From Nitrospira japonica (GTDB lineage Bacteria > Nitrospirota > Thermodesulfovibrionia > UBA6902): DNA of 64,000 nt. A model generated the notes under the pieces. That model was given only the letters and a program-made list of their open reading frames with translations, ran no database searches and was not told the DNA's origin. The translations under genes were made by a program, and so were the position numbers. Numbering within the stretch: position 1 is the first letter of the stretch; every line of letters starts with the position of its first letter. Of this stretch, positions 1-64,000 are shown piece by piece. Location of the stretch: NCBI GenBank assembly GCA_020723105.1, contig DYJL01000001.1, positions 62,001 through 126,000 of the forward strand, given 5' to 3'.

Positions 1-1
1 G

Positions 2-397
2 CCCTCCAATGCTGCATACAATGTCAATGCCCTGCTGCAATACGTTATGCCGGGCGGTTATGGCGACATAAAGAGCAGCCTTATGGGAGAGGCGTTATCC
101 ATTATAGAAAATAATGTTACACAGGCGTTTTTCCCTAATGATGTTAAGGTTGACGGCACAACTGCAACTGTTAAGGGTAAGACCGTAAGAAAGATAGGCT
201 CTGCCAACCCGGTGACAGAGCAGGTCATGTACACGATGAAATTCATTATTGATAACTACAAAATATACATTAACGAGCTCTATATTGATTATCCCGATAA
301 GAGAAAGAGGAATTTAATAAGTGAGAAAAGCGGTATGGCAGACAGGGAACAAATTAAAAAGAAATTTGATGAAATTGAAAAGGAGATGAAGGAATAA
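2..397 (+). CDS. traE: TraE-like F-type T4SS inner-membrane protein, 5' partial
   Basis: The reading frame is open to the left edge of the window, so only the C-terminal part (about 131 codons) is seen; an internal ATG lies at 47. The segment alternates beta strands, as expected for the periplasmic domain of TraE/VirB8-type proteins (VDGTTATVKGK, then a QVMYTMKFIIDNYKIYINEL strand near the end), and finishes in a charged tail. TraE anchors in the inner membrane and supports pilus and channel assembly. Its stop overlaps the next start (TAATG), so it is translationally coupled to a TraK-like gene, and traE-traK is the classic F order. The family call rests largely on this synteny. Confidence 0.72.
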   Translation, partial: PSNAAYNVNALLQYVMPGGYGDIKSSLMGEALSIIENNVTQAFFPNDVKVDGTTATVKGKTVRKIGSANPVTEQVMYTMKFIIDNYKIYINELYIDYPDKRKRNLISEKSGMADREQIKKKFDEIEKEMKE

Positions 398-1143
398 TGA
401 AAAAGATCGCGATCCTGTTAATGATGGCAATCATAAACATATCAGGCGTTTTCGCTATGGAAACCATGAAACTCTCACAGGGAGAAACACAATTTGCAGA
501 TCTGTCAGGCAGGGATCTGAATGTCATTCTATTCCCTGATCCCGTTAAGGTAATGACCCAGAGCGAACTTCTGGATATAAAAATTGAAGGCCAGAGGGTA
601 TTTATTTCATTTAAAACAGGAACTGAACTCATACTGGACGCGCCGCAGCAGATTTATTTCCTGACAAAGGATGGAACTTATTCAATGGTAGTCATTCCCA
701 AGGGCATCCCGGGCAAAACGATTATGGTACAGACAGAGGGCAATGTGACAGAAAACAATGCCCTGAAATGGGAGCAGGAACATCCTTACATCGAAACCGT
801 AAAGGAGCTTGTCAAGGCTATGTATTTGGACAAGCTTCCATCAGGATATTCCGTAACAGACCCAGGCGGCGGAGTTGATGTCTCGGCATGGGAAGGCTTG
901 ATCCAGGTGATGAGCAGGAAGTATGTGGGGGCTTCACTGAGCGGTGAAGTCTACACACTGCACAACAAGTCGGCCAATGTGGCCAGGATTAAGGAGCAGG
1001 AGTTTTATGAGAGGGGAGTAGTTGCTGTATCGATTGATTCTCACGAATTGCAGCCAGATGAACAGACAAACCTGTATCTTGTAAAGAAATTAGTTGTTGC
1101 GGATGATGCGGATTCGGGGACATTGAATGTGATGTCGCAGTGA
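397..1143 (+). CDS. traK: TraK-like secretin-type protein of F-type T4SS
   Basis: 248 residues with an N-terminal signal peptide (MKKIAILLMMAIINISGVFA). TraK is the VirB9-like periplasmic component that joins TraB and lipoprotein TraV in the core channel. The body is beta-rich (residues 30-110), consistent with the TraK N domain, followed by a C-terminal region with regular hydrophobic strands (GEVYTLHNKSANVARIKEQEFYERGVVAVSID), typical of the VirB9-like C domain (TraK usually 240-300 aa). It starts in a 1-nt overlap with traE. No TraB or TraV gene follows; an unrelated cargo gene does, so the core operon is broken here. Confidence 0.8.
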   Translation: MKKIAILLMMAIINISGVFAMETMKLSQGETQFADLSGRDLNVILFPDPVKVMTQSELLDIKIEGQRVFISFKTGTELILDAPQQIYFLTKDGTYSMVVIPKGIPGKTIMVQTEGNVTENNALKWEQEHPYIETVKELVKAMYLDKLPSGYSVTDPGGGVDVSAWEGLIQVMSRKYVGASLSGEVYTLHNKSANVARIKEQEFYERGVVAVSIDSHELQPDEQTNLYLVKKLVVADDADSGTLNVMSQ

Positions 1144-1217
1144 GTATATCTTCCGGTTATTAGTTGAAAAGGCTTTAAGAAAGATCAGTAACACCATTAC
1201 TAATAAGGAGAATAAGA

Positions 1218-1784
1218 ATGAGTAACATTAAAAAAATATTAAAATCATGGGTAGACGATAAACCTGTTTGTAACAGAAGCATAGGAGACATTTCAGAAAC
1301 AAAGTTTGAATGCTTATATGAAGGAAATGATATGGTCTTGGGCCGGCTCCATTTTCCAGGGGTTAACAACTGTGAAAGCTGCTGCGGCTTGCTGTTTAAG
1401 TTTGAGACTTCAATTTTCAGAAGAAATATCGTGCAAGTTGTTCTTGTTGAGCTTCCTGAAAACATGGGGACATCTGTTACACAAATGTGCGAAGAAATCG
1501 CGCAGTATGTCCATAACAAGATGTTGGCGCATTATCCCGTAAACAGTATTATGTGGTATGAGCATTATGTGAGAACTGAAGAGAGCAATTATCCCATAGA
1601 TATTTGGGAGACATTTTTCGATGTTCACAATATCGAAGAGCTTTTCTACTATCGGAACCCTAATTGGAAAAAATGTGAAGATGAGGGATTTCTTAAAGAG
1701 ATCATCGCTACCGTAAGTAAGGTTCTTAATGTCAAATATAGCGAACGGCGGGAAGATGAATTTTTTGTGAAGATATCAAAATAA
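1218..1784 (+). CDS. Hypothetical protein (188 aa), cargo between tra genes
   Basis: 188-residue soluble protein, ATG preceded by TAAGGAG at 1204-1210. No family is recognised. It is rich in aromatic and acidic residues, has an early NCESCC cysteine cluster (about residues 54-59), and no signal peptide or membrane segment. It follows traK after 74 nt and is followed by about 600 nt of AT-rich noncoding DNA, so it looks like a small inserted cargo gene rather than a transfer component. Confidence 0.6.
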   Translation: MSNIKKILKSWVDDKPVCNRSIGDISETKFECLYEGNDMVLGRLHFPGVNNCESCCGLLFKFETSIFRRNIVQVVLVELPENMGTSVTQMCEEIAQYVHNKMLAHYPVNSIMWYEHYVRTEESNYPIDIWETFFDVHNIEELFYYRNPNWKKCEDEGFLKEIIATVSKVLNVKYSERREDEFFVKISK

Positions 1785-2405
1785 GGAAGGTGTTGTCTTA
1801 CAATCGATATCCTCTGTCATTAAACGTGCTTTCTTTCGAAAAGAGATAGTTTTTTATTAAAAATAAATTTGCGATGTACGGCATGAACTAAATAATCAGA
1901 AATGATTATTGGTATCCGTATGTTCAGTGATTGTAAATTAAATTTATAATATATTCCAAAGGGAATAAACAATAATACGTTGGCCTTAATTCATTGCATA
2001 TTTGCATTATCTAATTATTAAAAATATTTATAAATCTATAAAATAACCTATTTATTTCTTTACAGAAATTATCAGACTTTTATAAATTACTCTATCCAAT
2101 ATTCTTTTGTGCAACGGAGGCAGGGCGTGCGCATTAAAGTAGAATTTCATTCACTTCTCGAAAATCAAAGTTCGTTCTCTGTCCCGGTTATTCCAAAATT
2201 TTCAATTTTATTTGTACGTGTTTTAAAAAAACTCGAATTAGGTTAGTCGTTAGAAAATAAAACTCCTCTAGTGCGAGTGGGGGGAGCCTCAAAGATTCCA
2301 ATCCATTTAAGTTGACGGGATTATTTTAAAATAGACTTTTGCGTGAACTAAGTAAAAGTGTGCAGCACACTATTTTCTATAGAAAATTCAAAGGAGGATA
2401 TATCC
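1785..2405. other. AT-rich intergenic region
   Basis: About 620 nt without a convincing gene. The first 320 nt are strongly AT-rich (1850-2100). A 39-codon frame with a good ribosome site sits at 2127-2246 (separate entry). Near 2268-2291 there is a CTCC...GGAG hairpin with a G-run that loosely resembles the leader hairpin at 24833-24907. The AAAGGAGG at 2391-2398 belongs to the next gene. No clear promoter or terminator is seen. Confidence 0.6.
2127..2246 (+). CDS. Possible small protein or MoaD-like fragment (39 aa)
   Basis: A GTG start lies 6 nt after a GGAGG at 2116-2120 and opens a 39-codon frame beginning MRIKVEFHSLLEN. This opening resembles the first strand and turn of MoaD/ThiS-fold proteins but breaks off, so it may be a truncated relic or a chance frame. 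The good ribosome site is the main support. Confidence 0.25.
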   Translation: MRIKVEFHSLLENQSSFSVPVIPKFSILFVRVLKKLELG

Positions 2406-5400
2406 ATGATAGTCAAAAAAATGTTTTGTATGTTTATCTTAATCTTTGCAGTAGTATTATATTTGCCCACTTTTGCATTTGCAGTTGATGAATTTAACAC
2501 TGCAGTTCCGCCAGTAGGTTACTCTCCTGCTATCCCTGGAGTGAACAACGTTAACGTGAAAGCGATGGTTGCACCATTAGTAAGCGGAGCAGATATATTA
2601 CTTATACAGTCGGCCATACCTTGGAATTCAACTGCTGATACATATGTCCTTAATAGACTTGGCTATACGTATGAAATTGCTGATATGTCAGATATCCCGA
2701 ATATGAATCTTAATAATTACCAGGTCATTTTAATAGTAAATGATCAAGTGCAATCTTTTTATAATTATTATGCTCAAAACTATAGTTTTTTTGATAATTA
2801 TGTTAGAAATGGAGGCATCTTGGTATTTTTTGCTTGTGATCGGGGATGGGCAAATGGAAATAATTATACTAATTTACCTGGTAATGTACAGGTTGGCGAC
2901 AGATATAACCCTTATAATCTAATATCAGATTACAGTCATCCTATTATTACTCAAGAACTTATTGATCATCAATTATTGTTCGGATATCCAAGCTTGCCAC
3001 TTTCAAATGCAGATTTATATGGCAACTATGTTTCACACAACTATTTTATCGAAACAACTTTACCAGTTTCTAATATCGTTATTCTTCGTACAAATGACTC
3101 TTCCCAAGATCCGACATTAGTTGTGTATCCATTAGGGAAAGGGTATGTAATCGCATCTGGTATCACATGGGAAGCAGGATATTCTTGGTGGAACAGAATT
3201 ATTCCTAATATGTGGTCTTATGGTAGATCGTTGCCCGATGTTTTTAAATATGCTTTTTCATTGGCTGGTGGTTTTAAACCATCTGGTGTAAATATTAGTA
3301 TTTATCCCGAAGATAATTGGACTACAAATGGTAGACCAACTATTTATAAACACCCTAAAGATTTACTCGATATTGTTGCTGTTATTACAAATACGACTGG
3401 TCAAGAGCAATCTGGTGTAACTTTAAAATTAGAAGTAGAACCAGCAAGTGCCTTCAACACAAATGAATTTGTTCCCATATTTAAAAGATCATCTGCAGAA
3501 GAAATTGCTATTAAAGATTATGAAGAGATTACAACAAATGTGCAGAAAAGTTTAGACGGGAATAAATGGGTAATAACGGTTTCTGGTCTTACTATTCCTA
3601 CGGAAACTCAACAGAAGTGGAATGATTTTGTTTTCAGGTTTAAGTTGTCGTCAAGCACAAGTAATATCAATGCAACAGCGTCCGTTTATGGAGATAACAT
3701 TGCTACGTCGATGAAGCGATTATCGGATTATGCCAAAACGCCAGTTTCTATTATAAATAATGGAAAAATCTTTCTCACTAATAGGCAGGGGATGTATCGC
3801 AACTTCGCTAGGAATGCTAATAACACCCTGAACGGTGATTATGCATCCCAGGTTAATCAATTATGGGAGACAATGAATAAAATTGCTGAGGAGCAGAGGG
3901 GAGTCATTTATTATGTTGATAAATATGATCAATATGATCCTAATCCATCAGATAATCCAACATTGAATTGGTGGGATTACAGGAAAAAAAATCTGCCTAA
4001 TGACTATGACAGTGATACTGATTCAAATAATGAAGAGGGCAAGATAAACAAAGTATCCAATTTGGTGGATAGCATGCTTAAGACTTTTATTGATAATTCA
4101 GGTGGCGTTGGAAGTGGAAGATATGTTGCTATAATTGGAGATGATGCAATCATCCCATTTTATAGAATTTTTGACCCAACTAAAACTGTTTTAGATAATT
4201 GGGAATATCATGATATATCTAAGATCACTAAAAAAGATGCTAAAAATAATTATCTTTTTACAGATATAATTTATCGGGATTATGATGGAAAAGGGTGGGG
4301 CAATGGAGATGTTGAAAATATATTTGTAGGAAGAATAATTGGTATGTATCCACAAGATTTAGCCAAATTCTTAGAATCTTCAAATAATCAAAGTACGAAT
4401 AGCAATAACGTAGTCAAACTAGAAAATTATGAATTTGATGGCGAGTTGTCAGATTATGAAAAAGTAAGTCAAAAATTTGGATACACAGTGGTCAAAAATA
4501 TAGATAATGTATCGTTAGATTTTTATCCTGATTGTGGTTGTAGATGGTGGGATTTAAAATGTAAAGATAATTGTAAAGACCCAGATCCAGCATTATGGGA
4601 TCCATCTTTTGAGAATTTGTTCACTGGCAATGCAGGGAATATAAAGACCTTTGATATTTTTCGGGCAGATACACATGGAAATACTATAGGTATATATAGC
4701 AGCTATAGTCAAACAACATTTTTTGATACCTTCGATATTTCAAGTTCGAAACAACTTATATCTGAGAATTTTAAAAAAATATCACCTTTTTTTATATATG
4801 ATGGTTGTTTATTAGGTCTGACCGACATAGATGCAGATGATCCTATAATCTCTTTTTTGAATATATGGGCTCCGTTAAATACAAAAGGGATTCTTGCTTC
4901 TACAGGTATTTCTTGGACAGCGAATATGATTAAAGGAAGTTCTGTGGAATTGGATGATATATTCTATCAAGAATTTCTAAGTAGTAATGCCGGAAGTGCG
5001 TTAAATAGAGCAGAAAAAGATTATGGTTCTATTTATTGCGGGTCTATGTGTGATTATGCAAAATTTGAAGTGAATTTATTTGGTGTCCCATGGGCAAAGG
5101 TAACCCCGCCTAAAAGCAGAAATGCTAATATTGCAAAAGTTGCTATGGCTGCTGGAGTTGTTGAATCATCACAAGTCCTCCAAAATGCAATAAATTCATT
5201 GAGTCAAAATTTACTAATAGATGCATCTGGTTATAGCATCGAAACAACAAAGGATGGTTATGATTTAGTAGTAATAGACGGTTTCAAGCTTTTTATGCAG
5301 AATAGTCAAATCCCGGTTGTGCCGATACAAACATATAATGTAGATCTCCCATTGGATGCTACAGTTGACAAAGTAGAGGTTGTATTAAGTGGTCAACAAG

Positions 5401-7208
5401 AGCTTGGACAGCTCAATATTCCTGCATTTGTTCCTGCTTCGCCAATGTCAGACCCAAATGTTCTTCCAGCACACTATGTGTCATCACCAACAGATATAGG
5501 TACTTTTCCGCAAAACCTATATAGTTATAAAGTTGCAACTCATGACAATAAGGTGAGAGTCATTGTGACAGTAATCCCTGTATCTTTTAACAGTGCAACT
5601 GGTCAAACCGATCTTTATCAATCAATCAATATAAATGTCCAATATTCTACACCGAGCAAAGGTATTGTCACAGATTTTTCTGTTAGCAAAGATACGTATG
5701 CAATTGGTGAAAATATTGAGACTTATACGACAGTCAAAAACACGTCACCAGATACTACAAATTATCTGGCAATCATTGAAGTTAGAGACTATCTTGATAA
5801 TATTGTAACTACTGCGTCTGGATCGGCTTCTATTAACTCTGATTCTTCAGATATAATTCAGGTAAATATTCCGACTCCATTTAATCCCGGTAACTACAAA
5901 GTAGTGGGAACAGTTTCAGACGGTCAAAACCAGATAGGCAGTTCTGAACAAATGATTAAAGTAGTTAATGCTCAGATTGAATATTTTAATGTTCCGGAGA
6001 AAATAATAACAAACAACTATGGAACATTTGAAGTGGGAATAAAGAATCTTGCCAATACTCTGGCAACTGCTTTAGTTGATTTCTATATATATAAGGGACA
6101 ACATCAGGTAGCAAAATTACCTCAACTTTCAGCTGTTAATATCGGATTAAACGAGACGAGGAATGTTCAAACTCAATGGTTTCCCCCTGATGCTTTAGAA
6201 TATGGAAGTTATTTGGTACAAGCAGTTGTTATGATTAATGAAAATGTAATTAGCACCTCAATGGAAAAAACAGAGATAATCGGTAGCAACCAGCCCCCCA
6301 TAGCCGCTGCCGGCCCTGACCAGACGGTTGAAAGAACAAGCACATCAGGTGCGTCTGTAACATTCAATGGTTCTGGTTCTTCTGACCCTGATGGAGATAC
6401 ACTCACTTATAATTGGACATGGAGCGGTGGTTCGGCAAACGGGGTGAATCCAACTATAATTCTCCCTGTAGGATTGACAACTATTACGTTGACAGTCTCT
6501 GACGGCGAGTTATCAAGTATCGATACGGTTGACATAAATGTGGTTGATACCACTGCCCCTTTAGTTAACATAATCATCCCTGATCTCAACGATGCAGTTC
6601 AGGATGGCGTGACTTTAACTGCCGGGGCATCTGACATAAGCGGTGTTACTGATGTGAGCTTCTATGTACGGGAACCGAACGGAGCAAATGGAGTACCCAT
6701 CGGATACGAAGGTCTTGCGGGAACGTTTAACGGAGCCACCGGCAAGTGGGAATATAATTTTGATACAACAAAACTGCAGGACGGTTACTACGTAATCATT
6801 GCAAAAGCAACCGACACTTATGGTAATGAAGGCTGGAGTGCGGTTGTGCCGTTCAGCATAAGGAACTGGGCGGTTATTAAACTCCTGCCGGCTTCAGAGA
6901 ATAACAAGGCAGGCCGTACAATGCCGGTAAAGTTCGCTCTGAGAATAGTGCCAAGCGTTGATCCAAAAACGCCATTTGTCTACAACGAGGACTTGGCTAT
7001 CAAGATATACAAATCTTCAAATCTCGGAAATATCTTGCAGACATCTTTATTTGGTGTTAACTCTACAGACTACCGGATTATCAGCACAAGCGAGTTGTAT
7101 ATCACAAATTTCAAGACCCTGACCACGCCAGCAGAATATACAGTAGAAATATGGAGAATTAATAAGAACTGGAAGGTAGGAAGCTTTACATTTAAGACAG
7201 TGAAATAG
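2406..7208 (+). CDS. Secreted C25 (gingipain)-like cysteine peptidase with PKD and Ig-like domains
   Basis: 1,600 residues. The ATG at 2406 is chosen over an upstream in-frame start at 2358 because AAAGGAGG (2391-2398) sits 7 nt before it. A signal peptide (MFCMFILIFAVVLYLPTFAFA) is followed by a long unassigned region (to about 500), then a peptidase C25/caspase-fold region: a THG motif with candidate catalytic His757, and YDGC with candidate Cys801 followed by an ILAST strand, matching the His...Cys order of gingipains. C-terminal modules: two beta-sandwich regions, a PKD domain starting at NQPPIAAAGPDQT with SSDPDGD, and an Ig-like domain. Cell-surface or secreted. Base composition is AT-richer than flanking tra genes until the PKD part, suggesting a mosaic origin. 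A terminator follows directly. Confidence 0.72.
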   Translation: MIVKKMFCMFILIFAVVLYLPTFAFAVDEFNTAVPPVGYSPAIPGVNNVNVKAMVAPLVSGADILLIQSAIPWNSTADTYVLNRLGYTYEIADMSDIPNMNLNNYQVILIVNDQVQSFYNYYAQNYSFFDNYVRNGGILVFFACDRGWANGNNYTNLPGNVQVGDRYNPYNLISDYSHPIITQELIDHQLLFGYPSLPLSNADLYGNYVSHNYFIETTLPVSNIVILRTNDSSQDPTLVVYPLGKGYVIASGITWEAGYSWWNRIIPNMWSYGRSLPDVFKYAFSLAGGFKPSGVNISIYPEDNWTTNGRPTIYKHPKDLLDIVAVITNTTGQEQSGVTLKLEVEPASAFNTNEFVPIFKRSSAEEIAIKDYEEITTNVQKSLDGNKWVITVSGLTIPTETQQKWNDFVFRFKLSSSTSNINATASVYGDNIATSMKRLSDYAKTPVSIINNGKIFLTNRQGMYRNFARNANNTLNGDYASQVNQLWETMNKIAEEQRGVIYYVDKYDQYDPNPSDNPTLNWWDYRKKNLPNDYDSDTDSNNEEGKINKVSNLVDSMLKTFIDNSGGVGSGRYVAIIGDDAIIPFYRIFDPTKTVLDNWEYHDISKITKKDAKNNYLFTDIIYRDYDGKGWGNGDVENIFVGRIIGMYPQDLAKFLESSNNQSTNSNNVVKLENYEFDGELSDYEKVSQKFGYTVVKNIDNVSLDFYPDCGCRWWDLKCKDNCKDPDPALWDPSFENLFTGNAGNIKTFDIFRADTHGNTIGIYSSYSQTTFFDTFDISSSKQLISENFKKISPFFIYDGCLLGLTDIDADDPIISFLNIWAPLNTKGILASTGISWTANMIKGSSVELDDIFYQEFLSSNAGSALNRAEKDYGSIYCGSMCDYAKFEVNLFGVPWAKVTPPKSRNANIAKVAMAAGVVESSQVLQNAINSLSQNLLIDASGYSIETTKDGYDLVVIDGFKLFMQNSQIPVVPIQTYNVDLPLDATVDKVEVVLSGQQELGQLNIPAFVPASPMSDPNVLPAHYVSSPTDIGTFPQNLYSYKVATHDNKVRVIVTVIPVSFNSATGQTDLYQSININVQYSTPSKGIVTDFSVSKDTYAIGENIETYTTVKNTSPDTTNYLAIIEVRDYLDNIVTTASGSASINSDSSDIIQVNIPTPFNPGNYKVVGTVSDGQNQIGSSEQMIKVVNAQIEYFNVPEKIITNNYGTFEVGIKNLANTLATALVDFYIYKGQHQVAKLPQLSAVNIGLNETRNVQTQWFPPDALEYGSYLVQAVVMINENVISTSMEKTEIIGSNQPPIAAAGPDQTVERTSTSGASVTFNGSGSSDPDGDTLTYNWTWSGGSANGVNPTIILPVGLTTITLTVSDGELSSIDTVDINVVDTTAPLVNIIIPDLNDAVQDGVTLTAGASDISGVTDVSFYVREPNGANGVPIGYEGLAGTFNGATGKWEYNFDTTKLQDGYYVIIAKATDTYGNEGWSAVVPFSIRNWAVIKLLPASENNKAGRTMPVKFALRIVPSVDPKTPFVYNEDLAIKIYKSSNLGNILQTSLFGVNSTDYRIISTSELYITNFKTLTTPAEYTVEIWRINKNWKVGSFTFKTVK

Positions 7209-7239
7209 AATTAAAAATTATTATTACCGTAGATAATTT

Positions 7240-7270
7240 AAAGGGCTTGGCAAGACCAAGCCCTTTATTA
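7240..7270 (+). terminator. Intrinsic terminator after the C25-like gene
   Basis: An 11-bp perfect stem, AAAGGGCTTGG (7240-7250) with CCAAGCCCTTT (7256-7266), closes a 5-nt loop 32 nt after the stop codon. The downstream T-run is short, but the stem is strong and correctly placed. The A-run on the left allows some function on the other strand. Confidence 0.75.
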
Positions 7271-7288
7271 AGTCGGTATCACTTTTAA

Positions 7289-7312
7289 TCTTATGGTTAC
7301 TCTTATGGTTAC
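7289..7312. repeat. Perfect 12-bp tandem duplication
   Basis: TCTTATGGTTAC occurs twice in tandem (7289-7300 and 7301-7312) in the noncoding stretch between two large cargo genes. The function is unknown; it could be an operator or a slippage product. The rest of 7271-7567 holds nothing recognisable. Confidence 0.6.
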
Positions 7313-7567
7313 CTCATACCGAATACTTAAACGTGTTATTATAATCAGGGAACTAATTATATCCCGAAGAATTTGATAGTAAATCTTTCTTACACTGCAT
7401 CTTTGTCCGCTTAATGGGTGTTAGCAGAAGACGCAAAATATCACGTCAGCTCGTTATCCTTTCTTTTTATCACAAAGAAACATATCCCCGACAGTTCATG
7501 CAAGTCAAAATAAAGACTTATGCAAAATTGTAACATCCTGAAAAATTATCTTTAAAATCCTCCAAAG

Positions 7568-7574
7568 GTAATAC
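7568..7574 (+). promoter_or_regulatory. GTAATAC box (half copy of the leader cassette)
   Basis: GTAATACAT preceded by CTCCAAAG, matching the left half of the leader cassettes elsewhere in the window. It lies 54 nt before the PKD-protein start. The right-hand AGTAGA box and terminator are missing; instead a short hairpin TTCATG...CATGAA (about 7591-7608) follows. Confidence 0.45.
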
Positions 7575-7628
7575 ATATTCACCATCTGCTTCATGAAGAA
7601 GCATGAAACTATTAAATCGGAGGTGTAT

Positions 7629-10600
7629 ATGTATAAATCGAGAACATTCAGACATACCCCTCTTCACTTGAAGAGAAATTATTATCTATTCATGGCGCTT
7701 ATTTTGAGCGTCATACTGATCTCAGGGATCACCCTTTGGGATGATCAGGCAGAGGCTTGCGCGATTGAGTCTGCCCTGAGCTGTCCTGGTACGGCGGAAA
7801 CAGGACAGCCATTTAAGTGCACGTTGTTTATCGAAACAGAGTCGACAGACAATCCGGCTATAGATTATACAGCGCCCATAGTCTATTCGTGGGGGCAGAC
7901 CGGTGATGGGGAAATCACTAATGCCGTCCTTACTGGGTCCAACTGGAATGCGGTTACCTATAGAATGGAGTACTCATATGAAGCGACATTCAGATTGCTT
8001 GGACCCGGAACTGCGGTAATCAATGCGCACGTATATGTACCGGGTGATCCGGCGTATCAGGCTCAGGACCACCAGGCCACAGTGATAGTACCTGAGCCTG
8101 TTGCAATTGTTGATCTGACTTGTCCACCGTCTTTGTTCATCACACAGCCCGGCATGTGCACGACGGTAGTCAACACATTAGCGCCCATTGATTCCTATGT
8201 ATGGAGCTCAAGCGGGTCAGTAACTCCGAACAATGAGACAGCCGACGTGTCCTTCAGTAGCCTGGGACAGGGACTTGTTACCGTGAATGTAAACATCGAC
8301 CGGGCTCCAGAGCTTACAACGGACCCGCCGATGGTAATTGTTGATAATGCACTCGTGGACGTATTTGCTCCATCGATATCTGCTGCTCTGAACTGCCCGC
8401 CACTGCTTTACATCGGTGAGACAGGCAATTGCTCTATAAGCGCAACAACTACTTATGGCACATTGCAGTATGTCTGGGATTCTACAGGTAATATGACAAG
8501 TAACGGAGCTTTTGCCCAGGTATCATTCGACACTACTGGCCGGGGAACGGTAACCGTCACGACACAGCTTGCTGAGAGCCCGAACATCTCAATTACCAGG
8601 ACTGCAAACGTGGATGTAAAAATCCCTGATATAACCGATCTGCAATTAAAATGCACCCCGTCCCTGTACCCGGGAGAATGGGGGATCTGTAATGCCCTGG
8701 CAACTTCGGAATACGGCACTGTGCAGTACCAATGGGGCAGTTCAGGTGATATATCCGGCGCAGGTGATAACGCGAATGTCCGGTTTGACTCTATAGGACA
8801 GGGCACAGTTACAGTCATGGCATCACTCGTTGAATTTCCGACCGTGAACGCAGAAAGAACCGTTCAGGTCAATGTGAATGATCCGCAGATCAATGTGTCC
8901 CTGTCATGTCCTCAGTCATTGGCAATCACGCAGCCGGGGGATTGTACTGTCACCGGGACTTCATTATGGGGCACATTGCAATACATCTGGGCTTCGTCGG
9001 GAGACTTAACAGATAATGGAGACAACACCGCCAAAGTAGCATTCAATTCCGGGCCGCAGGGTTTGGTTACCGCAACAGCTTCATTGATTGAAGCGCCAAA
9101 TGTAAGTCAGTCAACAACTGCATCAATAACTGTTGAGGCGCCGAAGATAACTGCATCTCTCTCTTGTCCTGCATCATTATGGATAACAGAACAGGGAAAC
9201 TGCACAGTTGATGCAACTGCTACATGGGGAACGCTGCAATATGAATGGACCTCTACCGGCAACATCGCAAAAAACGGAAACACGGCGGCTGTGTCATTCA
9301 ACGCTTCGGTTACAGGTTATGTCACAGTTAAAGTATCCCTTGCTGAATTTCCTGAAGTATTTCAAACATTATCTGCGGACATAGGAATTAATATCCCTCA
9401 AATCACATCTGATATAAGCTGTCCTGTTGAGCTTTGGAAGAATGAGAAAGGAACATGCACAGTAACGGCAAACACCACCTGGGGGACCCTGCAATACGCA
9501 TGGGATGCAACCGGCACTGTAACGGGCAACGGTAGTGACGCCGATGTGTTTTTCAGTCAAAAGGGATATGGAGTTGTAAATGCCGCAGTCAGTCTGGCAG
9601 GGGCTCCTGCAGTGAAAGTAACTTCAAGCGCAACCATACTCGTAAACGGATATGTGACGCCTGTAGTGACTATAGACGGACCCAAGTTTGCTTACAAAAA
9701 GGAAACACATACATACACAATCAAGGACATATCTTCCCCTTCGGGACCAGTGGATATTTCATGGTATGTAGACGGATTGCAGTATGGAACCGGTAATGCG
9801 ATAACGTATACATTCTCCGAGGCGAAAAGGGTGGAGGTAAAGGCGATGGCTGCAATACAGGGAAGTGGCGGCGATCCTGATGGTCAGGGTGAAAACGCGA
9901 TGGGAGTCTATGTAAGCGAATACCCCAAGCCGGTTGCGTATATTGAAAAGCCCAAAACCGTATTCGTAAATGAACCGGCCCAATTCACTGTGAAGACCTA
10001 TGTGCCGTCAGGTGTAGACAGACAGTTATTTGGCCGGTGGGTACTGCCTGACGGCTCCCGCGATTCAGGAGAGGCCCTGACTTATACATTCACGATACCG
10101 GGAAGGCAGGTTATTGCTTATGAAGCATGGTTTGAAGGTTATGAAGAGGATATTGTTTCGAGATCAACCAATATTTACCCGCTGGAGTACGTATTCCCGG
10201 ATTATTCCATAAGCACCAGTAAAGGAACTGAAGGGGTAGTGCCGTTTTTGACATATTTTAAGCCTGCCGGAGACCTGAGGAAAACGGCCGGAAAGACAAT
10301 CACATATACGTGGGATTTCGGTGATGGAACTGTTTACACATCACAAAGGGCCACATATATTTATAAAGAATACGTCAATCCCGGAAGTTACACGATTACA
10401 CTGAACGTTACGGATGAGAGCGGCAATACAGACAGTGATTCTGTCCAGCTTTCTCTGAATGCGCCTGATCCAATACAGTTGTCCATCACGCCAACCTACT
10501 CAAACGCTTACATGAGGGCGCCACTGAACATGTTTGCCAGGGTAAAGAAGACCGGCGGACATCCCCGGGACAGAATTATGACCTACGGCTGGAAAGTCAA

Positions 10601-10988
10601 TGGAGAGAGCGCATCAGGCAAAAGTCTTTTTTATTACACCATGCCTGATCCGGGGATATACAATCTGAGCCTTGATATTACGACACAATATAATGATGCC
10701 GCTTCTGCGTCTGATGTGGTAACAGTTAATGCAAACCAGACCCCGCAGTGCGATTTCACATGGAAAGATTATCCGCAGTCGAAGGTTACATATTTCACTC
10801 CTCAGTGCACTGATCCTGACGGCAAGATCATGATGTATCGCTGGGTGCTGGGAGACGGGACCGAGACAACAAGCCCCAGGGCGTACGGAAAGTATACGAA
10901 GAGCGGCACATATACTGTTACCCTGACTGCATATGACGATTCCAACGAAACCGGGACAATAACAAAGGATGTTACAGTTCAGAGGTAA
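7629..10988 (+). CDS. Large surface protein with seven Cys-paired Ig-like repeats and C-terminal PKD domains
   Basis: 1,119 residues from ATG 7629, preferred over ATG 7593 because GGAGG (7619-7623) lies 5 nt upstream. An N-terminal hydrophobic segment (FMALILSVILISGITLW) serves as signal or anchor. Seven tandem modules of about 85-100 residues follow, each opening with a Cys-Pro-type strand and a second Cys about 12 residues later (for example SCPQSLAITQPGDC), with GTLQYxW and GxVTV motifs. The C-terminal third carries PKD-like domains (TWDFGDG; YRWVLGDGTE). The stop lies 4 nt before the S26 peptidase start, so it is transcribed with transfer genes. Large Ig-like exported proteins are known on IncHI plasmids and aid conjugation; a mating-adhesin role here is inference. 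Confidence 0.75.
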   Translation: MYKSRTFRHTPLHLKRNYYLFMALILSVILISGITLWDDQAEACAIESALSCPGTAETGQPFKCTLFIETESTDNPAIDYTAPIVYSWGQTGDGEITNAVLTGSNWNAVTYRMEYSYEATFRLLGPGTAVINAHVYVPGDPAYQAQDHQATVIVPEPVAIVDLTCPPSLFITQPGMCTTVVNTLAPIDSYVWSSSGSVTPNNETADVSFSSLGQGLVTVNVNIDRAPELTTDPPMVIVDNALVDVFAPSISAALNCPPLLYIGETGNCSISATTTYGTLQYVWDSTGNMTSNGAFAQVSFDTTGRGTVTVTTQLAESPNISITRTANVDVKIPDITDLQLKCTPSLYPGEWGICNALATSEYGTVQYQWGSSGDISGAGDNANVRFDSIGQGTVTVMASLVEFPTVNAERTVQVNVNDPQINVSLSCPQSLAITQPGDCTVTGTSLWGTLQYIWASSGDLTDNGDNTAKVAFNSGPQGLVTATASLIEAPNVSQSTTASITVEAPKITASLSCPASLWITEQGNCTVDATATWGTLQYEWTSTGNIAKNGNTAAVSFNASVTGYVTVKVSLAEFPEVFQTLSADIGINIPQITSDISCPVELWKNEKGTCTVTANTTWGTLQYAWDATGTVTGNGSDADVFFSQKGYGVVNAAVSLAGAPAVKVTSSATILVNGYVTPVVTIDGPKFAYKKETHTYTIKDISSPSGPVDISWYVDGLQYGTGNAITYTFSEAKRVEVKAMAAIQGSGGDPDGQGENAMGVYVSEYPKPVAYIEKPKTVFVNEPAQFTVKTYVPSGVDRQLFGRWVLPDGSRDSGEALTYTFTIPGRQVIAYEAWFEGYEEDIVSRSTNIYPLEYVFPDYSISTSKGTEGVVPFLTYFKPAGDLRKTAGKTITYTWDFGDGTVYTSQRATYIYKEYVNPGSYTITLNVTDESGNTDSDSVQLSLNAPDPIQLSITPTYSNAYMRAPLNMFARVKKTGGHPRDRIMTYGWKVNGESASGKSLFYYTMPDPGIYNLSLDITTQYNDAASASDVVTVNANQTPQCDFTWKDYPQSKVTYFTPQCTDPDGKIMMYRWVLGDGTETTSPRAYGKYTKSGTYTVTLTAYDDSNETGTITKDVTVQR

Positions 10989-10992
10989 CAAG

Positions 10993-11589
10993 ATGAGAAA
11001 TAAGCAATTCAGAAGAAATGTCGTGATTCTTGCGATCGTAGCGCTGGTTATTGCCCTGTCATTTAAGCTGATATCGGACAGGTACGGGTTTTATATTGTG
11101 CGAAAAGAGCACATGTGCCTGCCCTACAAATACCTGTATGTAAAAAAGGGCGTCATACCGGAGCATTACGGCGACCTCGTCTCCTTCATATCTGCCGGCA
11201 TACCGAACTTTGCCGATGGGGTGACATTTACAAAAATGATAACAGGTCTTCCGGGTGACACTATCAAACGGGAGATATTCTCTAAGGATGAAAGACAAAA
11301 ACATACCTTACACCTCGAGAAAAATGGTCAACTATTTACTCTGAGACTGCAGGGCCGCGTCTATCTGTATAAGAAGGGAAATGGCGATCCCTCTGTATAC
11401 GACGTCATAGAAAAGGATTCACTTGGCAGAAGCCTTCCCATGATAGATGAGATGGTAATACCTGAAGGAAAGTATTTTGTCTCCGGCACGGAAGACCGGA
11501 CATTTGACTCAAGATACTGGGGATTAATAAATGAAGAACAGGTCATTGGACAGGCATTTCCAATGCCGTTTCAGAAAGGACAGGTTTAA
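10993..11589 (+). CDS. S26 signal peptidase-like conjugative protease (TraF/TrhF type), Cys at the nucleophile position
   Basis: 198 residues from ATG 10993, with AGAGGT just upstream. One N-terminal transmembrane helix (VVILAIVALVIALSF) is followed by the leader-peptidase fold: TKMITGLPGD carries the general-base Lys81, and GTEDRTFDSRYWG matches the conserved SPase box E. At the Ser box the sequence is HMCLPY, so Cys42 stands where SPase I has its Ser; I believe CLP is common in conjugative members of this family. The likely role is processing of pilin or other transfer proteins in the periplasm. It is tightly packed between the PKD protein (4 nt) and trbC-traW (1 nt). Confidence 0.78.
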   Translation: MRNKQFRRNVVILAIVALVIALSFKLISDRYGFYIVRKEHMCLPYKYLYVKKGVIPEHYGDLVSFISAGIPNFADGVTFTKMITGLPGDTIKREIFSKDERQKHTLHLEKNGQLFTLRLQGRVYLYKKGNGDPSVYDVIEKDSLGRSLPMIDEMVIPEGKYFVSGTEDRTFDSRYWGLINEEQVIGQAFPMPFQKGQV

Positions 11590-11590
11590 C

Positions 11591-12790
11591 ATGAACTGGC
11601 TCAGGCTACTTAAAGCGATTGTCATTCTATTCGGGATGGTGTTACTTGTGTTCCTTATCTTTGTATGGTCAGTGAATGCAGTTTCCTTTGATTATTCCGG
11701 GATAACAATGCCTGATAAGCAAATGTGCAAGGATACGAAAAATGTTTTAGACGGTTTAAAAAAGCCTGATATTGATGCGGCAAGTTCGGCAGCATCAACA
11801 TTTCTTTCTCCCCGTAAAGTTGAAATGACCGTGGAAAGCACTGGTAACGCGGCAGTACATGAATCATCCGTTTCTTCTCCATTCATCACTCATCAGTATG
11901 CCTCATCCCCGGAAAGCAGGATGTACTATTTTATCTCATTCTCCATGCCGCAGGGGATATTGGAGGACGCATTCAAAGATGCCGTCAGGCTCAGAAAGGA
12001 AGGCGTCAATGTTGTTTTGATTTTAAGAGGATTCGTCAGGAATGATCTGAAATCAACTATCAGGAGATTATACTCATTTATAAAAGAAAGCGGTCTTGAT
12101 AATTCAGATTTGCCTGTTGAACTACATCCGCAGCTCTTCAGCGACTATTCCGTAACCAGCGTGCCTGTTGTTGTTTATGAATCGGACATAGGAACAGGAC
12201 GTATTTCAGGAGTGAGCCTCGCCCATGCCCTTTCAAGATTCAGAAAAGACGTCAAAGATTATGGAAAGCACGGAACTACCTATCAGATAGAAGAGGAGGA
12301 TTTACTGAATGTTATAGAAACCCGGCTGAAATCCCCGGAGTTTGAGCAGCGGGTAAGGAGCATGCTTGGCAAGGCAAGGGACAACATGTACAGACTTACG
12401 AAATATGGCGGCAGATTCAGCCGTGCTGAAAAAGACAGGGTGTACCGCATAGATCCCACATGGACCCTTGATATGGATATCGCTGATCATCGGGGAAACA
12501 TTATCTTCAAAAAGGGAATGGCGGTCAACCCTGCGGATTATGTCCCGCTTACAGGTAAATACATTTTTATCGACGGCAATGACGAAAAACAGGTCTCATA
12601 TGCCCTTAACGGTAAATTCAGAAAGATCGTTCTCACATCAGGCGATCTTAAAGAATTAACCAGGAGTCATCGGCAGAGATTCTTTCTTGTCAATGATGAT
12701 CTTATCGAGAAGATCCAACTGACACGTGTGCCTGCGATACTTGAGCAGGATGGGAGGTATCTCCGTGTTACGGAAAAAGCGGTTAATTAG
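11591..12790 (+). CDS. traW: TrbC-TraW fusion, F-type pilus assembly protein
   Basis: 399 residues from ATG 11591, immediately after the S26 peptidase stop. There is an N-terminal membrane or signal segment (residues 7-27). Residues about 110-205 match the TrbC F-type domain (YYFISFSMPQGILEDA; VNVVLILRGFV; a VTSVPVVVYE strand). Residues about 285-395 match TraW (WTLDMDIADHRGNIIFKKG; PADYVPLTGKYIFIDGND). In F these are separate proteins acting in pilus assembly and mating-pair formation; fusions are known in SXT/R27-type systems. Its end overlaps the traU start by 26 nt. Confidence 0.85.
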   Translation: MNWLRLLKAIVILFGMVLLVFLIFVWSVNAVSFDYSGITMPDKQMCKDTKNVLDGLKKPDIDAASSAASTFLSPRKVEMTVESTGNAAVHESSVSSPFITHQYASSPESRMYYFISFSMPQGILEDAFKDAVRLRKEGVNVVLILRGFVRNDLKSTIRRLYSFIKESGLDNSDLPVELHPQLFSDYSVTSVPVVVYESDIGTGRISGVSLAHALSRFRKDVKDYGKHGTTYQIEEEDLLNVIETRLKSPEFEQRVRSMLGKARDNMYRLTKYGGRFSRAEKDRVYRIDPTWTLDMDIADHRGNIIFKKGMAVNPADYVPLTGKYIFIDGNDEKQVSYALNGKFRKIVLTSGDLKELTRSHRQRFFLVNDDLIEKIQLTRVPAILEQDGRYLRVTEKAVN

Positions 12791-13841
12791 TCTACTAATC
12801 TTCGTTGTCCTTTTAATGAATTTACAGATTATGGCTCAGGAGATCGACGCGCCTGCTGGTGGATGCCAGAATGCATTCCCGAACCTTCTTGCGGACATAT
12901 GCTGGAAATGTATGTTTCCCATACGTATCGGCGGCAATACGATCATGAATATCGGAGACATGCCGGATAATACGGATACCGGTAACAGTGATGACTTTAA
13001 CCCCTCTGATTCTGTATGCACCTGTGAAGACAGCGACGGCAGGACGAGAGTGGGGATTTATATATCCTTCTGGGAGCCTGCGAGGGTACTTGAGGTAGTG
13101 CATAAGCCGAACTGTTTTCCCACATTATTCGGGATGGATATGGGAGAGGATCTGAATTTCTTCGGCGCATACGGGGAAAATGGGCAGGGGCCTACTGCCG
13201 GAGAGAAGGCGTTTTATAACGTGCATTACTACACATTTCCGCTCCTTGAGGTAATGGATATGATCACCGGAATGGACTTCTGTACGGACTGGCTCAACGA
13301 CATAGATTTGATGTATTTCACCGAAACCGATCCTCTGTGGAATGATGATGAGCTTACGGTAAACCTGTATCCAGAGGCAATTGTCTTTGGAAACCCGGTT
13401 GCGCAGGCTTTATGCTCTGTGGATTGCATTGCTGCCTCGGCAGGCTATCCTCTTAACTCCCTATTCTGGTGCGCAGGCTGCTGGGGGTCCATGTATCCCT
13501 TTACCGGAAACACTGGAACGGTCGGCTCACCGGTGAGGACCACAAGCCTTCTGGCTGCCAGACTGATAGCGCGTCTTACAAGACTGCCCGTGCCTCCTGC
13601 GGTTGAGTATGATACAAGCAGTGCATCCGCCAAATGCGGAGGCACATTTATTCCGCTCATTAAAAAGAGTCAATATCGCTTTTCAACGATTTTCCCGATA
13701 CCTGAGACAGAAGGCCGATGCTGTCACTCCCTCGGCAGTTCAACACTGCTTTGGGGTGAACACAGGAACATTCCGGCAACGGGCGAATTCCAGATATATA
13801 TGATGTGGAGAAAGAGAAATTGCTGCCTGAAACTTTTATGA
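12765..13841 (+). CDS. traU: TraU-like mating-pair formation protein
   Basis: 358 residues. I choose GTG 12765 because GGGAGG (12752-12757) lies 7 nt upstream and the resulting N-terminus is a clean signal peptide (RLISLLIFVVLLMNLQIMAQ). The mature protein is Cys-rich (ICWKCMFPIRIGG; WCAGCWGSMYPFTG; ALCSVDCIAAS), as in TraU, a periplasmic DNA-transfer protein stabilised by disulfides. It overlaps trbC-traW upstream and shares an ATGA overlap with traN downstream. Confidence 0.88.
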   Translation: MLRKKRLISLLIFVVLLMNLQIMAQEIDAPAGGCQNAFPNLLADICWKCMFPIRIGGNTIMNIGDMPDNTDTGNSDDFNPSDSVCTCEDSDGRTRVGIYISFWEPARVLEVVHKPNCFPTLFGMDMGEDLNFFGAYGENGQGPTAGEKAFYNVHYYTFPLLEVMDMITGMDFCTDWLNDIDLMYFTETDPLWNDDELTVNLYPEAIVFGNPVAQALCSVDCIAASAGYPLNSLFWCAGCWGSMYPFTGNTGTVGSPVRTTSLLAARLIARLTRLPVPPAVEYDTSSASAKCGGTFIPLIKKSQYRFSTIFPIPETEGRCCHSLGSSTLLWGEHRNIPATGEFQIYMMWRKRNCCLKLL

Positions 13842-16573
13842 AGATACTGTCAGTGTTTCTGGCATTGCATATGGCTTTTTGGGGATTCTCTCCAGTAATT
13901 CAAAACACTGCGAACCTCTACGCCTTTGATTTCGATACTGCGCTTAGGGAGGGTAAAAATATTGGATCAGGACTGGTCAATGACTTCAATCCGGATAACC
14001 TGAACCAGACCATGCAGAACAAAGGGCTTGGGACAGCGGATACTGTTACTCCCCGCATTAATGATGCGCAGGCACAAAAAAATACGTATGATAACTTCTA
14101 TTCTGAACCCGCCGATTTAAACAATGTTCCGGAAAGCGAAGCAGGAAACTTTGTGGAAAACTCGTACAACATGAGACCAAAGTATGATTTAACTCAGGAT
14201 TCCGTATTCGGCAGTAAATGCCTCCAGACTGATGCAGACGGGAAATGCACCATGTGGAGCGCCTCTGCGGATTTGATAAGCAACACCTTTACTGACTGTG
14301 AGAAAGTGCTTATTCCTTCCTATGACGATCCGGCTGTGCAGGAAGTATGCACGGCAACAAATACAGTGCAGACGACATCATGCGATATCAGGACATTTGT
14401 GAATATACAGACCGATACAGTCAATGGTCCCTGTAACCTGATAAATATTGACTATCAGCCGGGACAGATATATGCGGTATGCAGGGATTACTACGATTAC
14501 TTCAAGGTGTACATAGGCACAGGCGAGGACGAAGACGATTGCAGTTGCGGCAATCACGATGGGGCCTTGTGTGGTGATGAAAGACCTTCCAATTATTCGG
14601 TTGTCGGAGCACGTCCAGGAGGTGCCCGGTATCTCGGCACAAGCTATGAGAATTTCAGAGGCCGCGATCAAAAAGACGGATGGGATGACTGCACATCCGA
14701 CCGTTACAGATATTACACCAGATATAGAAGCAGCAGTGTGGAAAGAATTTTCCTTCAGTCCGACTCTCCCTGCGGAGACAACGTTTATAAGTGGGCGGAT
14801 GAGTGTACGGTTTACCGTCTTGAGCAGTGTGACCCTGCGGGAAACAACTGCGTTGTCGGCATTCAGGACGGCCAGAGCACCGGGGAGGAGCCGGACTTTA
14901 CATATCTCACAAAAGTATCACAGGGAACAACGACTGTCGGAAACTGTGACGCATGCACTCCTGTTCAGCAATGCGACCCAGATTATGGCTGCAGCATTGT
15001 GGATTACAGTTGTCCAAATGGATGCATTTCAGGTTCATGTCCGTCAGACGCAGTCCTGAAACCTGCACCCACACCGTCAGCAGTTAAAATGGGAGAGAGG
15101 GTAAAGGGTATCAGTTATCAGTGTGAAGATAAGTGCATAAGATGGGATGTCGATGGTAACTGTATCGAAAATGCGGCGATAAGCCGGACATATGAGACAA
15201 TCTATTATTACAGGGACCCGAGAGTCTGCGGAAATTTTTCGGGCTCCATCGAAAATTACCTGATATGCATGCAGTACTACGATGTGAGCATTGACGGCGG
15301 TCAGGGTCTGAAGAAATTGACAACAACCCCGGAAGTAATAAACAGTACTAAAAGCGAATATGGTAACACCCTTTACTGGAGCCGGGTCTACGGAGGGCCT
15401 GATGTCAAGCCCTATCTCAACAACTGGTATTCGAAAGTCACGTTCAATTGCGGGGATAAGACCAGCGAATGCCAACCGTTGATAGATAAGGGATGTGTGC
15501 TTTACAGTCAACGGTGTATTGATGAGGGGTGCGACCAATTGGAGTACACATATAACTGCGGCGGCACAGGGGGAATAAAGGATTATCAGGTAGCCTATAA
15601 TTGTCTTGGGGAGGTTAAATGCCTCGGAACGGAGTGCAAAGATGCGTCTTACACGGCCAATAATGATTTTGCCGCTGCCGCGTCTGCTACAGAAGTGTTC
15701 AACCAGTATCGGGCGGACGCCACTGATATGGAGATCTTCCCCGGAGAGGAACAGTCTTGCCAGAGCAGTCCCAAAGATTGCTGTAAGAGTCCGGACAGCG
15801 GGATCAGCATGGGCGACTATGTAAATGCCGCAAGAAGCGCTATTTCGGCATATAACCTTTTGTCCGGTGGAACAGCAGCAACATGGGCCTCCTACGCCGA
15901 CGCTTTCACGTTCGCTACGACAATGGGGGAGCAGGGCACGTTATCCGGATTGCTTGGAGTGGGTTCCGCAGAGGGGTCGGTCTATACCACAGTTTCCCAG
16001 GAGGCTTTCGGAGCTCTCGGTCCGGAAGCTCTTAATTCAGTCGGCATGGAGGTGGCCTACGAATCCGGAGGTAATGCCGTGATTACGACATCAGCCAATT
16101 CCACTGTTTCTGCTCTTGCAACAATTGCAACAGTAGTCAGCGTAGCAGTCATTGTGTATGCAATTGCAAAATTTATCTATGATTATATTTATCAATGCAC
16201 TGAAGAGGATATTCTGGCCTCGACAAAGGTGGGTCTGAGGGTCTGCCATGAAGTGGGCGAGCGATGTGCCAGCAGGGCGCTTGGTGTTTGCACAAAAAAA
16301 GAGACGGCATACTGCTGTTTTAACAGCCTGCTTGCAAGGGTTTTGCACGAACAGGCACGGGGTCAGATAGCCAAGGGGTGGGGGGATGAATATAATACCG
16401 ACTGCAGCGGCCTCACTCCGGGAGAGCTCTCACAAATCGACTTTTCTAAAATCGACCTGAGGGAATATATGCAGTATGTAACACATAATACGAATATATC
16501 GCCGGAAAAAATGCAGGAGATCATGGACAGGACAAAACAGTTGATTCAGGAAAAGTATGAGGAGAAGCCGTGA
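13838..16573 (+). CDS. traN: TraN-like outer-membrane mating-pair stabilisation protein
   Basis: 911 residues from ATG 13838, which overlaps the traU stop (ATGA), so it is probably read by translational coupling; an in-frame GTG lies at 13805. A signal peptide (ILSVFLALHMAFWGF) leads into a very Cys-rich exported protein with repeated CxxC-like clusters (CDACTPVQQC, CSCGNHDGALC), typical of TraN, which contacts the recipient surface. Near residues 720-790 a Gly/Ala-rich region holds a hydrophobic helix (ATIATVVSVAVIVYAIAKF). The N-terminal coiled region (residues 25-110) is also TraN-like. The variable central part would be expected to set recipient preference. Confidence 0.85.
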   Translation: MKILSVFLALHMAFWGFSPVIQNTANLYAFDFDTALREGKNIGSGLVNDFNPDNLNQTMQNKGLGTADTVTPRINDAQAQKNTYDNFYSEPADLNNVPESEAGNFVENSYNMRPKYDLTQDSVFGSKCLQTDADGKCTMWSASADLISNTFTDCEKVLIPSYDDPAVQEVCTATNTVQTTSCDIRTFVNIQTDTVNGPCNLINIDYQPGQIYAVCRDYYDYFKVYIGTGEDEDDCSCGNHDGALCGDERPSNYSVVGARPGGARYLGTSYENFRGRDQKDGWDDCTSDRYRYYTRYRSSSVERIFLQSDSPCGDNVYKWADECTVYRLEQCDPAGNNCVVGIQDGQSTGEEPDFTYLTKVSQGTTTVGNCDACTPVQQCDPDYGCSIVDYSCPNGCISGSCPSDAVLKPAPTPSAVKMGERVKGISYQCEDKCIRWDVDGNCIENAAISRTYETIYYYRDPRVCGNFSGSIENYLICMQYYDVSIDGGQGLKKLTTTPEVINSTKSEYGNTLYWSRVYGGPDVKPYLNNWYSKVTFNCGDKTSECQPLIDKGCVLYSQRCIDEGCDQLEYTYNCGGTGGIKDYQVAYNCLGEVKCLGTECKDASYTANNDFAAAASATEVFNQYRADATDMEIFPGEEQSCQSSPKDCCKSPDSGISMGDYVNAARSAISAYNLLSGGTAATWASYADAFTFATTMGEQGTLSGLLGVGSAEGSVYTTVSQEAFGALGPEALNSVGMEVAYESGGNAVITTSANSTVSALATIATVVSVAVIVYAIAKFIYDYIYQCTEEDILASTKVGLRVCHEVGERCASRALGVCTKKETAYCCFNSLLARVLHEQARGQIAKGWGDEYNTDCSGLTPGELSQIDFSKIDLREYMQYVTHNTNISPEKMQEIMDRTKQLIQEKYEEKP

Positions 16574-16607
16574 CCTCCTCATAGTCTCAAGTAACAATAG
16601 TATTCAT

Positions 16608-16931
16608 TTATTCTCTTTCTTTTGACATTAAATGAGCAAACACCTGAAAAACCGGACGATCTTCTTCTCTGCCCTTCATCATGAAATAAATGCCTTTATT
16701 GAAATATTCAAACTCTTTGGTGCCTGATGAATCTTCTATGATTAATTTTTCATACTCCTGCGGATCTCCTAAATCTTTTTCTCCAAATGTATTTGATTTC
16801 GATAACTCTTTATGCGTTTTAATAATCTGAATAATATTATCCGGCAGGTCACTTTCATCGTATTTAATCAGTTTCAATGAATCTACTGTCTTAAAGTTGC
16901 TGACCATTTTATGAATGTATTTTATTGTCAT
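16608..16931 (-). CDS. Hypothetical protein (107 aa)
   Basis: A small charged, soluble protein convergent with traN. No family is recognised. It starts 3 nt after the stop of the zinc-ribbon-like gene and forms a two-gene cargo unit with it, read against the tra genes. It is inserted between traN and traL, which are usually in transfer operons without such antisense cargo. Confidence 0.55.
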   Translation of the reverse strand: MTIKYIHKMVSNFKTVDSLKLIKYDESDLPDNIIQIIKTHKELSKSNTFGEKDLGDPQEYEKLIIEDSSGTKEFEYFNKGIYFMMKGREEDRPVFQVFAHLMSKERE

Positions 16932-16934
16932 GAT

Positions 16935-17267
16935 TTAATTAGACTCTCTGTACCCGGCATTATTATATATCGTTGACTCCCAGCCGGTTATTGCGCCGTT
17001 GTCATCACAATCAGGGCAAAACCAAATTAACTGGGTAGGGTTTCTTTCATTTATGTAGGTTATGATTTTACCGGTGCACTTTTTTCTTCCCGGACGACGT
17101 CTACACTGTATACTGGTTTCCCGGGGCTCGTTCTCATTGCCAAGTGTCGCCTCTTCTATGATTGAGATGATGTGATTCACTAAGTTTAAAGCAGGCTTCG
17201 GTAAATCACCAAGTTCACCGCTTTCATTTAGAAAGTGTTGTATATTTGTTACCCAGGTATTTCCCAT
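16935..17267 (-). CDS. Small zinc-ribbon-like protein of accessory genomes
   Basis: 110 residues. A helical N-terminal half (residues 1-40) is followed by a compact C-terminal domain with CRRRPGRKKC, then WFCPDCDDNGAITGWE, giving two Cys pairs likely to bind a metal. Small proteins ending in this CPxC..NG.I.GWE pattern recur as orphans in mobile regions; the function is unknown. It is the first gene of a minus-strand pair. Its promoter region would overlap the 270-nt interval before traL. Confidence 0.55.
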   Translation of the reverse strand: MGNTWVTNIQHFLNESGELGDLPKPALNLVNHIISIIEEATLGNENEPRETSIQCRRRPGRKKCTGKIITYINERNPTQLIWFCPDCDDNGAITGWESTIYNNAGYRESN

Positions 17268-17500
17268 GATGATCCTTATTTTGATTTATAACGACGAAAC
17301 TCAGTGGTACAGTCTTACCGCGTCCGCTGGGGCATTTGTGTACGCCCGGTATAAGTGTGAACTTATGAAGCGTCGGTTAACGTTAGCCGAGGCCAAGTTC
17401 TCCTGTACGTTAAATCTGTTAATGTTTATTGATATTAGCAGAAGCACAAGCCTATGGCAAGGGTAACACCATGCAAAAACATGAAAAAATAATCAAGAAA

Positions 17501-17507
17501 GTAATAC
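17501..17507 (+). promoter_or_regulatory. GTAATAC box before traL
   Basis: AGAAAGTAATACCT, 29 nt before the traL start, is a left-half copy of the dispersed leader cassette. The AGTAGA box and terminator are missing. Like the copy at 7568 it is followed within 20 nt by ATCTGCT. Confidence 0.45.
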
Positions 17508-17536
17508 CTCTATATCTGCTAAAAAAGGAGAATTAA

Positions 17537-17806
17537 ATGACAAGGATACCACGATACATTGACGATCCGCCGACGATCCTGTTCTGGGATGTGGATGAAT
17601 TGGCGGTTATATGTATATGCATGGCTGTAGGCATTATTACAGGCAAGTTGACGCAGTTTATTGTCGGCGGGCTTATCGTATCGAAGTTAATCGGGAAAGT
17701 AAAAAAGGACAAGTCAGACGGTTACTTGCAGCACATTCTCTACTGGTTGGGAATAATGCCTTTAAAAGGGCTGCCGCCAAGCTACAAGAGGTCATTTATA
17801 GAATGA
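17537..17806 (+). CDS. traL: TraL-like F-type T4SS protein
   Basis: 89 residues; AAAAAAGGAG lies 7 nt upstream. IPRYIDDPPTILFWDVDELAV is the TraL signature, followed by two hydrophobic segments (ICICMAVGIITG, FIVGGLIVSKLIG) and the basic tail expected of this VirB3-like inner-membrane protein. In F, traL precedes traE; here it sits about 17 kb downstream of traE and begins a second transfer operon, an unusual gene order. Its stop overlaps the trbI start (ATGA). Confidence 0.9.
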   Translation: MTRIPRYIDDPPTILFWDVDELAVICICMAVGIITGKLTQFIVGGLIVSKLIGKVKKDKSDGYLQHILYWLGIMPLKGLPPSYKRSFIE

Positions 17807-18222
17807 ACAATTCAGACAAGAAAGAAGACAAAGATAAAAAATCAATTACGGCTGTTGAAAGAGGTATTTTTCAAATATCGTCTTTGTTAATAGTGACAGC
17901 TCTATTAATAGTGTCTCTAATTTCGGGCGCGTTCAGCGGATGGTGGTTTGCAAAAAAGAATTCAAGGCAACTCGTTGTTATTGATGTAGAACAGATTGTT
18001 GAAAAGAGGAAAGACGAATTCATGGCGAAATACAGCGCAAGGGATGCGGATGATATGGCTGTAAAACAGGAAATGATGACTGATATAACAATGTTTGCTC
18101 AAAGGCTTGAGGACATCCTTAGAGAGGAAGGGAAGGACAAGATCATTTTAACCAAAGGCGCTGTTGTCTCGGATGCAGTTGATATAACAAAGACCGTGGA
18201 AGAGAGGTTATGGGAAAAGTGA
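17803..18222 (+). CDS. trbI: TrbI-like F-type conjugation protein
   Basis: 139 residues from ATG 17803 (ATGA overlap with traL); a longer in-frame extension upstream runs inside traL and is not used. A charged N-terminus, one transmembrane helix (LLIVTALLIVSLISGAFSGWW) and a periplasmic segment with QLVVIDVEQIVEKRK, typical of F-type TrbI, which affects pilus retraction. The C-terminal half is a short coiled helix plus a strand (IILTKGAVVSDAVDIT). It overlaps traF by 13 nt. Confidence 0.82.
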   Translation: MNNSDKKEDKDKKSITAVERGIFQISSLLIVTALLIVSLISGAFSGWWFAKKNSRQLVVIDVEQIVEKRKDEFMAKYSARDADDMAVKQEMMTDITMFAQRLEDILREEGKDKIILTKGAVVSDAVDITKTVEERLWEK

Positions 18223-19046
18223 GACTTACACTGTTTGTTATATCCGTAATCTTAACGTTGTTTATTGTGCTGAGCGGTCAGAGCAATGCCGTTGATGACA
18301 GGTGGTGGAAGAAGGATAATGAGGGATGGTTTTTCTATAAGATGCCGGTTATTCCTAAAGATGATGTTGAAAATATCGGGGATAAAGAAATGATCGCGAC
18401 AGCGCCTCAGGCAAACCCTCTATCTAATCCATTGAAACAGGAGTTATTCACCGAACAGGTAAAAATGAAGGGCTCGGAACTGTTGAGCGCTGCCATGCAG
18501 TATCCCAATTCGGAGAACATCCTGAATTATCTTCGCTGGAACAAGTTCATGATGGACGTTTCAAGCAAGTTCGCAGTAGCCTGGCAGAAGGAGCTCATGA
18601 GGAATCCGTATTTGGCCTATGACATGCCGATGGTTGATGCTGCAAAGGATATATACATCATGGAAAAGAGCAAAGAGGCGGACGAAATCATATACGGTCT
18701 TGCAAAACGGGCAGGACTGTTTTTCTTTTATAAGTCTACATGTCTTTACTGTGAGCGTCAGGCGCAGTATCTGAAGGAGTTCTCTGATACATACGGATTT
18801 CAGGTCAAGGCCGTAAGTCTTGACGGAGGCGTCTATCCCGATTTTCCGGATGCGTTAATGGACAACGGCATATCAGTGAGGCTTGGAATCGAGAGCGTTC
18901 CCGCGATATTCCTTGCTTTTCCTGATGAAAAGCGTTTTGAAAGACTTTCTGCAGGCATTGTGACATTTGCAGAATTAAAAGAGAGGGTATTGTTACATGC
19001 AAAAGAAATTAGCCGCGATAATAATTACATTAGCTTTGTCGATTAA
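18210..19046 (+). CDS. traF: TraF thioredoxin-like pilus assembly protein
   Basis: 278 residues with a signal peptide (LFVISVILTLFIVLSGQSNA). Residues about 165-270 form a thioredoxin fold with an intact CxxC (Cys178-Leu-Tyr-Cys181 in STCLYCERQ) and a cis-Pro in ESVPAIF. F TraF helps disulfide-rich partners (TraU, TraN, TraH) fold in the periplasm; here all three are present and Cys-rich, which supports an active oxidoreductase. It is coupled to trbI upstream and overlaps traH by 50 nt. Confidence 0.9.
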   Translation: MGKVRLTLFVISVILTLFIVLSGQSNAVDDRWWKKDNEGWFFYKMPVIPKDDVENIGDKEMIATAPQANPLSNPLKQELFTEQVKMKGSELLSAAMQYPNSENILNYLRWNKFMMDVSSKFAVAWQKELMRNPYLAYDMPMVDAAKDIYIMEKSKEADEIIYGLAKRAGLFFFYKSTCLYCERQAQYLKEFSDTYGFQVKAVSLDGGVYPDFPDALMDNGISVRLGIESVPAIFLAFPDEKRFERLSAGIVTFAELKERVLLHAKEISRDNNYISFVD

Positions 19047-20457
19047 TCTGATATCTCCTTCAACTGTGCTGAGTCAGGACAAGCTGACCGACATGTTTCA
19101 GGAATTCGGCTTCTATGTGAACAACACGGAGCCAGGGGCATACGATGCTCAAACGCAGGGTTTCATCTCAGGCGGCAGTCTTAACGTCAGGGCAAGATAC
19201 AAAGAGATGAGAATAGGCTCAATAACTCCCCCAAGCATCAGGGCGGGCTGCGGGGGCGTTGATATGTTCTTTGGCGGCATCAACTTTATCAATAAGGACG
19301 AGCTGGTGAACATGCTGAAGGCTCTGGGGCAGAACACAATCGGGTATGCCTTTGAGCTCGGGCTTGAGGCTGTCTGTCCCACATGCAATTCAGTTCTCAA
19401 GTGGCTTCAGGACAAGGCTTCACAGTTAAACAAGATGAGAACTGATTCCTGCGAAGCCTCAAAGTATCTGGTCAACAACCTTCTTCCTGTCGACAAAATG
19501 GCCGATGCCGCTGTGAACAGATGCACTGACCAGCTTCAGGATCTGGGGCTGGCCAATGATCCCGACCAGGCCAGAAAGATGTGTGTAACCGACAACGACA
19601 TGCTTGGCAGGATATACGATGAAGCGAGACAGAAGGCCCAGAACAATGAGAAGTCCGATCAGGCGCTTCCCGGAAACGCAACTGTACAGGCGCTCAGGCA
19701 TTTGAGCGTTGAAGAGAGGGCTTTTGCCTTAAATCTCCTGGGGACGTTTGTATTAAGCGGTCCCGGAAATAATGGTCAGACGCCTGAACTGAAGTACATG
19801 GGACCCACGATAGGATTCAAGGATATTATGTATGGCAGGCCGGATGCAAAGGTTTACTATCCGAAGGAAGTGGAAAATCCGGACTTTAACGGACTTTTGA
19901 ATGCGGAGATAGGAGAAATAGGCGAACCGGTTCCCTACACTGCCATTGGGAATGCTGCGGTCGTGAATTATTTTGACGGATACCTGAAAGCCGGAGGATT
20001 TCTTGAAACGGTCAAGCAAAATATGAACAACGTCTATGGCAAACTTGCGGCAAAAAATCCGCTGACGGATCAGGAGAAAAGTTATGTGAATGCCACCGGA
20101 GTGCCTGTCATTAGTCTGCTTGAGGCAGCGAGGCATACCCCTGGCATGATCAACAACACAATAGATATCGTATCCGCTTTGGTTGCAGCATATATGGTGG
20201 ATGAGCTGATCGCTGGATACGCAAGAGAAGTAAAGACTAATGCATGCAATCAGGCGCAGGTGGACTGCCAGGAGTTTATCAGAAAGATGGATGAGGCAAG
20301 GGCCTTGGTTCATGATGACTTGATGAAGCATATGGGTGAGTTTGAGTCGATATTCAGGAGCTATGAGCTTGCGGATTTCTTCATGAAGCAGCTTCACAGC
20401 AGGATTGGAGATAAATTATCGAAGGCCATAACAGCCGCGGGCGGCAGCGATAAATAG
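18997..20457 (+). CDS. traH: TraH-like mating-pair/pilus assembly protein
   Basis: 486 residues, signal peptide (LAAIIITLALSINLISPSTVLS). The N-terminal block ISGGSLNVRARYKEMRIGSI, then AGCGGVDMFFGGINFINKDEL and a conserved CPTCNSVLKWLQDKA, is diagnostic of TraH, which acts with TraF, TraW, TraU and TrbB in pilus assembly. The C-terminal third is coiled-coil rich with an internal hydrophobic stretch. It starts inside traF and ends 1 nt before traG. Confidence 0.9.
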   Translation: MQKKLAAIIITLALSINLISPSTVLSQDKLTDMFQEFGFYVNNTEPGAYDAQTQGFISGGSLNVRARYKEMRIGSITPPSIRAGCGGVDMFFGGINFINKDELVNMLKALGQNTIGYAFELGLEAVCPTCNSVLKWLQDKASQLNKMRTDSCEASKYLVNNLLPVDKMADAAVNRCTDQLQDLGLANDPDQARKMCVTDNDMLGRIYDEARQKAQNNEKSDQALPGNATVQALRHLSVEERAFALNLLGTFVLSGPGNNGQTPELKYMGPTIGFKDIMYGRPDAKVYYPKEVENPDFNGLLNAEIGEIGEPVPYTAIGNAAVVNYFDGYLKAGGFLETVKQNMNNVYGKLAAKNPLTDQEKSYVNATGVPVISLLEAARHTPGMINNTIDIVSALVAAYMVDELIAGYAREVKTNACNQAQVDCQEFIRKMDEARALVHDDLMKHMGEFESIFRSYELADFFMKQLHSRIGDKLSKAITAAGGSDK

Positions 20458-20458
20458 A

Positions 20459-23400
20459 ATGATCAGAAAGTCTAACGCCTCGCTGCTCATTATTAGCACC
20501 CTCCTGATAACTTCCCCTGCTTACGCTGATACATATGAAGTCTATACCTACGGAGGCGGGGATTTTCTTTACTATGTCCTTAACGGCGTAGCCATGATCT
20601 TCAGCGGCGGCGCTGTGAAATCGCTGATTACAATTGCAGGCATATTACTGACGATATCGCTTGTATCGAGGCTGCTGACCCGCTCATTTGGGAATACCGA
20701 AATTTATATGGGTGAAGGTATTTTCGATATTGTCAGGGTATCCATATTTGTGCTTTGCGCTGTGCAGTTATTGAGTGTACCGAAGGCAGACGTGATGATC
20801 GTTGACCGGAGCAAACCGTCTCAGACTCAGGTCGTGTCGAATGTCCCGTTTGTGCAGGCATACATGATGTATGCCTCTTCACTTATTGGAGATAAGATCG
20901 GCGGCATGATGGAGGATGTCTTCACTCTGCCTGACGCCATCAAGTTCCGCAATAACGGGGTGGCCCTGGGCGCCAAGTATACCGGTGAATTTATGAGCAT
21001 CTATCCTCCTGACACTGTTTATAACGGCTATGCAGGGGAATACAGGACGCATCTGATTTATACAGCCTTGAGGGAATATTATATGACGTGCCTCTTCCCG
21101 GAGTTTGCATTTCCCAATCAGGATGATACAACTTCCAACGCATTCAATGCCGTTTTTACATCGCCTAATATCTTAAATGATCCCGATATCGAGACCATAG
21201 GAGCATCTCCAATAAAGGTAATTACAGGTCTCAGGAATAATCAACCCCAGATGACTTGCTCGGAGGCCCTTCCTGAAATCAGCTCAGCATGGAATGATGT
21301 ATACAGCCTGTGGATCGATGACCTCATGAGAAAGATAGCCGGAAGGACCGGTTTTGATATAGGGGAGTCTCTCAATGCGCAGAATTACATAGAGCAGGTT
21401 TTCGCTTATTATATTCCAGGCGCTCTGTCATCAAGACAGATGATAATGAATATAGCCGCTGTCAATACGTTTAAGGATTCTATGCTCGTATTTACAGCAA
21501 GGGCCGGAAGCGGGGATACATTAGCCGAATACCTTTCACAGAGGAAAACGGCTTCAGGCTGGATGAGTGCGGCTCGTCTTCTCAATTCGGTTGTGCTTAT
21601 TCTGAGGCAGGTATTTGAGGCCCTTATTTACGGTTTAAGCATATTGCTGCCGCTTGCATTTGTATTAGCCGGAGTGAAGGCTCTTACAACATATCTGAAA
21701 CTGGTGTTCTGGCTCAATCTGTGGGTTCCCTTTTATGTGCTTTTAAACCTGCTTGTTGACGTAAGATTCGGCAAAGCGGTTGGAGAGCTTACCCAGCTTG
21801 CCATTGGAGGGACAGGGCTTAATTTCAGAAACCTTCACGAGATTCAGGAACAGGCCAATATAATTCTGGGCCTCGTGGGCGCAACTTCATGGAGCGTTCC
21901 TGCCCTGGCATGGGGCCTATTGTCAGGCGGCGGACATGCGCTTTCTTCCGCCGTAAGCATGATGTCATCGAGGAGCGCCGGCATGAGCACGGCGATGCAG
22001 GTCGGATCGGAAGTGCAGGGGGCAGGCAATGTAAGTGTGGCAAACAGAAGCTACGGTAATGAGAGCATGAGAACAATCGATGCCATAGGTTCGCACGGTT
22101 CATATCTCAGCTCAATGTCTATGGGAAGCGCTGTAAATGAAGCCGGATTGTCTTCTGCCGTATCCGGGATGAAAAATAACCACGCCTTTAATTTCGGAAA
22201 AGGCAGTGCAATGGGCAAAGAATCATTCGGATTTGGTCAGGTCGCAGGTCAGAGGATTGCCGGTGTTGCTGATGCTGTTCAGGCGGCGGCCAATGCCTAC
22301 TACGGCGGCGATATTCGTGAAATGTCTGCTGCAGAGGGCAGCGAGGAACATTCCACAAAAGGTGAGAGGTATACAAGATTAGGGCAGTCCATGGGGATCA
22401 AGGATGCAAAAGAAGCAGCTGCAGTCGGTGGCATGCTGACAGGGCAGAAGGGATTCACGGATCTAATGTCCTTTTACAAGACAAAGGGCGCTGTGGGACT
22501 TGACGGTTTGATCGAAGCAGGGGCGGGTAAAGATACTATTCAGGCAGCTCAAACTCTAAAGGCATTATCTTACATGGCTGATCATAATATGACGCCAATG
22601 GAATTCGGCGGAGCAAAGGGTATGCTTGATACGGCAAAGGCAATCGGAGATATTGAAGGGTTTGAGAAGTCCTATGATCTGGCAAAAGGCGGCGGTTACA
22701 AAGGCAGTCCAAGTGATTTCATGTCGATGATGAGAGAAATGGAATATAGCAAGGGCTTTGCCGGGGGCTCCAAATTACAGGACATTGCACAGAAGCATTT
22801 CGGCGGCAACGAACAGGCAATGTTCGGGGCGTTCGCGGCTATGCAATATGGGAAGACGGCAGGGGCCATTACAAAAGCAGGACAGCATGGCTGGACTCCT
22901 GATACTCTATCCGAATATATGGGGAATATGGATGCGCTGTCGAATATGGGTAGGGCAGGGGGGTATAAACTTCTTGGCGATAATAAATTCATGGCAACCG
23001 AGCAGGGCAAGTTGTTGAATGAGGCTGCAAAGTTTGAGATGCTAAGCGCTGCTGCTACTCAGGGAGGGTTTGCAGGATCAGACGGCAAGGTTGGCGGAGC
23101 GGAAATGTACAACTTCCTACAACATCATAATGGAAGTGTTGGCGCAGTCTTAGGGGATGAGCAGGCGAAATTATTCGGGCATGATAAGGGCGGGAGATTT
23201 AATTTGTCTATGACCCCTGATGGAAAAGTTGTTGCGACCGAGGCAACAAGGGGATCTATGGATAATACTTATGATGTCAACAAACTTATAATAAGCGGCG
23301 GTACTGAAATTGATCAGGGTACCGCATTTCAGATGGCCCTGAGTGGTGATAGTAAATTGGTCGGACAGGTTACTAATCCATACATGGGTGACAAATCAAA

Positions 23401-23848
23401 AAATGCTGAAATAGCCGCATTGTCATCTGCACTTGGCAAATCAGCATCTCAATTCATGCAAAGACAAGGTGTTTCCGCTGATTTTACGAGAGGAGATGCT
23501 CACTTATCTCTCGGAGGTGGAGGAGGGATAGCATTTGGTGCATCCGGACGAATAGGTGGAGAAAGAGTAGACAGAAAAGGCACTGATCTTATGACTCAGC
23601 AATATGGAACATTGATTCGTGATGCCCTTGGAGAAGCAAAAGAAAAAGGGTTAGATATGACCGATACAAGAAATTTATTGTCTTCGCGTATAGAAAATTA
23701 TACCAATGCTTTTTACACAGAAGTTCAAAGACATAAACCAGAAGATTTCGGAGCAAGTGCACCTTTAAATGCAGTAAAAGAAGCTATAGGCAGCATTAAG
23801 ATTGTACCTTCACCTTATCACCCAGGTAATAGACAGGATGGAAATTAA
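20459..23848 (+). CDS. traG: TraG-like mating-pair stabilisation/entry-exclusion protein
   Basis: 1,129 residues, starting 1 nt after traH. A signal-like segment and several transmembrane helices in the first 480 residues (for example SLITIAGILLTISLV, FVLCAVQLL, LVFWLNLWVPFYVLLNLLV) match the TraG N domain, needed for pilus assembly. The rest is a long Gly/Ala/Ser/Met-rich periplasmic region, as in TraG of SXT and F, where the C part mediates mating stabilisation and exclusion. The final 250 residues are AT-richer in codon use, hinting at recombination in the exclusion domain. It is the last gene of the traL-traG operon. Confidence 0.87.
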   Translation: MIRKSNASLLIISTLLITSPAYADTYEVYTYGGGDFLYYVLNGVAMIFSGGAVKSLITIAGILLTISLVSRLLTRSFGNTEIYMGEGIFDIVRVSIFVLCAVQLLSVPKADVMIVDRSKPSQTQVVSNVPFVQAYMMYASSLIGDKIGGMMEDVFTLPDAIKFRNNGVALGAKYTGEFMSIYPPDTVYNGYAGEYRTHLIYTALREYYMTCLFPEFAFPNQDDTTSNAFNAVFTSPNILNDPDIETIGASPIKVITGLRNNQPQMTCSEALPEISSAWNDVYSLWIDDLMRKIAGRTGFDIGESLNAQNYIEQVFAYYIPGALSSRQMIMNIAAVNTFKDSMLVFTARAGSGDTLAEYLSQRKTASGWMSAARLLNSVVLILRQVFEALIYGLSILLPLAFVLAGVKALTTYLKLVFWLNLWVPFYVLLNLLVDVRFGKAVGELTQLAIGGTGLNFRNLHEIQEQANIILGLVGATSWSVPALAWGLLSGGGHALSSAVSMMSSRSAGMSTAMQVGSEVQGAGNVSVANRSYGNESMRTIDAIGSHGSYLSSMSMGSAVNEAGLSSAVSGMKNNHAFNFGKGSAMGKESFGFGQVAGQRIAGVADAVQAAANAYYGGDIREMSAAEGSEEHSTKGERYTRLGQSMGIKDAKEAAAVGGMLTGQKGFTDLMSFYKTKGAVGLDGLIEAGAGKDTIQAAQTLKALSYMADHNMTPMEFGGAKGMLDTAKAIGDIEGFEKSYDLAKGGGYKGSPSDFMSMMREMEYSKGFAGGSKLQDIAQKHFGGNEQAMFGAFAAMQYGKTAGAITKAGQHGWTPDTLSEYMGNMDALSNMGRAGGYKLLGDNKFMATEQGKLLNEAAKFEMLSAAATQGGFAGSDGKVGGAEMYNFLQHHNGSVGAVLGDEQAKLFGHDKGGRFNLSMTPDGKVVATEATRGSMDNTYDVNKLIISGGTEIDQGTAFQMALSGDSKLVGQVTNPYMGDKSKNAEIAALSSALGKSASQFMQRQGVSADFTRGDAHLSLGGGGGIAFGASGRIGGERVDRKGTDLMTQQYGTLIRDALGEAKEKGLDMTDTRNLLSSRIENYTNAFYTEVQRHKPEDFGASAPLNAVKEAIGSIKIVPSPYHPGNRQDGN

Positions 23849-23849
23849 A

Positions 23850-24632
23850 TTAAGACCCATCAGTATATCTTCGTGAAGTTAAATGATCATCGCTTAACCC
23901 TGAAACACTATAGCTGTCATCGGTATAAAATTTGTTGGTATATTTTTTATTGAATTTATTTCTTTTTGTAGATGGCCTTACAAGAAAGAAATAGAAAGCA
24001 TTAAACAGTCCGATATAAAACAATGAATTTAATCCAAATACTATCAGTACAATGGAGCTTATCACAATGGCTATAAAGACTTCTTTTCCTAAATCAGAAT
24101 TGTCATTATCTTTATTTTTCAGTGAAGAGAACCAGTGCACTGTCAAATTTATAGTTTTTGGATCAATGTATGACTTTTGTTTTTGAACCCATTCTTTTAA
24201 TATATTAAAATTTTTCACTGCAACTCCTGAATTTGAGTCTTTGTCAAGAGTTAAATGCAATTCTCCTTCCTCATGAGTAAACACTAACAGGCTTTTTACC
24301 CAGATCCTGCCATTGTTGTTTAATATCTTTTTCCGTAACCACTTCCCAAGAGCCGCAGCATTATTCCTTGCCTGCTGCAAAGGATTTTCTATGACCTGTC
24401 CGTTTTTTTGCCACCAGCCGTAAGCGCCGCCGGTGATTTTGCCTTTCCAGTCTTTGCATTCGATAGCGTAAATATTCCCATTACCGATGAGGACAGCATC
24501 CACATCATAAACAAAAGGCTTGCAGCCTATGATGAGGGTAAATTCCGGTAAGTTTTCCTCAACGTACCCTGCAAGCTTGGCAATACCTCTGTCCTCGATG
24601 TGAGCGCCGCTTATGTTAATAATATTTGCCAT
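23850..24632 (-). CDS. NERD-domain protein with C-terminal membrane segments
   Basis: 260 residues from ATG 24632; an in-frame TTG upstream (24683) is less likely. The N-terminal half is a NERD (nuclease-related) domain: GAHIEDRGIAKLAGYV, then DVDAVLIGNGNIYAIECKDWKGKITG, which holds the D...ExK pattern of restriction-endonuclease-like folds. Two adjacent hydrophobic helices follow (AIVISSIVLIVFGLNSLFYIGLFNAFYFFLV, split here by a polar residue). It is convergent with traG, ending 1 nt after it, so it is cargo at the 3' end of the tra operon. A nucleic-acid role is family inference. Confidence 0.72.
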   Translation of the reverse strand: MANIINISGAHIEDRGIAKLAGYVEENLPEFTLIIGCKPFVYDVDAVLIGNGNIYAIECKDWKGKITGGAYGWWQKNGQVIENPLQQARNNAAALGKWLRKKILNNNGRIWVKSLLVFTHEEGELHLTLDKDSNSGVAVKNFNILKEWVQKQKSYIDPKTINLTVHWFSSLKNKDNDNSDLGKEVFIAIVISSIVLIVFGLNSLFYIGLFNAFYFFLVRPSTKRNKFNKKYTNKFYTDDSYSVSGLSDDHLTSRRYTDGS

Positions 24633-24729
24633 TTTATAAAGGAGTATTATCCTGTAAGAATTTATTGACTGATTACTAAACAATTATATATTTGAATTCT
24701 ATTGACCATAAAGTCAAGAGACCTCAAAA

Positions 24730-24768
24730 GTAATACATATACAAGATTAATTTTCAGTAGATTACGAA
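24730..24768 (+). promoter_or_regulatory. Leader cassette copy A: GTAATAC box and AGTAGATTACGAA box
   Basis: GTAATAC at 24730-24736 is followed 19 nt later by AGTAGATTACGAA (24756-24768), with TTAATTTTC between, as in the other copies. Instead of a terminator it is followed by the large hairpin at 24833-24907, then AGGAGG and the 107-aa gene. Confidence 0.65.
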
Positions 24769-24832
24769 TTAAGCTTTTCAGGCAGTAATTCCCCATTTAG
24801 GAAATTCTGTATTGAAAGGCTTCTTTGATCAA

Positions 24833-24907
24833 CCCCTGTCCTGCTGGGGGTAAATGGTACCAGCTCTTCTTTGAAGAGTCACCCCCACCCTCACAGGACG
24901 AGTGGGG
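24833..24907 (+). ncRNA. Structured 5' leader (long nested hairpin)
   Basis: Four helices nest exactly: CCCC 24833-24836 with GGGG 24904-24907; GTCCTG 24838-24843 with CAGGAC 24894-24899; TGGGGG 24845-24850 with CCCCCA 24882-24887; CTCTTC 24864-24869 with GAAGAG 24873-24878. No T-run follows, so it is not a simple terminator. It ends 12 nt before the AGGAGG of the next gene, so it is suited to a leader-RNA role in translation or processing. It does not match a riboswitch class I know. Confidence 0.55.
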
Positions 24908-24933
24908 AGATCTATTTTAGGAGGTAAGGAATC

Positions 24934-25257
24934 ATGAGCCTTGCCGCAACTGTTACAAAAATATATGAAAATCAGGTCGTAGTAGTATCAAATGAGAAGT
25001 ATATCCTTGAGGATCTTCCGAATATACTGAGTTATATCAGAAGAGAAATTCAGGCGGATGCAGAGGTCGTAAACGATACGGTCAGGATCGTATGTGATTT
25101 AGGCGTCAAGAAATTCGAGGGCCGGGCCTTACGGAGATTGATTGTAAAAGAGGTAAGGAGAATAATAAAGGAAGCCTTGAGCATCACAGGGAACCGGTGG
25201 TTCAATACTGGCGCTGAAGAGCTTTCTGAAGAAGTGGAGCATGCAATGCATGCTTAA
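24934..25257 (+). CDS. Hypothetical protein (107 aa) behind leader copy A
   Basis: 107 residues, AGGAGGTAAGG ribosome site. It is a small alpha/beta protein with no recognised family: strands at the start (VTKIYENQVVVVSNEKYIL), then charged helices (RALRRLIVKEVRRIIKEAL) that could bind nucleic acid. It is transcribed alone between leader A and the terminator at 25264-25303, so it is a self-contained unit of the element. Confidence 0.6.
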   Translation: MSLAATVTKIYENQVVVVSNEKYILEDLPNILSYIRREIQADAEVVNDTVRIVCDLGVKKFEGRALRRLIVKEVRRIIKEALSITGNRWFNTGAEELSEEVEHAMHA

Positions 25258-25263
25258 AACAAA

Positions 25264-25303
25264 AGAGGGAACCAGAAAATTATTTTCTGCTCCCTCTTTT
25301 TTT
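25264..25303 (+). terminator. Intrinsic terminator, probably bidirectional
   Basis: AGAGGGA (25264-25270) with TCCCTCT (25291-25297) and CAGAAAA (25273-25279) with TTTTCTG (25283-25289) give a long stem followed by a run of Ts; the A-run on the left serves the convergent minus-strand gene. Confidence 0.85.
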
Positions 25304-25320
25304 ATTTTGTTATCTTTATT

Positions 25321-25608
25321 TCAGATAGCTTCGGTCCGCTCAAACTGTTCCTGCATATCATATATCTCCTGAAGCTTTAATGTCGCCAGCTCTTTAGCCT
25401 GCTCCGGTGTTTTGCCTGCCCTGATTAGAGCATGGAAGATTTCTAACAGTTCCTCTTCATGGGTCATGCTGCTTATGAATTCCACATGAAAGCCGCATTT
25501 TGGCAAACTCCCATGCCTTCTTTTGTAGTTTTTCACTGCCATACTGAAGGCTCGATTGAGGGCATCTAATGCCGATCCTGCAGTTTTACTGTTTTCAGGT
25601 CTTCCCAT
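25321..25608 (-). CDS. Hypothetical protein (95 aa) downstream of parM-like gene
   Basis: 95 residues from ATG 25608, 1 nt after the parM-like stop; an alternative ATG at 25629 lies inside parM. Helical and charged, with no recognised domain. It opens with a GRPENSKTAGSALDALNRAF segment that may be a DNA-binding or partner helix. As the third gene of the par-like operon it may belong to partition, but nothing in the sequence proves this. Confidence 0.55.
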   Translation of the reverse strand: MGRPENSKTAGSALDALNRAFSMAVKNYKRRHGSLPKCGFHVEFISSMTHEEELLEIFHALIRAGKTPEQAKELATLKLQEIYDMQEQFERTEAI

Positions 25609-25609
25609 A

Positions 25610-26593
25610 TTACAATTTTCCCATTGCATTCATTACATGCCTGCCGAATTCAAAATATCCCCTTGCATTTGCATGCTGCGGCTGGCTGACGGGATCGATC
25701 TTGACCTTCCCGAAAGTGTTAATTTTCAGGAATCGCACGCCTCCTCCTCCTGCAATAATAATATCTGCTTCGTCAGGGAGCTCCTCGATATAATTGCCTA
25801 CAAGCGACAATGCCTCGGTATTGTATGAATCAAGAATCTTTGATGTATCGAGAGTGAATTCCTTTCCGGCTATAGAAACCTTCTCTTCTAACAGTAGCCT
25901 TTCCACAGTCTCGTCGTTTTTAATGAAAGTTTTGTATGTAGAACAGAATTCTTTTTTAACCTGTTCATATATTTTTGAAACACCTAATTGGCGGCTTCTT
26001 GCAGAATTCTCCACATACTTTCCTTTAACAAAGAACAACGTATCCAATGTGTAGTATCCCACATCGATAACGGCAACTCTCCTGTTCAGATCATCAAGAT
26101 TACCGCTTCTGACATGTGAGAAGTAAATACCCGCGCCCTGCGGGATGAACTTTATGCGTTTCGGAAAGCTGATATCATTCTTATCTGATGTCTTCACTTT
26201 TAAGGAACGAATGAGAGAAATTAATTCAGCAGAATATTCATTGCTGTATTGCCCCGGCGGAAGCCCGAGAACAAGAATATCCGGGTCTTTGAGGGTTTTT
26301 GTAAGCGCATATGCAAGCACCGCGCAGTATGCATTTGAACCAACAAAGTCGGTCCTTCTCGTGTTTATCAGTCCTACGCCTTCCCTTAGCGCCGTTTCAC
26401 CGACAATGAAATTCTCATCGTTTATACTAATGACAGTCTGTTGTTCTGTGAATGTGGTCTTCGGGATAAACTTACTTACCGCAGTCGGGAAAAGATCGAA
26501 AATAAAGATATCCCGGTCATCGAAACTCTTTTTCGAATAATAGCTTTTTGTGTAACCATACCCGATGTCTACTCCTAAAATATTATTGTTCAT
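25610..26593 (-). CDS. parM: ParM/StbA-like plasmid segregation actin
   Basis: 327 residues with the actin/Hsp70 ATPase motifs: VDIGYGYTK (phosphate 1, residues 8-16), VIDVGYYTLDTLF (phosphate 2), and IIIAGGGGVRFL (adenosine motif, near residue 284). Its length fits ParM and other actin-like proteins (310-360). ParM filaments push DNA copies apart, with a ParR adaptor bound at a parC site; the small gene just upstream is the likely adaptor. A partition system suggests the element spends time as a replicating circle. GGAGG lies just before the ATG. Confidence 0.85.
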   Translation of the reverse strand: MNNNILGVDIGYGYTKSYYSKKSFDDRDIFIFDLFPTAVSKFIPKTTFTEQQTVISINDENFIVGETALREGVGLINTRRTDFVGSNAYCAVLAYALTKTLKDPDILVLGLPPGQYSNEYSAELISLIRSLKVKTSDKNDISFPKRIKFIPQGAGIYFSHVRSGNLDDLNRRVAVIDVGYYTLDTLFFVKGKYVENSARSRQLGVSKIYEQVKKEFCSTYKTFIKNDETVERLLLEEKVSIAGKEFTLDTSKILDSYNTEALSLVGNYIEELPDEADIIIAGGGGVRFLKINTFGKVKIDPVSQPQHANARGYFEFGRHVMNAMGKL

Positions 26594-26622
26594 TTTGGCC
26601 TCCTTTGATGTTTTATGGTTAT

Positions 26623-26934
26623 TTAGGTGTTGTCGAATGCACTTGCAAAAATCGAACTTCCGTCCAGCGGGTCCTCTTTCTTTTGAGTGTTATTATTCAT
26701 GCCGGGATAATTATCGTTGCCAGTTTGCTTGCTGATACCGGCAGATGAATATTCCTTCATATGTGGATTATTGGCTTTCACCAACTGTTCAATAATCCCG
26801 AAATAATGAAACGCTGCAAGTTTCAAATGCGTGCTTTTTTTATTGCCTTCTATGGCATCCAGCCTTTTGATCAATTCTGCCTCTGCCGGATGCGCCGGAT
26901 TAAGTGAAATTTTCATTATGACTCTTTTTTTCAT
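26623..26934 (-). CDS. ParR/StbB-like adaptor candidate
   Basis: 103 residues from ATG 26934, preferred over ATG 26988 because CCGGAG lies 6 nt upstream. A basic strand (KKRVIMKISLN) and two helices (EAELIKRLDAIEG; STHLKLAAFHYFGIIEQLV) look like a ribbon-helix-helix fold; the last 45 residues are polar and disordered, as in ParR tails that contact ParM. It lies 29 nt upstream of the parM-like gene on the same strand. The gene order (adaptor before actin) is reversed from R1, so the call is moderate. Confidence 0.6.
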   Translation of the reverse strand: MKKRVIMKISLNPAHPAEAELIKRLDAIEGNKKSTHLKLAAFHYFGIIEQLVKANNPHMKEYSSAGISKQTGNDNYPGMNNNTQKKEDPLDGSSIFASAFDNT

Positions 26935-27097
26935 GTTATCTCCGGAACGGCCTGTCTTTTTTATTGATGTATTACTTTTACGTGCCATGCCGTGGCCACA
27001 GAATCCGTCAGATCTGTGAGCAATGTCGAATTACGAAATTTATGGCCCAAGTTGTGGCCAGACGAATAAAAGCTGTGTATGGATTAAGAGCCGGGAG

Positions 27098-27140
27098 GTA
27101 ATACATTGGCAGCAGGACATTAACTTTACAGTAGGTTATG
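27098..27140 (+). promoter_or_regulatory. Leader cassette copy D (orphan)
   Basis: GTAATAC at 27098-27104 and a degenerate AGTAGGTTATG box at 27130-27140, 25 nt apart, with TTAACTTTAC between as in other copies. No + strand gene of normal size follows; only a 30-codon frame and a 13-bp hairpin. It is antisense to nothing and lies upstream of the par-like operon on the opposite strand. Confidence 0.55.
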
Positions 27141-27230
27141 CTGAAAATGGATAATTTATTGAGTAGTTGGTTGCCCTTTCAAAATTCCCGGAGAGAGGAA
27201 GAGGATTTTGAAAGGGCATCTGCATTTTAA
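27138..27230 (+). CDS. Possible 30-aa peptide within leader copy D
   Basis: ATG 27138 overlaps the degenerate AGTAGG box and opens a 30-codon frame (MLKMDNLLSSWLPFQNS...) that runs through the 13-bp hairpin. AGTAGG just before ATG is a weak ribosome site. It could be a leader peptide or coincidence. Confidence 0.25.
   Translation: MLKMDNLLSSWLPFQNSRREEEDFERASAF
27173..27217 (+). ncRNA. 13-bp perfect hairpin behind leader copy D
   Basis: GCCCTTTCAAAAT (27173-27185) pairs perfectly with ATTTTGAAAGGGC (27205-27217) around a purine-rich 19-nt loop (CCCGGAGAGAGGAAGAGG). No strict T-run follows. It occupies the place of the terminators in copies B, E, F and G. Confidence 0.5.
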
Positions 27231-27404
27231 AGCGCCATTTAGCAGAAATTTAGCAACAGAACATATTACTTCTAATATGTCTTTTGCAAAAGTTAGCAGA
27301 TTGATATAAAAAGTTGTCTTCTTCTTTCAAGTATTTTGACCGCAAGATCATGGATAAACTCGATATCTACGGGGAGCGTGTTTCGAGATAGCGTATGAGG
27401 AGGG
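27231..27404. repeat. Repeat-rich noncoding segment: three TTAGCA repeats and a palindrome
   Basis: TTAGCAGA at 27239-27246, TTAGCA at 27250-27255 and TTAGCAGA at 27293-27300 flank a palindrome, ACATATTA (27261-27268) with TAATATGT (27273-27280). It lies upstream of the ParR/ParM-like genes and downstream of the XRE gene; it could hold a partition or operator site. No gene is seen here. Confidence 0.4.
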
Positions 27405-27791
27405 TTAAGTTCTTTTCTTCCTGCACACAGACTTTAAGAAACCGAGAAGATTTGCCCTTGCATCTGTATCCGGAAGAAATCTGAAACAGTTCAACAGCTC
27501 CTGCTCCTGAGGGGAAAGAGCCTTGTCTCTCTGAATGGCGTAGTTTTTATCTTCCCGTTCTTCAGCTACAACAAACTCCTTTGCATTTTCAAAGAAAAAA
27601 TTTATTGGAACCTTCAAATTCTTAGCAATTCCGGCGAGCCGCTCGGCGCTTACTTTGTTTACCCCTTTTTCATACTTCTGTATCTGCTGGTAGGTTACCC
27701 CGATCATTTCCCCAAGACTCTCCTGAGAAATGTTGAGCTGCTCTCTCCTTTGCTTTATTCTGTGACCGATTGTTTTGTTATCTGCAACCAT
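27405..27791 (-). CDS. XRE-family transcriptional repressor
   Basis: 128 residues from ATG 27791 (GGAGGAAGG about 9 nt upstream; a TTG further upstream is less likely). An N-terminal Cro/C1-type helix-turn-helix (residues 5-65: IGHRIKQRREQLNISQESLGEMIGVTYQQIQKYEKGVNKVSAERLAGIAK, given here only to place the helices by position) is followed by a charged C-terminal extension. This resembles alphaproteobacterial/phage-type HTH_3 regulators of about 130 aa. Divergent from the receiver gene, with nested inverted repeats between the two (27814-27886) as likely autoregulatory operators. Confidence 0.8.
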   Translation of the reverse strand: MVADNKTIGHRIKQRREQLNISQESLGEMIGVTYQQIQKYEKGVNKVSAERLAGIAKNLKVPINFFFENAKEFVVAEEREDKNYAIQRDKALSPQEQELLNCFRFLPDTDARANLLGFLKSVCRKKRT

Positions 27792-27813
27792 ACGTTTTAC
27801 CTTCCTCCTCAAA

Positions 27814-27886
27814 ATACAACTCCGGGTTACAAGTGTCTACCTATTACAGGTTGCTTTAACTTGATAAGCACAACCTGAAGTTGTAT
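27814..27886. promoter_or_regulatory. Nested inverted repeats in divergent promoter region
   Basis: Outer pair ATACAACT (27814-27821) and AGTTGTAT (27879-27886); inner pair CAGGTTG (27847-27853) and CAACCTG (27871-27877). They sit between the divergent XRE repressor and receiver gene and are likely repressor sites. The outer half-site resembles the ATACAAGTTGTAT operator of the LexA-like gene at 57967-57979. Confidence 0.5.
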
Positions 27887-27993
27887 CATGTTTAAAGCGA
27901 TAGTGTAGGGAAAAGCGAGATGAACAAATAGCAGCCCCGTTCATCGCAGCAGAAAATACACCAGGGGAAGTGGAAATTTACGAGGGAGACAAC

Positions 27994-28377
27994 ATGTCCG
28001 TAAAAGCAAATATCCTGATAATTGATGACCAGCGTGAGCTTAGGGATTTTCTCTATTGTACTTTAAAGGACAAGTACGGGGTTGCAACAATCGGCGCGGC
28101 AGAAGAAGCCTTCTCATATATGGCTGAACATTCCGTCGATATAGTGTTGATTGATTATAATATACCGGATATGGACGGCATGACCGCCCTTGCAGAAATA
28201 AAGAAGAACTACCCTCGCACGGAAGTAATAATGATGACAGGTTCTGTGCCTTCTGATATTAAAGAAAAGGCTTTCAACCTTAGGGCCTTTGCTTTTCTGA
28301 TGAAGCCATTGAATATTGGTGAACTTTTCGAGACGATAGATGCTGCGCTCCCGAAGAGTACATCGAAGAGATTCTAA
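27994..28377 (+). CDS. Single-domain response regulator (receiver only)
   Basis: 127 residues from ATG 27994 (GAGGGAG 7 nt upstream; an in-frame GTG at 27970 is less likely). A complete receiver domain: ILIIDDQRE acidic pair, IVLIDYNIPDMDGM with the phospho-acceptor Asp, MMTGS switch Thr and LMKPLN Lys. There is no output domain, as in CheY/Spo0F/DivK. No histidine kinase is in the window, so it may listen to host signalling. It is divergent from the XRE gene. Confidence 0.85.
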   Translation: MSVKANILIIDDQRELRDFLYCTLKDKYGVATIGAAEEAFSYMAEHSVDIVLIDYNIPDMDGMTALAEIKKNYPRTEVIMMTGSVPSDIKEKAFNLRAFAFLMKPLNIGELFETIDAALPKSTSKRF

Positions 28378-28393
28378 ATCCGACCTCCTGTTT

Positions 28394-28924
28394 TCACATC
28401 TTTCTTCTTTTCCTGAACTCCCACGGCGGTGTGGGATTCGTTTGTTGCCATAGCCCCCGACGCATTTTACATGCCTCGTTTTCAGCGTCGATATATTCCG
28501 ATGCATATGGACTTTTAAGATACTGACGGTATGCCCAGGCATAACCGCGTTTCACCATTTCACGGTTGATGTCCATGCCCATCTTTTTGATGATGCATAT
28601 CTCGCGGTCATATGACGAATCACCGGTGAGAGTGACATCAACAGTGCTGTGAAGGACAAGATTGTTCAGCTCTCTGTCTGCGGCACGACCGTATGGCTGC
28701 CCGGGTCTGCCGTTATAAGGTATTTCCGGAGAGTCAATACCGTATAACCTGCACTTGAAGAGTTTCCCGGTGAAGGGCCTGATAACAACGGTGTCGCCGT
28801 CACTGACTTTTGTTACTGTTCCCCTGATGACTTTGTAATCTTTAGCGTATGTTTGAGCGAGGATAGGAAGGAAAAGGAGAATGAAGAGAAGAACTGCAGA
28901 CTGAAATTTCTTACGACATCTCAA
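28394..28924 (-). CDS. Exported thermonuclease (SNase) homologue
   Basis: 176 residues. The only start is TTG 28924, as a stop lies just upstream in frame and GAGG precedes it. Signal peptide (FQSAVLLFILLFLPILAQTYA), then the SNase fold: GTVTKVSDGDTVVIR, YGIDSPEIP, GRAADRELNNLV, DREICIIKKMGMDINREMVKRGYAW. These match staphylococcal-nuclease homologues (Arg/Glu catalytic set around DREI is altered: the usual GRxLAYV is here DREICII). SNase-like proteins (ParB type) are frequent on conjugative plasmids. Convergent with the receiver gene. Confidence 0.82.
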   Translation of the reverse strand: MRCRKKFQSAVLLFILLFLPILAQTYAKDYKVIRGTVTKVSDGDTVVIRPFTGKLFKCRLYGIDSPEIPYNGRPGQPYGRAADRELNNLVLHSTVDVTLTGDSSYDREICIIKKMGMDINREMVKRGYAWAYRQYLKSPYASEYIDAENEACKMRRGLWQQTNPTPPWEFRKRRKM

Positions 28925-28980
28925 ACCGGGTCCTCACAATCCGTCCCCTCGAATTTTAATCATAGCACAATAGAAAAAAA

Positions 28981-29058
28981 GTAATACACCCTCAACAGAT
29001 TTAATTTAAGTAGACCAACGAACCCTTTGAGATGCAATTTGTCTCAAGGGGTTTTTTT
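28981..29058 (+). promoter_or_regulatory. Leader cassette copy B with intrinsic terminator
   Basis: GTAATAC 28981-28987; AGTAGACCAACGAA 29009-29022, 21 nt apart; then a 10-bp stem CCCTTTGAGA (29023-29032) with TCTCAAGGGG (29042-29051) and seven Ts (29052-29058). ATTTCAAAG and AAAGGGGGTG follow, then ATG 29087. The terminator lies between boxes and gene. Confidence 0.75.
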
Positions 29059-29086
29059 ATTTCAAAGCAGAAAGGGGGTGAATAGG

Positions 29087-29467
29087 ATGCGAGATGAATT
29101 AAGTACAGAAGCTTTGGCCGCAAAGACGGCGCATACCCTGATTCAATTGCCGGAAGAGAGCCAGATAACGGTTATGAAGAAATGGTATGAGAACAGCGAC
29201 GAAGAAAAGAAGAAGAAGCTGCATTACATCAGCTACAAGTCTGCTTATCCTTCTGAGCGGACAAAGATAGAGAACTGGATGGAAGCGGTGTTCACCCGCA
29301 ACATGAAATTAATACCTAAAAAGGTTGCTCACATGTGCGTGAACTACTTTCGGATCAAAAAAAATATGCTGCCTCAATTTATCAGTCTGGCGCAGAAGGT
29401 GAAAAGGAGGATCATCTGCCGGGAGATCATGAGACGGAAACGGTCCGGCGGAAGCATGGGTGATTAG
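29087..29467 (+). CDS. Hypothetical protein (126 aa) behind leader copy B
   Basis: 126 residues from ATG 29087, AAAGGGGGTG about 8 nt upstream. Highly charged and basic toward the C-terminus (AQKVKRRIICREIMRRKRSGGS), mostly helical, with no recognised domain. Its setting (leader cassette, T4CP region next) suggests a DNA- or RNA-binding accessory of transfer, but this is inference. The structured region 29490-29582 follows 22 nt after the stop. Confidence 0.6.
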   Translation: MRDELSTEALAAKTAHTLIQLPEESQITVMKKWYENSDEEKKKKLHYISYKSAYPSERTKIENWMEAVFTRNMKLIPKKVAHMCVNYFRIKKNMLPQFISLAQKVKRRIICREIMRRKRSGGSMGD

Positions 29468-29489
29468 GCGTTTCACTGTAAAATTTAAA

Positions 29490-29590
29490 GAGGATACTGA
29501 CAGATGAGGGGACATGGCTGAAGTTAAGGTTTCTTTATGGGCTTTATAGGCAGGAAAACCTTAAAATCCTGTCAGTATCCTCAAATTTTT
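29490..29590 (+). ncRNA. Structured RNA candidate / long-stem terminator
   Basis: A 14-bp perfect outer stem, GAGGATACTGACAG (29490-29503) with CTGTCAGTATCCTC (29569-29582), encloses an inner 9-bp stem, TTAAGGTTT (29524-29532) with AAACCTTAA (29556-29564); AAATTTTTATT follows. The nested stems with a G-rich 20-nt left internal strand exceed an ordinary terminator. It could be a small RNA or an attenuator ahead of the coupling-protein operon. Confidence 0.6.
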
Positions 29591-29655
29591 ATTCGATCTT
29601 ATGTCGCTTAATAATTCGCAGCCCTGAAATCATTATAACAAATCTCTGCGGATAA

Positions 29656-29662
29656 GTAATAC
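29656..29662 (+). promoter_or_regulatory. GTAATAC box before the coupling-protein operon
   Basis: ATAAGTAATACAT, 6 nt before ATG 29669; left-half copy of the cassette. If it marks a promoter, the transcript would have almost no leader. Confidence 0.4.
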
Positions 29663-29668
29663 ATACCC

Positions 29669-30403
29669 ATGGCAAACAATGAGGAACAGGGATTATTAAT
29701 AATGACTGACAAAACGAACAAAAGCGCAAGACCCAAGAGTCTCATACAGGCAATAAGTGAAATAGAGCAGTTTTCCGTTGCCGAGATGCACTCGGAGCTT
29801 CCGGAAGGCTCGCTGCCTACGGAGGCAAATTTTTCCTTTTATGATGTAGGCATTAAGTCCAGCATCTTAAGCGGTTTTGTTATAGCCCTGACAACGCCTT
29901 TAATGATGGCTGCCGGTGACAAGCTCCTGCCGGTGTTTGGCGACAGGGAGCTTACGTTTTTTGACAGAATATTCTCCGTGCTTATAACGATTACCTTCCC
30001 TGTCTCATTCGCGCTTTTTATTTTCGTAATCCTGACGAAGTCCTATGCCGGCAATATAACGAGGAAGGCCATCAACAGCCTTGTAGGATCTATCAGCGCA
30101 GGAAATATTGGAATGGCTATCCTGATATCGCTTTTATATCACTACATAGCACTCATCTTTCTAAGTTCCGACAATGTCATCAGCGCTATCAGGCGGGTAA
30201 ACGGGATATTCTTTGTCCCGAGACTGAACATTGACTGGAACGTCATTTACTGGAGAATTATGGACTTCAAGGCCGTCCTTATACCGTCTTCGTATTTCAT
30301 AGCGTTTATAAATCTGCTCTTTGTCGGAATCGTGAGCCTGGCAGTTGTGATCGGCAGGCATAGAACAAAAGTGAGAAAGGAATTTTTAAGGGAATGGGAG
30401 TAA
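29669..30403 (+). CDS. Polytopic membrane protein in the coupling-protein operon
   Basis: 244 residues from ATG 29669 (ATG 29702 is an alternative; neither has a strong ribosome site). A soluble N-terminus of about 60 residues is followed by four or five transmembrane helices (ILSGFVIALTTPLMMAA; IFSVLITITFPVSFALFIFVIL; MAILISLLYHYIALIFL; SSYFIAFINLLFVGIVSLAVVI). No family is recognised. It begins the operon that includes a TraD/VirD4-like ATPase lacking its own membrane domain, so it may supply the membrane anchor in trans; this is inference. Confidence 0.7.
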   Translation: MANNEEQGLLIMTDKTNKSARPKSLIQAISEIEQFSVAEMHSELPEGSLPTEANFSFYDVGIKSSILSGFVIALTTPLMMAAGDKLLPVFGDRELTFFDRIFSVLITITFPVSFALFIFVILTKSYAGNITRKAINSLVGSISAGNIGMAILISLLYHYIALIFLSSDNVISAIRRVNGIFFVPRLNIDWNVIYWRIMDFKAVLIPSSYFIAFINLLFVGIVSLAVVIGRHRTKVRKEFLREWE

Positions 30404-30407
30404 AGCT

Positions 30408-30830
30408 ATGTATGTAATATTCGGTTCGCCAAAGATTGTTAAGACAATCACATTCATACTGTCGGGAAAGGGCTTTCTGGTAATGCCTACAAAATTAAAG
30501 GAATACGTAATTGTAAGGCGGGACCCCCGCAGGGATATACCGGAGAGCTTTCACGAGCAGATCAGGATTGAGGAATTCAATGAGAACTATTACACGTTCC
30601 TGAAGGGGGATGATGTGCTGAAAAACATCATTTCACCGGCAAAGCTTAAGTCCGGCGAGGTTGTGTGCATTATTGGCGGTCCTTACAAGGATTTCAAGGG
30701 GATAATTAAAACGGCAAATCCAAACAATACATACGTGGTTGAATTAAGTGTCTTCGACAAACCCGTGCGCGCGGTAGTCGATCATGAGCATCTGCAAAAA
30801 AAAGATTATACAATTCAGGAGGGGCGATGA
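30408..30830 (+). CDS. NusG-family-like KOW-domain protein (candidate antitermination factor)
   Basis: 140 residues; GGGAG lies 8 nt upstream of the ATG. Residues about 83-133 match the NusG/RfaH C-terminal KOW domain: SGEVVCIIGGPYKDFKGIIK, then VVELSVFDKPVRAVVDHEHL, close to the NusG pattern GdxVrVxdGPFadfxGxV...VsIFGRxTPVel. The first 75 residues (MYVIFGSPKIVKTITFILSGKGFLVMP) resemble a shortened NGN domain but lack its usual FPGYLFV motif. Specialised NusG paralogues (RfaH, ActX, LoaP) prevent termination in leader regions. Given the terminator-bearing leaders in this element, an antitermination role is attractive but unproven. It ends in an ATGA overlap with the T4CP gene. Confidence 0.6.
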   Translation: MYVIFGSPKIVKTITFILSGKGFLVMPTKLKEYVIVRRDPRRDIPESFHEQIRIEEFNENYYTFLKGDDVLKNIISPAKLKSGEVVCIIGGPYKDFKGIIKTANPNNTYVVELSVFDKPVRAVVDHEHLQKKDYTIQEGR

Positions 30831-32263
30831 GTATTACAGATAACCGGATGTCTCTCAGGAAACTTGAAGAGATCAGTAAAGAAGGTCGAACAGGCAAAAC
30901 GAATAAACTTTATCTTGGGAAAGCTGTCGATCTCGCCTCGCTTGCCGAGAGCGGCAATATGGATGTCAGGAAATTTCATCTGAGCAGCAATGACCGGGCG
31001 GGACATTTGGGCATATTGGGGACAACAAGAATAGGCAAGACAAGACTGCTTGAGCACCTTATTTCACAGGACATAAGGGCAGGGAACAACGTTATTGTGA
31101 TTGATCCCAAAGGGGATTCGGACCTGTTCTCCAAGATAATACAGGTGGCTGCCGAATCAGGCAGGCTTGATGAGATCATGCTGATAACTCCTATATACCC
31201 CGAATGTTCCTTGAAGATGGACCCGCTTGCATACTATTATATGCAGGATGAGCTGGTGGATCATGTGATCTCCGGCATTAAGGCGAAAGAAGAATATTTC
31301 ATCAATGTTGCAAGCGAGATAACCCAGGTCATCATTGCCGGGCTGATCGCGATGGCAAAGGCAAACGGCGAAAAACTGAAACTTAATTTTAATGACATAA
31401 AAATGAGGAGCACGCATCCCGCCCTTAAGAAGTTTTCAGCATCACTGGAGGCTTCCAAAAACAAATGTAATGCCGAGACTAAAGAAGCGATTAACGAGGT
31501 CATTGCAAACATTGAGCAGATCCTCGAATCTCCGGCAGACTTCTTTGCCAAGGTTTCGTCTTCTTTGCGTACAACCCTCACGGCCCTGACTTCATCCACA
31601 ACAGGACGCATAATCGGAAAGGCATACACGAATGAATTTGTAAAGAGGTTTGAGCAGGGCAAACGGGTTATTTTAGTGTGCAATACCGGCAACCTGCTTG
31701 CAAGAAGGACTGCTCATATCATTGGAAGGGTACTTGTCTCGATGATACAAAGCACGGTCGGGAGGTTTTTTGCCTCAGGCAGAAGGATCGATCCGTCGTT
31801 GTGCCTGTATATCGATGAAGGACACAATGTGCTTTATAAGGGAATACAGGAGCTTTTCAACAAGGCGGGGGGAGCCGGCGTATGGATCAACTTCTCCACA
31901 CAGAGCGTTGCGCAGATGGAAGAGGAAATAGGTCCCGAGGCCACACAGTCCATCATGGACAATATAAATACCTGGATATTCATGAGGGTCAATCATGATA
32001 AGACGGCAAAGCTTATTGAAGACATGTCTCCGTTAGCTAAAAAACGGGAACCGTATCTACATTTTGACGCCGGGGAGATACGGATATCGCTGAGAGAGAC
32101 AGAGGAGAGGCTGATACTGAAGGAAAGGGCGACAAGACTGAAGCCGAGGTGGTTTTATTTGAAGTCGCACGGGCATATATATAAGGGTTTTGTTCCTGAC
32201 GTCGAGCCCTCTTATATAAATATTGAGTTCCCGGTGATAAAGGTGGTGGATGAGGCATGTTAG
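30827..32263 (+). CDS. traD: VirD4/TraD-type coupling ATPase without N-terminal membrane domain
   Basis: 478 residues, start in ATGA overlap with the KOW gene and GGAGGGG upstream. Walker A at residues 63-72 (LGTTRIGKT), a following VIDPKGDSDL strand, Walker B LCLYIDEGHN (about 325-334), and WINFSTQSVAQME with IMDNINTWIFMRV, the T4CP signature. F and SXT TraD have two N-terminal helices before Walker A; here only 60 soluble residues precede it. The ATPase recruits relaxase-DNA to the T4SS. Its membrane anchor may come from the flanking small membrane proteins. Confidence 0.88.
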   Translation: MSITDNRMSLRKLEEISKEGRTGKTNKLYLGKAVDLASLAESGNMDVRKFHLSSNDRAGHLGILGTTRIGKTRLLEHLISQDIRAGNNVIVIDPKGDSDLFSKIIQVAAESGRLDEIMLITPIYPECSLKMDPLAYYYMQDELVDHVISGIKAKEEYFINVASEITQVIIAGLIAMAKANGEKLKLNFNDIKMRSTHPALKKFSASLEASKNKCNAETKEAINEVIANIEQILESPADFFAKVSSSLRTTLTALTSSTTGRIIGKAYTNEFVKRFEQGKRVILVCNTGNLLARRTAHIIGRVLVSMIQSTVGRFFASGRRIDPSLCLYIDEGHNVLYKGIQELFNKAGGAGVWINFSTQSVAQMEEEIGPEATQSIMDNINTWIFMRVNHDKTAKLIEDMSPLAKKREPYLHFDAGEIRISLRETEERLILKERATRLKPRWFYLKSHGHIYKGFVPDVEPSYINIEFPVIKVVDEAC

Positions 32264-32499
32264 AGCATTTCAATCCGACAAACTGGAATGTAAGCCCGGC
32301 AGAGTATGAATACTGGTGGTTTTTTCTTGTGAATACTGCCTTCAGAGGAGTCTGGGCAAAAATCATAGCAAGCGTTTCGCTGACAATGAGCGTTTATTCA
32401 ATCATCAGGCGCAAGTTCCGTCCCCTGTTCGCTTTCGTCATGCTGGTGATCGCCGTTTTTTTCACATACTTCGGGGCGGTTATTTCATGGTTTGATTGA
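32257..32499 (+). CDS. Small membrane protein after traD
   Basis: 80 residues, overlapping the traD stop by 7 nt. Two transmembrane helices (FFLVNTAFRGVWAKIIASVSL; LFAFVMLVIAVFFTYFGAVI) with a basic loop (IIRRKFRP). No family recognised. It is translationally coupled to the coupling ATPase, so it could serve with the 244-residue protein as its membrane partner. Confidence 0.65.
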   Translation: MLEHFNPTNWNVSPAEYEYWWFFLVNTAFRGVWAKIIASVSLTMSVYSIIRRKFRPLFAFVMLVIAVFFTYFGAVISWFD

Positions 32500-32547
32500 G
32501 GATGGTGCAATGCATTTCAATAAGAAAATATTCCGGAGGGATATAGA

Positions 32548-33117
32548 ATGATAATCCGAAAGGTATCCATCAAAGGATTTTGCGTATTAAAGAAATCCAT
32601 ATCGATCAGCATCTCCACACTGGACTGCAGGGATGAAGTGCTTGAAGAGCTGAAAAAGATCAAAGGTGAACCGCAAAAGTTTATCATGGAGGCGACGTAC
32701 CCAAAGTGGAATGGTGAGAAGCCGAATGCCGGAAGGCTCGATCTTAAAGCGAAGATTCAATCCATCAGCGTGACGGAACCTCTAAGTTTTTCACTGCACA
32801 CCGGCATAACAAAGTTTCTTATCCTTCGCATATACGAGATCAGGGAATCAGGTGAGAATATTGAATTAAAATTCTTCTCCATGAAAGAGCGCAGGATTCT
32901 GCATCTTATGGATAGAGTTGCGGAGAAGATGAAGATATCCCCGGAGGAGGCCCTCTTTAAAGCTACCTCGTTCAGAAATAAGAATGGGAAAGTGATTGAG
33001 GGAAAGAAAAATATTTATGAACTTTCCGAAAGCCACAAGTCAGTTGCGGCAGATAGATTAGCCACTATGCTCGGTGAAAATAGGAGAAATAAATCCGTCA
33101 TTCCCGCGGTTATTTAG
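32548..33117 (+). CDS. Hypothetical protein (189 aa) in the transfer region
   Basis: 189 residues, CCGGAGGGAT ribosome site. N-terminal beta-rich half (VSIKGFCVLKKSISISIST; QSISVTEPLSFSLHTGITKFLILRIYEI) and a helical C-terminal half (MDRVAEKMKISPEEALFKAT). No recognised family. Co-directional with traD and the HD-domain gene; position suggests a transfer-initiation accessory, with no direct evidence. Confidence 0.6.
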   Translation: MIIRKVSIKGFCVLKKSISISISTLDCRDEVLEELKKIKGEPQKFIMEATYPKWNGEKPNAGRLDLKAKIQSISVTEPLSFSLHTGITKFLILRIYEIRESGENIELKFFSMKERRILHLMDRVAEKMKISPEEALFKATSFRNKNGKVIEGKKNIYELSESHKSVAADRLATMLGENRRNKSVIPAVI

Positions 33118-33130
33118 CGGGAATCCACCC

Positions 33131-33173
33131 TTCGACAGGCTCAGGGTGACATTGTCATGGTGAGCTTGTCGAA
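33131..33173. repeat. REP-like palindrome
   Basis: TTCGACAGGCTCA (33131-33143) and TGAGCTTGTCGAA (33161-33173) form an imperfect inverted repeat around GGGTGACATTGTCATGG. I recall similar TTCGACAGGCTCAGGGTGA palindromes scattered through genomes of several environmental bacterial lineages, so this is probably a host-type interspersed repeat that has entered the element. Confidence 0.65.
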
Positions 33174-33244
33174 CCATGTATGCCCGATTAAAAACTTCGG
33201 ACATGACGAAAAACATAAAAGACAATTACCGTAAGGAGAAAATT

Positions 33245-34519
33245 ATGATGATTCTATTAGTAACTTCTTTTGTTATTTGTATATGCATCGCAGGGCTTAT
33301 CCTTTTACGTCCGGCAAAAGAGGAAAAAAGGATTACTATCTCTCTATCAGAGTTGTCCACCATATGGACTCAGTACAACGGTACCTATGAATTGATTAAT
33401 TCAACGGAATCAAAGGACGTAATAGCTCCTCTTTATGATGCGAAAAAGGAGACGGAAATCGAAACGGCAAAGGAATCCGGAGTCCCGGCTGCCGATTCCG
33501 ACATTTCTTCCCCTGCAGTAGGTCCGATTAAATTATTTTGGGAAACCTGCATAAATCCGTATCATCGGGTTATTCAACGGCAGGGAGTTGCGGACGTAGT
33601 GAAAACCCTTCTTGATATCATGGAAAAATACGGCAATTGTCCATCCGTTTCAACAAACAGCAAGGATACTGAATCAGCCGACCTGTTTTCAGTAAGAGAC
33701 AATCTCGCACAGGTTTCGCTGAAAGATCACACTTACACCGTTGCCTACAATCTCGTTGAAGAGGTCAAAAAGGCATATATTGACTACGAAAATCATATCC
33801 CGAAAGCAATCATCACCGGCCTTGCTCACGACCTCGGCAAGATACCGGAATTCAGGGACTCGCGGGCATACAACACATCTGAACATCATCTGATCAGCGC
33901 CCTGAAGCTTAACGAGATTTTGGCGGGCAAAGAACTTTTCTGGCTGAAACACGTTGTCAAAGCTGTCGAAGAGCACCATATACATTCAAATGACGAGTTC
34001 ACTATTCTGCTGAAAAAGGCAGACAAGGCGGCGCGTCAGACGGAATTACTGACATTTACCAAAGAGTACAGCATCATGAAATTTGAGGATTGGTTTAATG
34101 TTGAGACCTTCTATAAAGAGATAGAACCCCGGATAAATTACTCGCAGGTATACGGCAAATGGGATGCTTTTACATTCAGGGGCATAATTTATTGCAAGCC
34201 TGATTTTGTCTATGACACCATCAAGAAGCTTTGCAGGGAAGCAAAGGCGCTGGATCTTTCATTCATCTATCAGTCTGAAAAGGAAAATGCCTTACGCAAG
34301 ACGGTAAATAAACTGAGGGAAGCCGAACTGGTGCCAGGACTACTGGCCCCAAATCAGATTGCAAGGAAATTTGAGATAAAACAGAAGACGGGCAATTCTT
34401 TTAAGAACATATTGATACCGCTGAAGATAGTCAGTTTTTATGACATGGAAAAAATTGAAGCGAGAAAAATGGATTTTATGCAGGTAATAGAGAGGGTGAC
34501 GCCGGTGGGGAAGGGGTAG
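33245..34519 (+). CDS. HD-domain protein, possible MOBH-relaxase-related
   Basis: 424 residues from ATG 33245 (AAGGAG 9 nt upstream). One N-terminal transmembrane helix (LVTSFVICICIAGLILL), a variable linker (residues 50-130), then a full HD phosphohydrolase set: KDHTYTVAY, GLAHDLGK, EHHLISAL, VEEHH and KKADKAAR. The C-terminal 120 residues include a helical domain ending VIERVTPVGKG. HD domains occur in MOBH (TraI_2) relaxases of SXT/R27, and no other relaxase is visible beside the coupling ATPase, so it is the best relaxase candidate, with low confidence. A diverged copy of its 3' end recurs at 36643-36771. Confidence 0.6.
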   Translation: MMILLVTSFVICICIAGLILLRPAKEEKRITISLSELSTIWTQYNGTYELINSTESKDVIAPLYDAKKETEIETAKESGVPAADSDISSPAVGPIKLFWETCINPYHRVIQRQGVADVVKTLLDIMEKYGNCPSVSTNSKDTESADLFSVRDNLAQVSLKDHTYTVAYNLVEEVKKAYIDYENHIPKAIITGLAHDLGKIPEFRDSRAYNTSEHHLISALKLNEILAGKELFWLKHVVKAVEEHHIHSNDEFTILLKKADKAARQTELLTFTKEYSIMKFEDWFNVETFYKEIEPRINYSQVYGKWDAFTFRGIIYCKPDFVYDTIKKLCREAKALDLSFIYQSEKENALRKTVNKLREAELVPGLLAPNQIARKFEIKQKTGNSFKNILIPLKIVSFYDMEKIEARKMDFMQVIERVTPVGKG

Positions 34520-34641
34520 GTGCTTTACCAGTCGACGTCTTTGTGTCTTCTGTTTGCAAAATTCTCAGACTATTATTTGGAGAAAATTATATAATTATAA
34601 TATAAATTTTATCGCTGTTTGAGAGATCAGGAGGTGAAGCG

Positions 34642-34866
34642 ATGACATACAAAGAAAGAATAGCAGTAGATCCGGACATAATGATTGGCAAACCGATTAT
34701 CAAAGGAACCCGGATAACAGTAGAACTTATTTTGAGGAAACTATCAGAAGGGATGACTATAGACGAGTTATTAGAGGCATACCCGAATTTAACAAAAGAA
34801 GATATCTTTGCTGCCCTCTCTTATTCGGCTGATGTAATTGCTCAGGAGGAATTAATTGCCTCTTAA
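34642..34866 (+). CDS. DUF433 antitoxin
   Basis: 74 residues, AGGAGGTG 5 nt upstream. DUF433 signature: DPDIMIGKPIIKGTRITVELILRKLSEGMTIDELLEAYP (by position, residues 10-48), ending with a DIFAALSYSAD helix. These winged-helix-like proteins act as antitoxins to PIN-like DUF5615 partners, present here with a 10-nt overlap. An AT-rich stretch with TATAAT-like hexamers (34590-34605) is a probable promoter. Confidence 0.85.
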   Translation: MTYKERIAVDPDIMIGKPIIKGTRITVELILRKLSEGMTIDELLEAYPNLTKEDIFAALSYSADVIAQEELIAS

Positions 34867-35215
34867 GATACTTGCTGATGAAAGTGTTGATTACAGGATA
34901 GTCAAAGCACTCAGAAATAGTGGATACGAAATTCTTGCTGTACTCGAAAATTATCAAGGATTTTCTGATAAGGATGTCCTGAAAGTAGCAAAGAGTAAAG
35001 AAGCGTTACTTGTGACAGAAGACAAGGATTTTGGGGAATGGGTTTTTGCTCACAAGGAAAAGGGTGTTGGGGTTATTTTATTGAGGTATCAATTGAACGA
35101 ACTTAAACAGATAACTGATTCATTAACAAATCTTCTCAATAAACATGGTGAATCTTTAACTCAAAAATTTGCTGTAATAAAGGTCAAGAAAATCAGAATT
35201 CGTGAACTTCCTTAA
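34856..35215 (+). CDS. DUF5615 PIN-like toxin
   Basis: 119 residues, TTG start overlapping the end of the DUF433 gene. LKILADESVDYRIVKALRNSGYEIL, then ALLVTEDKDFGEWVF, carries the acidic residues (Asp8, Glu9, Asp57, Asp59 region) of the DUF5615 PIN-like fold, expected to cleave RNA. It forms a typical DUF433-DUF5615 toxin-antitoxin pair and stabilises the element. Confidence 0.82.
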   Translation: MPLKILADESVDYRIVKALRNSGYEILAVLENYQGFSDKDVLKVAKSKEALLVTEDKDFGEWVFAHKEKGVGVILLRYQLNELKQITDSLTNLLNKHGESLTQKFAVIKVKKIRIRELP

Positions 35216-35318
35216 TCAAAAAGTCTGCATAAATCCCTTTCATCTCAATTCATATTAACGTCGCCATATTTAAGGTTGCTATTGGATAAGGCAATTAATA
35301 TCGGGTAAAATGTAAACC

Positions 35319-35756
35319 ATGATGAAGAAATTTGATACACCTTACATACCGAAAGATTTACCGATAGAGCAGCTCAGAAAATGGCTCGCTGCCAAAATCG
35401 AAGAGCTCGATAAGACTAAGCGCGACATCCGTCAAATGATGAAAGATATGGAGGACAATCCCGAGTTCGGAGCTGACTGGTTTATAAGGGCAAAAGACAA
35501 AATCAAATTTCTTAACATTGAGAGGCAATTCTATAAAGACCGGATTGGCGAGGTTAAAAAGGAGATCAAGCAAAGGAATATCGAGAAACATTCGCTTGAG
35601 CCCGGCCAGGTGAATATCTTTATTGAGATGGCAAAACTGCTGGAAGAAAAGCATCCGGAAATCTACGACCGGATTTATGATGAAGCGCTTTGCAATCTGG
35701 ATATCAGAGAGAGAAAAAGCCACAGCGGGTATTTGAAGGCTGCTGTTGTGCGGTGA
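35319..35756 (+). CDS. Hypothetical coiled-coil protein (145 aa)
   Basis: 145 residues, ATG-ATG start with no strong ribosome site. Mostly charged helices (EELDKTKRDIRQMMKDMED; RIGEVKKEIKQRN), likely a coiled coil. No family recognised. It sits between the toxin-antitoxin pair and the TIGR02391-like gene within the segment bounded by the duplicated HD-gene 3' end. Confidence 0.55.
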   Translation: MMKKFDTPYIPKDLPIEQLRKWLAAKIEELDKTKRDIRQMMKDMEDNPEFGADWFIRAKDKIKFLNIERQFYKDRIGEVKKEIKQRNIEKHSLEPGQVNIFIEMAKLLEEKHPEIYDRIYDEALCNLDIRERKSHSGYLKAAVVR

Positions 35757-35785
35757 TTGAATTAAAGTTCGACTAACTTACACTA

Positions 35786-36598
35786 TCATGGTTTCTGTTT
35801 CATGATAACAGCTCCATCAAGCTTGCGATGTATAAAGGAAATCATAGCGAAGATATCTATAGCATCCTGTTCCGTCATGGGCCAAGATACTTTCGGCGCG
35901 TGAGCTGTTGGGTTTCGCACTGCGCCAAACATACCCACTAAGATATTGCTAAAACCTTTTTGTTCGCTCATGTCAGTTTCCGTCGTCAGATTATTAATGG
36001 CGATCACGGGTGCTTTTGTCGAAAAAGCTGTATTGACAAGTTCGGCTCCATCGGAAGTAAGACCGGACAAGCTTCGAATTCGATCTGCAACACCCTTTAT
36101 TGATTCTAATACGGCGTGAAAATAGTTGTCTTCAAGAAGCTCCGCACGACAATACTTGAATATTTCTGAGTGTTTCCCTCTTTCCTCGAGCTTTGACTTC
36201 AACGATCCGGCCCTCGCACGGGCATCTTTCAGCGTCGTTGCTTTCTTTGTCCTTATCACCTTCCCATCTTCGCGAACACCATAGCCAGAAAATGATAGAA
36301 CAACATTCAGCTCGTTTCTCATCCATTCAAATTTCTCACGGTCTCTTGAGAATTTCACTGGGTCAAGAGCTCGATTGATGAACATAATTAAATGATTGCC
36401 GACTTGATATGTATTCTGCGCACCCACGAGGGCGTTAAAAAGACGTTTCCATTTAGTCATATTCGGATCGACATCTTGTACCTTGCAGTCCTGTAGCAGA
36501 TAACCTATCTCGGAACCACTGAGGCCTCGTTCAGTATCGGCAAGGACACGACATGCAGCTTCTAATTTTTGTGCAGTGAAGGGTGGAATTCGTTCCAT
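35786..36598 (-). CDS. TIGR02391/Hypoth_Ymh family protein
   Basis: 270 residues. The C-terminal half matches the TIGR02391 (Ymh) domain: AVLESIKGVADRIRSLSGL, AFSTKAPVIAINN, GFSNILVGMFGAVRNPTAHAP, ending with a AIDIFAMISFIHRKLDG helix. The RNPTAH motif resembles the Rx4-6H site of HEPN ribonucleases, and such proteins are common in abortive-infection settings; an RNase role is inference. Encoded alone on the minus strand. Confidence 0.75.
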   Translation of the reverse strand: MERIPPFTAQKLEAACRVLADTERGLSGSEIGYLLQDCKVQDVDPNMTKWKRLFNALVGAQNTYQVGNHLIMFINRALDPVKFSRDREKFEWMRNELNVVLSFSGYGVREDGKVIRTKKATTLKDARARAGSLKSKLEERGKHSEIFKYCRAELLEDNYFHAVLESIKGVADRIRSLSGLTSDGAELVNTAFSTKAPVIAINNLTTETDMSEQKGFSNILVGMFGAVRNPTAHAPKVSWPMTEQDAIDIFAMISFIHRKLDGAVIMKQKP

Positions 36599-36642
36599 TT
36601 TCTATGTGCTAATATGAAATTACACTTTTTAAAAGCATAAAT

Positions 36643-36771
36643 GTGAACAATTTTAGAATACCACTGAATAATGAATATGGGCAAATTAAGGCAAGGAAAA
36701 TGGATTTTATGCAGGTGATTGAGAGTGACATCAATGGAGAGAGGTGGACAAATATTCTCCCTTTCACATAA
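36643..36771 (+). pseudogene. Remnant of the 3' end of an HD-gene paralogue
   Basis: The + frame reads NNFRIPLNNEYGQIKARK, MDFMQVIESD and stops at 36771. It aligns with the C-terminus of the HD protein (NSFKNILIPLK...KIEARKMDFMQVIER). DNA identity is highest at AAAATGGATTTTATGCAGGT, present in both copies (34468-34487 and 36697-36716 regions). No start or upstream part of a gene is present. It marks the right side of a 2.2-kb segment inserted at the 3' end of the HD gene, or a recombination scar. Confidence 0.55.
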
Positions 36772-36784
36772 TTAATATGTGGGA

Positions 36785-37216
36785 TTAAAACCACCTCTTT
36801 CTCAACCTCGACCAGAAATTATGTTTATTCCCCAATTTGTTATGTGTTTCTATGTTATGAAATAGGTTTTTTTTATCGTAATATTTCTTTTTATTCAAAT
36901 AATCATGACGTCTCCCGGTATTGATTTTGTCTTCTGACCATTTCTTAGCCCATTCAACCCTGTTATTTTCTATCCAATAATGAGATTTACAAGCAAAATT
37001 CCAGTTTCCAATAGAAGGATAAAGTGAAATTGACTCACCATCAAATGTCAATTTCCAATCTGTCGGTGAAAGTGGAGTGATAACTTCATTTCCACACCCG
37101 CAACAACATTTATGAACAACTGTTCCGAACGTGACTGAAACGTAGATCGTCCCGTCTTTTAAATGGTTGGGGATATATTCCACGAATTCATGCTTGAGAA
37201 CCATTTTCGTTTTCAT
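36785..37216 (-). CDS. DUF6527 metal-binding protein of ubiquitin-like operon
   Basis: 143 residues, overlapping the E1 gene stop by 4 nt. HKCCCGCGNEVITPLSPTDWKLTF, then SIGNWNFACKSHYWI, is the DUF6527 signature: a Cys cluster and a Cys/His pair, probably a zinc site. DUF6527 proteins accompany bacterial multi-ubiquitin/E1 operons. The exact biochemical job is not known to me. Last gene of the operon. Confidence 0.8.
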   Translation of the reverse strand: MKTKMVLKHEFVEYIPNHLKDGTIYVSVTFGTVVHKCCCGCGNEVITPLSPTDWKLTFDGESISLYPSIGNWNFACKSHYWIENNRVEWAKKWSEDKINTGRRHDYLNKKKYYDKKNLFHNIETHNKLGNKHNFWSRLRKRWF

Positions 37217-38394
37217 GACAGATCGTCACCCGTTAACATATTTACATTTAACGTATACGTACTGTGATGTTCGTGTTCACAATCCTGATAAAAGCCACAT
37301 AATTTTTTCCATTTAATTACAGCCAATGCAGCGTTGAGCGCATTAAGGTCGGCTATCTGAATATTTCGAGAGTAATCATCATTGCCGTCTCCATCTGAAA
37401 AAGAAATTCTGTTCTTGCCTCTCACATGTTCTCTTTTCTTTTCGGTGCTTGTGGTAACCCTAAGTATTCCGATCAGCGCTTCATCGACAATCTCTACTCC
37501 CATGCCTACGTCTATGAAAGATATTCCTAATTCTTCCAACTTATCGATAATTACTTCTTTCACAGTTCCCTTATCAAGGCACATGAAGACAAAATCTACT
37601 ACCCGCAATTCATCGATATTTGAAGAAGTTATATTGAATTCATGAGGAATAATCTTCTTGCGCATTTTTGAATATAACTCGCTGAAGTAAACCACTTTCG
37701 ATTGTGCCTTTTTCAATTCATCCAGTGACGGTGCGCCTGGAGATCTAAACGCGTTATGCTGGAAAAACTTGTCTCCATCAAAAAGATGAATTTCCTGCGT
37801 CGGTGTTTTAGCAACCAAGTCTAAAACATAAGAACCGGTACCGCCCAAACCGACTATTCCAACCTTACCGATTTTTAACTTGTCGGTTATGATAGCAATT
37901 CCAGACCTACTCGAAGAAGTATCGATGTAATTGAATACTGATTCTTCATCATCGGATTCAATAAGCTTGAAGGTTTTTGTGGTTACAGAACTGTCAAGTG
38001 ATTGGGCAGGTGCTGAGAGAATATCGACATATCTGGTCATCTTCTCGAAATAGTCCGAATATCCATTTGCAGGCTTATTAGAGAAGGAATGGTTAATCAC
38101 CAGATCATCAGTAAGTGGTTGCTGATGGCTGTTATGTCTAATTTGTTCTATTGCAGATCCATCCTTGTGGCATGGATAGTCACCTTTAAAAAAAACAACG
38201 TGAGTATTGGGCTTTGTTGTTTTATTTCCGGACAACGTCAGTTCTGATACAAGTGTTCCGGCCTTTATCTCTTTATTGGAGTTCACATAGGGGACGCCAT
38301 TTATCAAAAGATACCCAGCCTTAATTTCAACTTCAAAGCCCTCATCTCGTAGTCTTTTCAGGTCAGGACTATGATTTATCAGTTGCTGTGACAT
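37213..38394 (-). CDS. E2-E1 fusion (DUF6791-ThiF) of ubiquitin-like conjugation system
   Basis: 393 residues; start lies 26 nt inside the Ubl gene. The N-terminal ~110 residues resemble the E2-like DUF6791 domain (INGVPYVNSNKEIKAGTLVSEL; VVFFKGDYPCHKDG with a candidate conjugating Cys). Residues about 170-390 are a ThiF/E1 adenylation domain: VGIVGLGGTGSYVLDL (nucleotide loop), IHLFDGDKFFQHNAFRSPG (Asp, Asn, Arg of the ATP site), DFVFMCLDKG. It would adenylate and then transfer the neighbouring Ubl. Such operons are regarded as anti-phage or stress systems. Confidence 0.83.
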   Translation of the reverse strand: MSQQLINHSPDLKRLRDEGFEVEIKAGYLLINGVPYVNSNKEIKAGTLVSELTLSGNKTTKPNTHVVFFKGDYPCHKDGSAIEQIRHNSHQQPLTDDLVINHSFSNKPANGYSDYFEKMTRYVDILSAPAQSLDSSVTTKTFKLIESDDEESVFNYIDTSSSRSGIAIITDKLKIGKVGIVGLGGTGSYVLDLVAKTPTQEIHLFDGDKFFQHNAFRSPGAPSLDELKKAQSKVVYFSELYSKMRKKIIPHEFNITSSNIDELRVVDFVFMCLDKGTVKEVIIDKLEELGISFIDVGMGVEIVDEALIGILRVTTSTEKKREHVRGKNRISFSDGDGNDDYSRNIQIADLNALNAALAVIKWKKLCGFYQDCEHEHHSTYTLNVNMLTGDDLS

Positions 38395-38647
38395 TGAATA
38401 TCATCCCATTCTTAATTTTAACTGTGTCGCCATCTACTATAGTCCCTTCGGGCTTATTGCCTTCACCCCTCTTATAGGTTACCGTATAAATGGTGTTTGG
38501 ATTTGAGGTTGTACCAAAAGCTAATTCAACAACCTGACTGAAGGATATTTCTTTGCCTGTTACTACCTTTTCCCTGCCATTAACAATGATTGTAAATTCT
38601 TTATTGTGACCCGGTGCTTCATGTTTATGTTCTACTGAATTGTCCAT
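38369..38647 (-). CDS. Multi-ubiquitin-family Ubl with a single domain
   Basis: 92 residues, AAGGAG 8 nt upstream. After a 15-residue polar tail the beta-grasp domain reads KEFTIIVNGREKVVTGKEISFSQVVELAFG, then YTVTYKRGEGNKPEGTIVDGDTVKIKNGMIFNV. This is the multi-ubiquitin (Multi_ubiq) pattern. Only one repeat is present, and the C-terminus is ATDKS with no Gly-Gly. It overlaps the E2-E1 gene. Confidence 0.83.
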   Translation of the reverse strand: MDNSVEHKHEAPGHNKEFTIIVNGREKVVTGKEISFSQVVELAFGTTSNPNTIYTVTYKRGEGNKPEGTIVDGDTVKIKNGMIFNVTATDKS

Positions 38648-38674
38648 AATGTTGCTCCTTTCCTAAATAGGTTA

Positions 38675-38848
38675 TTATTTTTCTTTCCGGACGCCTTTAA
38701 AGGGGTCCTTGTTGGCCTTTTGATCCATAAATTGGCCATCTTCTGTATTGCGCTTTGTCCAGTTTCCAGTTTTGGGGTTGTAAGTTTGAGAGCGATCTTT
38801 TACCGCCCCTTGCCTGTGCCCATCACCGTAAGGTCTGTTCTTTGCCAT
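38675..38848 (-). CDS. Small basic protein (57 aa) heading the ubiquitin-like operon
   Basis: A 57-codon gene starting at ATG 38848, with a near-perfect AGGAGGTG ribosome site, that reads MAKNRPYGDGHRQGAVKDRS and later NPKTGNWTKRN, TEDGQFMDQK, FKGVRKEK. It has the ordered, repetitive-polar make-up of a conserved small protein I have seen in accessory regions; the function is unknown. Strongly basic, likely nucleic-acid or protein binding. It ends 27 nt before the Ubl start and is the first gene of this minus-strand operon. Confidence 0.7.
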   Translation of the reverse strand: MAKNRPYGDGHRQGAVKDRSQTYNPKTGNWTKRNTEDGQFMDQKANKDPFKGVRKEK

Positions 38849-38911
38849 ATCTTTTTCACCTCCTTTTTTTAATCTACGAGCAATGACTGTTCCGTTATGT
38901 GATAGAGCATA

Positions 38912-38955
38912 TCACAACTGTGACAATACAGTCAAGTGGATAATCACATCTGTGA
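38912..38955. promoter_or_regulatory. Paired operators TCACA-N2-TGTGA
   Basis: Two identical-architecture palindromes, TCACAACTGTGA (38912-38923) and TCACATCTGTGA (38944-38955), are centred 32 bp apart (about three helical turns) between the divergent Ubl operon and XRE-ImmA genes. A third palindrome, GTGATA...TATCAC (38899-38915), overlaps the first. They are the likely binding sites of the XRE regulator at 39005. Confidence 0.7.
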
Positions 38956-38965
38956 AATATATTTG

Positions 38966-38994
38966 TTGATTCTGTTAATTTTATTTTGTATACT
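38966..38994 (+). promoter_or_regulatory. Sigma70-type promoter for a leaderless XRE mRNA
   Basis: TTGATT (38966-38971), 17-nt spacer, TATACT (38989-38994). The ATG at 39005 lies 10 nt after the -10 box and has no ribosome site, so transcription probably starts at or next to the ATG. Confidence 0.6.
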
Positions 38995-39004
38995 TATAGC
39001 TCTA

Positions 39005-39340
39005 ATGGATACAAGTGTCGGCAAACGGATTAAAGAAAAACGTGACGAAGCCAGTTGGAGTCAGACCGAACTTGCTAAAAGGGCGGGGATAACACCATCT
39101 GCACTCAGCCAGATTGAAAGTGGTGAAAGATTTCCGTCAACCGTAGTGGTCCATAAACTTGCGAAAGCACTATCTACTTCTGTAGATTATCTTCTAGGGA
39201 ATAAGACTGAAGAGGATCTTTCTGATCTTCTTCAAGATGAGAAGATTGAAATTTTATTTAGGACGTACAAAGACCTATCCAAGAAAGATCGTGAATTTAT
39301 CCTGAGGCAGATTGAAGCTCTTAAGCCTCACAAGAAATAA
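39005..39340 (+). CDS. XRE-family regulator of the ubiquitin-like operon
   Basis: 111 residues from ATG 39005. An in-frame GTG at 38936 would run through the operators and promoter and is rejected. Cro/C1 helix-turn-helix (GKRIKEKRDEASWSQTELAKRAG, then ITPSALSQIESGERFPS) followed by VDYLLGNKTEEDL, a standard short XRE repressor tail. It pairs with the ImmA/IrrE-type protease gene 5 nt downstream, an arrangement in which the protease relieves repression by cutting the regulator. Divergent from the Ubl operon. Confidence 0.82.
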   Translation: MDTSVGKRIKEKRDEASWSQTELAKRAGITPSALSQIESGERFPSTVVVHKLAKALSTSVDYLLGNKTEEDLSDLLQDEKIEILFRTYKDLSKKDREFILRQIEALKPHKK

Positions 39341-39345
39341 ATAGC

Positions 39346-40194
39346 GTGCGTCCTGAGGACTATGCAAGAGAAATACTTATCGATTTAGGTATCACATCCT
39401 TCCCAATCAATCCGTCTGTTGTTACTAAAGAATTTGATATTGAGGTTGCGGAGACAGATGCTGACAGTTATGATGGGTTTCTACTGAGAAGTAATTCGGG
39501 CACAAAAATATTTATTAACAAGAATATCCCATCAATAGGGCGAAAAAATTTTACACTTGCTCATGAAATTGGGCATTATTGTATCCCTGCACATCGAGGG
39601 AATTATAAATGTATTACTCGATATTTGAATCCATTCACAAATAATCCTCAGGTTGAGATAGAGGCGAATAAGTTTGCCTCAGAATTGTTACTACCAGAAA
39701 ATCTTCTTAAACCAATACTCCATTCATATAAACCTGATTTTGAAAGCATAAATGAACTATCGGAAGATTGTGGTACAAGCTTGACAGCGACTGCGATTAA
39801 GTTTGCATCATTATCAGACGATTGTTGTGTTCTGATAGCATCTTCAGATAACAAGATAAAATGGTTTCAAAAATCTCCATCATTCCCGTATGAATATCGT
39901 ATTGATGTAGGTAAATCAATTTCCTACGGGACATTGACAGCATCGTATTCTTTAGATGGGGCAATTAAAGAACCAGACACTCAACAGGTTCATGCCACAT
40001 ACTGGTTTACGGGGAGAGGAATAAATAACACTACCACTCTTATTGAAAGCTGTGTGCCAATGGTATATTACGGAGTAGTTCTCACAATACTGTGGTTCCC
40101 AGAGCCTCCTTTTGATATTAACGGTTCCAGTGATGATAATGACGAATACAGGTATGAGGAAAGCTCTTGGCGCTGGCGTGATCCCGAAGAATAG
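39346..40194 (+). CDS. ImmA/IrrE-family zinc metallopeptidase
   Basis: 282 residues, GTG start 5 nt after the XRE stop. Residues about 62-75 hold TLAHEIGHYC (HExxH) with the third ligand region EIEANKFASELLLPE, the ImmA/IrrE core. The C-terminal 120 residues are beta-rich and acidic and may sense a signal. ImmA (ICEBs1) and IrrE cut XRE repressors after DNA damage or stress; here it probably de-represses the ubiquitin-like operon. Convergent with the BREX-like cassette. Confidence 0.85.
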   Translation: MRPEDYAREILIDLGITSFPINPSVVTKEFDIEVAETDADSYDGFLLRSNSGTKIFINKNIPSIGRKNFTLAHEIGHYCIPAHRGNYKCITRYLNPFTNNPQVEIEANKFASELLLPENLLKPILHSYKPDFESINELSEDCGTSLTATAIKFASLSDDCCVLIASSDNKIKWFQKSPSFPYEYRIDVGKSISYGTLTASYSLDGAIKEPDTQQVHATYWFTGRGINNTTTLIESCVPMVYYGVVLTILWFPEPPFDINGSSDDNDEYRYEESSWRWRDPEE

Positions 40195-40329
40195 CTGTTT
40201 TTTTAGTATGCCCACACTGAACTGATTAGGAAAAGCAGTCTTACGTTGTAAGACATTAGGATTCTTACTTGTTTTTGGTGCAGGTGGTTTGCCCTTATCC
40301 ACTGTCCCTTGATTAATACCTATTCACCT

Positions 40330-43119
40330 TCAATTCAGACTCATCAACCCAACACAATTCGCTCTGACATTTACTATCCCCTCATAATCGGAACGGAGGG
40401 TTGCTTCAAAGTTACCGACGTGCATGGCAAGATGCTCCCGAAGGTCATTCATCGTTGAAGCATCAATTTTCTCTTCCCATCCACTTGCACAAAGAAGCTG
40501 TAAGTCATTGAAGGCTTCACTTCCTGAGAGGAAGAAAATTTTATAGAGTTCCCGTTTTGTCCCATCGTCAAAGTCCATTGAGAAAAGATACCGTGCCGAA
40601 GAGACAGGCTGTACACTCTTATTGTATATATTCAGAACATTACCTGAAACAGCTTCGCTTCTGTAATAATCGATTAAGGCATCTATCAACGGATGCCCAA
40701 TTCCCATCAATTCAATTCCCTTTTTCCTTGTTGCAATCTTTCGTGAAAATGTAGCATTTTCATATCGTGAAGAAACTCCCGAATATTTCTTGAGCGCCGG
40801 TGGAACTACAATGCTTATTATCTCTCCCGAAGGGATAAAGCTTCCGCCAAGGCTGATGATCGCTTTTTCACAAAAAAGCTTCAGGTCATCAAGTGTATAC
40901 CTGCCTTTGAGCTTTATATAGTTTTCGAGATTGAATGCTGTCAAGTCTTGTGTCAGTTGTCTCAACGCATTACTTGCTTCTTTTGCCTGTCTGATTGCTT
41001 CGAGGATTTCCTGTTCGGTTCTTTGATAATCCCTGTTGACCAGCGCTTCTTTGTATAATTCGTTATAGTTTAAAGATGATCCAAGGAAACCGAGAATCTC
41101 TGCTCTGAAATCTTCTGTAACCTCTCCTGTCAGATCGTCAACTTTGCCTATAGTCCTGGCTATTTCAAAAAGTTTCTGCTCCAGTATTGAATAAACATTT
41201 TCTTCTATTGTTCCTTCTGCAACAAGGTTATAAACCTGTGCCGTTTCTGTCTGCCCATATCTGTGAATCCGGCCTATCCTCTGTTCCACTGCCATAGGAT
41301 TCCACGGAAGGTCATAGTTGAAAAGTATCCTGCATACCTGAAGATTGATACCCTCACCGCCGGCAGATGTACATAAAAGGAACTGCGCCCCGTTTTCATT
41401 CCAAAAGGATTCGCAGGAGGCTATCTTCTCCTCAAGAGGCCCGCCCTTTATTATTGCAATCTTTTCCTGTCCGTAATATTTGCCTAATTCCTCATGCAGG
41501 AAATATACGGTCTCAAGATATTGGGTGAATATAATCATCTTCTCTCTTTCATTCACCCGGCGTATCTGTTCAATCGCCCTAATAAGCGTATCAAACTTTC
41601 TGTCCGGTCCATCCTCTATAAGATCTATCAGTTCTTTCACTTTCCGGTCTTCATTCGGGATATTTGCCTCTGCTTCTATGATGTCATCACTCACTTCAAG
41701 AGCATCCAAGGCCCAGTTGGTTATTTCCTCTTCAAATTTAGGGCGTTTTTTTAAACGCTGTTTTAACTGGGCAATATATGCATCTGCATCGGTGTAATCA
41801 ATCTTTCCTCTTTCATATGCCAGCAGGTCAACAACTATTTTTCGCATTTCCTCCTGGTACTTCATAATCTGGGTAGATATATCGGCTCTCGTTATTGAAC
41901 CGTGCAGGCCGCTCTCAAGAGCCATCTGCCTTCTCGCATAAATGGCTATCAATCTTCTTCTCAAGGACTGTTTGATCGCCCTGGGGCTTGAAGACATAAT
42001 CTTCTGGAAAGTTGCCATGACAAAGCCGACCGCCCGCTGCTGCTTTGTCGTCTTATCCTGTCCGACACCGGCAGCGTTGTATCCTTCTTTCAGGTATTCA
42101 GTGAGTTTTTCATAAAACCGCTGTTCCCTCATTGAAAGGCTGAATTTCTGTGAATGCACATTCCGTTTCATGAATATCGGGTTGCCGTCTACATCGGTCA
42201 CCTCTCTTTTGTTTCTTCTGAACATTACCCTTCCAAGCAATCCCCTGTGGTCTTCCATTGCCTCCGGATTTTCAAATAACTGGTCGTCAAGGAGCTGTAT
42301 CAGGGACCAGAACTGAAAGGCGTCGCCCTGATGAGGGGTCGCTGAAAGGAAGAGGAAATCACGGGTAATGCCCTTGAGCTTTTCTGCCAGTCTGTAGTTC
42401 TGAGTAACATCAATCTTCTTGCCGTATCTCTTACGGGTAAGGTGGTGCGCTTCATCAAAAATAATGGCATCCCATTCCGGCCCCTTCATGAGTTTTTCGA
42501 GGCGTGAGGATTTTTTTATTGTATCAATGGAGACGATAACAAGATTATGTTTTTCCCAGGCGTGTGAACTTGTGTCAGTAAAGTCCTGCCCAAATATATC
42601 AAAATACATCCTGAAACAGTCTTTAAGCTCATTTTGCCAGTTTGAGGTAAGACCTGCTGGACAGATAATCAATATCCTCTTTGCCTCGCCCCTTGAGTGC
42701 AGCTCTCTGATAATCATTCCGGTCTCGATGGTCTTTCCGAGACCGACTTCATCAGCGATCAGGAATCTCCTTCTCCTCGCCTCAACTACGTTGTGAGTGA
42801 GCAGAATCTGATGAGGGAGCAGGTCTGTCTTGCTGTTGGAAAGCTCTCCACCGGAATTTTCAAGTGGAAACTGATAGGCAAGCTGTTTGAGAAAAAAATC
42901 CATCGGCCTGTCAGACAATCCCTTTTCAAATCTCTGAAAGATATCATCAACCGGTTCTATAAGCGATTCAGGAAAGGTCTCAAGGATTCTTTTACCATTT
43001 TTCTCAAAAGCTACGTCTATCTTATATTCTCCGCGCTCCTCAGAGACACGGATAACTTCCCCGGAACCGAGATCAGGACGATATTTAACCTTTACCTTTG
43101 AATTTTCTTTAACAGGCAT
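40330..43119 (-). CDS. SNF2/HepA-like helicase of BREX type 3-like cassette
   Basis: 929 residues. A beta-barrel-like N-terminal segment (residues 1-50, VKYRPDLGSGEVIRV) precedes a SNF2 motor: DEVGLGKTIETGM (Walker A), IICPAGLTSNWQ, IIFDEAHH (motif II), LFLSATPHQGD (III), IIFTQYLETV, and QRIGRIHRYGQTE (VI). It resembles the helicases called BrxHII in BREX type 3 and DrmD in DISARM. It is the last gene of the minus-strand cassette, 9 nt after the 142-residue gene. Expected to translocate on duplex DNA in phage defence. Confidence 0.83.
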   Translation of the reverse strand: MPVKENSKVKVKYRPDLGSGEVIRVSEERGEYKIDVAFEKNGKRILETFPESLIEPVDDIFQRFEKGLSDRPMDFFLKQLAYQFPLENSGGELSNSKTDLLPHQILLTHNVVEARRRRFLIADEVGLGKTIETGMIIRELHSRGEAKRILIICPAGLTSNWQNELKDCFRMYFDIFGQDFTDTSSHAWEKHNLVIVSIDTIKKSSRLEKLMKGPEWDAIIFDEAHHLTRKRYGKKIDVTQNYRLAEKLKGITRDFLFLSATPHQGDAFQFWSLIQLLDDQLFENPEAMEDHRGLLGRVMFRRNKREVTDVDGNPIFMKRNVHSQKFSLSMREQRFYEKLTEYLKEGYNAAGVGQDKTTKQQRAVGFVMATFQKIMSSSPRAIKQSLRRRLIAIYARRQMALESGLHGSITRADISTQIMKYQEEMRKIVVDLLAYERGKIDYTDADAYIAQLKQRLKKRPKFEEEITNWALDALEVSDDIIEAEANIPNEDRKVKELIDLIEDGPDRKFDTLIRAIEQIRRVNEREKMIIFTQYLETVYFLHEELGKYYGQEKIAIIKGGPLEEKIASCESFWNENGAQFLLCTSAGGEGINLQVCRILFNYDLPWNPMAVEQRIGRIHRYGQTETAQVYNLVAEGTIEENVYSILEQKLFEIARTIGKVDDLTGEVTEDFRAEILGFLGSSLNYNELYKEALVNRDYQRTEQEILEAIRQAKEASNALRQLTQDLTAFNLENYIKLKGRYTLDDLKLFCEKAIISLGGSFIPSGEIISIVVPPALKKYSGVSSRYENATFSRKIATRKKGIELMGIGHPLIDALIDYYRSEAVSGNVLNIYNKSVQPVSSARYLFSMDFDDGTKRELYKIFFLSGSEAFNDLQLLCASGWEEKIDASTMNDLREHLAMHVGNFEATLRSDYEGIVNVRANCVGLMSLN

Positions 43120-43128
43120 CTTAATCCT

Positions 43129-43557
43129 TTAAGTGGACAAATTAAATCCGGTTGTATAAACATTGGCTCCCCTGACATCATTGCGAATGGTCGAGCCGAA
43201 TATAAAAGCCAAGGGGAGCTTCTCACCCCGGTATTCAAGAAAGAGCGAATCGCCGGGAACAAGCCTGCCTTTAGAGACAATCTGAACTTGTATTTTTTTC
43301 TTTTCAAGGACGGAGGCGGCTGACTGAAGGATATTATGGATTTTTCGTGCCATGGTTAGTCTGTCTTCGGCTTTTGTCATATAGAGCACTTCATCTATGC
43401 CTACAACCATAAATGAAGAAAGACGGCTTATGCCCTCGGCATCAGATTTTATTTCCCGCAGAAAATCCAGGAACCCAATTTTGATATCATTAGGGTCGAT
43501 ACCGTCATCTTTATAAGGCTTCAGGTATTTCTGTTCAAATATTTCATAACCCTTCAT
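43129..43557 (-). CDS. 142-aa protein of the BREX-like cassette, unassigned
   Basis: 142 residues between the DUF1156 methyltransferase (3-nt gap) and the helicase. A helical N-terminal half (YEIFEQKYLKPYKDDGIDPND; MVVGIDEVLYMTKAED) and a beta-rich C-terminal half (KKIQVQIVSKGRLVPGDSLFLEYRGEKLPLAFIFG, by position). No P-loop, so it is not the BrxF ATPase expected in type 3 BREX. No family recognised. Its fixed place between the methyltransferase and helicase argues that it is a cassette component. Confidence 0.65.
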   Translation of the reverse strand: MKGYEIFEQKYLKPYKDDGIDPNDIKIGFLDFLREIKSDAEGISRLSSFMVVGIDEVLYMTKAEDRLTMARKIHNILQSAASVLEKKKIQVQIVSKGRLVPGDSLFLEYRGEKLPLAFIFGSTIRNDVRGANVYTTGFNLST

Positions 43558-43560
43558 AGA

Positions 43561-46515
43561 TCATACCTCAACCAATCCTAATATCTTATTTATCGGCTCC
43601 TGAAAGGTAGGGTTTCTGCCTTTCAGATATTCAAGGGCCACGCGCACCTGCGGTATCACCGGTCTGAATTGAGTAAGCCACGGGACAAGATTTTCAGAGG
43701 CATCAGCAAGCCCCATGAGATAATGGATGATATCCACAAGGGCCACATTGTCAAACTTTTCCTCCTCCATTTCAGGGAAAAGTAGTGCCTGATCAAAGAC
43801 CTTGGTCTTTTTCTTAAAAAGATATGAGAGGTCTTTGTATCTTTCGTCAGGATGTTTGACTTCATATGTCCGGCCTCTTTTTGCCCGGCCTTTACGCATT
43901 ATCCCTGCTTTCATCAGTGTATCAATTTCGAGAATCCCGCGTGTTGATTTATGCACTTCATCCCCCTGTATCTCCATCCTGTCACAAAGACATGTGAGAT
44001 ATACATAAGTAACCGGGTCAATATGCTCAAGCTCCGATGGCAACGGTTGTTGAGTCGTAATGAGCTGTTCAACCATCATTCTGATTGAAGTGAGGGCCTG
44101 CTGAATCGGTACAACATCTCCATTGTGGTCAACTATAGCTCCATAATGCTTGCTGTATAATTCAAGGCACTTGCCGATAAGGATTATGTTTAAGTCCGCA
44201 GGTGAAAGCTTTTCACTTCCATATCTTCCTGCCTCAATCATCTGAATCTCTTCCCTTGCCCTTTTTCGTATCTCCTGCCTCACACCGGCCCATGACCTCT
44301 TTTTGATTTCACCATTGCTATTACGCTTCTTGCAAACGTGGATTAGGTCATAGGAGATTGCCTGTTTTTCAAGTAAATGCAATGAGCTTTCAGATTCACC
44401 ATGAATCGGATATATTGCCTCTATAACAAAACCAGCATTACAAAGTGATTCCAGTAATGATTCCCATGCGCTTCCTTCGGCATGATGGAAAGTAAAGACC
44501 ATTAACCCATTGTCATCAATCTTTTCGTTACACCTTTTCCATACCTCTGTAAGCCCGTCTTCATAGTCTTTTGTGGTTTTACCACGAGAAGGGTTTTCAA
44601 CAATTTCATCAACTTTTGGAGTTATTTCCGGAGAAAATTGCGGATAAGTCTTTGAGAGCACTAACTTAAACCACACGTAGAAAAAATCAGCAAGTTCAGA
44701 ATAGTTGACATTCCCAGCATAAGGGGGATCAGTAATAATTATTTCTGACGAGTCTGGGGTTATTGATTCGGTAGAAGATCTTGCAAACAATCTACTTTTC
44801 TCGGCATTTATGCATTCATTAGATGGTATTCTCTCTCTTAAGTTGCCATTTGCTTTCATATCAAATGGAGCTATGCAAAATTCTTTTCCTTGAACAACTT
44901 TACCAATACAAGATATGAATGGACCATATAGTGGTAATGCACCCCAAACATTAATTTCACATGCAGTTGACTTCAATTGAAAGTCATGTCTCGAAAAAAG
45001 ACCTCCAAATGGGCTTCTTGTTCCTGCATTCGTTCTATATCTTGAAAACATATTATTCGCTTCAAGTGTCATTTGAAAGGCACTGAGCAACATCTCTTTC
45101 ATCACCTGGTCTTTATCCTCTCCTATCGCCTTAAGAAGAGTGCTCAAACATAATAGCTGCCTTGAGTTAAACATCTGATGCCAATACAAGTAATGGTGTT
45201 CAAGAAGACGATGGGTTTCTTGACCATCGGGAATTAAACTTCTTGGATATGGCAATGTATCTTTCTCATCTTCCCATCGTCTCTCTGAATCCTGATAACG
45301 TTTCAAGTCGGCAGGCTCTATCTTTTTAAAGAACTTTCCATTGTTTTTGTTGATGTTGCACGAATGGGATAAGTTTTTATTCTTTTTCCTTCCTAAGAGA
45401 TCACTATCCTTATCTCCGGCACACTCAGGACAGTAACCTTCAAGGGCATATAATTTCGTAGGCAGTAACTGTTCCTGCGGCAACTTCCGGATTGAATTTA
45501 TAATCTTATCCTTTGTCCCGCAGGATGAACAGATAAATTCTCCTTTCGAAGGAATGTTTCCTCTATTAGGATAGTATTTTATTTTGCAGACAGGACAAGA
45601 AACATCGTCAGGAAGATTACCCCGGTATTGCCATACACCATAACAATGAGGGCAGAGAAGAACAGAAAGAGGCACCTTCTTTTTTGCAGGCTTTAGCCTT
45701 TCGATGTCCTCGGTATTTTCTTCCGAACACCATGGGCATGTGACTTTATTATTAAATTCATTTAACGTTGCCCATCGCTTATTAGACCTGCCTTCTCCAG
45801 ATGAAAATCCATTATGAACTGAAAGGGTCTTTTCTGCTATCATTGAGGCAGGTTCAACATCGAGGTCATATTCTTTATTGCATAACCTGCATTTATAATC
45901 AGGCACATATCTGATTGTAGGAGATTTCTGCGCAATCATGTAACTGCTGAAAAGAGGAACTTCTTTTTTACAGTTCGGATTTGTACAGATGGCTGACTTT
46001 ACCCAGAAGGTATAAATGATGTCGGCTTCTTCCCTTCCTGCGCCGCAGCATGGACACTCGGTCTTGTAATGGCTTAATAGTTCTTCCTTTACGGATTTGC
46101 CGCTTGCCGTCTTTTGTTCTTCAAGCCTTTTAAATGCTGCCTTCAGTTCGCCTATATCAACAGGCTCTACCTCACTTTTTACGATAAACCACGCAACAGG
46201 ATTTAAATCTATTCCGGTAACATCGCATCCAAGACGCAATGCCTCAACAACCGTTGTGCCTCCGCCCATGAAGGGGTCAAGGACCTTCACACCATTAGTA
46301 TCAGGATCGTTCGTATGGTCTTTATAAAATTCCGACATGATATCCGTCCCTGCAGGTTTCATTGATGCCAGGAGAATCGCCCTGAAGACACATGAGGCGC
46401 GGCGGGCAAACCATTTATGCATCTGATAAATTGGCTTGAAGGCATTGCGTTCAGGAACTGCAAGCCTGTTTATTTCAACTATGGGGAAGGACTCCTCAAT
46501 GGCACGCTTTGTCAA
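43561..46515 (-). CDS. DUF1156 DNA adenine methyltransferase (PglXI-like)
   Basis: 984 residues. TTG 46515 is chosen since GGAGG lies 6 nt upstream and 1 nt separates it from the PglZ stop. DUF1156 N-terminus (IEESFPIVEINRLAVPERNAFKPIYQMHKWFARR by position), SAM loop DPFMGGGTTVVEAL, and DPPYAGNVNYSELADFFYVWF as the catalytic DPPY. In between lie many zinc-ribbon CxxC pairs (CPCCGAGR, CRLCNKEY, CPWCSEEN, CPVCKI, CSSCG). It matches COG1743, the PglX variant of type 3 BREX; it would mark self DNA. Confidence 0.87.
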   Translation of the reverse strand: MTKRAIEESFPIVEINRLAVPERNAFKPIYQMHKWFARRASCVFRAILLASMKPAGTDIMSEFYKDHTNDPDTNGVKVLDPFMGGGTTVVEALRLGCDVTGIDLNPVAWFIVKSEVEPVDIGELKAAFKRLEEQKTASGKSVKEELLSHYKTECPCCGAGREEADIIYTFWVKSAICTNPNCKKEVPLFSSYMIAQKSPTIRYVPDYKCRLCNKEYDLDVEPASMIAEKTLSVHNGFSSGEGRSNKRWATLNEFNNKVTCPWCSEENTEDIERLKPAKKKVPLSVLLCPHCYGVWQYRGNLPDDVSCPVCKIKYYPNRGNIPSKGEFICSSCGTKDKIINSIRKLPQEQLLPTKLYALEGYCPECAGDKDSDLLGRKKNKNLSHSCNINKNNGKFFKKIEPADLKRYQDSERRWEDEKDTLPYPRSLIPDGQETHRLLEHHYLYWHQMFNSRQLLCLSTLLKAIGEDKDQVMKEMLLSAFQMTLEANNMFSRYRTNAGTRSPFGGLFSRHDFQLKSTACEINVWGALPLYGPFISCIGKVVQGKEFCIAPFDMKANGNLRERIPSNECINAEKSRLFARSSTESITPDSSEIIITDPPYAGNVNYSELADFFYVWFKLVLSKTYPQFSPEITPKVDEIVENPSRGKTTKDYEDGLTEVWKRCNEKIDDNGLMVFTFHHAEGSAWESLLESLCNAGFVIEAIYPIHGESESSLHLLEKQAISYDLIHVCKKRNSNGEIKKRSWAGVRQEIRKRAREEIQMIEAGRYGSEKLSPADLNIILIGKCLELYSKHYGAIVDHNGDVVPIQQALTSIRMMVEQLITTQQPLPSELEHIDPVTYVYLTCLCDRMEIQGDEVHKSTRGILEIDTLMKAGIMRKGRAKRGRTYEVKHPDERYKDLSYLFKKKTKVFDQALLFPEMEEEKFDNVALVDIIHYLMGLADASENLVPWLTQFRPVIPQVRVALEYLKGRNPTFQEPINKILGLVEV

Positions 46516-46516
46516 A

Positions 46517-47491
46517 CTATACCTCCAGCACAACCCACGGCGTCAGCATCTCCATTAATGAAAGGCCGCCGTGTTTGTATAGTTTTGAAGCTGCTTCACC
46601 GGTGGAACGGGTTTTTACACGACCCTTTAACAGCGCAACACGCCTTGTCTCGTCTATTATGATGTCATCGCTTGCTGGATGATTGGGTTTCTCGGGAAGA
46701 AAGGCGTATCTGTCATTACCGAAATAGTCATTCAGCTCTCGCATCTCCTGACCGCTTCTCGGAAAATCCATGCCTGTGCCAAAGAAGATATACCCGTGAT
46801 CACTTGTTATGATTATCCGTGTTTTTCCTTTTATCTGCTGTACCGTATTCATCCACAGAGTTTCAAAACGCATATGGATATTTTCAAAATGGTTCTCAAA
46901 TCTTGCCCCGCTGTCTTTATATGTATTGTCAGGGAATGCAGACCAGACAAGGAGCGCTGAATTTTCATCTGACAAGCTTATCCTTTGAGTAGGATCATTT
47001 GTGTAAAAAGCGGAAATGCCTTTCTCTTTCAATTCTTTTCTTCCTGGAAGTTGGGAAGGCCCGATGCGTCCGCAATTCATTTCTCTTTCGATATAATCAA
47101 TTGTTTCGCAAGGGATGGCAGCTTGTGAGCAATCAACGCCGTTGATCTTAAAGCCGGATTTTTGAGATAGTTTTTGTATTATTGGAAGTTCTCTCAGGGA
47201 AAGACCGTCAAAGACCACTACGGCAGTTTTACTGTCTGCCAGTACCTTTAAGAGATTCTTGTCAGGATCATTCATTGACAATAATTCACGATAAATCCTG
47301 TCCGCTGAAGCGGCTATTAAGGTCTCAAATTTATTAACAGCGTTTTCACCCTGTTTGAGATATTCTATGTGATTAAGTGATGCGTAATGAGCCGGGCTCC
47401 ATACTTCCTCTACAAGCCAATTTTTAATCCACGTAAGCCTGTTCCCGGGATTGGTTAGGTCTTCGAGTATTGGAAGTGTCAGATTTTCCAA
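46517..47491 (-). CDS. pglZ: PglZ-domain phosphatase-like protein, short form
   Basis: 324 residues, starting right at the DUF499 stop. The alkaline-phosphatase-superfamily core is intact: VVVFDGLSLREL (metal Asp near residue 94), IIITSDHGYIF (Asp-His-Gly), and YKHGGLSLMEMLTPWV (late His). BREX PglZ proteins are usually 650-900 residues; this one is little more than the core domain. PglZ is the shared hallmark of BREX/Pgl systems and supports a defence role for the cassette. Confidence 0.87.
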   Translation of the reverse strand: MENLTLPILEDLTNPGNRLTWIKNWLVEEVWSPAHYASLNHIEYLKQGENAVNKFETLIAASADRIYRELLSMNDPDKNLLKVLADSKTAVVVFDGLSLRELPIIQKLSQKSGFKINGVDCSQAAIPCETIDYIEREMNCGRIGPSQLPGRKELKEKGISAFYTNDPTQRISLSDENSALLVWSAFPDNTYKDSGARFENHFENIHMRFETLWMNTVQQIKGKTRIIITSDHGYIFFGTGMDFPRSGQEMRELNDYFGNDRYAFLPEKPNHPASDDIIIDETRRVALLKGRVKTRSTGEAASKLYKHGGLSLMEMLTPWVVLEV

Positions 47492-50116
47492 TCAGGCTCC
47501 TTTTTTATCCGCCTCAAGTGTTATGTCGACCGAATAATCTGCACCGGCAATTGAAGGAAGAGATTCAATCTGCTGCTCCACCTGTGATTTTGAGAATCTA
47601 CCTGTCTTAGTTATAGAAATCTCGGCGGTTACATCTCCCTGTCCGCTCAGGTTTCCCCTCATTGAAGCGGGAAGTGTGCTCAAGTCTCCAATATTCTCCT
47701 GCTGATAGAATATCTTGTAGCTTACTTTTATTATCTCTGCGCTCTCGTACTGCTGTAATTTTACGGCAGTCTCTTCTCTCAGGCTTCCTAAACTTGTCTT
47801 TGGCGGGACTCTCAGAGAGATTGTTTCTTTTTTGGGACATATACATGGCTCTTGCCCGCATAATGAACATACAGAAGGCTCCGGCTTTCCGGGAATGGGT
47901 ATTGGCTGCTCAGGCACTTTTGGTTTACCCGGAACAGTTTCTGGTACAGGCTGTTCATCAAAAGGCGGAATTATCTTTGCGCTGATAAATTCAGTCTCTG
48001 ACAGGTCTGGATTTTTCCTGCAATAATTACCCCTGCTGTGCTGAATGCCTATTGTTTCTTCCCTGCAAAGCTCTCTTATAGCATTTGAAACGGCCCTGAC
48101 ATTAGTAGGCACAGGGAATGTAAGGGTTCTTCTATATTCGTCATCTATCTCTTTCACAAGCTTGTCTTTTATATCATCAAGCCGGGATTCGAGATGTTCT
48201 TTAAATATGAGCATTGGAAAGTAGTCCTGATTAAGCGACTCAAGCACTCTTTCTTTTGAACAATCTCCCGGAAGGGTTTCAAGAATAATGTCATCTTCAT
48301 TCACTGTTTGACCATATTTCTCCCAATGAATAAAGACAAGCCCGGCCTTCTTGATGCGTTCGATAATATAGGATTGGTCAGTCCTTGCGATTCTCTCATA
48401 GTCGGCCTTCTTTGATGAGCTTCGGGTCCCTTCTGCAAGAGATTTTGCGGCGCTGACCCGTTTTGCCCATTTCAAAAGGTCTTTATCGGATAACAATTGA
48501 AATTTGTCATCCTTGGGTTCAAGCAAAAGTATAAGGTTCCGGATATCCATTCCGTAATAAATATTGTGCCGCTCTTCCTGCGTCAAACGTCTTCCGGTCA
48601 AGACATATCTCGGACGGTTTTTATCAAACTGATTGAGCAATTGTTTTGTCTGATCTACCGATGTGTATACAAGCGTGCTTGATGACTCTCTGAATATTTC
48701 CGACTTAAATAAATTAACGATGAATTCCCGCGCGAGATCATCGTCATACTGAAGTGATTTATATTCAACCTTCGCTTCCGGCTGTTCTTCGAGGTCGAAA
48801 TAAAATCTGTCACCCTCTCCGGTATGAAAGTAAGCTGCGTACTTCTGAAAGCTCATTACACCCTGGTTTAATTCATTGATGTCTACAGCAGGAGAAAGCA
48901 TATCCATCATAAGCATATTCCGGGATACACCTTTTTCCGCTTCAAATCCGGTCAGTGTATAAAGGAGAACTGCTGAAGACAACCTGTTTGCTACAGGCAC
49001 CCTGAGTCTTAATTCCTCCATATTCTCTTTTGCCCTATTGATTAAATCGCCTCCGATATCCAGATCCTTCAGCATTACAGTGTTTGCTTTATCTTCAAGT
49101 GAGGCATCTGCCGGGGTAATAATGTCATTAGCCGTATGTGTAATCTTGACCAGATTGCCGAGAAAAGAAATTGCTCCTCTGACATTCTGAAAGCCGCCTC
49201 TTGATGGTATCTTCTTCAGTACTATATCCATTAGTGATGGAGAGAAGGGATAGGTGTCCCTAAATCTGCCCTTTATTTCTTCAGAATCAAATGAAACATG
49301 TTTCTGCCACAACTGTACATAACTGTCAATGACAGGAGAAATAACATTCCGGCTAAACGTCATGTAATTTTCAAATAATCTGTGGAGTACGACATTGCAG
49401 CGATCCTTTGTATTATCAAACTGCACCGAACATCTTGGAACACGCTTTAAAGTGCTTCCGGGTTCATCTCTGTCACTATATATACTTGCAAACGTTGTTA
49501 CCTGATTTGATCTATTACTGAACTCGGATAGCATTTGTAGAAAAGCGACATTCTGTGCCTGAAGCGCAGAATCAGCAATTACTTTTATACCTTGTTCGAG
49601 CTCGTCAAAAATAAGGATAATTTTTCTATCTCCGAGTGCCTTTTTGAATTCTTCAAGCTTTGGATGTGTCTTGCCTTTCTTAAATTCCCTGCCAAGAGCG
49701 TTAAAGATCATATTCCAGACAGAGTCATAAGGATTATCTGTGAATTTGTTTATTATTACTACAAAATCATCAGGTATGTTGCATTGTATTTTGTTTTGTT
49801 CAATCCATCTCTGCGCTATGTCCGGATATTTGAATAAATTGTATATAAGAAGCAGAAGATGAGATTTACCGCTTCCCTTTAAGCCCTCAAAAAGGAATAG
49901 TCCGGAAGAGTCCTTCTTCGATGAAAAGCGGGTATTGATATGCTCAAGAACTTTCAGGATATCTGACGTTGGATATGTTAGGTCAAAAAATGCCGCCGGG
50001 TTGGCTTCAATTTTCCTGGCAGTGCTGGCTTGAAGGTTAGCTAAATCTATGATACCTTCAATCCCGTCTTCAGAAATTGTTTCAGGTCTTGGCGTTAAAT
50101 ATGACGCATAGCCCAT
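47492..50116 (-). CDS. DUF499 AAA ATPase (BrxC/PglY-like)
   Basis: 874 residues. Walker A GLKGSGKSHLLL (about 85-96) and Walker B KIILIFDELEQG (about 170) in the N-terminal AAA part, the DUF499 core in the middle, a Pro-rich linker (PETVPGKPKVPEQPIPIPGKP) and a small zinc knuckle (CSLCGQEPCIC), then a C-terminal alpha/beta domain. Large DUF499 ATPases (BrxC/PglY) organise BREX complexes. First gene of the five-gene operon; AAAGGAC precedes the ATG and the 260 nt upstream are AT-rich and probably hold the promoter. Confidence 0.85.
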   Translation of the reverse strand: MGYASYLTPRPETISEDGIEGIIDLANLQASTARKIEANPAAFFDLTYPTSDILKVLEHINTRFSSKKDSSGLFLFEGLKGSGKSHLLLLIYNLFKYPDIAQRWIEQNKIQCNIPDDFVVIINKFTDNPYDSVWNMIFNALGREFKKGKTHPKLEEFKKALGDRKIILIFDELEQGIKVIADSALQAQNVAFLQMLSEFSNRSNQVTTFASIYSDRDEPGSTLKRVPRCSVQFDNTKDRCNVVLHRLFENYMTFSRNVISPVIDSYVQLWQKHVSFDSEEIKGRFRDTYPFSPSLMDIVLKKIPSRGGFQNVRGAISFLGNLVKITHTANDIITPADASLEDKANTVMLKDLDIGGDLINRAKENMEELRLRVPVANRLSSAVLLYTLTGFEAEKGVSRNMLMMDMLSPAVDINELNQGVMSFQKYAAYFHTGEGDRFYFDLEEQPEAKVEYKSLQYDDDLAREFIVNLFKSEIFRESSSTLVYTSVDQTKQLLNQFDKNRPRYVLTGRRLTQEERHNIYYGMDIRNLILLLEPKDDKFQLLSDKDLLKWAKRVSAAKSLAEGTRSSSKKADYERIARTDQSYIIERIKKAGLVFIHWEKYGQTVNEDDIILETLPGDCSKERVLESLNQDYFPMLIFKEHLESRLDDIKDKLVKEIDDEYRRTLTFPVPTNVRAVSNAIRELCREETIGIQHSRGNYCRKNPDLSETEFISAKIIPPFDEQPVPETVPGKPKVPEQPIPIPGKPEPSVCSLCGQEPCICPKKETISLRVPPKTSLGSLREETAVKLQQYESAEIIKVSYKIFYQQENIGDLSTLPASMRGNLSGQGDVTAEISITKTGRFSKSQVEQQIESLPSIAGADYSVDITLEADKKGA

Positions 50117-50379
50117 AAAAATATTAGTCCTTTATATTTAGAATATAAAATTATAGCTAAAATGAGGAATTTTTGTTAAGAAATGTGTGAAAATATGGGA
50201 AATTATAACCAGTGTGTTCAGTCTGTCAGTTTACGGGGATTTCAGAAATCGTCATGCTGTGAATGGTTGAAAACCTGTTGATTGTTCTCTGGAGATACTG
50301 GCGTTAAGGTTTTTGCATAAGATTTGGGCATGGTGTTGTGAAAGAAATTCTTTCGAGATAAAGAAGGTAAAAAAGAGGG

Positions 50380-50961
50380 TTAACCTCTTTTCAATTCCTG
50401 TGGAAGGAACGTGTCGATCTCGGCATCAGAAAATGTCATATCTTCAAGTTCTTTTAATGCCTCTTGGGCCTTCTTGTACGCTTGGAATGTAGTGCTTGGA
50501 GCTCCGCTGTACACAGAATGAAGCCGTTCGATCAACTCATCTCGATGCTTCTGCAAAGATTCGAGAGGTTTTTCTCTCATTCTTAGGTCCACAAGCAAAG
50601 ATAAATACTTCTCCCTAACGATCCAGAGGTCGTTAGCTGCTTGTTTGTGTTTCTGAGCCAGTTCTCCAAGATCATAGTTTTTAGTATATGCATTGAGAGC
50701 CAGCAATATGGTAGAAACGACAATACCAACAGCAGCACCTATTTCGCCAGCACCAAAGATTGCAGCAATGAATCCCCCAGTTGTGGTTGCCGATAAAATG
50801 ATCTGCCAAAGTTTTATTGTGCTCATACGAGACAATAAAATGTCTGCACATTTTTCATGGGTTTTGTGGGAATATACAACTCGTCCGTAACATTCGCGTA
50901 GTTGTCCTTCAAGAATACGCCGGGACTCGGTTGTATCGTCAGTCTGGGAATGTTGTTCCAA
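50380..50961 (-). CDS. SLATT-domain membrane effector of CBASS
   Basis: 193 residues from TTG 50961, supported by GTGGAGGGAT 6 nt upstream; an in-frame ATG at 51012 has no ribosome site. The SLATT pattern: helical N-terminus, two transmembrane helices (LWQIILSATTTGGFIAAIFG; IGAAVGIVVSTILLALNAYT) and a long C-terminal coiled helix (LAQKHKQAANDLWIVREKYLSLLVDLR, by position). SLATT proteins are proposed pore-forming effectors opened by cyclic nucleotides. It overlaps the nucleotidyltransferase gene by 23 nt. Confidence 0.82.
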   Translation of the reverse strand: MEQHSQTDDTTESRRILEGQLRECYGRVVYSHKTHEKCADILLSRMSTIKLWQIILSATTTGGFIAAIFGAGEIGAAVGIVVSTILLALNAYTKNYDLGELAQKHKQAANDLWIVREKYLSLLVDLRMREKPLESLQKHRDELIERLHSVYSGAPSTTFQAYKKAQEALKELEDMTFSDAEIDTFLPQELKRG

Positions 50962-51820
50962 AGATATCCCTCCACTTTTGCTTTGCTGACCATTCCTGTT
51001 TAGGTGTTGCATTTTCGTGAGCTACGGCTTCAAGTGCTATGTTATAACACCTCTTTGCCTTGTACTGGAATAGTCCTTTGCCATATACGTATTGGCCACT
51101 CCCGGGTGCTTTCCAATATTCCTGACTCTCATTTTGCTCGGACATCCATTTAAAGAAATCCCGGCACATGAAATCATAGTATAGAAACGACTTATCCCTA
51201 TATTCGTAATACTCAATGAATTGATATGCCAGTGTATCTACGAGAAGACCACTAATCGGCACGGACCATTTTTGTTTCCATGATCTTATCATTCGGCAAA
51301 GAGGGATAAGATTGCCGTTACAGGCAGCATTTCTTTCACGAATTGCTTGAATTTCGGGTCTTGGATTTGTCGTGTACCATTTCCCGCCGTTATTTGCGTT
51401 AGGATACGTGTAACTTCCTGCCTGGTTAATGAAGACAGGAACAACTTCAAACGTGATACCATCCTGAAAACTTACTACAATAACTTGGCCATCGGCACCA
51501 ACACTTGATGTAGAATATGTATGTTGCATTGAAGAACGTACTGCTTGTAGAAGCGCGGACTGACCGTTTACGACGTAAGCATCATACTGGTGGTATAAAA
51601 ATGACGGGAGTTCGAAGACCATGTCTAGATCACTGAAACCCTGAATTGCGGTATTTCTGCCGTACGATCCCACGTAAAGACTATGAGAGGTATCTGAGGC
51701 GGTGTTCCAAAAGTCTGTATTCAATCGCCTAGTTATATTTTTATAACGAATCGATATGGTTACTCCATCTTTCACCTGGATATTATTGCAGAATTCTTGA
51801 AACCATTCAGCAAGTCCCAT
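50939..51820 (-). CDS. CD-NTase (SMODS-type cyclic oligonucleotide synthase) of CBASS
   Basis: 293 residues. Nucleotidyltransferase core GSYGRNTAIQGFSDLDM with Gly51-Ser52, Asp64, Asp66, and a third acid near Glu125 (GITFEVVPVF). The C-terminal helical part (CRMIRSWKQKWSVPISGLLVDTLAYQFI) fits the SMODS/OAS-type lid. It would make a cyclic di- or trinucleotide on infection to activate the overlapping SLATT gene, giving a minimal two-gene CBASS with no ubiquitin-like or HORMA accessory next to it. Confidence 0.87.
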   Translation of the reverse strand: MGLAEWFQEFCNNIQVKDGVTISIRYKNITRRLNTDFWNTASDTSHSLYVGSYGRNTAIQGFSDLDMVFELPSFLYHQYDAYVVNGQSALLQAVRSSMQHTYSTSSVGADGQVIVVSFQDGITFEVVPVFINQAGSYTYPNANNGGKWYTTNPRPEIQAIRERNAACNGNLIPLCRMIRSWKQKWSVPISGLLVDTLAYQFIEYYEYRDKSFLYYDFMCRDFFKWMSEQNESQEYWKAPGSGQYVYGKGLFQYKAKRCYNIALEAVAHENATPKQEWSAKQKWRDIFGTTFPD

Positions 51821-51852
51821 TTGATAACTCCATTACATATGTACATTTATGG

Positions 51853-52275
51853 CTACCGCCAGAGGTAATTAACTGAATCAATTTTCTTCTTCTTTTTCTT
51901 TCCTGTATCTCTTAAATAATGATTTAGAAATACATAAACCGTTCTATTTTGATTTTGAACTTCCTCGATGCTGTCCCCTTTTAATTTCGCGATATTATTG
52001 AATAACCAAAATAACTCTGTTTCAAAATAACTTTTAATTTTTTTCGCAAGGATGAAATCTTTATTATGATCGTAAGCTTTTATTGTTTCCGGCCTGATCA
52101 GGATTTGTTTTGTTGATGCACCATTAGGGCGAAGACACTGCTGTAGATAATGGAGAAGCATTTCATTATAAAAAACAGTTGATGTAACACGCGTTACTTT
52201 TTCTAACTCATCAATGAGCTTAATGATATGAGAATCATTGATATCCTTAATTGACGAATGAAGGTAATCTTTCAT
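51853..52275 (-). CDS. Hypothetical protein (140 aa) upstream of CBASS
   Basis: 140 residues, 32 nt upstream of the CD-NTase gene on the same strand. A mostly helical, basic protein (GKKKKKKIDSVNYLWR end) with no recognised domain. The overall pattern is close to helical nucleic-acid or HEPN-like accessory proteins, but no catalytic motif is visible. It may be a third CBASS gene or an unrelated cargo gene. Confidence 0.5.
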   Translation of the reverse strand: MKDYLHSSIKDINDSHIIKLIDELEKVTRVTSTVFYNEMLLHYLQQCLRPNGASTKQILIRPETIKAYDHNKDFILAKKIKSYFETELFWLFNNIAKLKGDSIEEVQNQNRTVYVFLNHYLRDTGKKKKKKIDSVNYLWR

Positions 52276-52402
52276 TGAAAAACCTTTGGCTTTTTGTATT
52301 TTTCAAGGGAATAATCATATCCCCACGCAATTAAAATTGAACTATTTTATACAGTGACAACATAAAACATCAATCCAAATCGTCTACCTGTATGAGCAAT
52401 AA

Positions 52403-52478
52403 GTAATACCTCCTTAACCATTAACTTTAAGTAGACCACGAAAAGGGGATACGAGCATTGTCTTGTATGCCCTTTTTT
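52403..52478 (+). promoter_or_regulatory. Leader cassette copy E with intrinsic terminator
   Basis: GTAATAC 52403-52409; AGTAGACCACGAA 52430-52442, 20 nt apart, with TTAACTTTA between; stem GGGATAC (52446-52452) with GTATGCCC (52465-52472, one bulge) and six Ts (52473-52478). ATTTTTTCAAAGGGAGG then leads to ATG 52504. Confidence 0.75.
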
Positions 52479-52503
52479 ATTTTTTCAAAGGGAGGACAAT
52501 CGT

Positions 52504-53370
52504 ATGAGAATCAAAGTCAAAGAGTATTATGAAAAGCTCACAAAAGGGGTTGAAAATCTCCTTCAGGGGCAATTGGGGGATTTTCTGAGATTTCAGGCGA
52601 AGTTTCGCAGGTACAGTTTCACTAACATTCTGCTGATATACATGCAAAAGCCTGATGCAACAAGAGTGGCGGGAATCAGGACATGGAATTCGCTTGGCAG
52701 AAGGATCAAAAAGGGTGAAAAAGGGATTGCCATTTTTGCTCCGATGATCAGGAAGGTTAAGGAAGACGAAAAGGAGGCGGGTGTCATAGAAATATCAGAA
52801 GATGATTTAAATAAACCTGAAAAGTCTGAGAGGCTTTTTGGCTTCAGGGCTGTCTATGTCTTTGACGTATCGCAGACTGAAGGTGACCCACTGCCGGAAG
52901 CTCCCGGATTTGGAGATACAATTGTATTAAGTGGCAATCCAGATAAGCTATACAATCGCCTCTTGTCCGTATCTCCTGTTTCTGTTTCCTTCAAAAGCAA
53001 AGATGAAATTGGCCGGTGTCTGGGATACTATTCCAGAAAAGAGAACTGCATCGTTCTTGCAGATGGACTAAGTCCTGTAGATGGCACGATAACACTTCTG
53101 CACGAGCTTGCTCATTTTTGTGCGGTCAAGTCTGAAGAACACACAATCAGCCGTACAGATCGTCCAAAAGCCGAGGTAATCGCCGAAGGAGCTGCGTATA
53201 TTGCGGCCTGTTACTTCGGGCTTGATTCATCCGCTGCGAGTTTTGGTTATATTGCTGAATGGGGGAAGGACATTCAGAAAATCCTCGCATGGGGAAATGC
53301 CGTCCAAAACACGGCAGGGAAGCTCATTGATTTGATTGAAACAAAGACGGAAGTAGAAAAAGCAGCCTGA
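52504..53370 (+). CDS. ArdC-like antirestriction protein
   Basis: 288 residues, GGGAGG 8 nt upstream. N-terminal ArdC ssDNA-binding domain (VENLLQGQLGDFLRFQAKFRRYSFTNILLIYMQKPDATRVAG, by position, with RTWNSLGRRIKKGEKGIAI) and C-terminal metallopeptidase with LLHELAHFC (HExxH) and a later EVIAEGAAYIA ligand helix. ArdC shields the incoming single strand from restriction in the recipient. It sits next to the defence island but serves the element, and is expressed through leader copy E. Confidence 0.87.
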   Translation: MRIKVKEYYEKLTKGVENLLQGQLGDFLRFQAKFRRYSFTNILLIYMQKPDATRVAGIRTWNSLGRRIKKGEKGIAIFAPMIRKVKEDEKEAGVIEISEDDLNKPEKSERLFGFRAVYVFDVSQTEGDPLPEAPGFGDTIVLSGNPDKLYNRLLSVSPVSVSFKSKDEIGRCLGYYSRKENCIVLADGLSPVDGTITLLHELAHFCAVKSEEHTISRTDRPKAEVIAEGAAYIAACYFGLDSSAASFGYIAEWGKDIQKILAWGNAVQNTAGKLIDLIETKTEVEKAA

Positions 53371-53399
53371 TTGAATACAATATTTAAACCCCCAAAAAA

Positions 53400-53479
53400 G
53401 TAATATTAAAATAATAGACTTAATTATAAGTAGACAACGAACTGGCATATTCGGCTTTTGCTCGGATATGCCTTTTTTT
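53400..53479 (+). promoter_or_regulatory. Leader cassette copy F with intrinsic terminator
   Basis: GTAATAT 53400-53406; AGTAGACAACGAA 53429-53441, 22 nt apart; stem GGCATAT (53444-53450) with ATATGCC (53466-53472) and seven Ts (53473-53479). TATTTTGAAAGGAGG follows. Confidence 0.75.
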
Positions 53480-53500
53480 ATTTTGAAAGGAGGAAATCTC

Positions 53501-53581
53501 ATGAAAATAAGGAAAGGAGCGAACATCTGCTATGCAAACAGTGTTAGACAGAAAAAAGATATCCCTTCGGGAATTTCTTGA
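53501..53581 (+). CDS. Possible 26-aa leader peptide overlapping the helicase start
   Basis: ATG 53501 lies 7 nt after AAAGGAGG (53486-53493), a better site than that of the helicase start at 53532. The frame (MKIRKGANICYANS...) ends at 53581, inside the helicase gene in another frame. Its translation could control or couple to helicase translation. Confidence 0.4.
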   Translation: MKIRKGANICYANSVRQKKDIPSGIS

Positions 53582-55733
53582 AGAGCACGGTCAGGCATTG
53601 GGTGAACGGATAGAACAGGAGTTGACTCCGGTTTATAACCCTTCAGCAACAGATCCGATACTTGATGTTTATGACGGTAAGATGAATGTACTGCTTAGAA
53701 GTCCATTTCCTGTTCAGCGTGAAATTGTAAAGGGACTTTCAAAGGCCCTTTATAACAAACGCAGGGAAAAGCTCTTCATCTGCGGCGAAATGGGGACTGG
53801 AAAGACAATGCTTACACTCGCCGTCATTGCCATGTCGCCGAAACCCATGCGGGTTCTCGTTGCATCCCCTGGGCATCTGGTTAATAAATGGATACGAGAA
53901 ACCAGAATAACCATTCCGGGTGTCAGGACCGTAGACCTTGCCGTAAAAAATGCCATCTCCATTCTGGATACCTTCAGAAGCGAGAAAGCACCGCTCAAGA
54001 ACCATGAACTATGGTTTATCTCGAAAGAGAAACTGAAACTGAGCTGCGGGTGGGAGCCTGCATACACAACAACAAAACGCGGAGGTTTCCCAAGGTGTCC
54101 GAGCTGCGGAGAAATACCGCAGGATGAAGAAGGAACATGGCTGACAATAAGCGTCCTTAAACACAGGAAATGCAAATGTCACTGCGGAAGTCCTCTATGG
54201 CAGAATGTGCCGAAACCGAGAAGATTTGCCCCGATGGAGTTCATCAAACGATACTTGAAAGGAAAGATAGATATGGTGGTCCTCGACGAAGTGCATGATT
54301 ACAAGGCTGGTGATACCCTTCAGGGACACGCTATGGGGATACTTGCAACCTGTTCAAGGTATTTTCTTGGATTAACAGGAACGCTCAATGGTGGCTATGC
54401 GGACAATCTCTTTTACTTACTCTACAGACTTGAGCCGCATCGTCTTGAGGAATTCGGCTACCACGGTGTTGAGAAGTGGCAAAGGAGTTACGGTGTTATT
54501 GAGGAGATTCGGAAACTTGAAGATGACGAGCACAGTTACGGCAGGATCAAGCGTAGTAACGTCATCATCAAAAAGAAGCCGGGCGTCTCCCCTGAAGTCA
54601 TCGGAAAGTATTTTTTAGACAAAAGCTGTTTCATCAGGCTTGCGGATGTGATCGACGGCCTACCGACATATGATGAAACGGTCATGACCGTAAGAATGTC
54701 GGGAGAACAAAGGGATGAATACTCTGTCCTTGAAGATGATCTAAGAGAAGCGGTCAAGAAATACAAGATGAAAGCTTCTGGAGCCATGCTTCAGTCCCTT
54801 TTGTCTTATCCGGATTCCTGTGTGGTATATCCTGAATACATCGAGATCAAGGCGCCGGATAGAGAAACCGGGGTCATGCAGGTGGTTCAAACCATCACCG
54901 CGCCAAAGATCAAAGCAGGTATTCTCCCCAAGGAAAGCGAGCTGTTGGAGATTTGTAACAAGGAGAAATATGAAGGTCGAAAGGTTCTCATCTACATAAC
55001 CTTTACCGGAAAACGAGATATAAGGGATCGCGTAAAGACCGTTCTGGAAAAAGCCAAATTTAAAGTCGGGATTCTTTCTGAGACAGTGGAACCTAAGAAA
55101 CGTGAGGACTGGATAGAGAAAAACGCACACAATTTTGACGTGCTCCTATCTAATCCGGAACTGGTTAAAGTAGGGCTTGACCTAATTCAGTTCCCAACCA
55201 TTGTCTTTTACCAGACAGGATACAACATCTTCACATTGAGACAAGCTGCAAGAAGGTCCTGGCGCATTGGTCAACGTAGACCTGTACGGGTTTTCTTTAT
55301 GGTAAACAAAAACACTATGCAGGAAACCGCCATCTCTCTTATAGCAAAAAAGCTCGAAGTCGCGCTCCTGTTAGAAGGCGATCTTCCAGAAGGCCTGGCA
55401 GAATACCAGGTCGAAGGCGGTTCACTGCTTGAAGAAATGTCCAGGGCTCTGGTAGAAGGCCGCAAATGCTCCGGCGCAGAAACAGCCTGGGCTAATTTCA
55501 GGAAAAAGGAAATTGAAGCTAACCTTGGCATCGGCAAAAAAGAAACAATCTTTACAGAAGGCAAAACAAAGCAAATAACTGCAGGTGATTCAAGAACCTC
55601 TGTAATTGACAATACCGTCATCAAAGTCACCGTCGTGGAAGGCAGAAGAAAAAAGGCTGCCACTTTGACTGTTCAGTATGGAGAACTGGATGGCATACTG
55701 CAGGGAAAGGTCGCGCAGTTTGCGCTGTTCTGA
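53532..55733 (+). CDS. SNF2-like helicase with internal zinc ribbons, element backbone
   Basis: 733 residues. SNF2-type motor: GEMGTGKTMLTLAVI, VASPGHLVNKWI, MVVLDEVHDYKAG (DEVH), FLGLTGTLNGGYADN, and QAARRSWRIGQRRPVRVFF (motif VI). Between motifs Ia and II lies a zinc-ribbon insert (CPSCGEIPQDEEG...CKCHCGSPLW). Large SNF2-like proteins of this kind are common as backbone genes of conjugative elements. Expressed from leader copy F, with a ribosome site further away than usual (GGAG about 14 nt before ATG). Confidence 0.8.
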   Translation: MQTVLDRKKISLREFLEEHGQALGERIEQELTPVYNPSATDPILDVYDGKMNVLLRSPFPVQREIVKGLSKALYNKRREKLFICGEMGTGKTMLTLAVIAMSPKPMRVLVASPGHLVNKWIRETRITIPGVRTVDLAVKNAISILDTFRSEKAPLKNHELWFISKEKLKLSCGWEPAYTTTKRGGFPRCPSCGEIPQDEEGTWLTISVLKHRKCKCHCGSPLWQNVPKPRRFAPMEFIKRYLKGKIDMVVLDEVHDYKAGDTLQGHAMGILATCSRYFLGLTGTLNGGYADNLFYLLYRLEPHRLEEFGYHGVEKWQRSYGVIEEIRKLEDDEHSYGRIKRSNVIIKKKPGVSPEVIGKYFLDKSCFIRLADVIDGLPTYDETVMTVRMSGEQRDEYSVLEDDLREAVKKYKMKASGAMLQSLLSYPDSCVVYPEYIEIKAPDRETGVMQVVQTITAPKIKAGILPKESELLEICNKEKYEGRKVLIYITFTGKRDIRDRVKTVLEKAKFKVGILSETVEPKKREDWIEKNAHNFDVLLSNPELVKVGLDLIQFPTIVFYQTGYNIFTLRQAARRSWRIGQRRPVRVFFMVNKNTMQETAISLIAKKLEVALLLEGDLPEGLAEYQVEGGSLLEEMSRALVEGRKCSGAETAWANFRKKEIEANLGIGKKETIFTEGKTKQITAGDSRTSVIDNTVIKVTVVEGRRKKAATLTVQYGELDGILQGKVAQFALF

Positions 55734-55750
55734 TATGGAATATAAGTACA

Positions 55751-55786
55751 AAGGGCATATTGAGATAATCTCATATGCCCTTTTTT
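55751..55786. terminator. Bidirectional terminator between convergent genes
   Basis: AAGGGCATAT (55751-55760) with ATATGCCCTT (55773-55782) plus GAGA/TCTC form a long stem followed by Ts, with As on the left side, 9 nt after the helicase TGA and before the convergent nuclease gene. Confidence 0.82.
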
Positions 55787-55794
55787 GATGGTTC

Positions 55795-57072
55795 TTATCC
55801 TTTGACAGATGTGGAATCATCCGCTTGGGTAACTGAGTTATCGGTAATTGGCATATCATATAATTGTGTAGTTATTATAATCTCGCGTCCTGGGTCAGCT
55901 TCTTTTACAAAGATATATCTTGCATCACCGTGGGGATTAAACAAAACAGTTTTCTTGTGTTCCGGTCGAGCTGTCATGGTATCATGCATCTTTTGACGGA
56001 TAGAAGATGAATCTTTAGTTTTATTAAATACAAGTAATGCGCATTTTGTGTCCCGCCACGATAAATAACCCAGGAGTTGATCAATAGCTTCATTAAATGT
56101 TTTTACCCCTCTCCAGAATTTGCACTCAGCAATAAAAATGTTTCTGTTATCAACTCTTATAAGTATGTCTGTTTTACCTGAAGCGTTAAAGGTTTCTCCT
56201 ATAGCGGTTCCATTATAGTGTCCATTTAACTGTAAGAGAAAATGGGTGCGAATAGCTTCTTCATCTAGGGATGAAAAAGCTGCCGGATTTCTTTCAATTA
56301 CTAAAGACATGCTTCGCATAACTTCAAGTATATGTTGATATTCATCTTCTGATAAGACAGGCTCTGGTTTATAGGTTTCGGTTTGAACTCGCGGCTTGCT
56401 CACCGGTGACTCTCGATGTTTTATTGGAGCTGTATATGATAATGGCTTTTCTCTCCGTTTTATTGGAATTCCAAGAGCCGACACAACTCCGGTTGTAGAT
56501 TCAGCTAATTGTCTTTTTTGCAGTAATGCAGATTTTATTAATTGAGGGGCTGTGTTGTTATGATTATCTACATCATGACTTAAATGTCTGACTGCCTCCG
56601 CTAAGGACGTAATTTTTCTGTTTATGTCTGCTTTAAGACTTTCAGGGGAAGCAGAGTCATCAGGAAAACTAATTGTTATTACTATAGTGTCATCCCGTAC
56701 TTCTATTTCAGGATAGCCACTTACACTAAATGTCGAGGGACGAATTTTCCATAGAATATTCTCCCCCTCGTATGGAACGGCGATATCGAGGCGAGTTCCC
56801 CTAACGATAGCCCGCTCGCCGGGAAAAACTGCCCGTCGGAAGTCATGGCTAACATCTATATCAGTACCAGATTGATTTTCGATATAATATTGATCGGAAT
56901 GAAGAATAAGCGGATTAATAGTTACATTATTTATATAATAATTTTCCAGTTCAGTTATTGAAGCCTTGAGGACATATTCATTATCTAAAGACTGTATTTC
57001 CTGTGTTACCTTTCCAGTAATATTACGAAATGTTGCAAATGTATCACCATCATTGAATGGATAAAATTTCAT
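55795..57072 (-). CDS. PD-(D/E)XK nuclease-like protein in LexA-regulated operon
   Basis: 425 residues. The N-terminal half is a beta-rich region followed by a coiled segment (ADINRKITSLAEAVRHLSHDV) and a polar linker; the C-terminal part is restriction-endonuclease-like: SGKTDILIRVDNRNIFIAECKFWRG gives the D...ExK (Asp in TDIL, Glu-Cys-Lys) site, with a LLGYLSWRDTKCALLVFNKTK strand-helix after it. Unrecognised as a named family. It is the last gene of a three-gene unit headed by a LexA-like repressor, so it may be an SOS-induced DNA-cleaving cargo or defence protein. Confidence 0.68.
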   Translation of the reverse strand: MKFYPFNDGDTFATFRNITGKVTQEIQSLDNEYVLKASITELENYYINNVTINPLILHSDQYYIENQSGTDIDVSHDFRRAVFPGERAIVRGTRLDIAVPYEGENILWKIRPSTFSVSGYPEIEVRDDTIVITISFPDDSASPESLKADINRKITSLAEAVRHLSHDVDNHNNTAPQLIKSALLQKRQLAESTTGVVSALGIPIKRREKPLSYTAPIKHRESPVSKPRVQTETYKPEPVLSEDEYQHILEVMRSMSLVIERNPAAFSSLDEEAIRTHFLLQLNGHYNGTAIGETFNASGKTDILIRVDNRNIFIAECKFWRGVKTFNEAIDQLLGYLSWRDTKCALLVFNKTKDSSSIRQKMHDTMTARPEHKKTVLFNPHGDARYIFVKEADPGREIIITTQLYDMPITDNSVTQADDSTSVKG

Positions 57073-57074
57073 TA

Positions 57075-57317
57075 TTAATTTTTTTTATCTTTCGGCGGAT
57101 TCGGATCGTTTCCAGGAGCAACGGTGTCACTGTCTCTGATTTTTCCTTTTAGGTCATGAATTCTAACCTCCCCGCCACCTGAATTAGCAGCAAAGCCTTT
57201 TGCTATGCGTTCAGCTTCCTTCTGGGTGCCGGCAGAGCCGCTACTGCGTTTGGCTCCTTCCTTCTGAATATCCCATTCTTTTGTTTCTTTGTTCTTTGAA
57301 ACATGATAATTAGACAT
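57075..57317 (-). CDS. DUF2188-like small protein
   Basis: 80 residues. YHVSKNKETKEWDIQKEGAKRSS, then TQKEAERIAKGFAANSGGGEVRIHDLKGKIRDSDT and a NDPNPPKDKK tail (by position) match the DUF2188 pattern of small hypothetical proteins. The function is unknown. It lies 3 nt downstream of the LexA-like gene and 2 nt upstream of the nuclease-like gene, so it is cotranscribed with them. Confidence 0.72.
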   Translation of the reverse strand: MSNYHVSKNKETKEWDIQKEGAKRSSGSAGTQKEAERIAKGFAANSGGGEVRIHDLKGKIRDSDTVAPGNDPNPPKDKKN

Positions 57318-57320
57318 AAA

Positions 57321-57953
57321 TTAACCCTCCAATCTTGGAATTGTTGTTATAACCACACCTTGAATTTGAAAATCCTCAGTCAAGATAATTGGTTTATGTT
57401 TTTTATTAGAAGATCTTGGCATTAAAACAATCGCCTCCCTCCCTCGATGGAATTCTTTTACCGTAGCTTCATCATCAATGAGGGCTACAACCTTATCACC
57501 ATTTTCTGCTGTTATCTGCTGCCGGACAAGTAATAAATCACCATCATTGATTCCAGCCTTATCCATTGAATCACCCGCAACTCTAAGCAAAAAGTATTTA
57601 GAACCAGAACGTGCAAGTGCTACTGAGACAGGTATAAATCCTTCGATATTCTCTTGCGCTAAAATAGGTGTTCCACAAGTGACTGTACCAACCAGAGGAA
57701 TATCAACAGTTCGGGCATGCAATAAATTAGATTCAGGGTCTTTTATTAGCTGTAAGTCACCATTAGAACGCCTTTTTAGAATTCCTTTCTGAATTAGTTC
57801 CTCAATAATCAAGGCAGCCGAACGGGGGGATTTATACTTTAAGGCATTCATTAATTCACGAACAGTGGGAAATCTTCCTTTATGCATTAGCCAATTTCTT
57901 ATATGGCGAAGGGTATCTGTTTGTTTAGATGTAAGATTTGTCTTATCTTTCAT
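57321..57953 (-). CDS. LexA-like autocleaving repressor
   Basis: 210 residues from ATG 57953 (a longer in-frame start at 58001 would include the promoter). LexA-type winged helix (FPTVRELMNALKYKSPRSAALIIEELIQKGILKR by position, residues 28-61). Cleavage site Cys93-Gly94 in VTCGTP, the Cys-Gly bond being that of UmuD; nucleophile Ser129 in GDSM and general-base Lys166 in VKEF: a full peptidase S24 set. It would autoinactivate on RecA-ssDNA and free its operon. The promoter overlaps an ATACAAGTTGTAT palindrome. Confidence 0.85.
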   Translation of the reverse strand: MKDKTNLTSKQTDTLRHIRNWLMHKGRFPTVRELMNALKYKSPRSAALIIEELIQKGILKRRSNGDLQLIKDPESNLLHARTVDIPLVGTVTCGTPILAQENIEGFIPVSVALARSGSKYFLLRVAGDSMDKAGINDGDLLLVRQQITAENGDKVVALIDDEATVKEFHRGREAIVLMPRSSNKKHKPIILTEDFQIQGVVITTIPRLEG

Positions 57954-57960
57954 ATTATAC

Positions 57961-57989
57961 ACAATAATACAAGTTGTATAATATGTCAA
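57961..57989 (-). promoter_or_regulatory. Promoter and palindromic operator of the LexA-like gene
   Basis: On the minus strand TTGACA (57989-57984), a 17-nt spacer and TATTGT (57966-57961). The spacer holds the 13-bp palindrome ATACAAGTTGTAT (57967-57979), a likely self-operator. The ATG at 57953 lies 7 nt past the -10, so the mRNA is probably leaderless. Confidence 0.65.
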
Positions 57990-58063
57990 GCTGAATTTCA
58001 TGTTGGTCGGAGTACTGAATATGAGACAACGGCAAGATGTGCCTCATGAATACTACCCCAAAA

Positions 58064-58144
58064 GTAATACCTAAATAACAATTAACTTTCAGTAGAACAA
58101 CGAAAAGAACACTCGCAGGGTTTTGCCCGGGGTGTCCTTTTTTA
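58064..58144 (+). promoter_or_regulatory. Leader cassette copy G with intrinsic terminator
   Basis: GTAATAC 58064-58070; AGTAGAACAACGAA 58091-58104, 20 nt apart; stem around GAACAC (58107-58112) with GTGTCC (58132-58137), an inner GGG/CCC pair (one mismatch), and seven Ts with one break (58138-58144). ATTTCAAATCAAAGGAGG and the PRTRC E start follow. Confidence 0.72.
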
Positions 58145-58169
58145 TTTCAAATCAAAGGAGGTATCAAAA

Positions 58170-58721
58170 GTGATAATTGATTTCAAGGAACTTTCTACAT
58201 TAGTCCCTGAAAAGGGCTCTCTGATATTAACTTTCAAAAGAAGTAACGGCAAGATGATAGTTTGTTACGCTCCAAAATATGACGGCAAAGTAGAGAACTC
58301 TGATTTTCGTCCAGTAACTGTAACCGGAATGCCTGAAGATCTGAATGAGGAGTGGAACAAAGCTATCTCTGAGATTGCCAAGAACGAACGCCTGCTTGTA
58401 GAAGCATCGTCAACATCAAATCTTTCCAAAAGAAAGACGGAAACGGAAAAGGCCCTGAGCAAAACTTCAAGGACAGGCATAGCCGGCAACAAAAAGACTG
58501 ATGATTCAAACTCAGCTTCAGGTAACAATCTTTTCACCCCGGCAAAAAAGGAAGATGAATCAAAGGATAAGTCTGCGGAAAGCGGCACCGATGATTCTGC
58601 TGAAGAAAGCCAGAACGAAAGTGACGAGGCTGAAGCAGATGAAACATCTCAGCAAACCGATACTGCACTGGAAAACGAAAATCCGCAAGAACAGAAGACC
58701 GCAAAACCGACAATCTTTTAA
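58170..58721 (+). CDS. PRTRC system protein E
   Basis: 183 residues, GTG start after AAAGGAGG. The first 75 residues form a compact beta-rich domain (GSLILTFKRSNGKMIVCYAPK; FRPVTVTGMPEDLNEEWNKAI), as in PRTRC E; the remaining 110 residues are a Ser/Glu/Asp/Lys-rich disordered tail. PRTRC cassettes (ParB-related, ThiF-related) occur on plasmids and ICEs; the role of E is unknown. First gene of the operon behind leader copy G. Confidence 0.75.
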   Translation: MIIDFKELSTLVPEKGSLILTFKRSNGKMIVCYAPKYDGKVENSDFRPVTVTGMPEDLNEEWNKAISEIAKNERLLVEASSTSNLSKRKTETEKALSKTSRTGIAGNKKTDDSNSASGNNLFTPAKKEDESKDKSAESGTDDSAEESQNESDEAEADETSQQTDTALENENPQEQKTAKPTIF

Positions 58722-58752
58722 TTTTCAATAAAAAATCACGGAGGTAATAAAA

Positions 58753-59127
58753 ATGACTTTAAAAGTATCCGTTAACAGGATATTCAAATACAATTCACTT
58801 ATCTTGGATGATCCTGATCCAAAATGGAGCATAGAAGAGGTAAAAGACTTCTACGGCAATGCATACCCTGAATTGACTCAAAGCATTATAGAGGGACCGG
58901 ATGTCTCTGATGAAGGACTGACGTACATCTTCAGGAAATCCGTAGGAACAAAAGGAAACGATACGGTTTCCGTAAGCCGGATTGCCGACGAATCCTATCA
59001 TGTTCCTTTAGACAGGAAAATCGCCGTAGTTACCGACCTTATGCAGCAATTTGCAAGTGTAATAGTTTCTGCACAACCCGATGGGGACGATCTTATGGCG
59101 CCTTCAGCATTGCAAGAGGTGATCTGA
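58753..59127 (+). CDS. PRTRC system protein C (prokaryotic ubiquitin-like)
   Basis: 124 residues, ACGGAGG upstream. VNRIFKYNSLILDDPDPKWSIEEVKDFYGNAYPELTQSIIEGP is, by position (residues 6-48), the PRTRC C / Prok_Ub signature, followed by a second strand set. Comparative work places this protein as the Ubl of the PRTRC E1-E2-JAB set. Shares a TGATG overlap with F. Confidence 0.83.
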   Translation: MTLKVSVNRIFKYNSLILDDPDPKWSIEEVKDFYGNAYPELTQSIIEGPDVSDEGLTYIFRKSVGTKGNDTVSVSRIADESYHVPLDRKIAVVTDLMQQFASVIVSAQPDGDDLMAPSALQEVI

Positions 59128-60149
59128 TGCTTGTCCCAAATTTTAACGGGATAGAAAAAGGGATGTTATTCCCCGGTGTACTGATGAGCGTAGATAACGC
59201 TCATCAAACACTGAAGCAGATGTGCAGCTTCTATATTGAAGTTCTCAACGGAGACCCTGAACTCCGGGTGCCTGCCGGGGATCTGATCAGCACGGTAATC
59301 CATATGGAAGGCATCATAGCGGATGCCGCAGCCAGGAAATTAGCCGGAAATATAATCAATCCCGAGACGCTTGGAACTCAGGTGGAAAATGCCTATAAGG
59401 ACGGTAACTGGATGCTTCTCGTCAAATTCGATTTCCTGTCCATGTGTGTAATGTACGCGGATTTTCTTATTTCGCTGAAGAAGAATCAACATGACATTTA
59501 CAGGCTTTTAAGGGATTGCTTGCGAGGACTTACAGAATGCAATCTCTCTCCCGTATCCACAGTGGAAAACATTTACGACTACTTTGAGAACTCCGGGATG
59601 TTTGATGAAGCGCTGGAACGCGGTGATGATGAGACAGAAAAGGTAATGCAGGAAGAGCTCAGTGCGTTCAGGAAATACATCCCTTGCGAAAAGCGCCTCA
59701 ACCGGAAAAATCTAACAAATCTCTTCAACAGCATTTGCAGACAATTCAGGAGACTGAGCAATAGTTTATCTGAAGCCCAAAAGTCATGGATATCGGATGT
59801 CATCGAAATCCATGAGCTCTCAAGACAGCTTCAAACAAAAATGAAATTCGTAGGGTATGACGACTTTGAAGAGATCTTCTCTTACTCCTATTTTGACCAG
59901 CATTGTGATGTTCAGAGCTTCTTTGTTGTCCTGTGGGATAAGTGCAGCACGTTCACGGATTACTACTCAGAAGAAATGCACTACAAGGCACAGAGTGTAT
60001 CCGAACCGATTGAATGTGTCTATGTAGAGACAAAGACAAAAGAAGACATCGAGTACACGATGAAATTCACGAGATTCATTTCACTTATTCAAAGAATTTT
60101 ATACCAGGCGGAGGAAGTTTGGGATGATAACAACAAATCTTGCCAATGA
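59127..60149 (+). CDS. PRTRC system protein F
   Basis: 340 residues, start overlapping the C stop by 1 nt. An all-helical protein (ETEKVMQEELSAFRKYIPCEK; LFNSICRQFRRLSNSLSEAQKSWISDVIEIHELSRQLQ, by position) with no catalytic motif seen. Identified by its fixed place between C and B and its size and helical pattern, which fit PRTRC F. Overlaps the B start by 26 nt. Confidence 0.7.
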   Translation: MLVPNFNGIEKGMLFPGVLMSVDNAHQTLKQMCSFYIEVLNGDPELRVPAGDLISTVIHMEGIIADAAARKLAGNIINPETLGTQVENAYKDGNWMLLVKFDFLSMCVMYADFLISLKKNQHDIYRLLRDCLRGLTECNLSPVSTVENIYDYFENSGMFDEALERGDDETEKVMQEELSAFRKYIPCEKRLNRKNLTNLFNSICRQFRRLSNSLSEAQKSWISDVIEIHELSRQLQTKMKFVGYDDFEEIFSYSYFDQHCDVQSFFVVLWDKCSTFTDYYSEEMHYKAQSVSEPIECVYVETKTKEDIEYTMKFTRFISLIQRILYQAEEVWDDNNKSCQ

Positions 60150-60843
60150 AGGGCAGTTTATGCCTGTAAAGACATTAATTGTTTACAGGAGAATGTCTGA
60201 TAACGAATCGTGCAGGGGAAGTTCTTCTTCCCCTGAATTCTACGTTTCACTGCACAACATCAGAGACGGTGTTGTATGTGAAGGACACCCTGTAAGCAAG
60301 AAAGACGTATATGAGCTTTGCAAACTCGCCATGCCGGGAATCGATACCGTAGTCAAGTACGTTCCGGAAAATGTCATCTCCTATGTGCCGTTCAGCAAAT
60401 ACAGCGCGATGGTCTGGTGGATGCCGGCAGGCAGAAAAAGCATGTTCTTTAAGATCGAAGGCCTGAAAAGCGGGATTGCGCCGGTTCCGGCAACCCTTTT
60501 TACCGTGATAAGGGGCAGGCTCCATGTGTGGGCATTAAAGGCGAACAGAAGACCGACGCCAACTACGCCTGTGTATTTTTCCCCTTTCTTTAATGTCTTT
60601 AAGGACGGAACCTGCATGGGTAATATGAAAGCACCGAAGAAAACCGATCCTCTGGAGACGAGGCGATGGGAAGACATTTTCTTCGGAAGCGCCTTTACCA
60701 ATGAAAGCCCGCCTGAGTTGAAGGGAATCACAGGCAATGAGCTGTGGAGCAGTCTAATTAATACAAAGAAAAAGTTCCCCGCTTCCTGTTTAAAGAAATG
60801 GGGGACTCTTAATGACGTTTTGGATAATCTGGAGGTTAAATAA
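60124..60843 (+). CDS. PRTRC system protein B (E2-like)
   Basis: 239 residues from ATG 60124, GGAGGAAG upstream. VISYVPFSKYSAMVWWMPAGRKSMFF, then GIAPVPATLFTVIRGRLHVWALKA and TTPVYFSPFFNVFKDGTCMGNM are hallmarks of PRTRC B, an E2-like (UBC-fold) protein with the conserved Cys in GTCMGN as the candidate site. It follows the coupled start within F. Confidence 0.83.
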   Translation: MITTNLANEGQFMPVKTLIVYRRMSDNESCRGSSSSPEFYVSLHNIRDGVVCEGHPVSKKDVYELCKLAMPGIDTVVKYVPENVISYVPFSKYSAMVWWMPAGRKSMFFKIEGLKSGIAPVPATLFTVIRGRLHVWALKANRRPTPTTPVYFSPFFNVFKDGTCMGNMKAPKKTDPLETRRWEDIFFGSAFTNESPPELKGITGNELWSSLINTKKKFPASCLKKWGTLNDVLDNLEVK

Positions 60844-60847
60844 TAAT

Positions 60848-61474
60848 ATGAACAGTAAAGACCAAATACTGCAAACTCATTTACCGACTGTTATGGCTCC
60901 GAAGTATGAAGAGATCGCTTCATGTGGAACCGGGAAGACGCGTCTCGCTATGGGGCATGACGGTTTATACATTGAGACAAACCAGATATGGGGGCGTCTC
61001 GTAAAGAAGCTTTGGCATTCGGACAGACAACTTCCATATGGAATAGTTGAAGAGGTGGATACATTCAGGGACATAATCAATTCTATCTGGCCTATTATGC
61101 ATGAGGAGGTCATCCCGCATGCTGCAGAATTTGCAGAAAAGAAAATGGAATGGGCCGGGCAGATAATTTATACTTCTGAAGGACTTAAGTATCTACCTTT
61201 AGATTTCACTTCAACCGGACTCAATGCCCGGTATGAGCTTCCCAGTCTTCCCGTTGGTGAATATTTCGTGGTTGATATACACAGCCACCACAAGATGCCG
61301 CCGTCATTTTCCTACACTGATGACGTGGATGATTCCGGTGGAGTAAAGATACGCATGGTGCTTGGAAACTACAGGTATATCAGGGAAGCTGGCACACACT
61401 TTTTCCAGTGGAAGTGCAGATACACCGTGGAAGGCTTCTTCTTTGACTGGAGGGAATATGGATCAGAAAATTAA
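60848..61474 (+). CDS. PRTRC system protein A (JAB-family metalloprotease)
   Basis: 208 residues from ATG 60848 (GGAGG 12 nt upstream); an in-frame ATG at 60812 lies inside B. JAMM zinc-site motif near residues 143-158: DIHSHHKMPPSFSYTDD, matching HxH-x7-S-x2-D. JAB proteins remove or process ubiquitin-like tags; here it is the expected deconjugase for the C protein. Overlaps the ThiF gene by 17 nt. Confidence 0.82.
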   Translation: MNSKDQILQTHLPTVMAPKYEEIASCGTGKTRLAMGHDGLYIETNQIWGRLVKKLWHSDRQLPYGIVEEVDTFRDIINSIWPIMHEEVIPHAAEFAEKKMEWAGQIIYTSEGLKYLPLDFTSTGLNARYELPSLPVGEYFVVDIHSHHKMPPSFSYTDDVDDSGGVKIRMVLGNYRYIREAGTHFFQWKCRYTVEGFFFDWREYGSEN

Positions 61475-62288
61475 ACACTTCATCCCTTCCAGTATCACAG
61501 CGCCTCCCTATCCTGTACAGATAGTCCTGATCGGCGCAGGCGGAACTGGCAGTCAGGTTCTGACCGGACTTGCTCGCATGCATTATGCGCTCAGAAAACT
61601 GGGACATTCGGGATTTATTCTTCATGTTATAGACGGGGACAGAGTATCTGAGGCCAATATCGGCAGACAGATATTTTCTCCATCCGACATCGGAAGAAAT
61701 AAAGCCGAAGTCCTGGTGACCAGGGTCAATACATTTTTCGGTCTCTCATGGATTGCCTATCCCGTAATGATGTCAAAAGAAATGAAAATAGACAGAAACG
61801 GATATGGATATCCTCCGATAATAATAACTGCTGTAGATACGGCTAATGGACGAATTGAAATAAGCGGTTGGTTAAGAAAAACCGACATGCTTTACTGGCT
61901 GGATTTCGGAAACAAAACCTCAAGCGGGCAGGTTATTCTGGGTACTCTGCCGGGATACGGGATAAAACAACCGTATAAACATGCCGTTGACAGAATGCCT
62001 ACGGTACTTGATCTTTATCCTGATATGGGAAATATAAACGAAAAAGATCAGGGGCCTTCATGTTCCTTTGAAGAGGCTCTACAAAGACAAGACCTCTTTA
62101 TAAATCAATGGGTTGCTACGGCAGGCTTAGAGCTTCTCTGGAAGTTCTTTCGCAGGGGCTATATAACCGAAAGCGGGGCGTTTATCAGCCTGAATCCGCT
62201 GACAATCAGATCCTTGCCGATTGATCCTGAGGTCTGGAGCAGGATGGGATGGGCGTATAAGGTGAGGAAGAGAAAGAAGGCAGCATAA
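61458..62288 (+). CDS. PRTRC system ThiF-family E1-like protein
   Basis: 276 residues from ATG 61458 (GGAGGG 3 nt upstream; the longer in-frame extension to 61362 lies inside A). IVLIGAGGTGSQVLTGLARMHY is the nucleotide loop, HVIDGDRVSEANIGRQIFSPSDIGRNKA the Asp/Asn/Arg catalytic set, IITAVDTANGR the crossover strand. As the E1-like member it should activate the Ubl C-terminus. Last gene of the operon, closed by a terminator. The PRTRC ParB and D members are not in this window. Confidence 0.87.
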   Translation: MDQKIKHFIPSSITAPPYPVQIVLIGAGGTGSQVLTGLARMHYALRKLGHSGFILHVIDGDRVSEANIGRQIFSPSDIGRNKAEVLVTRVNTFFGLSWIAYPVMMSKEMKIDRNGYGYPPIIITAVDTANGRIEISGWLRKTDMLYWLDFGNKTSSGQVILGTLPGYGIKQPYKHAVDRMPTVLDLYPDMGNINEKDQGPSCSFEEALQRQDLFINQWVATAGLELLWKFFRRGYITESGAFISLNPLTIRSLPIDPEVWSRMGWAYKVRKRKKAA

Positions 62289-62297
62289 ATCAATCAG

Positions 62298-62335
62298 GGG
62301 TATACATGGTTAATCCGGTATGCCCCTTTTTTTTC
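62298..62335 (+). terminator. Terminator after the PRTRC operon
   Basis: GGGGTATAC (62298-62306) with GGTATGCCCC (62318-62327), one G-T wobble, followed by a run of 8 Ts, 9 nt after the ThiF TAA. Confidence 0.85.
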
Positions 62336-62381
62336 TTAGCAGGTACAGAATTACTCTGTTTTTTTCTCTTTACGACACCCA

Positions 62382-63296
62382 TTATTTCCACGGCCCCGGG
62401 GCCGTCCATTTTCCACTAAACTTTTGCCTTCTTTTGACTGCATCGAGCGGTTTTAATAGAAATCGTTCTATCTCTTTTGCAACTGCTGAAAGTTCTTGTG
62501 GAGCATGTGTTATATCTCCTTTCTTCAAGAAAGCTTTCCAAAGTGTTTGCCTGTCGGATTTTATTTCATATATTTCTTCAGCAAACAGATTCTTGTCTTC
62601 CGGGAATGTCGTCTTGCGATGCGCGAAAGTTCTCTTTAGAGCTTCAGTGAGTTTTGAGCCGTCAAAATCAAATTGGTGCATCATAAGCCGGATATCGTAA
62701 AAATCTTTCATCCTGCTGTTAAGAAGTCCCAGCTTTACCATAGCCTCAAATTTCTCGCTTATAACGCTCTCCGGCGGATATCCTTTAAGACGAGGCCTGG
62801 GAAAATCTAAAATAGCAGGGTATTCAATTGCCTTTGGCCCTGGATATACACTGTCCCCGAAGGCGATATCAATCTGCATCGGTATCCGGGAACGCTGGAG
62901 AAATCCCGCAAACTTCACGCGTACTCCTTCATAATCCGCATCCTCTTTTATCCGGTATCCTTTCACTGCGTCAGGATCAAATATAAGGCCGTCTGAAATC
63001 ACTTCAGTTTTACAGATGTCCTTTATCATTTTTTCAATACTCGCAACCTGGTTATCAAAGCGCGCCAGGAAATCAATATCGAGAGTGGTCCTCCGCTGCG
63101 GCACATGCCAGACTGTAAACATTAATGCGCCTTTGAGAATAAACTTATCAGCATATTCGGAGCGACTGAGCCGATAAAGAAATCTTTCCATTCCGAAATA
63201 TTGCAATATCTCCGCAAAAGGACGATGTGTTTCTCTCGCCTTATTCTGGAGCTGCCCTCGAACAGAGGCCTCTATGTTTTTAATATCTTTTTTCAT
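62382..63296 (-). CDS. abiEii: AbiEii nucleotidyltransferase toxin
   Basis: 304 residues; ATGA overlap with abiEi. DNA polymerase-beta-type nucleotidyltransferase: FILKGALMFTVWH, then QRRTTLDIDFLARF with the metal-binding Asp-Ile-Asp, SEKFEAMVKLG and RMKDFYDIRLM. This is the AbiEii (type IV toxin) pattern, which targets tRNA or other RNA by adding nucleotides. A bacteriostatic addiction and phage-defence module. Confidence 0.88.
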   Translation of the reverse strand: MKKDIKNIEASVRGQLQNKARETHRPFAEILQYFGMERFLYRLSRSEYADKFILKGALMFTVWHVPQRRTTLDIDFLARFDNQVASIEKMIKDICKTEVISDGLIFDPDAVKGYRIKEDADYEGVRVKFAGFLQRSRIPMQIDIAFGDSVYPGPKAIEYPAILDFPRPRLKGYPPESVISEKFEAMVKLGLLNSRMKDFYDIRLMMHQFDFDGSKLTEALKRTFAHRKTTFPEDKNLFAEEIYEIKSDRQTLWKAFLKKGDITHAPQELSAVAKEIERFLLKPLDAVKRRQKFSGKWTAPGPWK

Positions 63297-63895
63297 AGCA
63301 GGGCTTCGAGTATGGGCTTAATGACATTATCAACCCGGCAAATTTTAGCATACTGCATAATCTCATTAGGTTTTACTCCTTTTTCCGTTATAGCGATCTT
63401 AAGAGCGTCTCTGGCAATATTCACCCCTATCTTATTACGAAATTTAAAACAATCAGCTATCGTTTTGGCAAGGCTGTACACTCTGATTGTATATCCCTCT
63501 ATTTCATGCTTTTCGATTCCCGCTTCCCAGGCTTCTTGCGCGAAGCGATAAAACTTTACCGGGGGGTATGTAATTTTATAAGAACGTGATGAACGTGAAA
63601 TAGCAATGTCAACAACGCGAGGTATCTCATTTGTCGCTTCATGAAATGCAAGGGCAGAAATAAGGCAGATAACACCTTTTGGCGCCTGAAGAGACGCTGT
63701 CACAAGGTCGGGATGGGAAGCAAATTCAAAGTTAGATAGACGATAAAGGCCCCGGGCAATTTTTTCTACCTTCCCGTCTTTGACCAGCGCAGCAAGTGAA
63801 TCGGGGTGGAATCCTGTTTTCAGTATAGAAGAGAAGCGCACAACTCCACCGTGTCCTTTAATATAATTAATCATTTCTTGCAAGCTCTTTTCCAT
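63293..63895 (-). CDS. abiEi: AbiEi antitoxin/transcriptional repressor
   Basis: 200 residues. N-terminal winged helix (MINYIKGHGGVVRFSSILKTGFHPDSLAALVKDGKVEKIARGLYRL by position) followed by the AbiEi C domain (ASLQAPKGVICLISALAFHEATNEIP; VYSLAKTIADCFKFRNKIG), the standard antitoxin that also represses its own promoter. Divergent inverted repeats lie at its promoter. Coupled to abiEii by 4 nt. Confidence 0.88.
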   Translation of the reverse strand: MEKSLQEMINYIKGHGGVVRFSSILKTGFHPDSLAALVKDGKVEKIARGLYRLSNFEFASHPDLVTASLQAPKGVICLISALAFHEATNEIPRVVDIAISRSSRSYKITYPPVKFYRFAQEAWEAGIEKHEIEGYTIRVYSLAKTIADCFKFRNKIGVNIARDALKIAITEKGVKPNEIMQYAKICRVDNVIKPILEALL

Positions 63896-63903
63896 GTTAC
63901 ACC

Positions 63904-63959
63904 CGTATAATATGACGCCACATATTAATAAGTGTATGCATATTATACGGTATTGTCAA
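63904..63959 (-). promoter_or_regulatory. AbiE promoter with 11-bp inverted-repeat operator
   Basis: Minus-strand TTGACA (63959-63954), 17-nt spacer, TACACT (63936-63931). Perfect inverted repeats CGTATAATATG (63904-63914) and CATATTATACG (63939-63949) flank the -10: one arm in the spacer, one just past the start site. AbiEi is known to bind inverted repeats in its own promoter, which fits autorepression. Confidence 0.72.
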
Positions 63960-64000
63960 TAACTCCCTTCCAACGCTTCTTTATCCTTTCAAATTGATTA

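Follow-up and report, generated by a model that had tools for sequence, protein, structure and literature searches.

A NusG/Spt5-like KOW protein of an F-type conjugative element and its candidate targets, a set of repeated box-terminator leader units

Does a NusG-like protein encoded by a conjugative element act on the transcription terminators that stand in the leaders of the same element? This question is raised by a gene in a 64,000-nt stretch of DNA (the window; positions 62001-126000 of contig C57 of genome G000). A preliminary description had proposed that the gene product and a cis-acting box before the leader terminators form a complete circuit. We find that the gene is a genuine open reading frame for a NusG/Spt5-like KOW protein (Table 1). 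It begins 4 nt downstream of the end of the preceding gene, and its stop codon overlaps the start codon of TraD (ATGA). A 14-nt perfect inverted repeat, GAGGATACTGACAG ... CTGTCAGTATCCTC, with a 65-nt loop and followed by a T-rich stretch, sits at 29490-29582, between the gene for a 126-aa protein and the KOW operon.

Table 1. Features of the window discussed in the text (positions count from the first nucleotide of the window).
Position	Strand	Feature
7568-7581	+	Left half-box alone, predicted promoter
17501-17514	+	Left half-box alone, predicted promoter
24730-24768	+	Full box (putative promoter and leader element); long leader in which the criterion used finds no strong terminator
26962-26975	-	Left half-box alone, predicted promoter
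28981-29062	+	Full box (28981-29022) and intrinsic terminator, T-tract from about 29052
29087-29467	+	126-aa basic protein of the W..I..WME...TPY.VA....NYFR...KMKP...LARKVK.R family; full box in its own leader
29656-29669	+	Left half-box, predicted -10 promoter heading the KOW-TraD operon, TSS at the A of the ATG at 29669, no attenuator
29669-30403	+	Predicted membrane protein, 244 aa, whose gene opens the KOW-TraD operon; kept close to TraD in relatives
30408-30830	+	NusG/Spt5-like protein, 140 aa; residues 1-70 NGN-like, residues 76-131 (approximately) KOW domain
30827-32263	+	TraD-type coupling protein (SXT_TraD / TraG-D_C), start overlapping the KOW stop codon
52403-52478	+	Full box (52403-52442) and intrinsic terminator to 52478, upstream of the ArdC-like gene
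52504-53370	+	ArdC-type anti-restriction protein (ArdcN and metallopeptidase)
53400-53484	+	Full box (53400-53441) and intrinsic terminator, upstream of the SNF2-type helicase gene
53532-55733	+	SNF2-type helicase gene, box-preceded, as is its G396 homologue
58064-58147	+	Full box (58064-58104) and intrinsic terminator, upstream of the gene at 58170-58721

The C-terminal domain of the protein (residues 72-131) is, on sequence grounds, certainly a KOW domain of the NusG/Spt5 type. Residues 83-109 match the Pfam KOW model above its cut-off (E=3.4e-5), and a profile-profile comparison aligns the family's C-terminal half with the C-domains of 28 NusGs over 57 columns (E=3e-13), which bears out what had been claimed for this domain. 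Its predicted structure superimposes closely on NusG structures (VIA Z 9.9, 55-57 residues, rmsd 1.0-1.2). Models of NusG, Spt5, UpxY, and RfaH match the protein at E values from 1e-5 to 1e-3, mostly through residues 72-131, with scores of 14-23 bits against curated full-length cut-offs (nusG, Spt5, RfaH, and UpxY) of 70-150 bits. A profile built from five homologues detects NusG and Spt5 among structure chains at E=1e-9. A collinear full-length profile alignment of the family with NusG was set aside, its score being driven by the KOW half.

The N-terminal half is predicted to be NGN-like in topology. It is shortened, as had been noticed, to about 70 aa, and it matches NGN only weakly by sequence (E=0.02-0.04). 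An AlphaFold2 model of the full-length protein, made from four sequences (pLDDT 77), combines a KOW barrel with a small a/b domain at the N-terminus. Structural comparison had been proposed as a check on the NusG assignment, and an unrelated fold was not obtained: Foldseek places archaeal Spt5 at the top (E=1.7e-6), followed by NusG and RfaH, all in whole-length alignments. Predicted by itself (pLDDT 83), the N-half has the order b-a-b-b-a-b-a, which is the topology of NGN domains. It aligns with the NGN domain of Methanocaldococcus jannaschii at Z 5.6 (64 residues, rmsd 3.0), but unrelated ferredoxin-like domains score equally or higher (UreE, Z 6.6); NGN and such folds are tied in the VIA list, with no decisive fold match. 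We therefore use the term NGN-like. The FPGYLFV motif had been described as lacking, which is only partly right: a degenerate counterpart is present, with the sequence LKEYVIV in the window protein and LPDYLFV or MPEYLIT in its relatives. It aligns with FYPGYILIEM of the host NusG, and the tyrosine of this GYL-like motif is conserved in five of the six family members. The host has its housekeeping nusG on contig C53, besides the element-encoded protein. A second full-length NusG paralogue of the host, UpxY/RfaH-like and with an FPGYLFI motif, lies away from the element (C88:53133, L002).

Six members of the protein family were found, all of them on F-type conjugative elements, or on contigs that are fragments of such elements, from Nitrospirota and “Deltaproteobacteria”. 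Two further members came from a phylum search of 396 genomes (G166 and G052), a public genome scan labelled one as a Nitrospirae MAG and added two “Deltaproteobacteria” MAGs, and a class search added G432. No further member was found in 395 genomes from the phylum of G396, and no relatives were found in plasmid records (tblastn) or viral contigs. The surroundings of the gene are those of an F-type transfer system (TraU, TraN, TraH, TraG_N, and TrbC). The best explanation is that the KOW gene is part of the core transfer region shared by a family of such elements. Gene absences among the relatives are weak evidence, since most relatives are metagenome-assembled fragments. This applies to G394, G410, G443, and G154, whose element DNA lies on short or edge contigs, so that absence of the KOW gene there carries little weight.

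The KOW gene adjoins TraD in G000, G396, G397, and G432. This adjacency and the overlap of the two genes would also suit a factor for assembly or translation within the TraD operon, with the KOW domain binding a protein or the ribosome and playing no part in termination; ribosomal proteins also have KOW domains. However, the G052 gene lies about 43 kb from TraD, next to an actin-like gene, and the arrangement of an NGN-like and a KOW domain points to RNA polymerase, which makes a role confined to the TraD operon quite improbable. The window also encodes an actin-like (ALP_N/MreB-like) segregation protein (25610-26593, minus strand), conserved in the elements of G052, G394, G396, and G087.

The element carries a repeated leader unit in which a conserved box precedes an intrinsic terminator. 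Inspection by eye revealed a motif, AAAAGTAATACNTA, that is present 15 times in the window, where 2.3 occurrences are expected. Its extended form is GTAATA-N(17-25)-AGTAG-N(4-8)-CGAA, and the conserved order of the unit is GTAATAY-N5-YA, TTTCAGTAG-N4-8-CGAA, intrinsic terminator, RBS, and gene. Ten full boxes lie on contig C57, five of them in the window, and none was found in the G000 genome outside this contig. G052 has nine, G396 eight, G397 four, and G166 one, with several in G410 and G443; reversed-sequence controls for G000, G052, and G396 give 2, 0, and 1 matches. The preliminary description had named four leader terminators in the window, and all four are strong and follow a conserved box (28981, 52403, 53400, and 58064), to which the box at 24730 adds a fifth.

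Terminators are strongly enriched behind the boxes. Across related elements, the window's included, there are about 46 full-box units, of which 32 have a strong intrinsic terminator within 70 nt past the box, compared with 54 of 782 boxless gene starts (Fisher p=7e-24, a value that overstates independence because some sites come from the close relatives G396/G410/G419 and G087/G194). Among shuffled windows, the figure is 5/460. T-tracts mostly fall 26-33 nt after CGAA, and 37 of 49 box matches have a terminator of their own within 60 nt. Among the genes that follow are those for ArdC, SNF2-type helicase, JAB/RadC-like, Toprim primase-like, ParB-like, SSB, sliding-clamp-like, and methylase proteins, names that were assigned by reading the sequences where no Pfam search was run. 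Most single pattern matches of the phylum search were rejected as chance, being without the YA at -1/+1, terminator, or element context. The box-like sites of G128, G209, and G306, which have neither terminator nor element genes, were excluded from the statistics, and viral contigs gave only chance-like matches.

Other gene groups share the window with these units. Prok_Ub, DUF2016, JAB, and ThiF-type genes occupy 58753-62288 and 37213-38394; the segment 58753-61474 resembles the PRTRC cassette annotated on the Pelobacter plasmid pPRO1, which carries a related TraD. A defence-like island on the minus strand (35786-50116) contains an HmaA/DrmD/BrxH-like SNF2 helicase, a DUF1156/HmaB-like methylase, PglZ-like and DUF499/HmaC-like ATPase genes, and a PD-Lambda-3_B match. 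A 43-nt direct repeat (34452-34494 and 36683-36725, 86% identical) has one copy near the end of an HD-domain gene and the other 2.2 kb downstream.

The left half of the box is probably a -10 promoter of the element, complete with its start site. When the sites are aligned on GTAATA, Y stands at offset 12 in 46/46 and A at offset 13 in 45/46, positions that were not part of the search pattern. The spacing from GTAATA to YA is that of a -10 hexamer (TAATAY) and an initiating A. No -35 element is conserved upstream, and an ordinary -35/-10 promoter is accordingly not assumed. The promoter reading rests on several genes that begin exactly at the predicted +1: eight in the scanned element regions, including the gene that opens the KOW operon and TraD of G052, and likewise TraD of G166. 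A tally of the gaps at such leaderless starts has its maximum at gap 7 (eight matches); gap 8 comes close with six, and the tally thus supports, rather than proves, this reading. The mRNAs of such genes are likely to be leaderless. At three sites (G052 C1:164623, minus strand; G166 C13:2332, plus strand; and 29656 in the window), the start codon falls on the predicted start site of a GTAATA promoter, and in two of these elements the gene is TraD.

The two halves of the box appear to be separate modules. This is suggested by the 126-aa gene of G396, G397, and G410, in whose leaders the halves are parted by inserts with short inverted repeats. If the left half is a promoter, then the right half, TTTCAGTAG-N4-8-CGAA, is a putative leader element directly upstream of an attenuator. 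The cis box of the preliminary description thus survives as a conserved sequence that precedes the terminators, but its left part looks like a promoter and not like an antitermination site.

Two further readings of the units were considered. The units might be Frpo-like ssDNA promoters, active on the incoming strand, with the hairpin as part of the promoter. Their content of ArdC, SSB, methylase, and ParB genes fits leading regions (PMC11541004), and all units of G000, G396, and G397 C83 share one orientation. However, the hairpin of the aligned units lies downstream of the putative -10 and excludes it, the G052 units occur in both orientations, and left half-boxes with no hairpin also head genes, some of which start exactly at +1. 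We regard ssDNA promoters as very unlikely. Alternatively, the leader might act by itself, as a put- or EAR-like antiterminator RNA or as an attenuator with a fixed leak. The box is indeed only a few nt from the terminator in most units, and some G052 boxes have no strong terminator. Yet the conserved stretch is short, with sequence and spacing varying beyond GTAATA, AGTAG, and CGAA; the leaders have no match in Rfam, even in permissive mode; and the terminator sequences vary so freely that no common alternative pairing is apparent. A self-acting leader is therefore unlikely.

We propose that the KOW protein is a compact, two-domain elongation factor of the NusG/Spt5 type that the conjugative element supplies. 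Its NGN-like half would most likely bind the host RNA polymerase, and termination on element transcripts would be altered. The most plausible targets are the promoter-leader-attenuator units of the element itself. There, a -10-only promoter (GTAATAY-N5-YA) would start a short leader with TTTCAGTAG-N4-8-CGAA directly before the intrinsic terminator. The KOW factor would be recruited there, unaided or together with another protein of the element (the 126-aa product, for instance), permitting read-through into the establishment genes. Action of the KOW protein at the leader element is plausible; the proposal as a whole is our leading candidate and stops somewhat short of being probable.

Co-occurrence is consistent with this proposal. 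Boxes are present in five of the six genomes that bear the KOW gene, the exception being G432, where a search found no box and the gene lies on a contig of 5 kb. Neither gene nor box is present in three plasmids that have a related TraD and were examined whole or in part. Conversely, G087 and G194 each have one box, and no KOW homologue was found in them. Co-occurrence is also weak evidence for a functional link, because box and gene are linked through the element. The KOW operon is headed by the promoter half without an attenuator, which is what one would expect if the factor has to be made ahead of the attenuated genes. The presence of a box for nearly every such terminator counts against a processive KOW factor, which would not need that. 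A more specific version has an archaeal-Spt5-sized NusG factor recruited locally at each attenuator by TTTCAGTAG-N4-8-CGAA, with one recruitment site per terminator, switching on a dispersed establishment regulon of anti-restriction, SSB, primase, partition, and methylase genes; this version is doubtful.

The strongest competitor is the 126-aa protein, which may itself be the cognate regulator of the box units. It would bind the leader element or the promoter and, through control of its own leader, would give transient expression of establishment genes after transfer, while the KOW protein would serve elsewhere, for example on the tra/TraD transcript. Its gene has a full box in its own leader at 8 of 10 loci (G000, G052, G394, G087, G194, G396, G397, and G410 C74; the G396 box has a long middle). 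Of the 17 genomes queried that bear a box or the KOW gene, 9 have the protein, as do 0 of 13 comparators. G087 and G194 combine it with the box but have no KOW gene. An autoregulated factor would show such a pattern, and the control of establishment promoters on p576 is a precedent (PMC8708921). However, a box in its leader is also expected of an ordinary target gene, and no copy is present in G443 (four box matches) or G154, where the contigs are fragments. Family searches gave no match indicating function. Control by the 126-aa protein is a real but lesser possibility, and the two proteins could work together. We place the KOW protein modestly ahead, since it is the sole candidate with a recognised link to transcription elongation. 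Thus, a NusG-type protein and repeated box-terminator leaders do share one element, as the circuit first proposed would have it, but the box is followed more closely by the 126-aa protein than by the KOW protein.

NusG paralogues encoded by plasmids, ActX for example, were described decades ago, yet no target has been demonstrated for them. In the present case, the element that carries the KOW gene also carries a candidate target that is compact, repeated, and easy to test. In addition, the box units mark out what appears to be an establishment regulon of conjugative elements from phyla that have received little study.

The KOW protein has the domain order of archaeal Spt5 (TIGR00405) and bacterial NusG, with an NGN-like domain followed by a single KOW. 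These two are its best full-length fold matches, and Spt5 is of almost equal length. Unlike them, it is encoded by an element, its N-half is at the edge of sequence recognition, and its scores are far under the curated cut-offs for both. RfaH, ActX, UpxY, and LoaP are likewise NusG-type proteins linked to mobile elements or operons, and ActX is encoded within pilus operons of plasmids. Antitermination has been proposed for the specialised NusG paralogues that lie in plasmid tra operons, ActX among them (PMC7593976; PMC7819879). The KOW protein is shorter than these paralogues (about 140 aa, compared with 160-180), has no NGN family match, and matches the RfaH, UpxY, and LoaP models through its KOW domain. 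Its candidate targets differ from theirs in being numerous short leaders that stand apart from one another and have a terminator apiece.

The closest parallels to the leader units differ from them in construction. Like the present element, pLS20 is a conjugative element with terminators and an apparently element-specific antitermination arrangement, conAn (PMC8955417). However, conAn is a single promoter-proximal system that is processive over more than 20 terminators within one operon, whereas here there is one box per terminator, and the box matches with a terminator of their own (37/49) do not fit single-site control. EGeRS1 and EGeRS2 (PMC8708921) and Frpo (PMC11541004) resemble the box units in that one regulatory sequence is repeated before several establishment genes, including ardC. 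Yet EGeRS1 consists of 400-600 bp of inverted repeats, while the box unit is about 40 nt and an intrinsic terminator; EGeRS2 is a repressor-controlled promoter; and Frpo is a ssDNA hairpin promoter, whereas the putative -10 of the box unit lies outside the terminator hairpin. We found no description of this arrangement in the literature searched, which was mostly outside subscription journals. One promoter-leader-terminator unit per target operon, with an Spt5-sized factor in the transfer operon, is different from ActX-type paralogues, conAn, and Frpo alike. If the link between the KOW protein and the box holds, antitermination would here be applied gene by gene and not once per operon.
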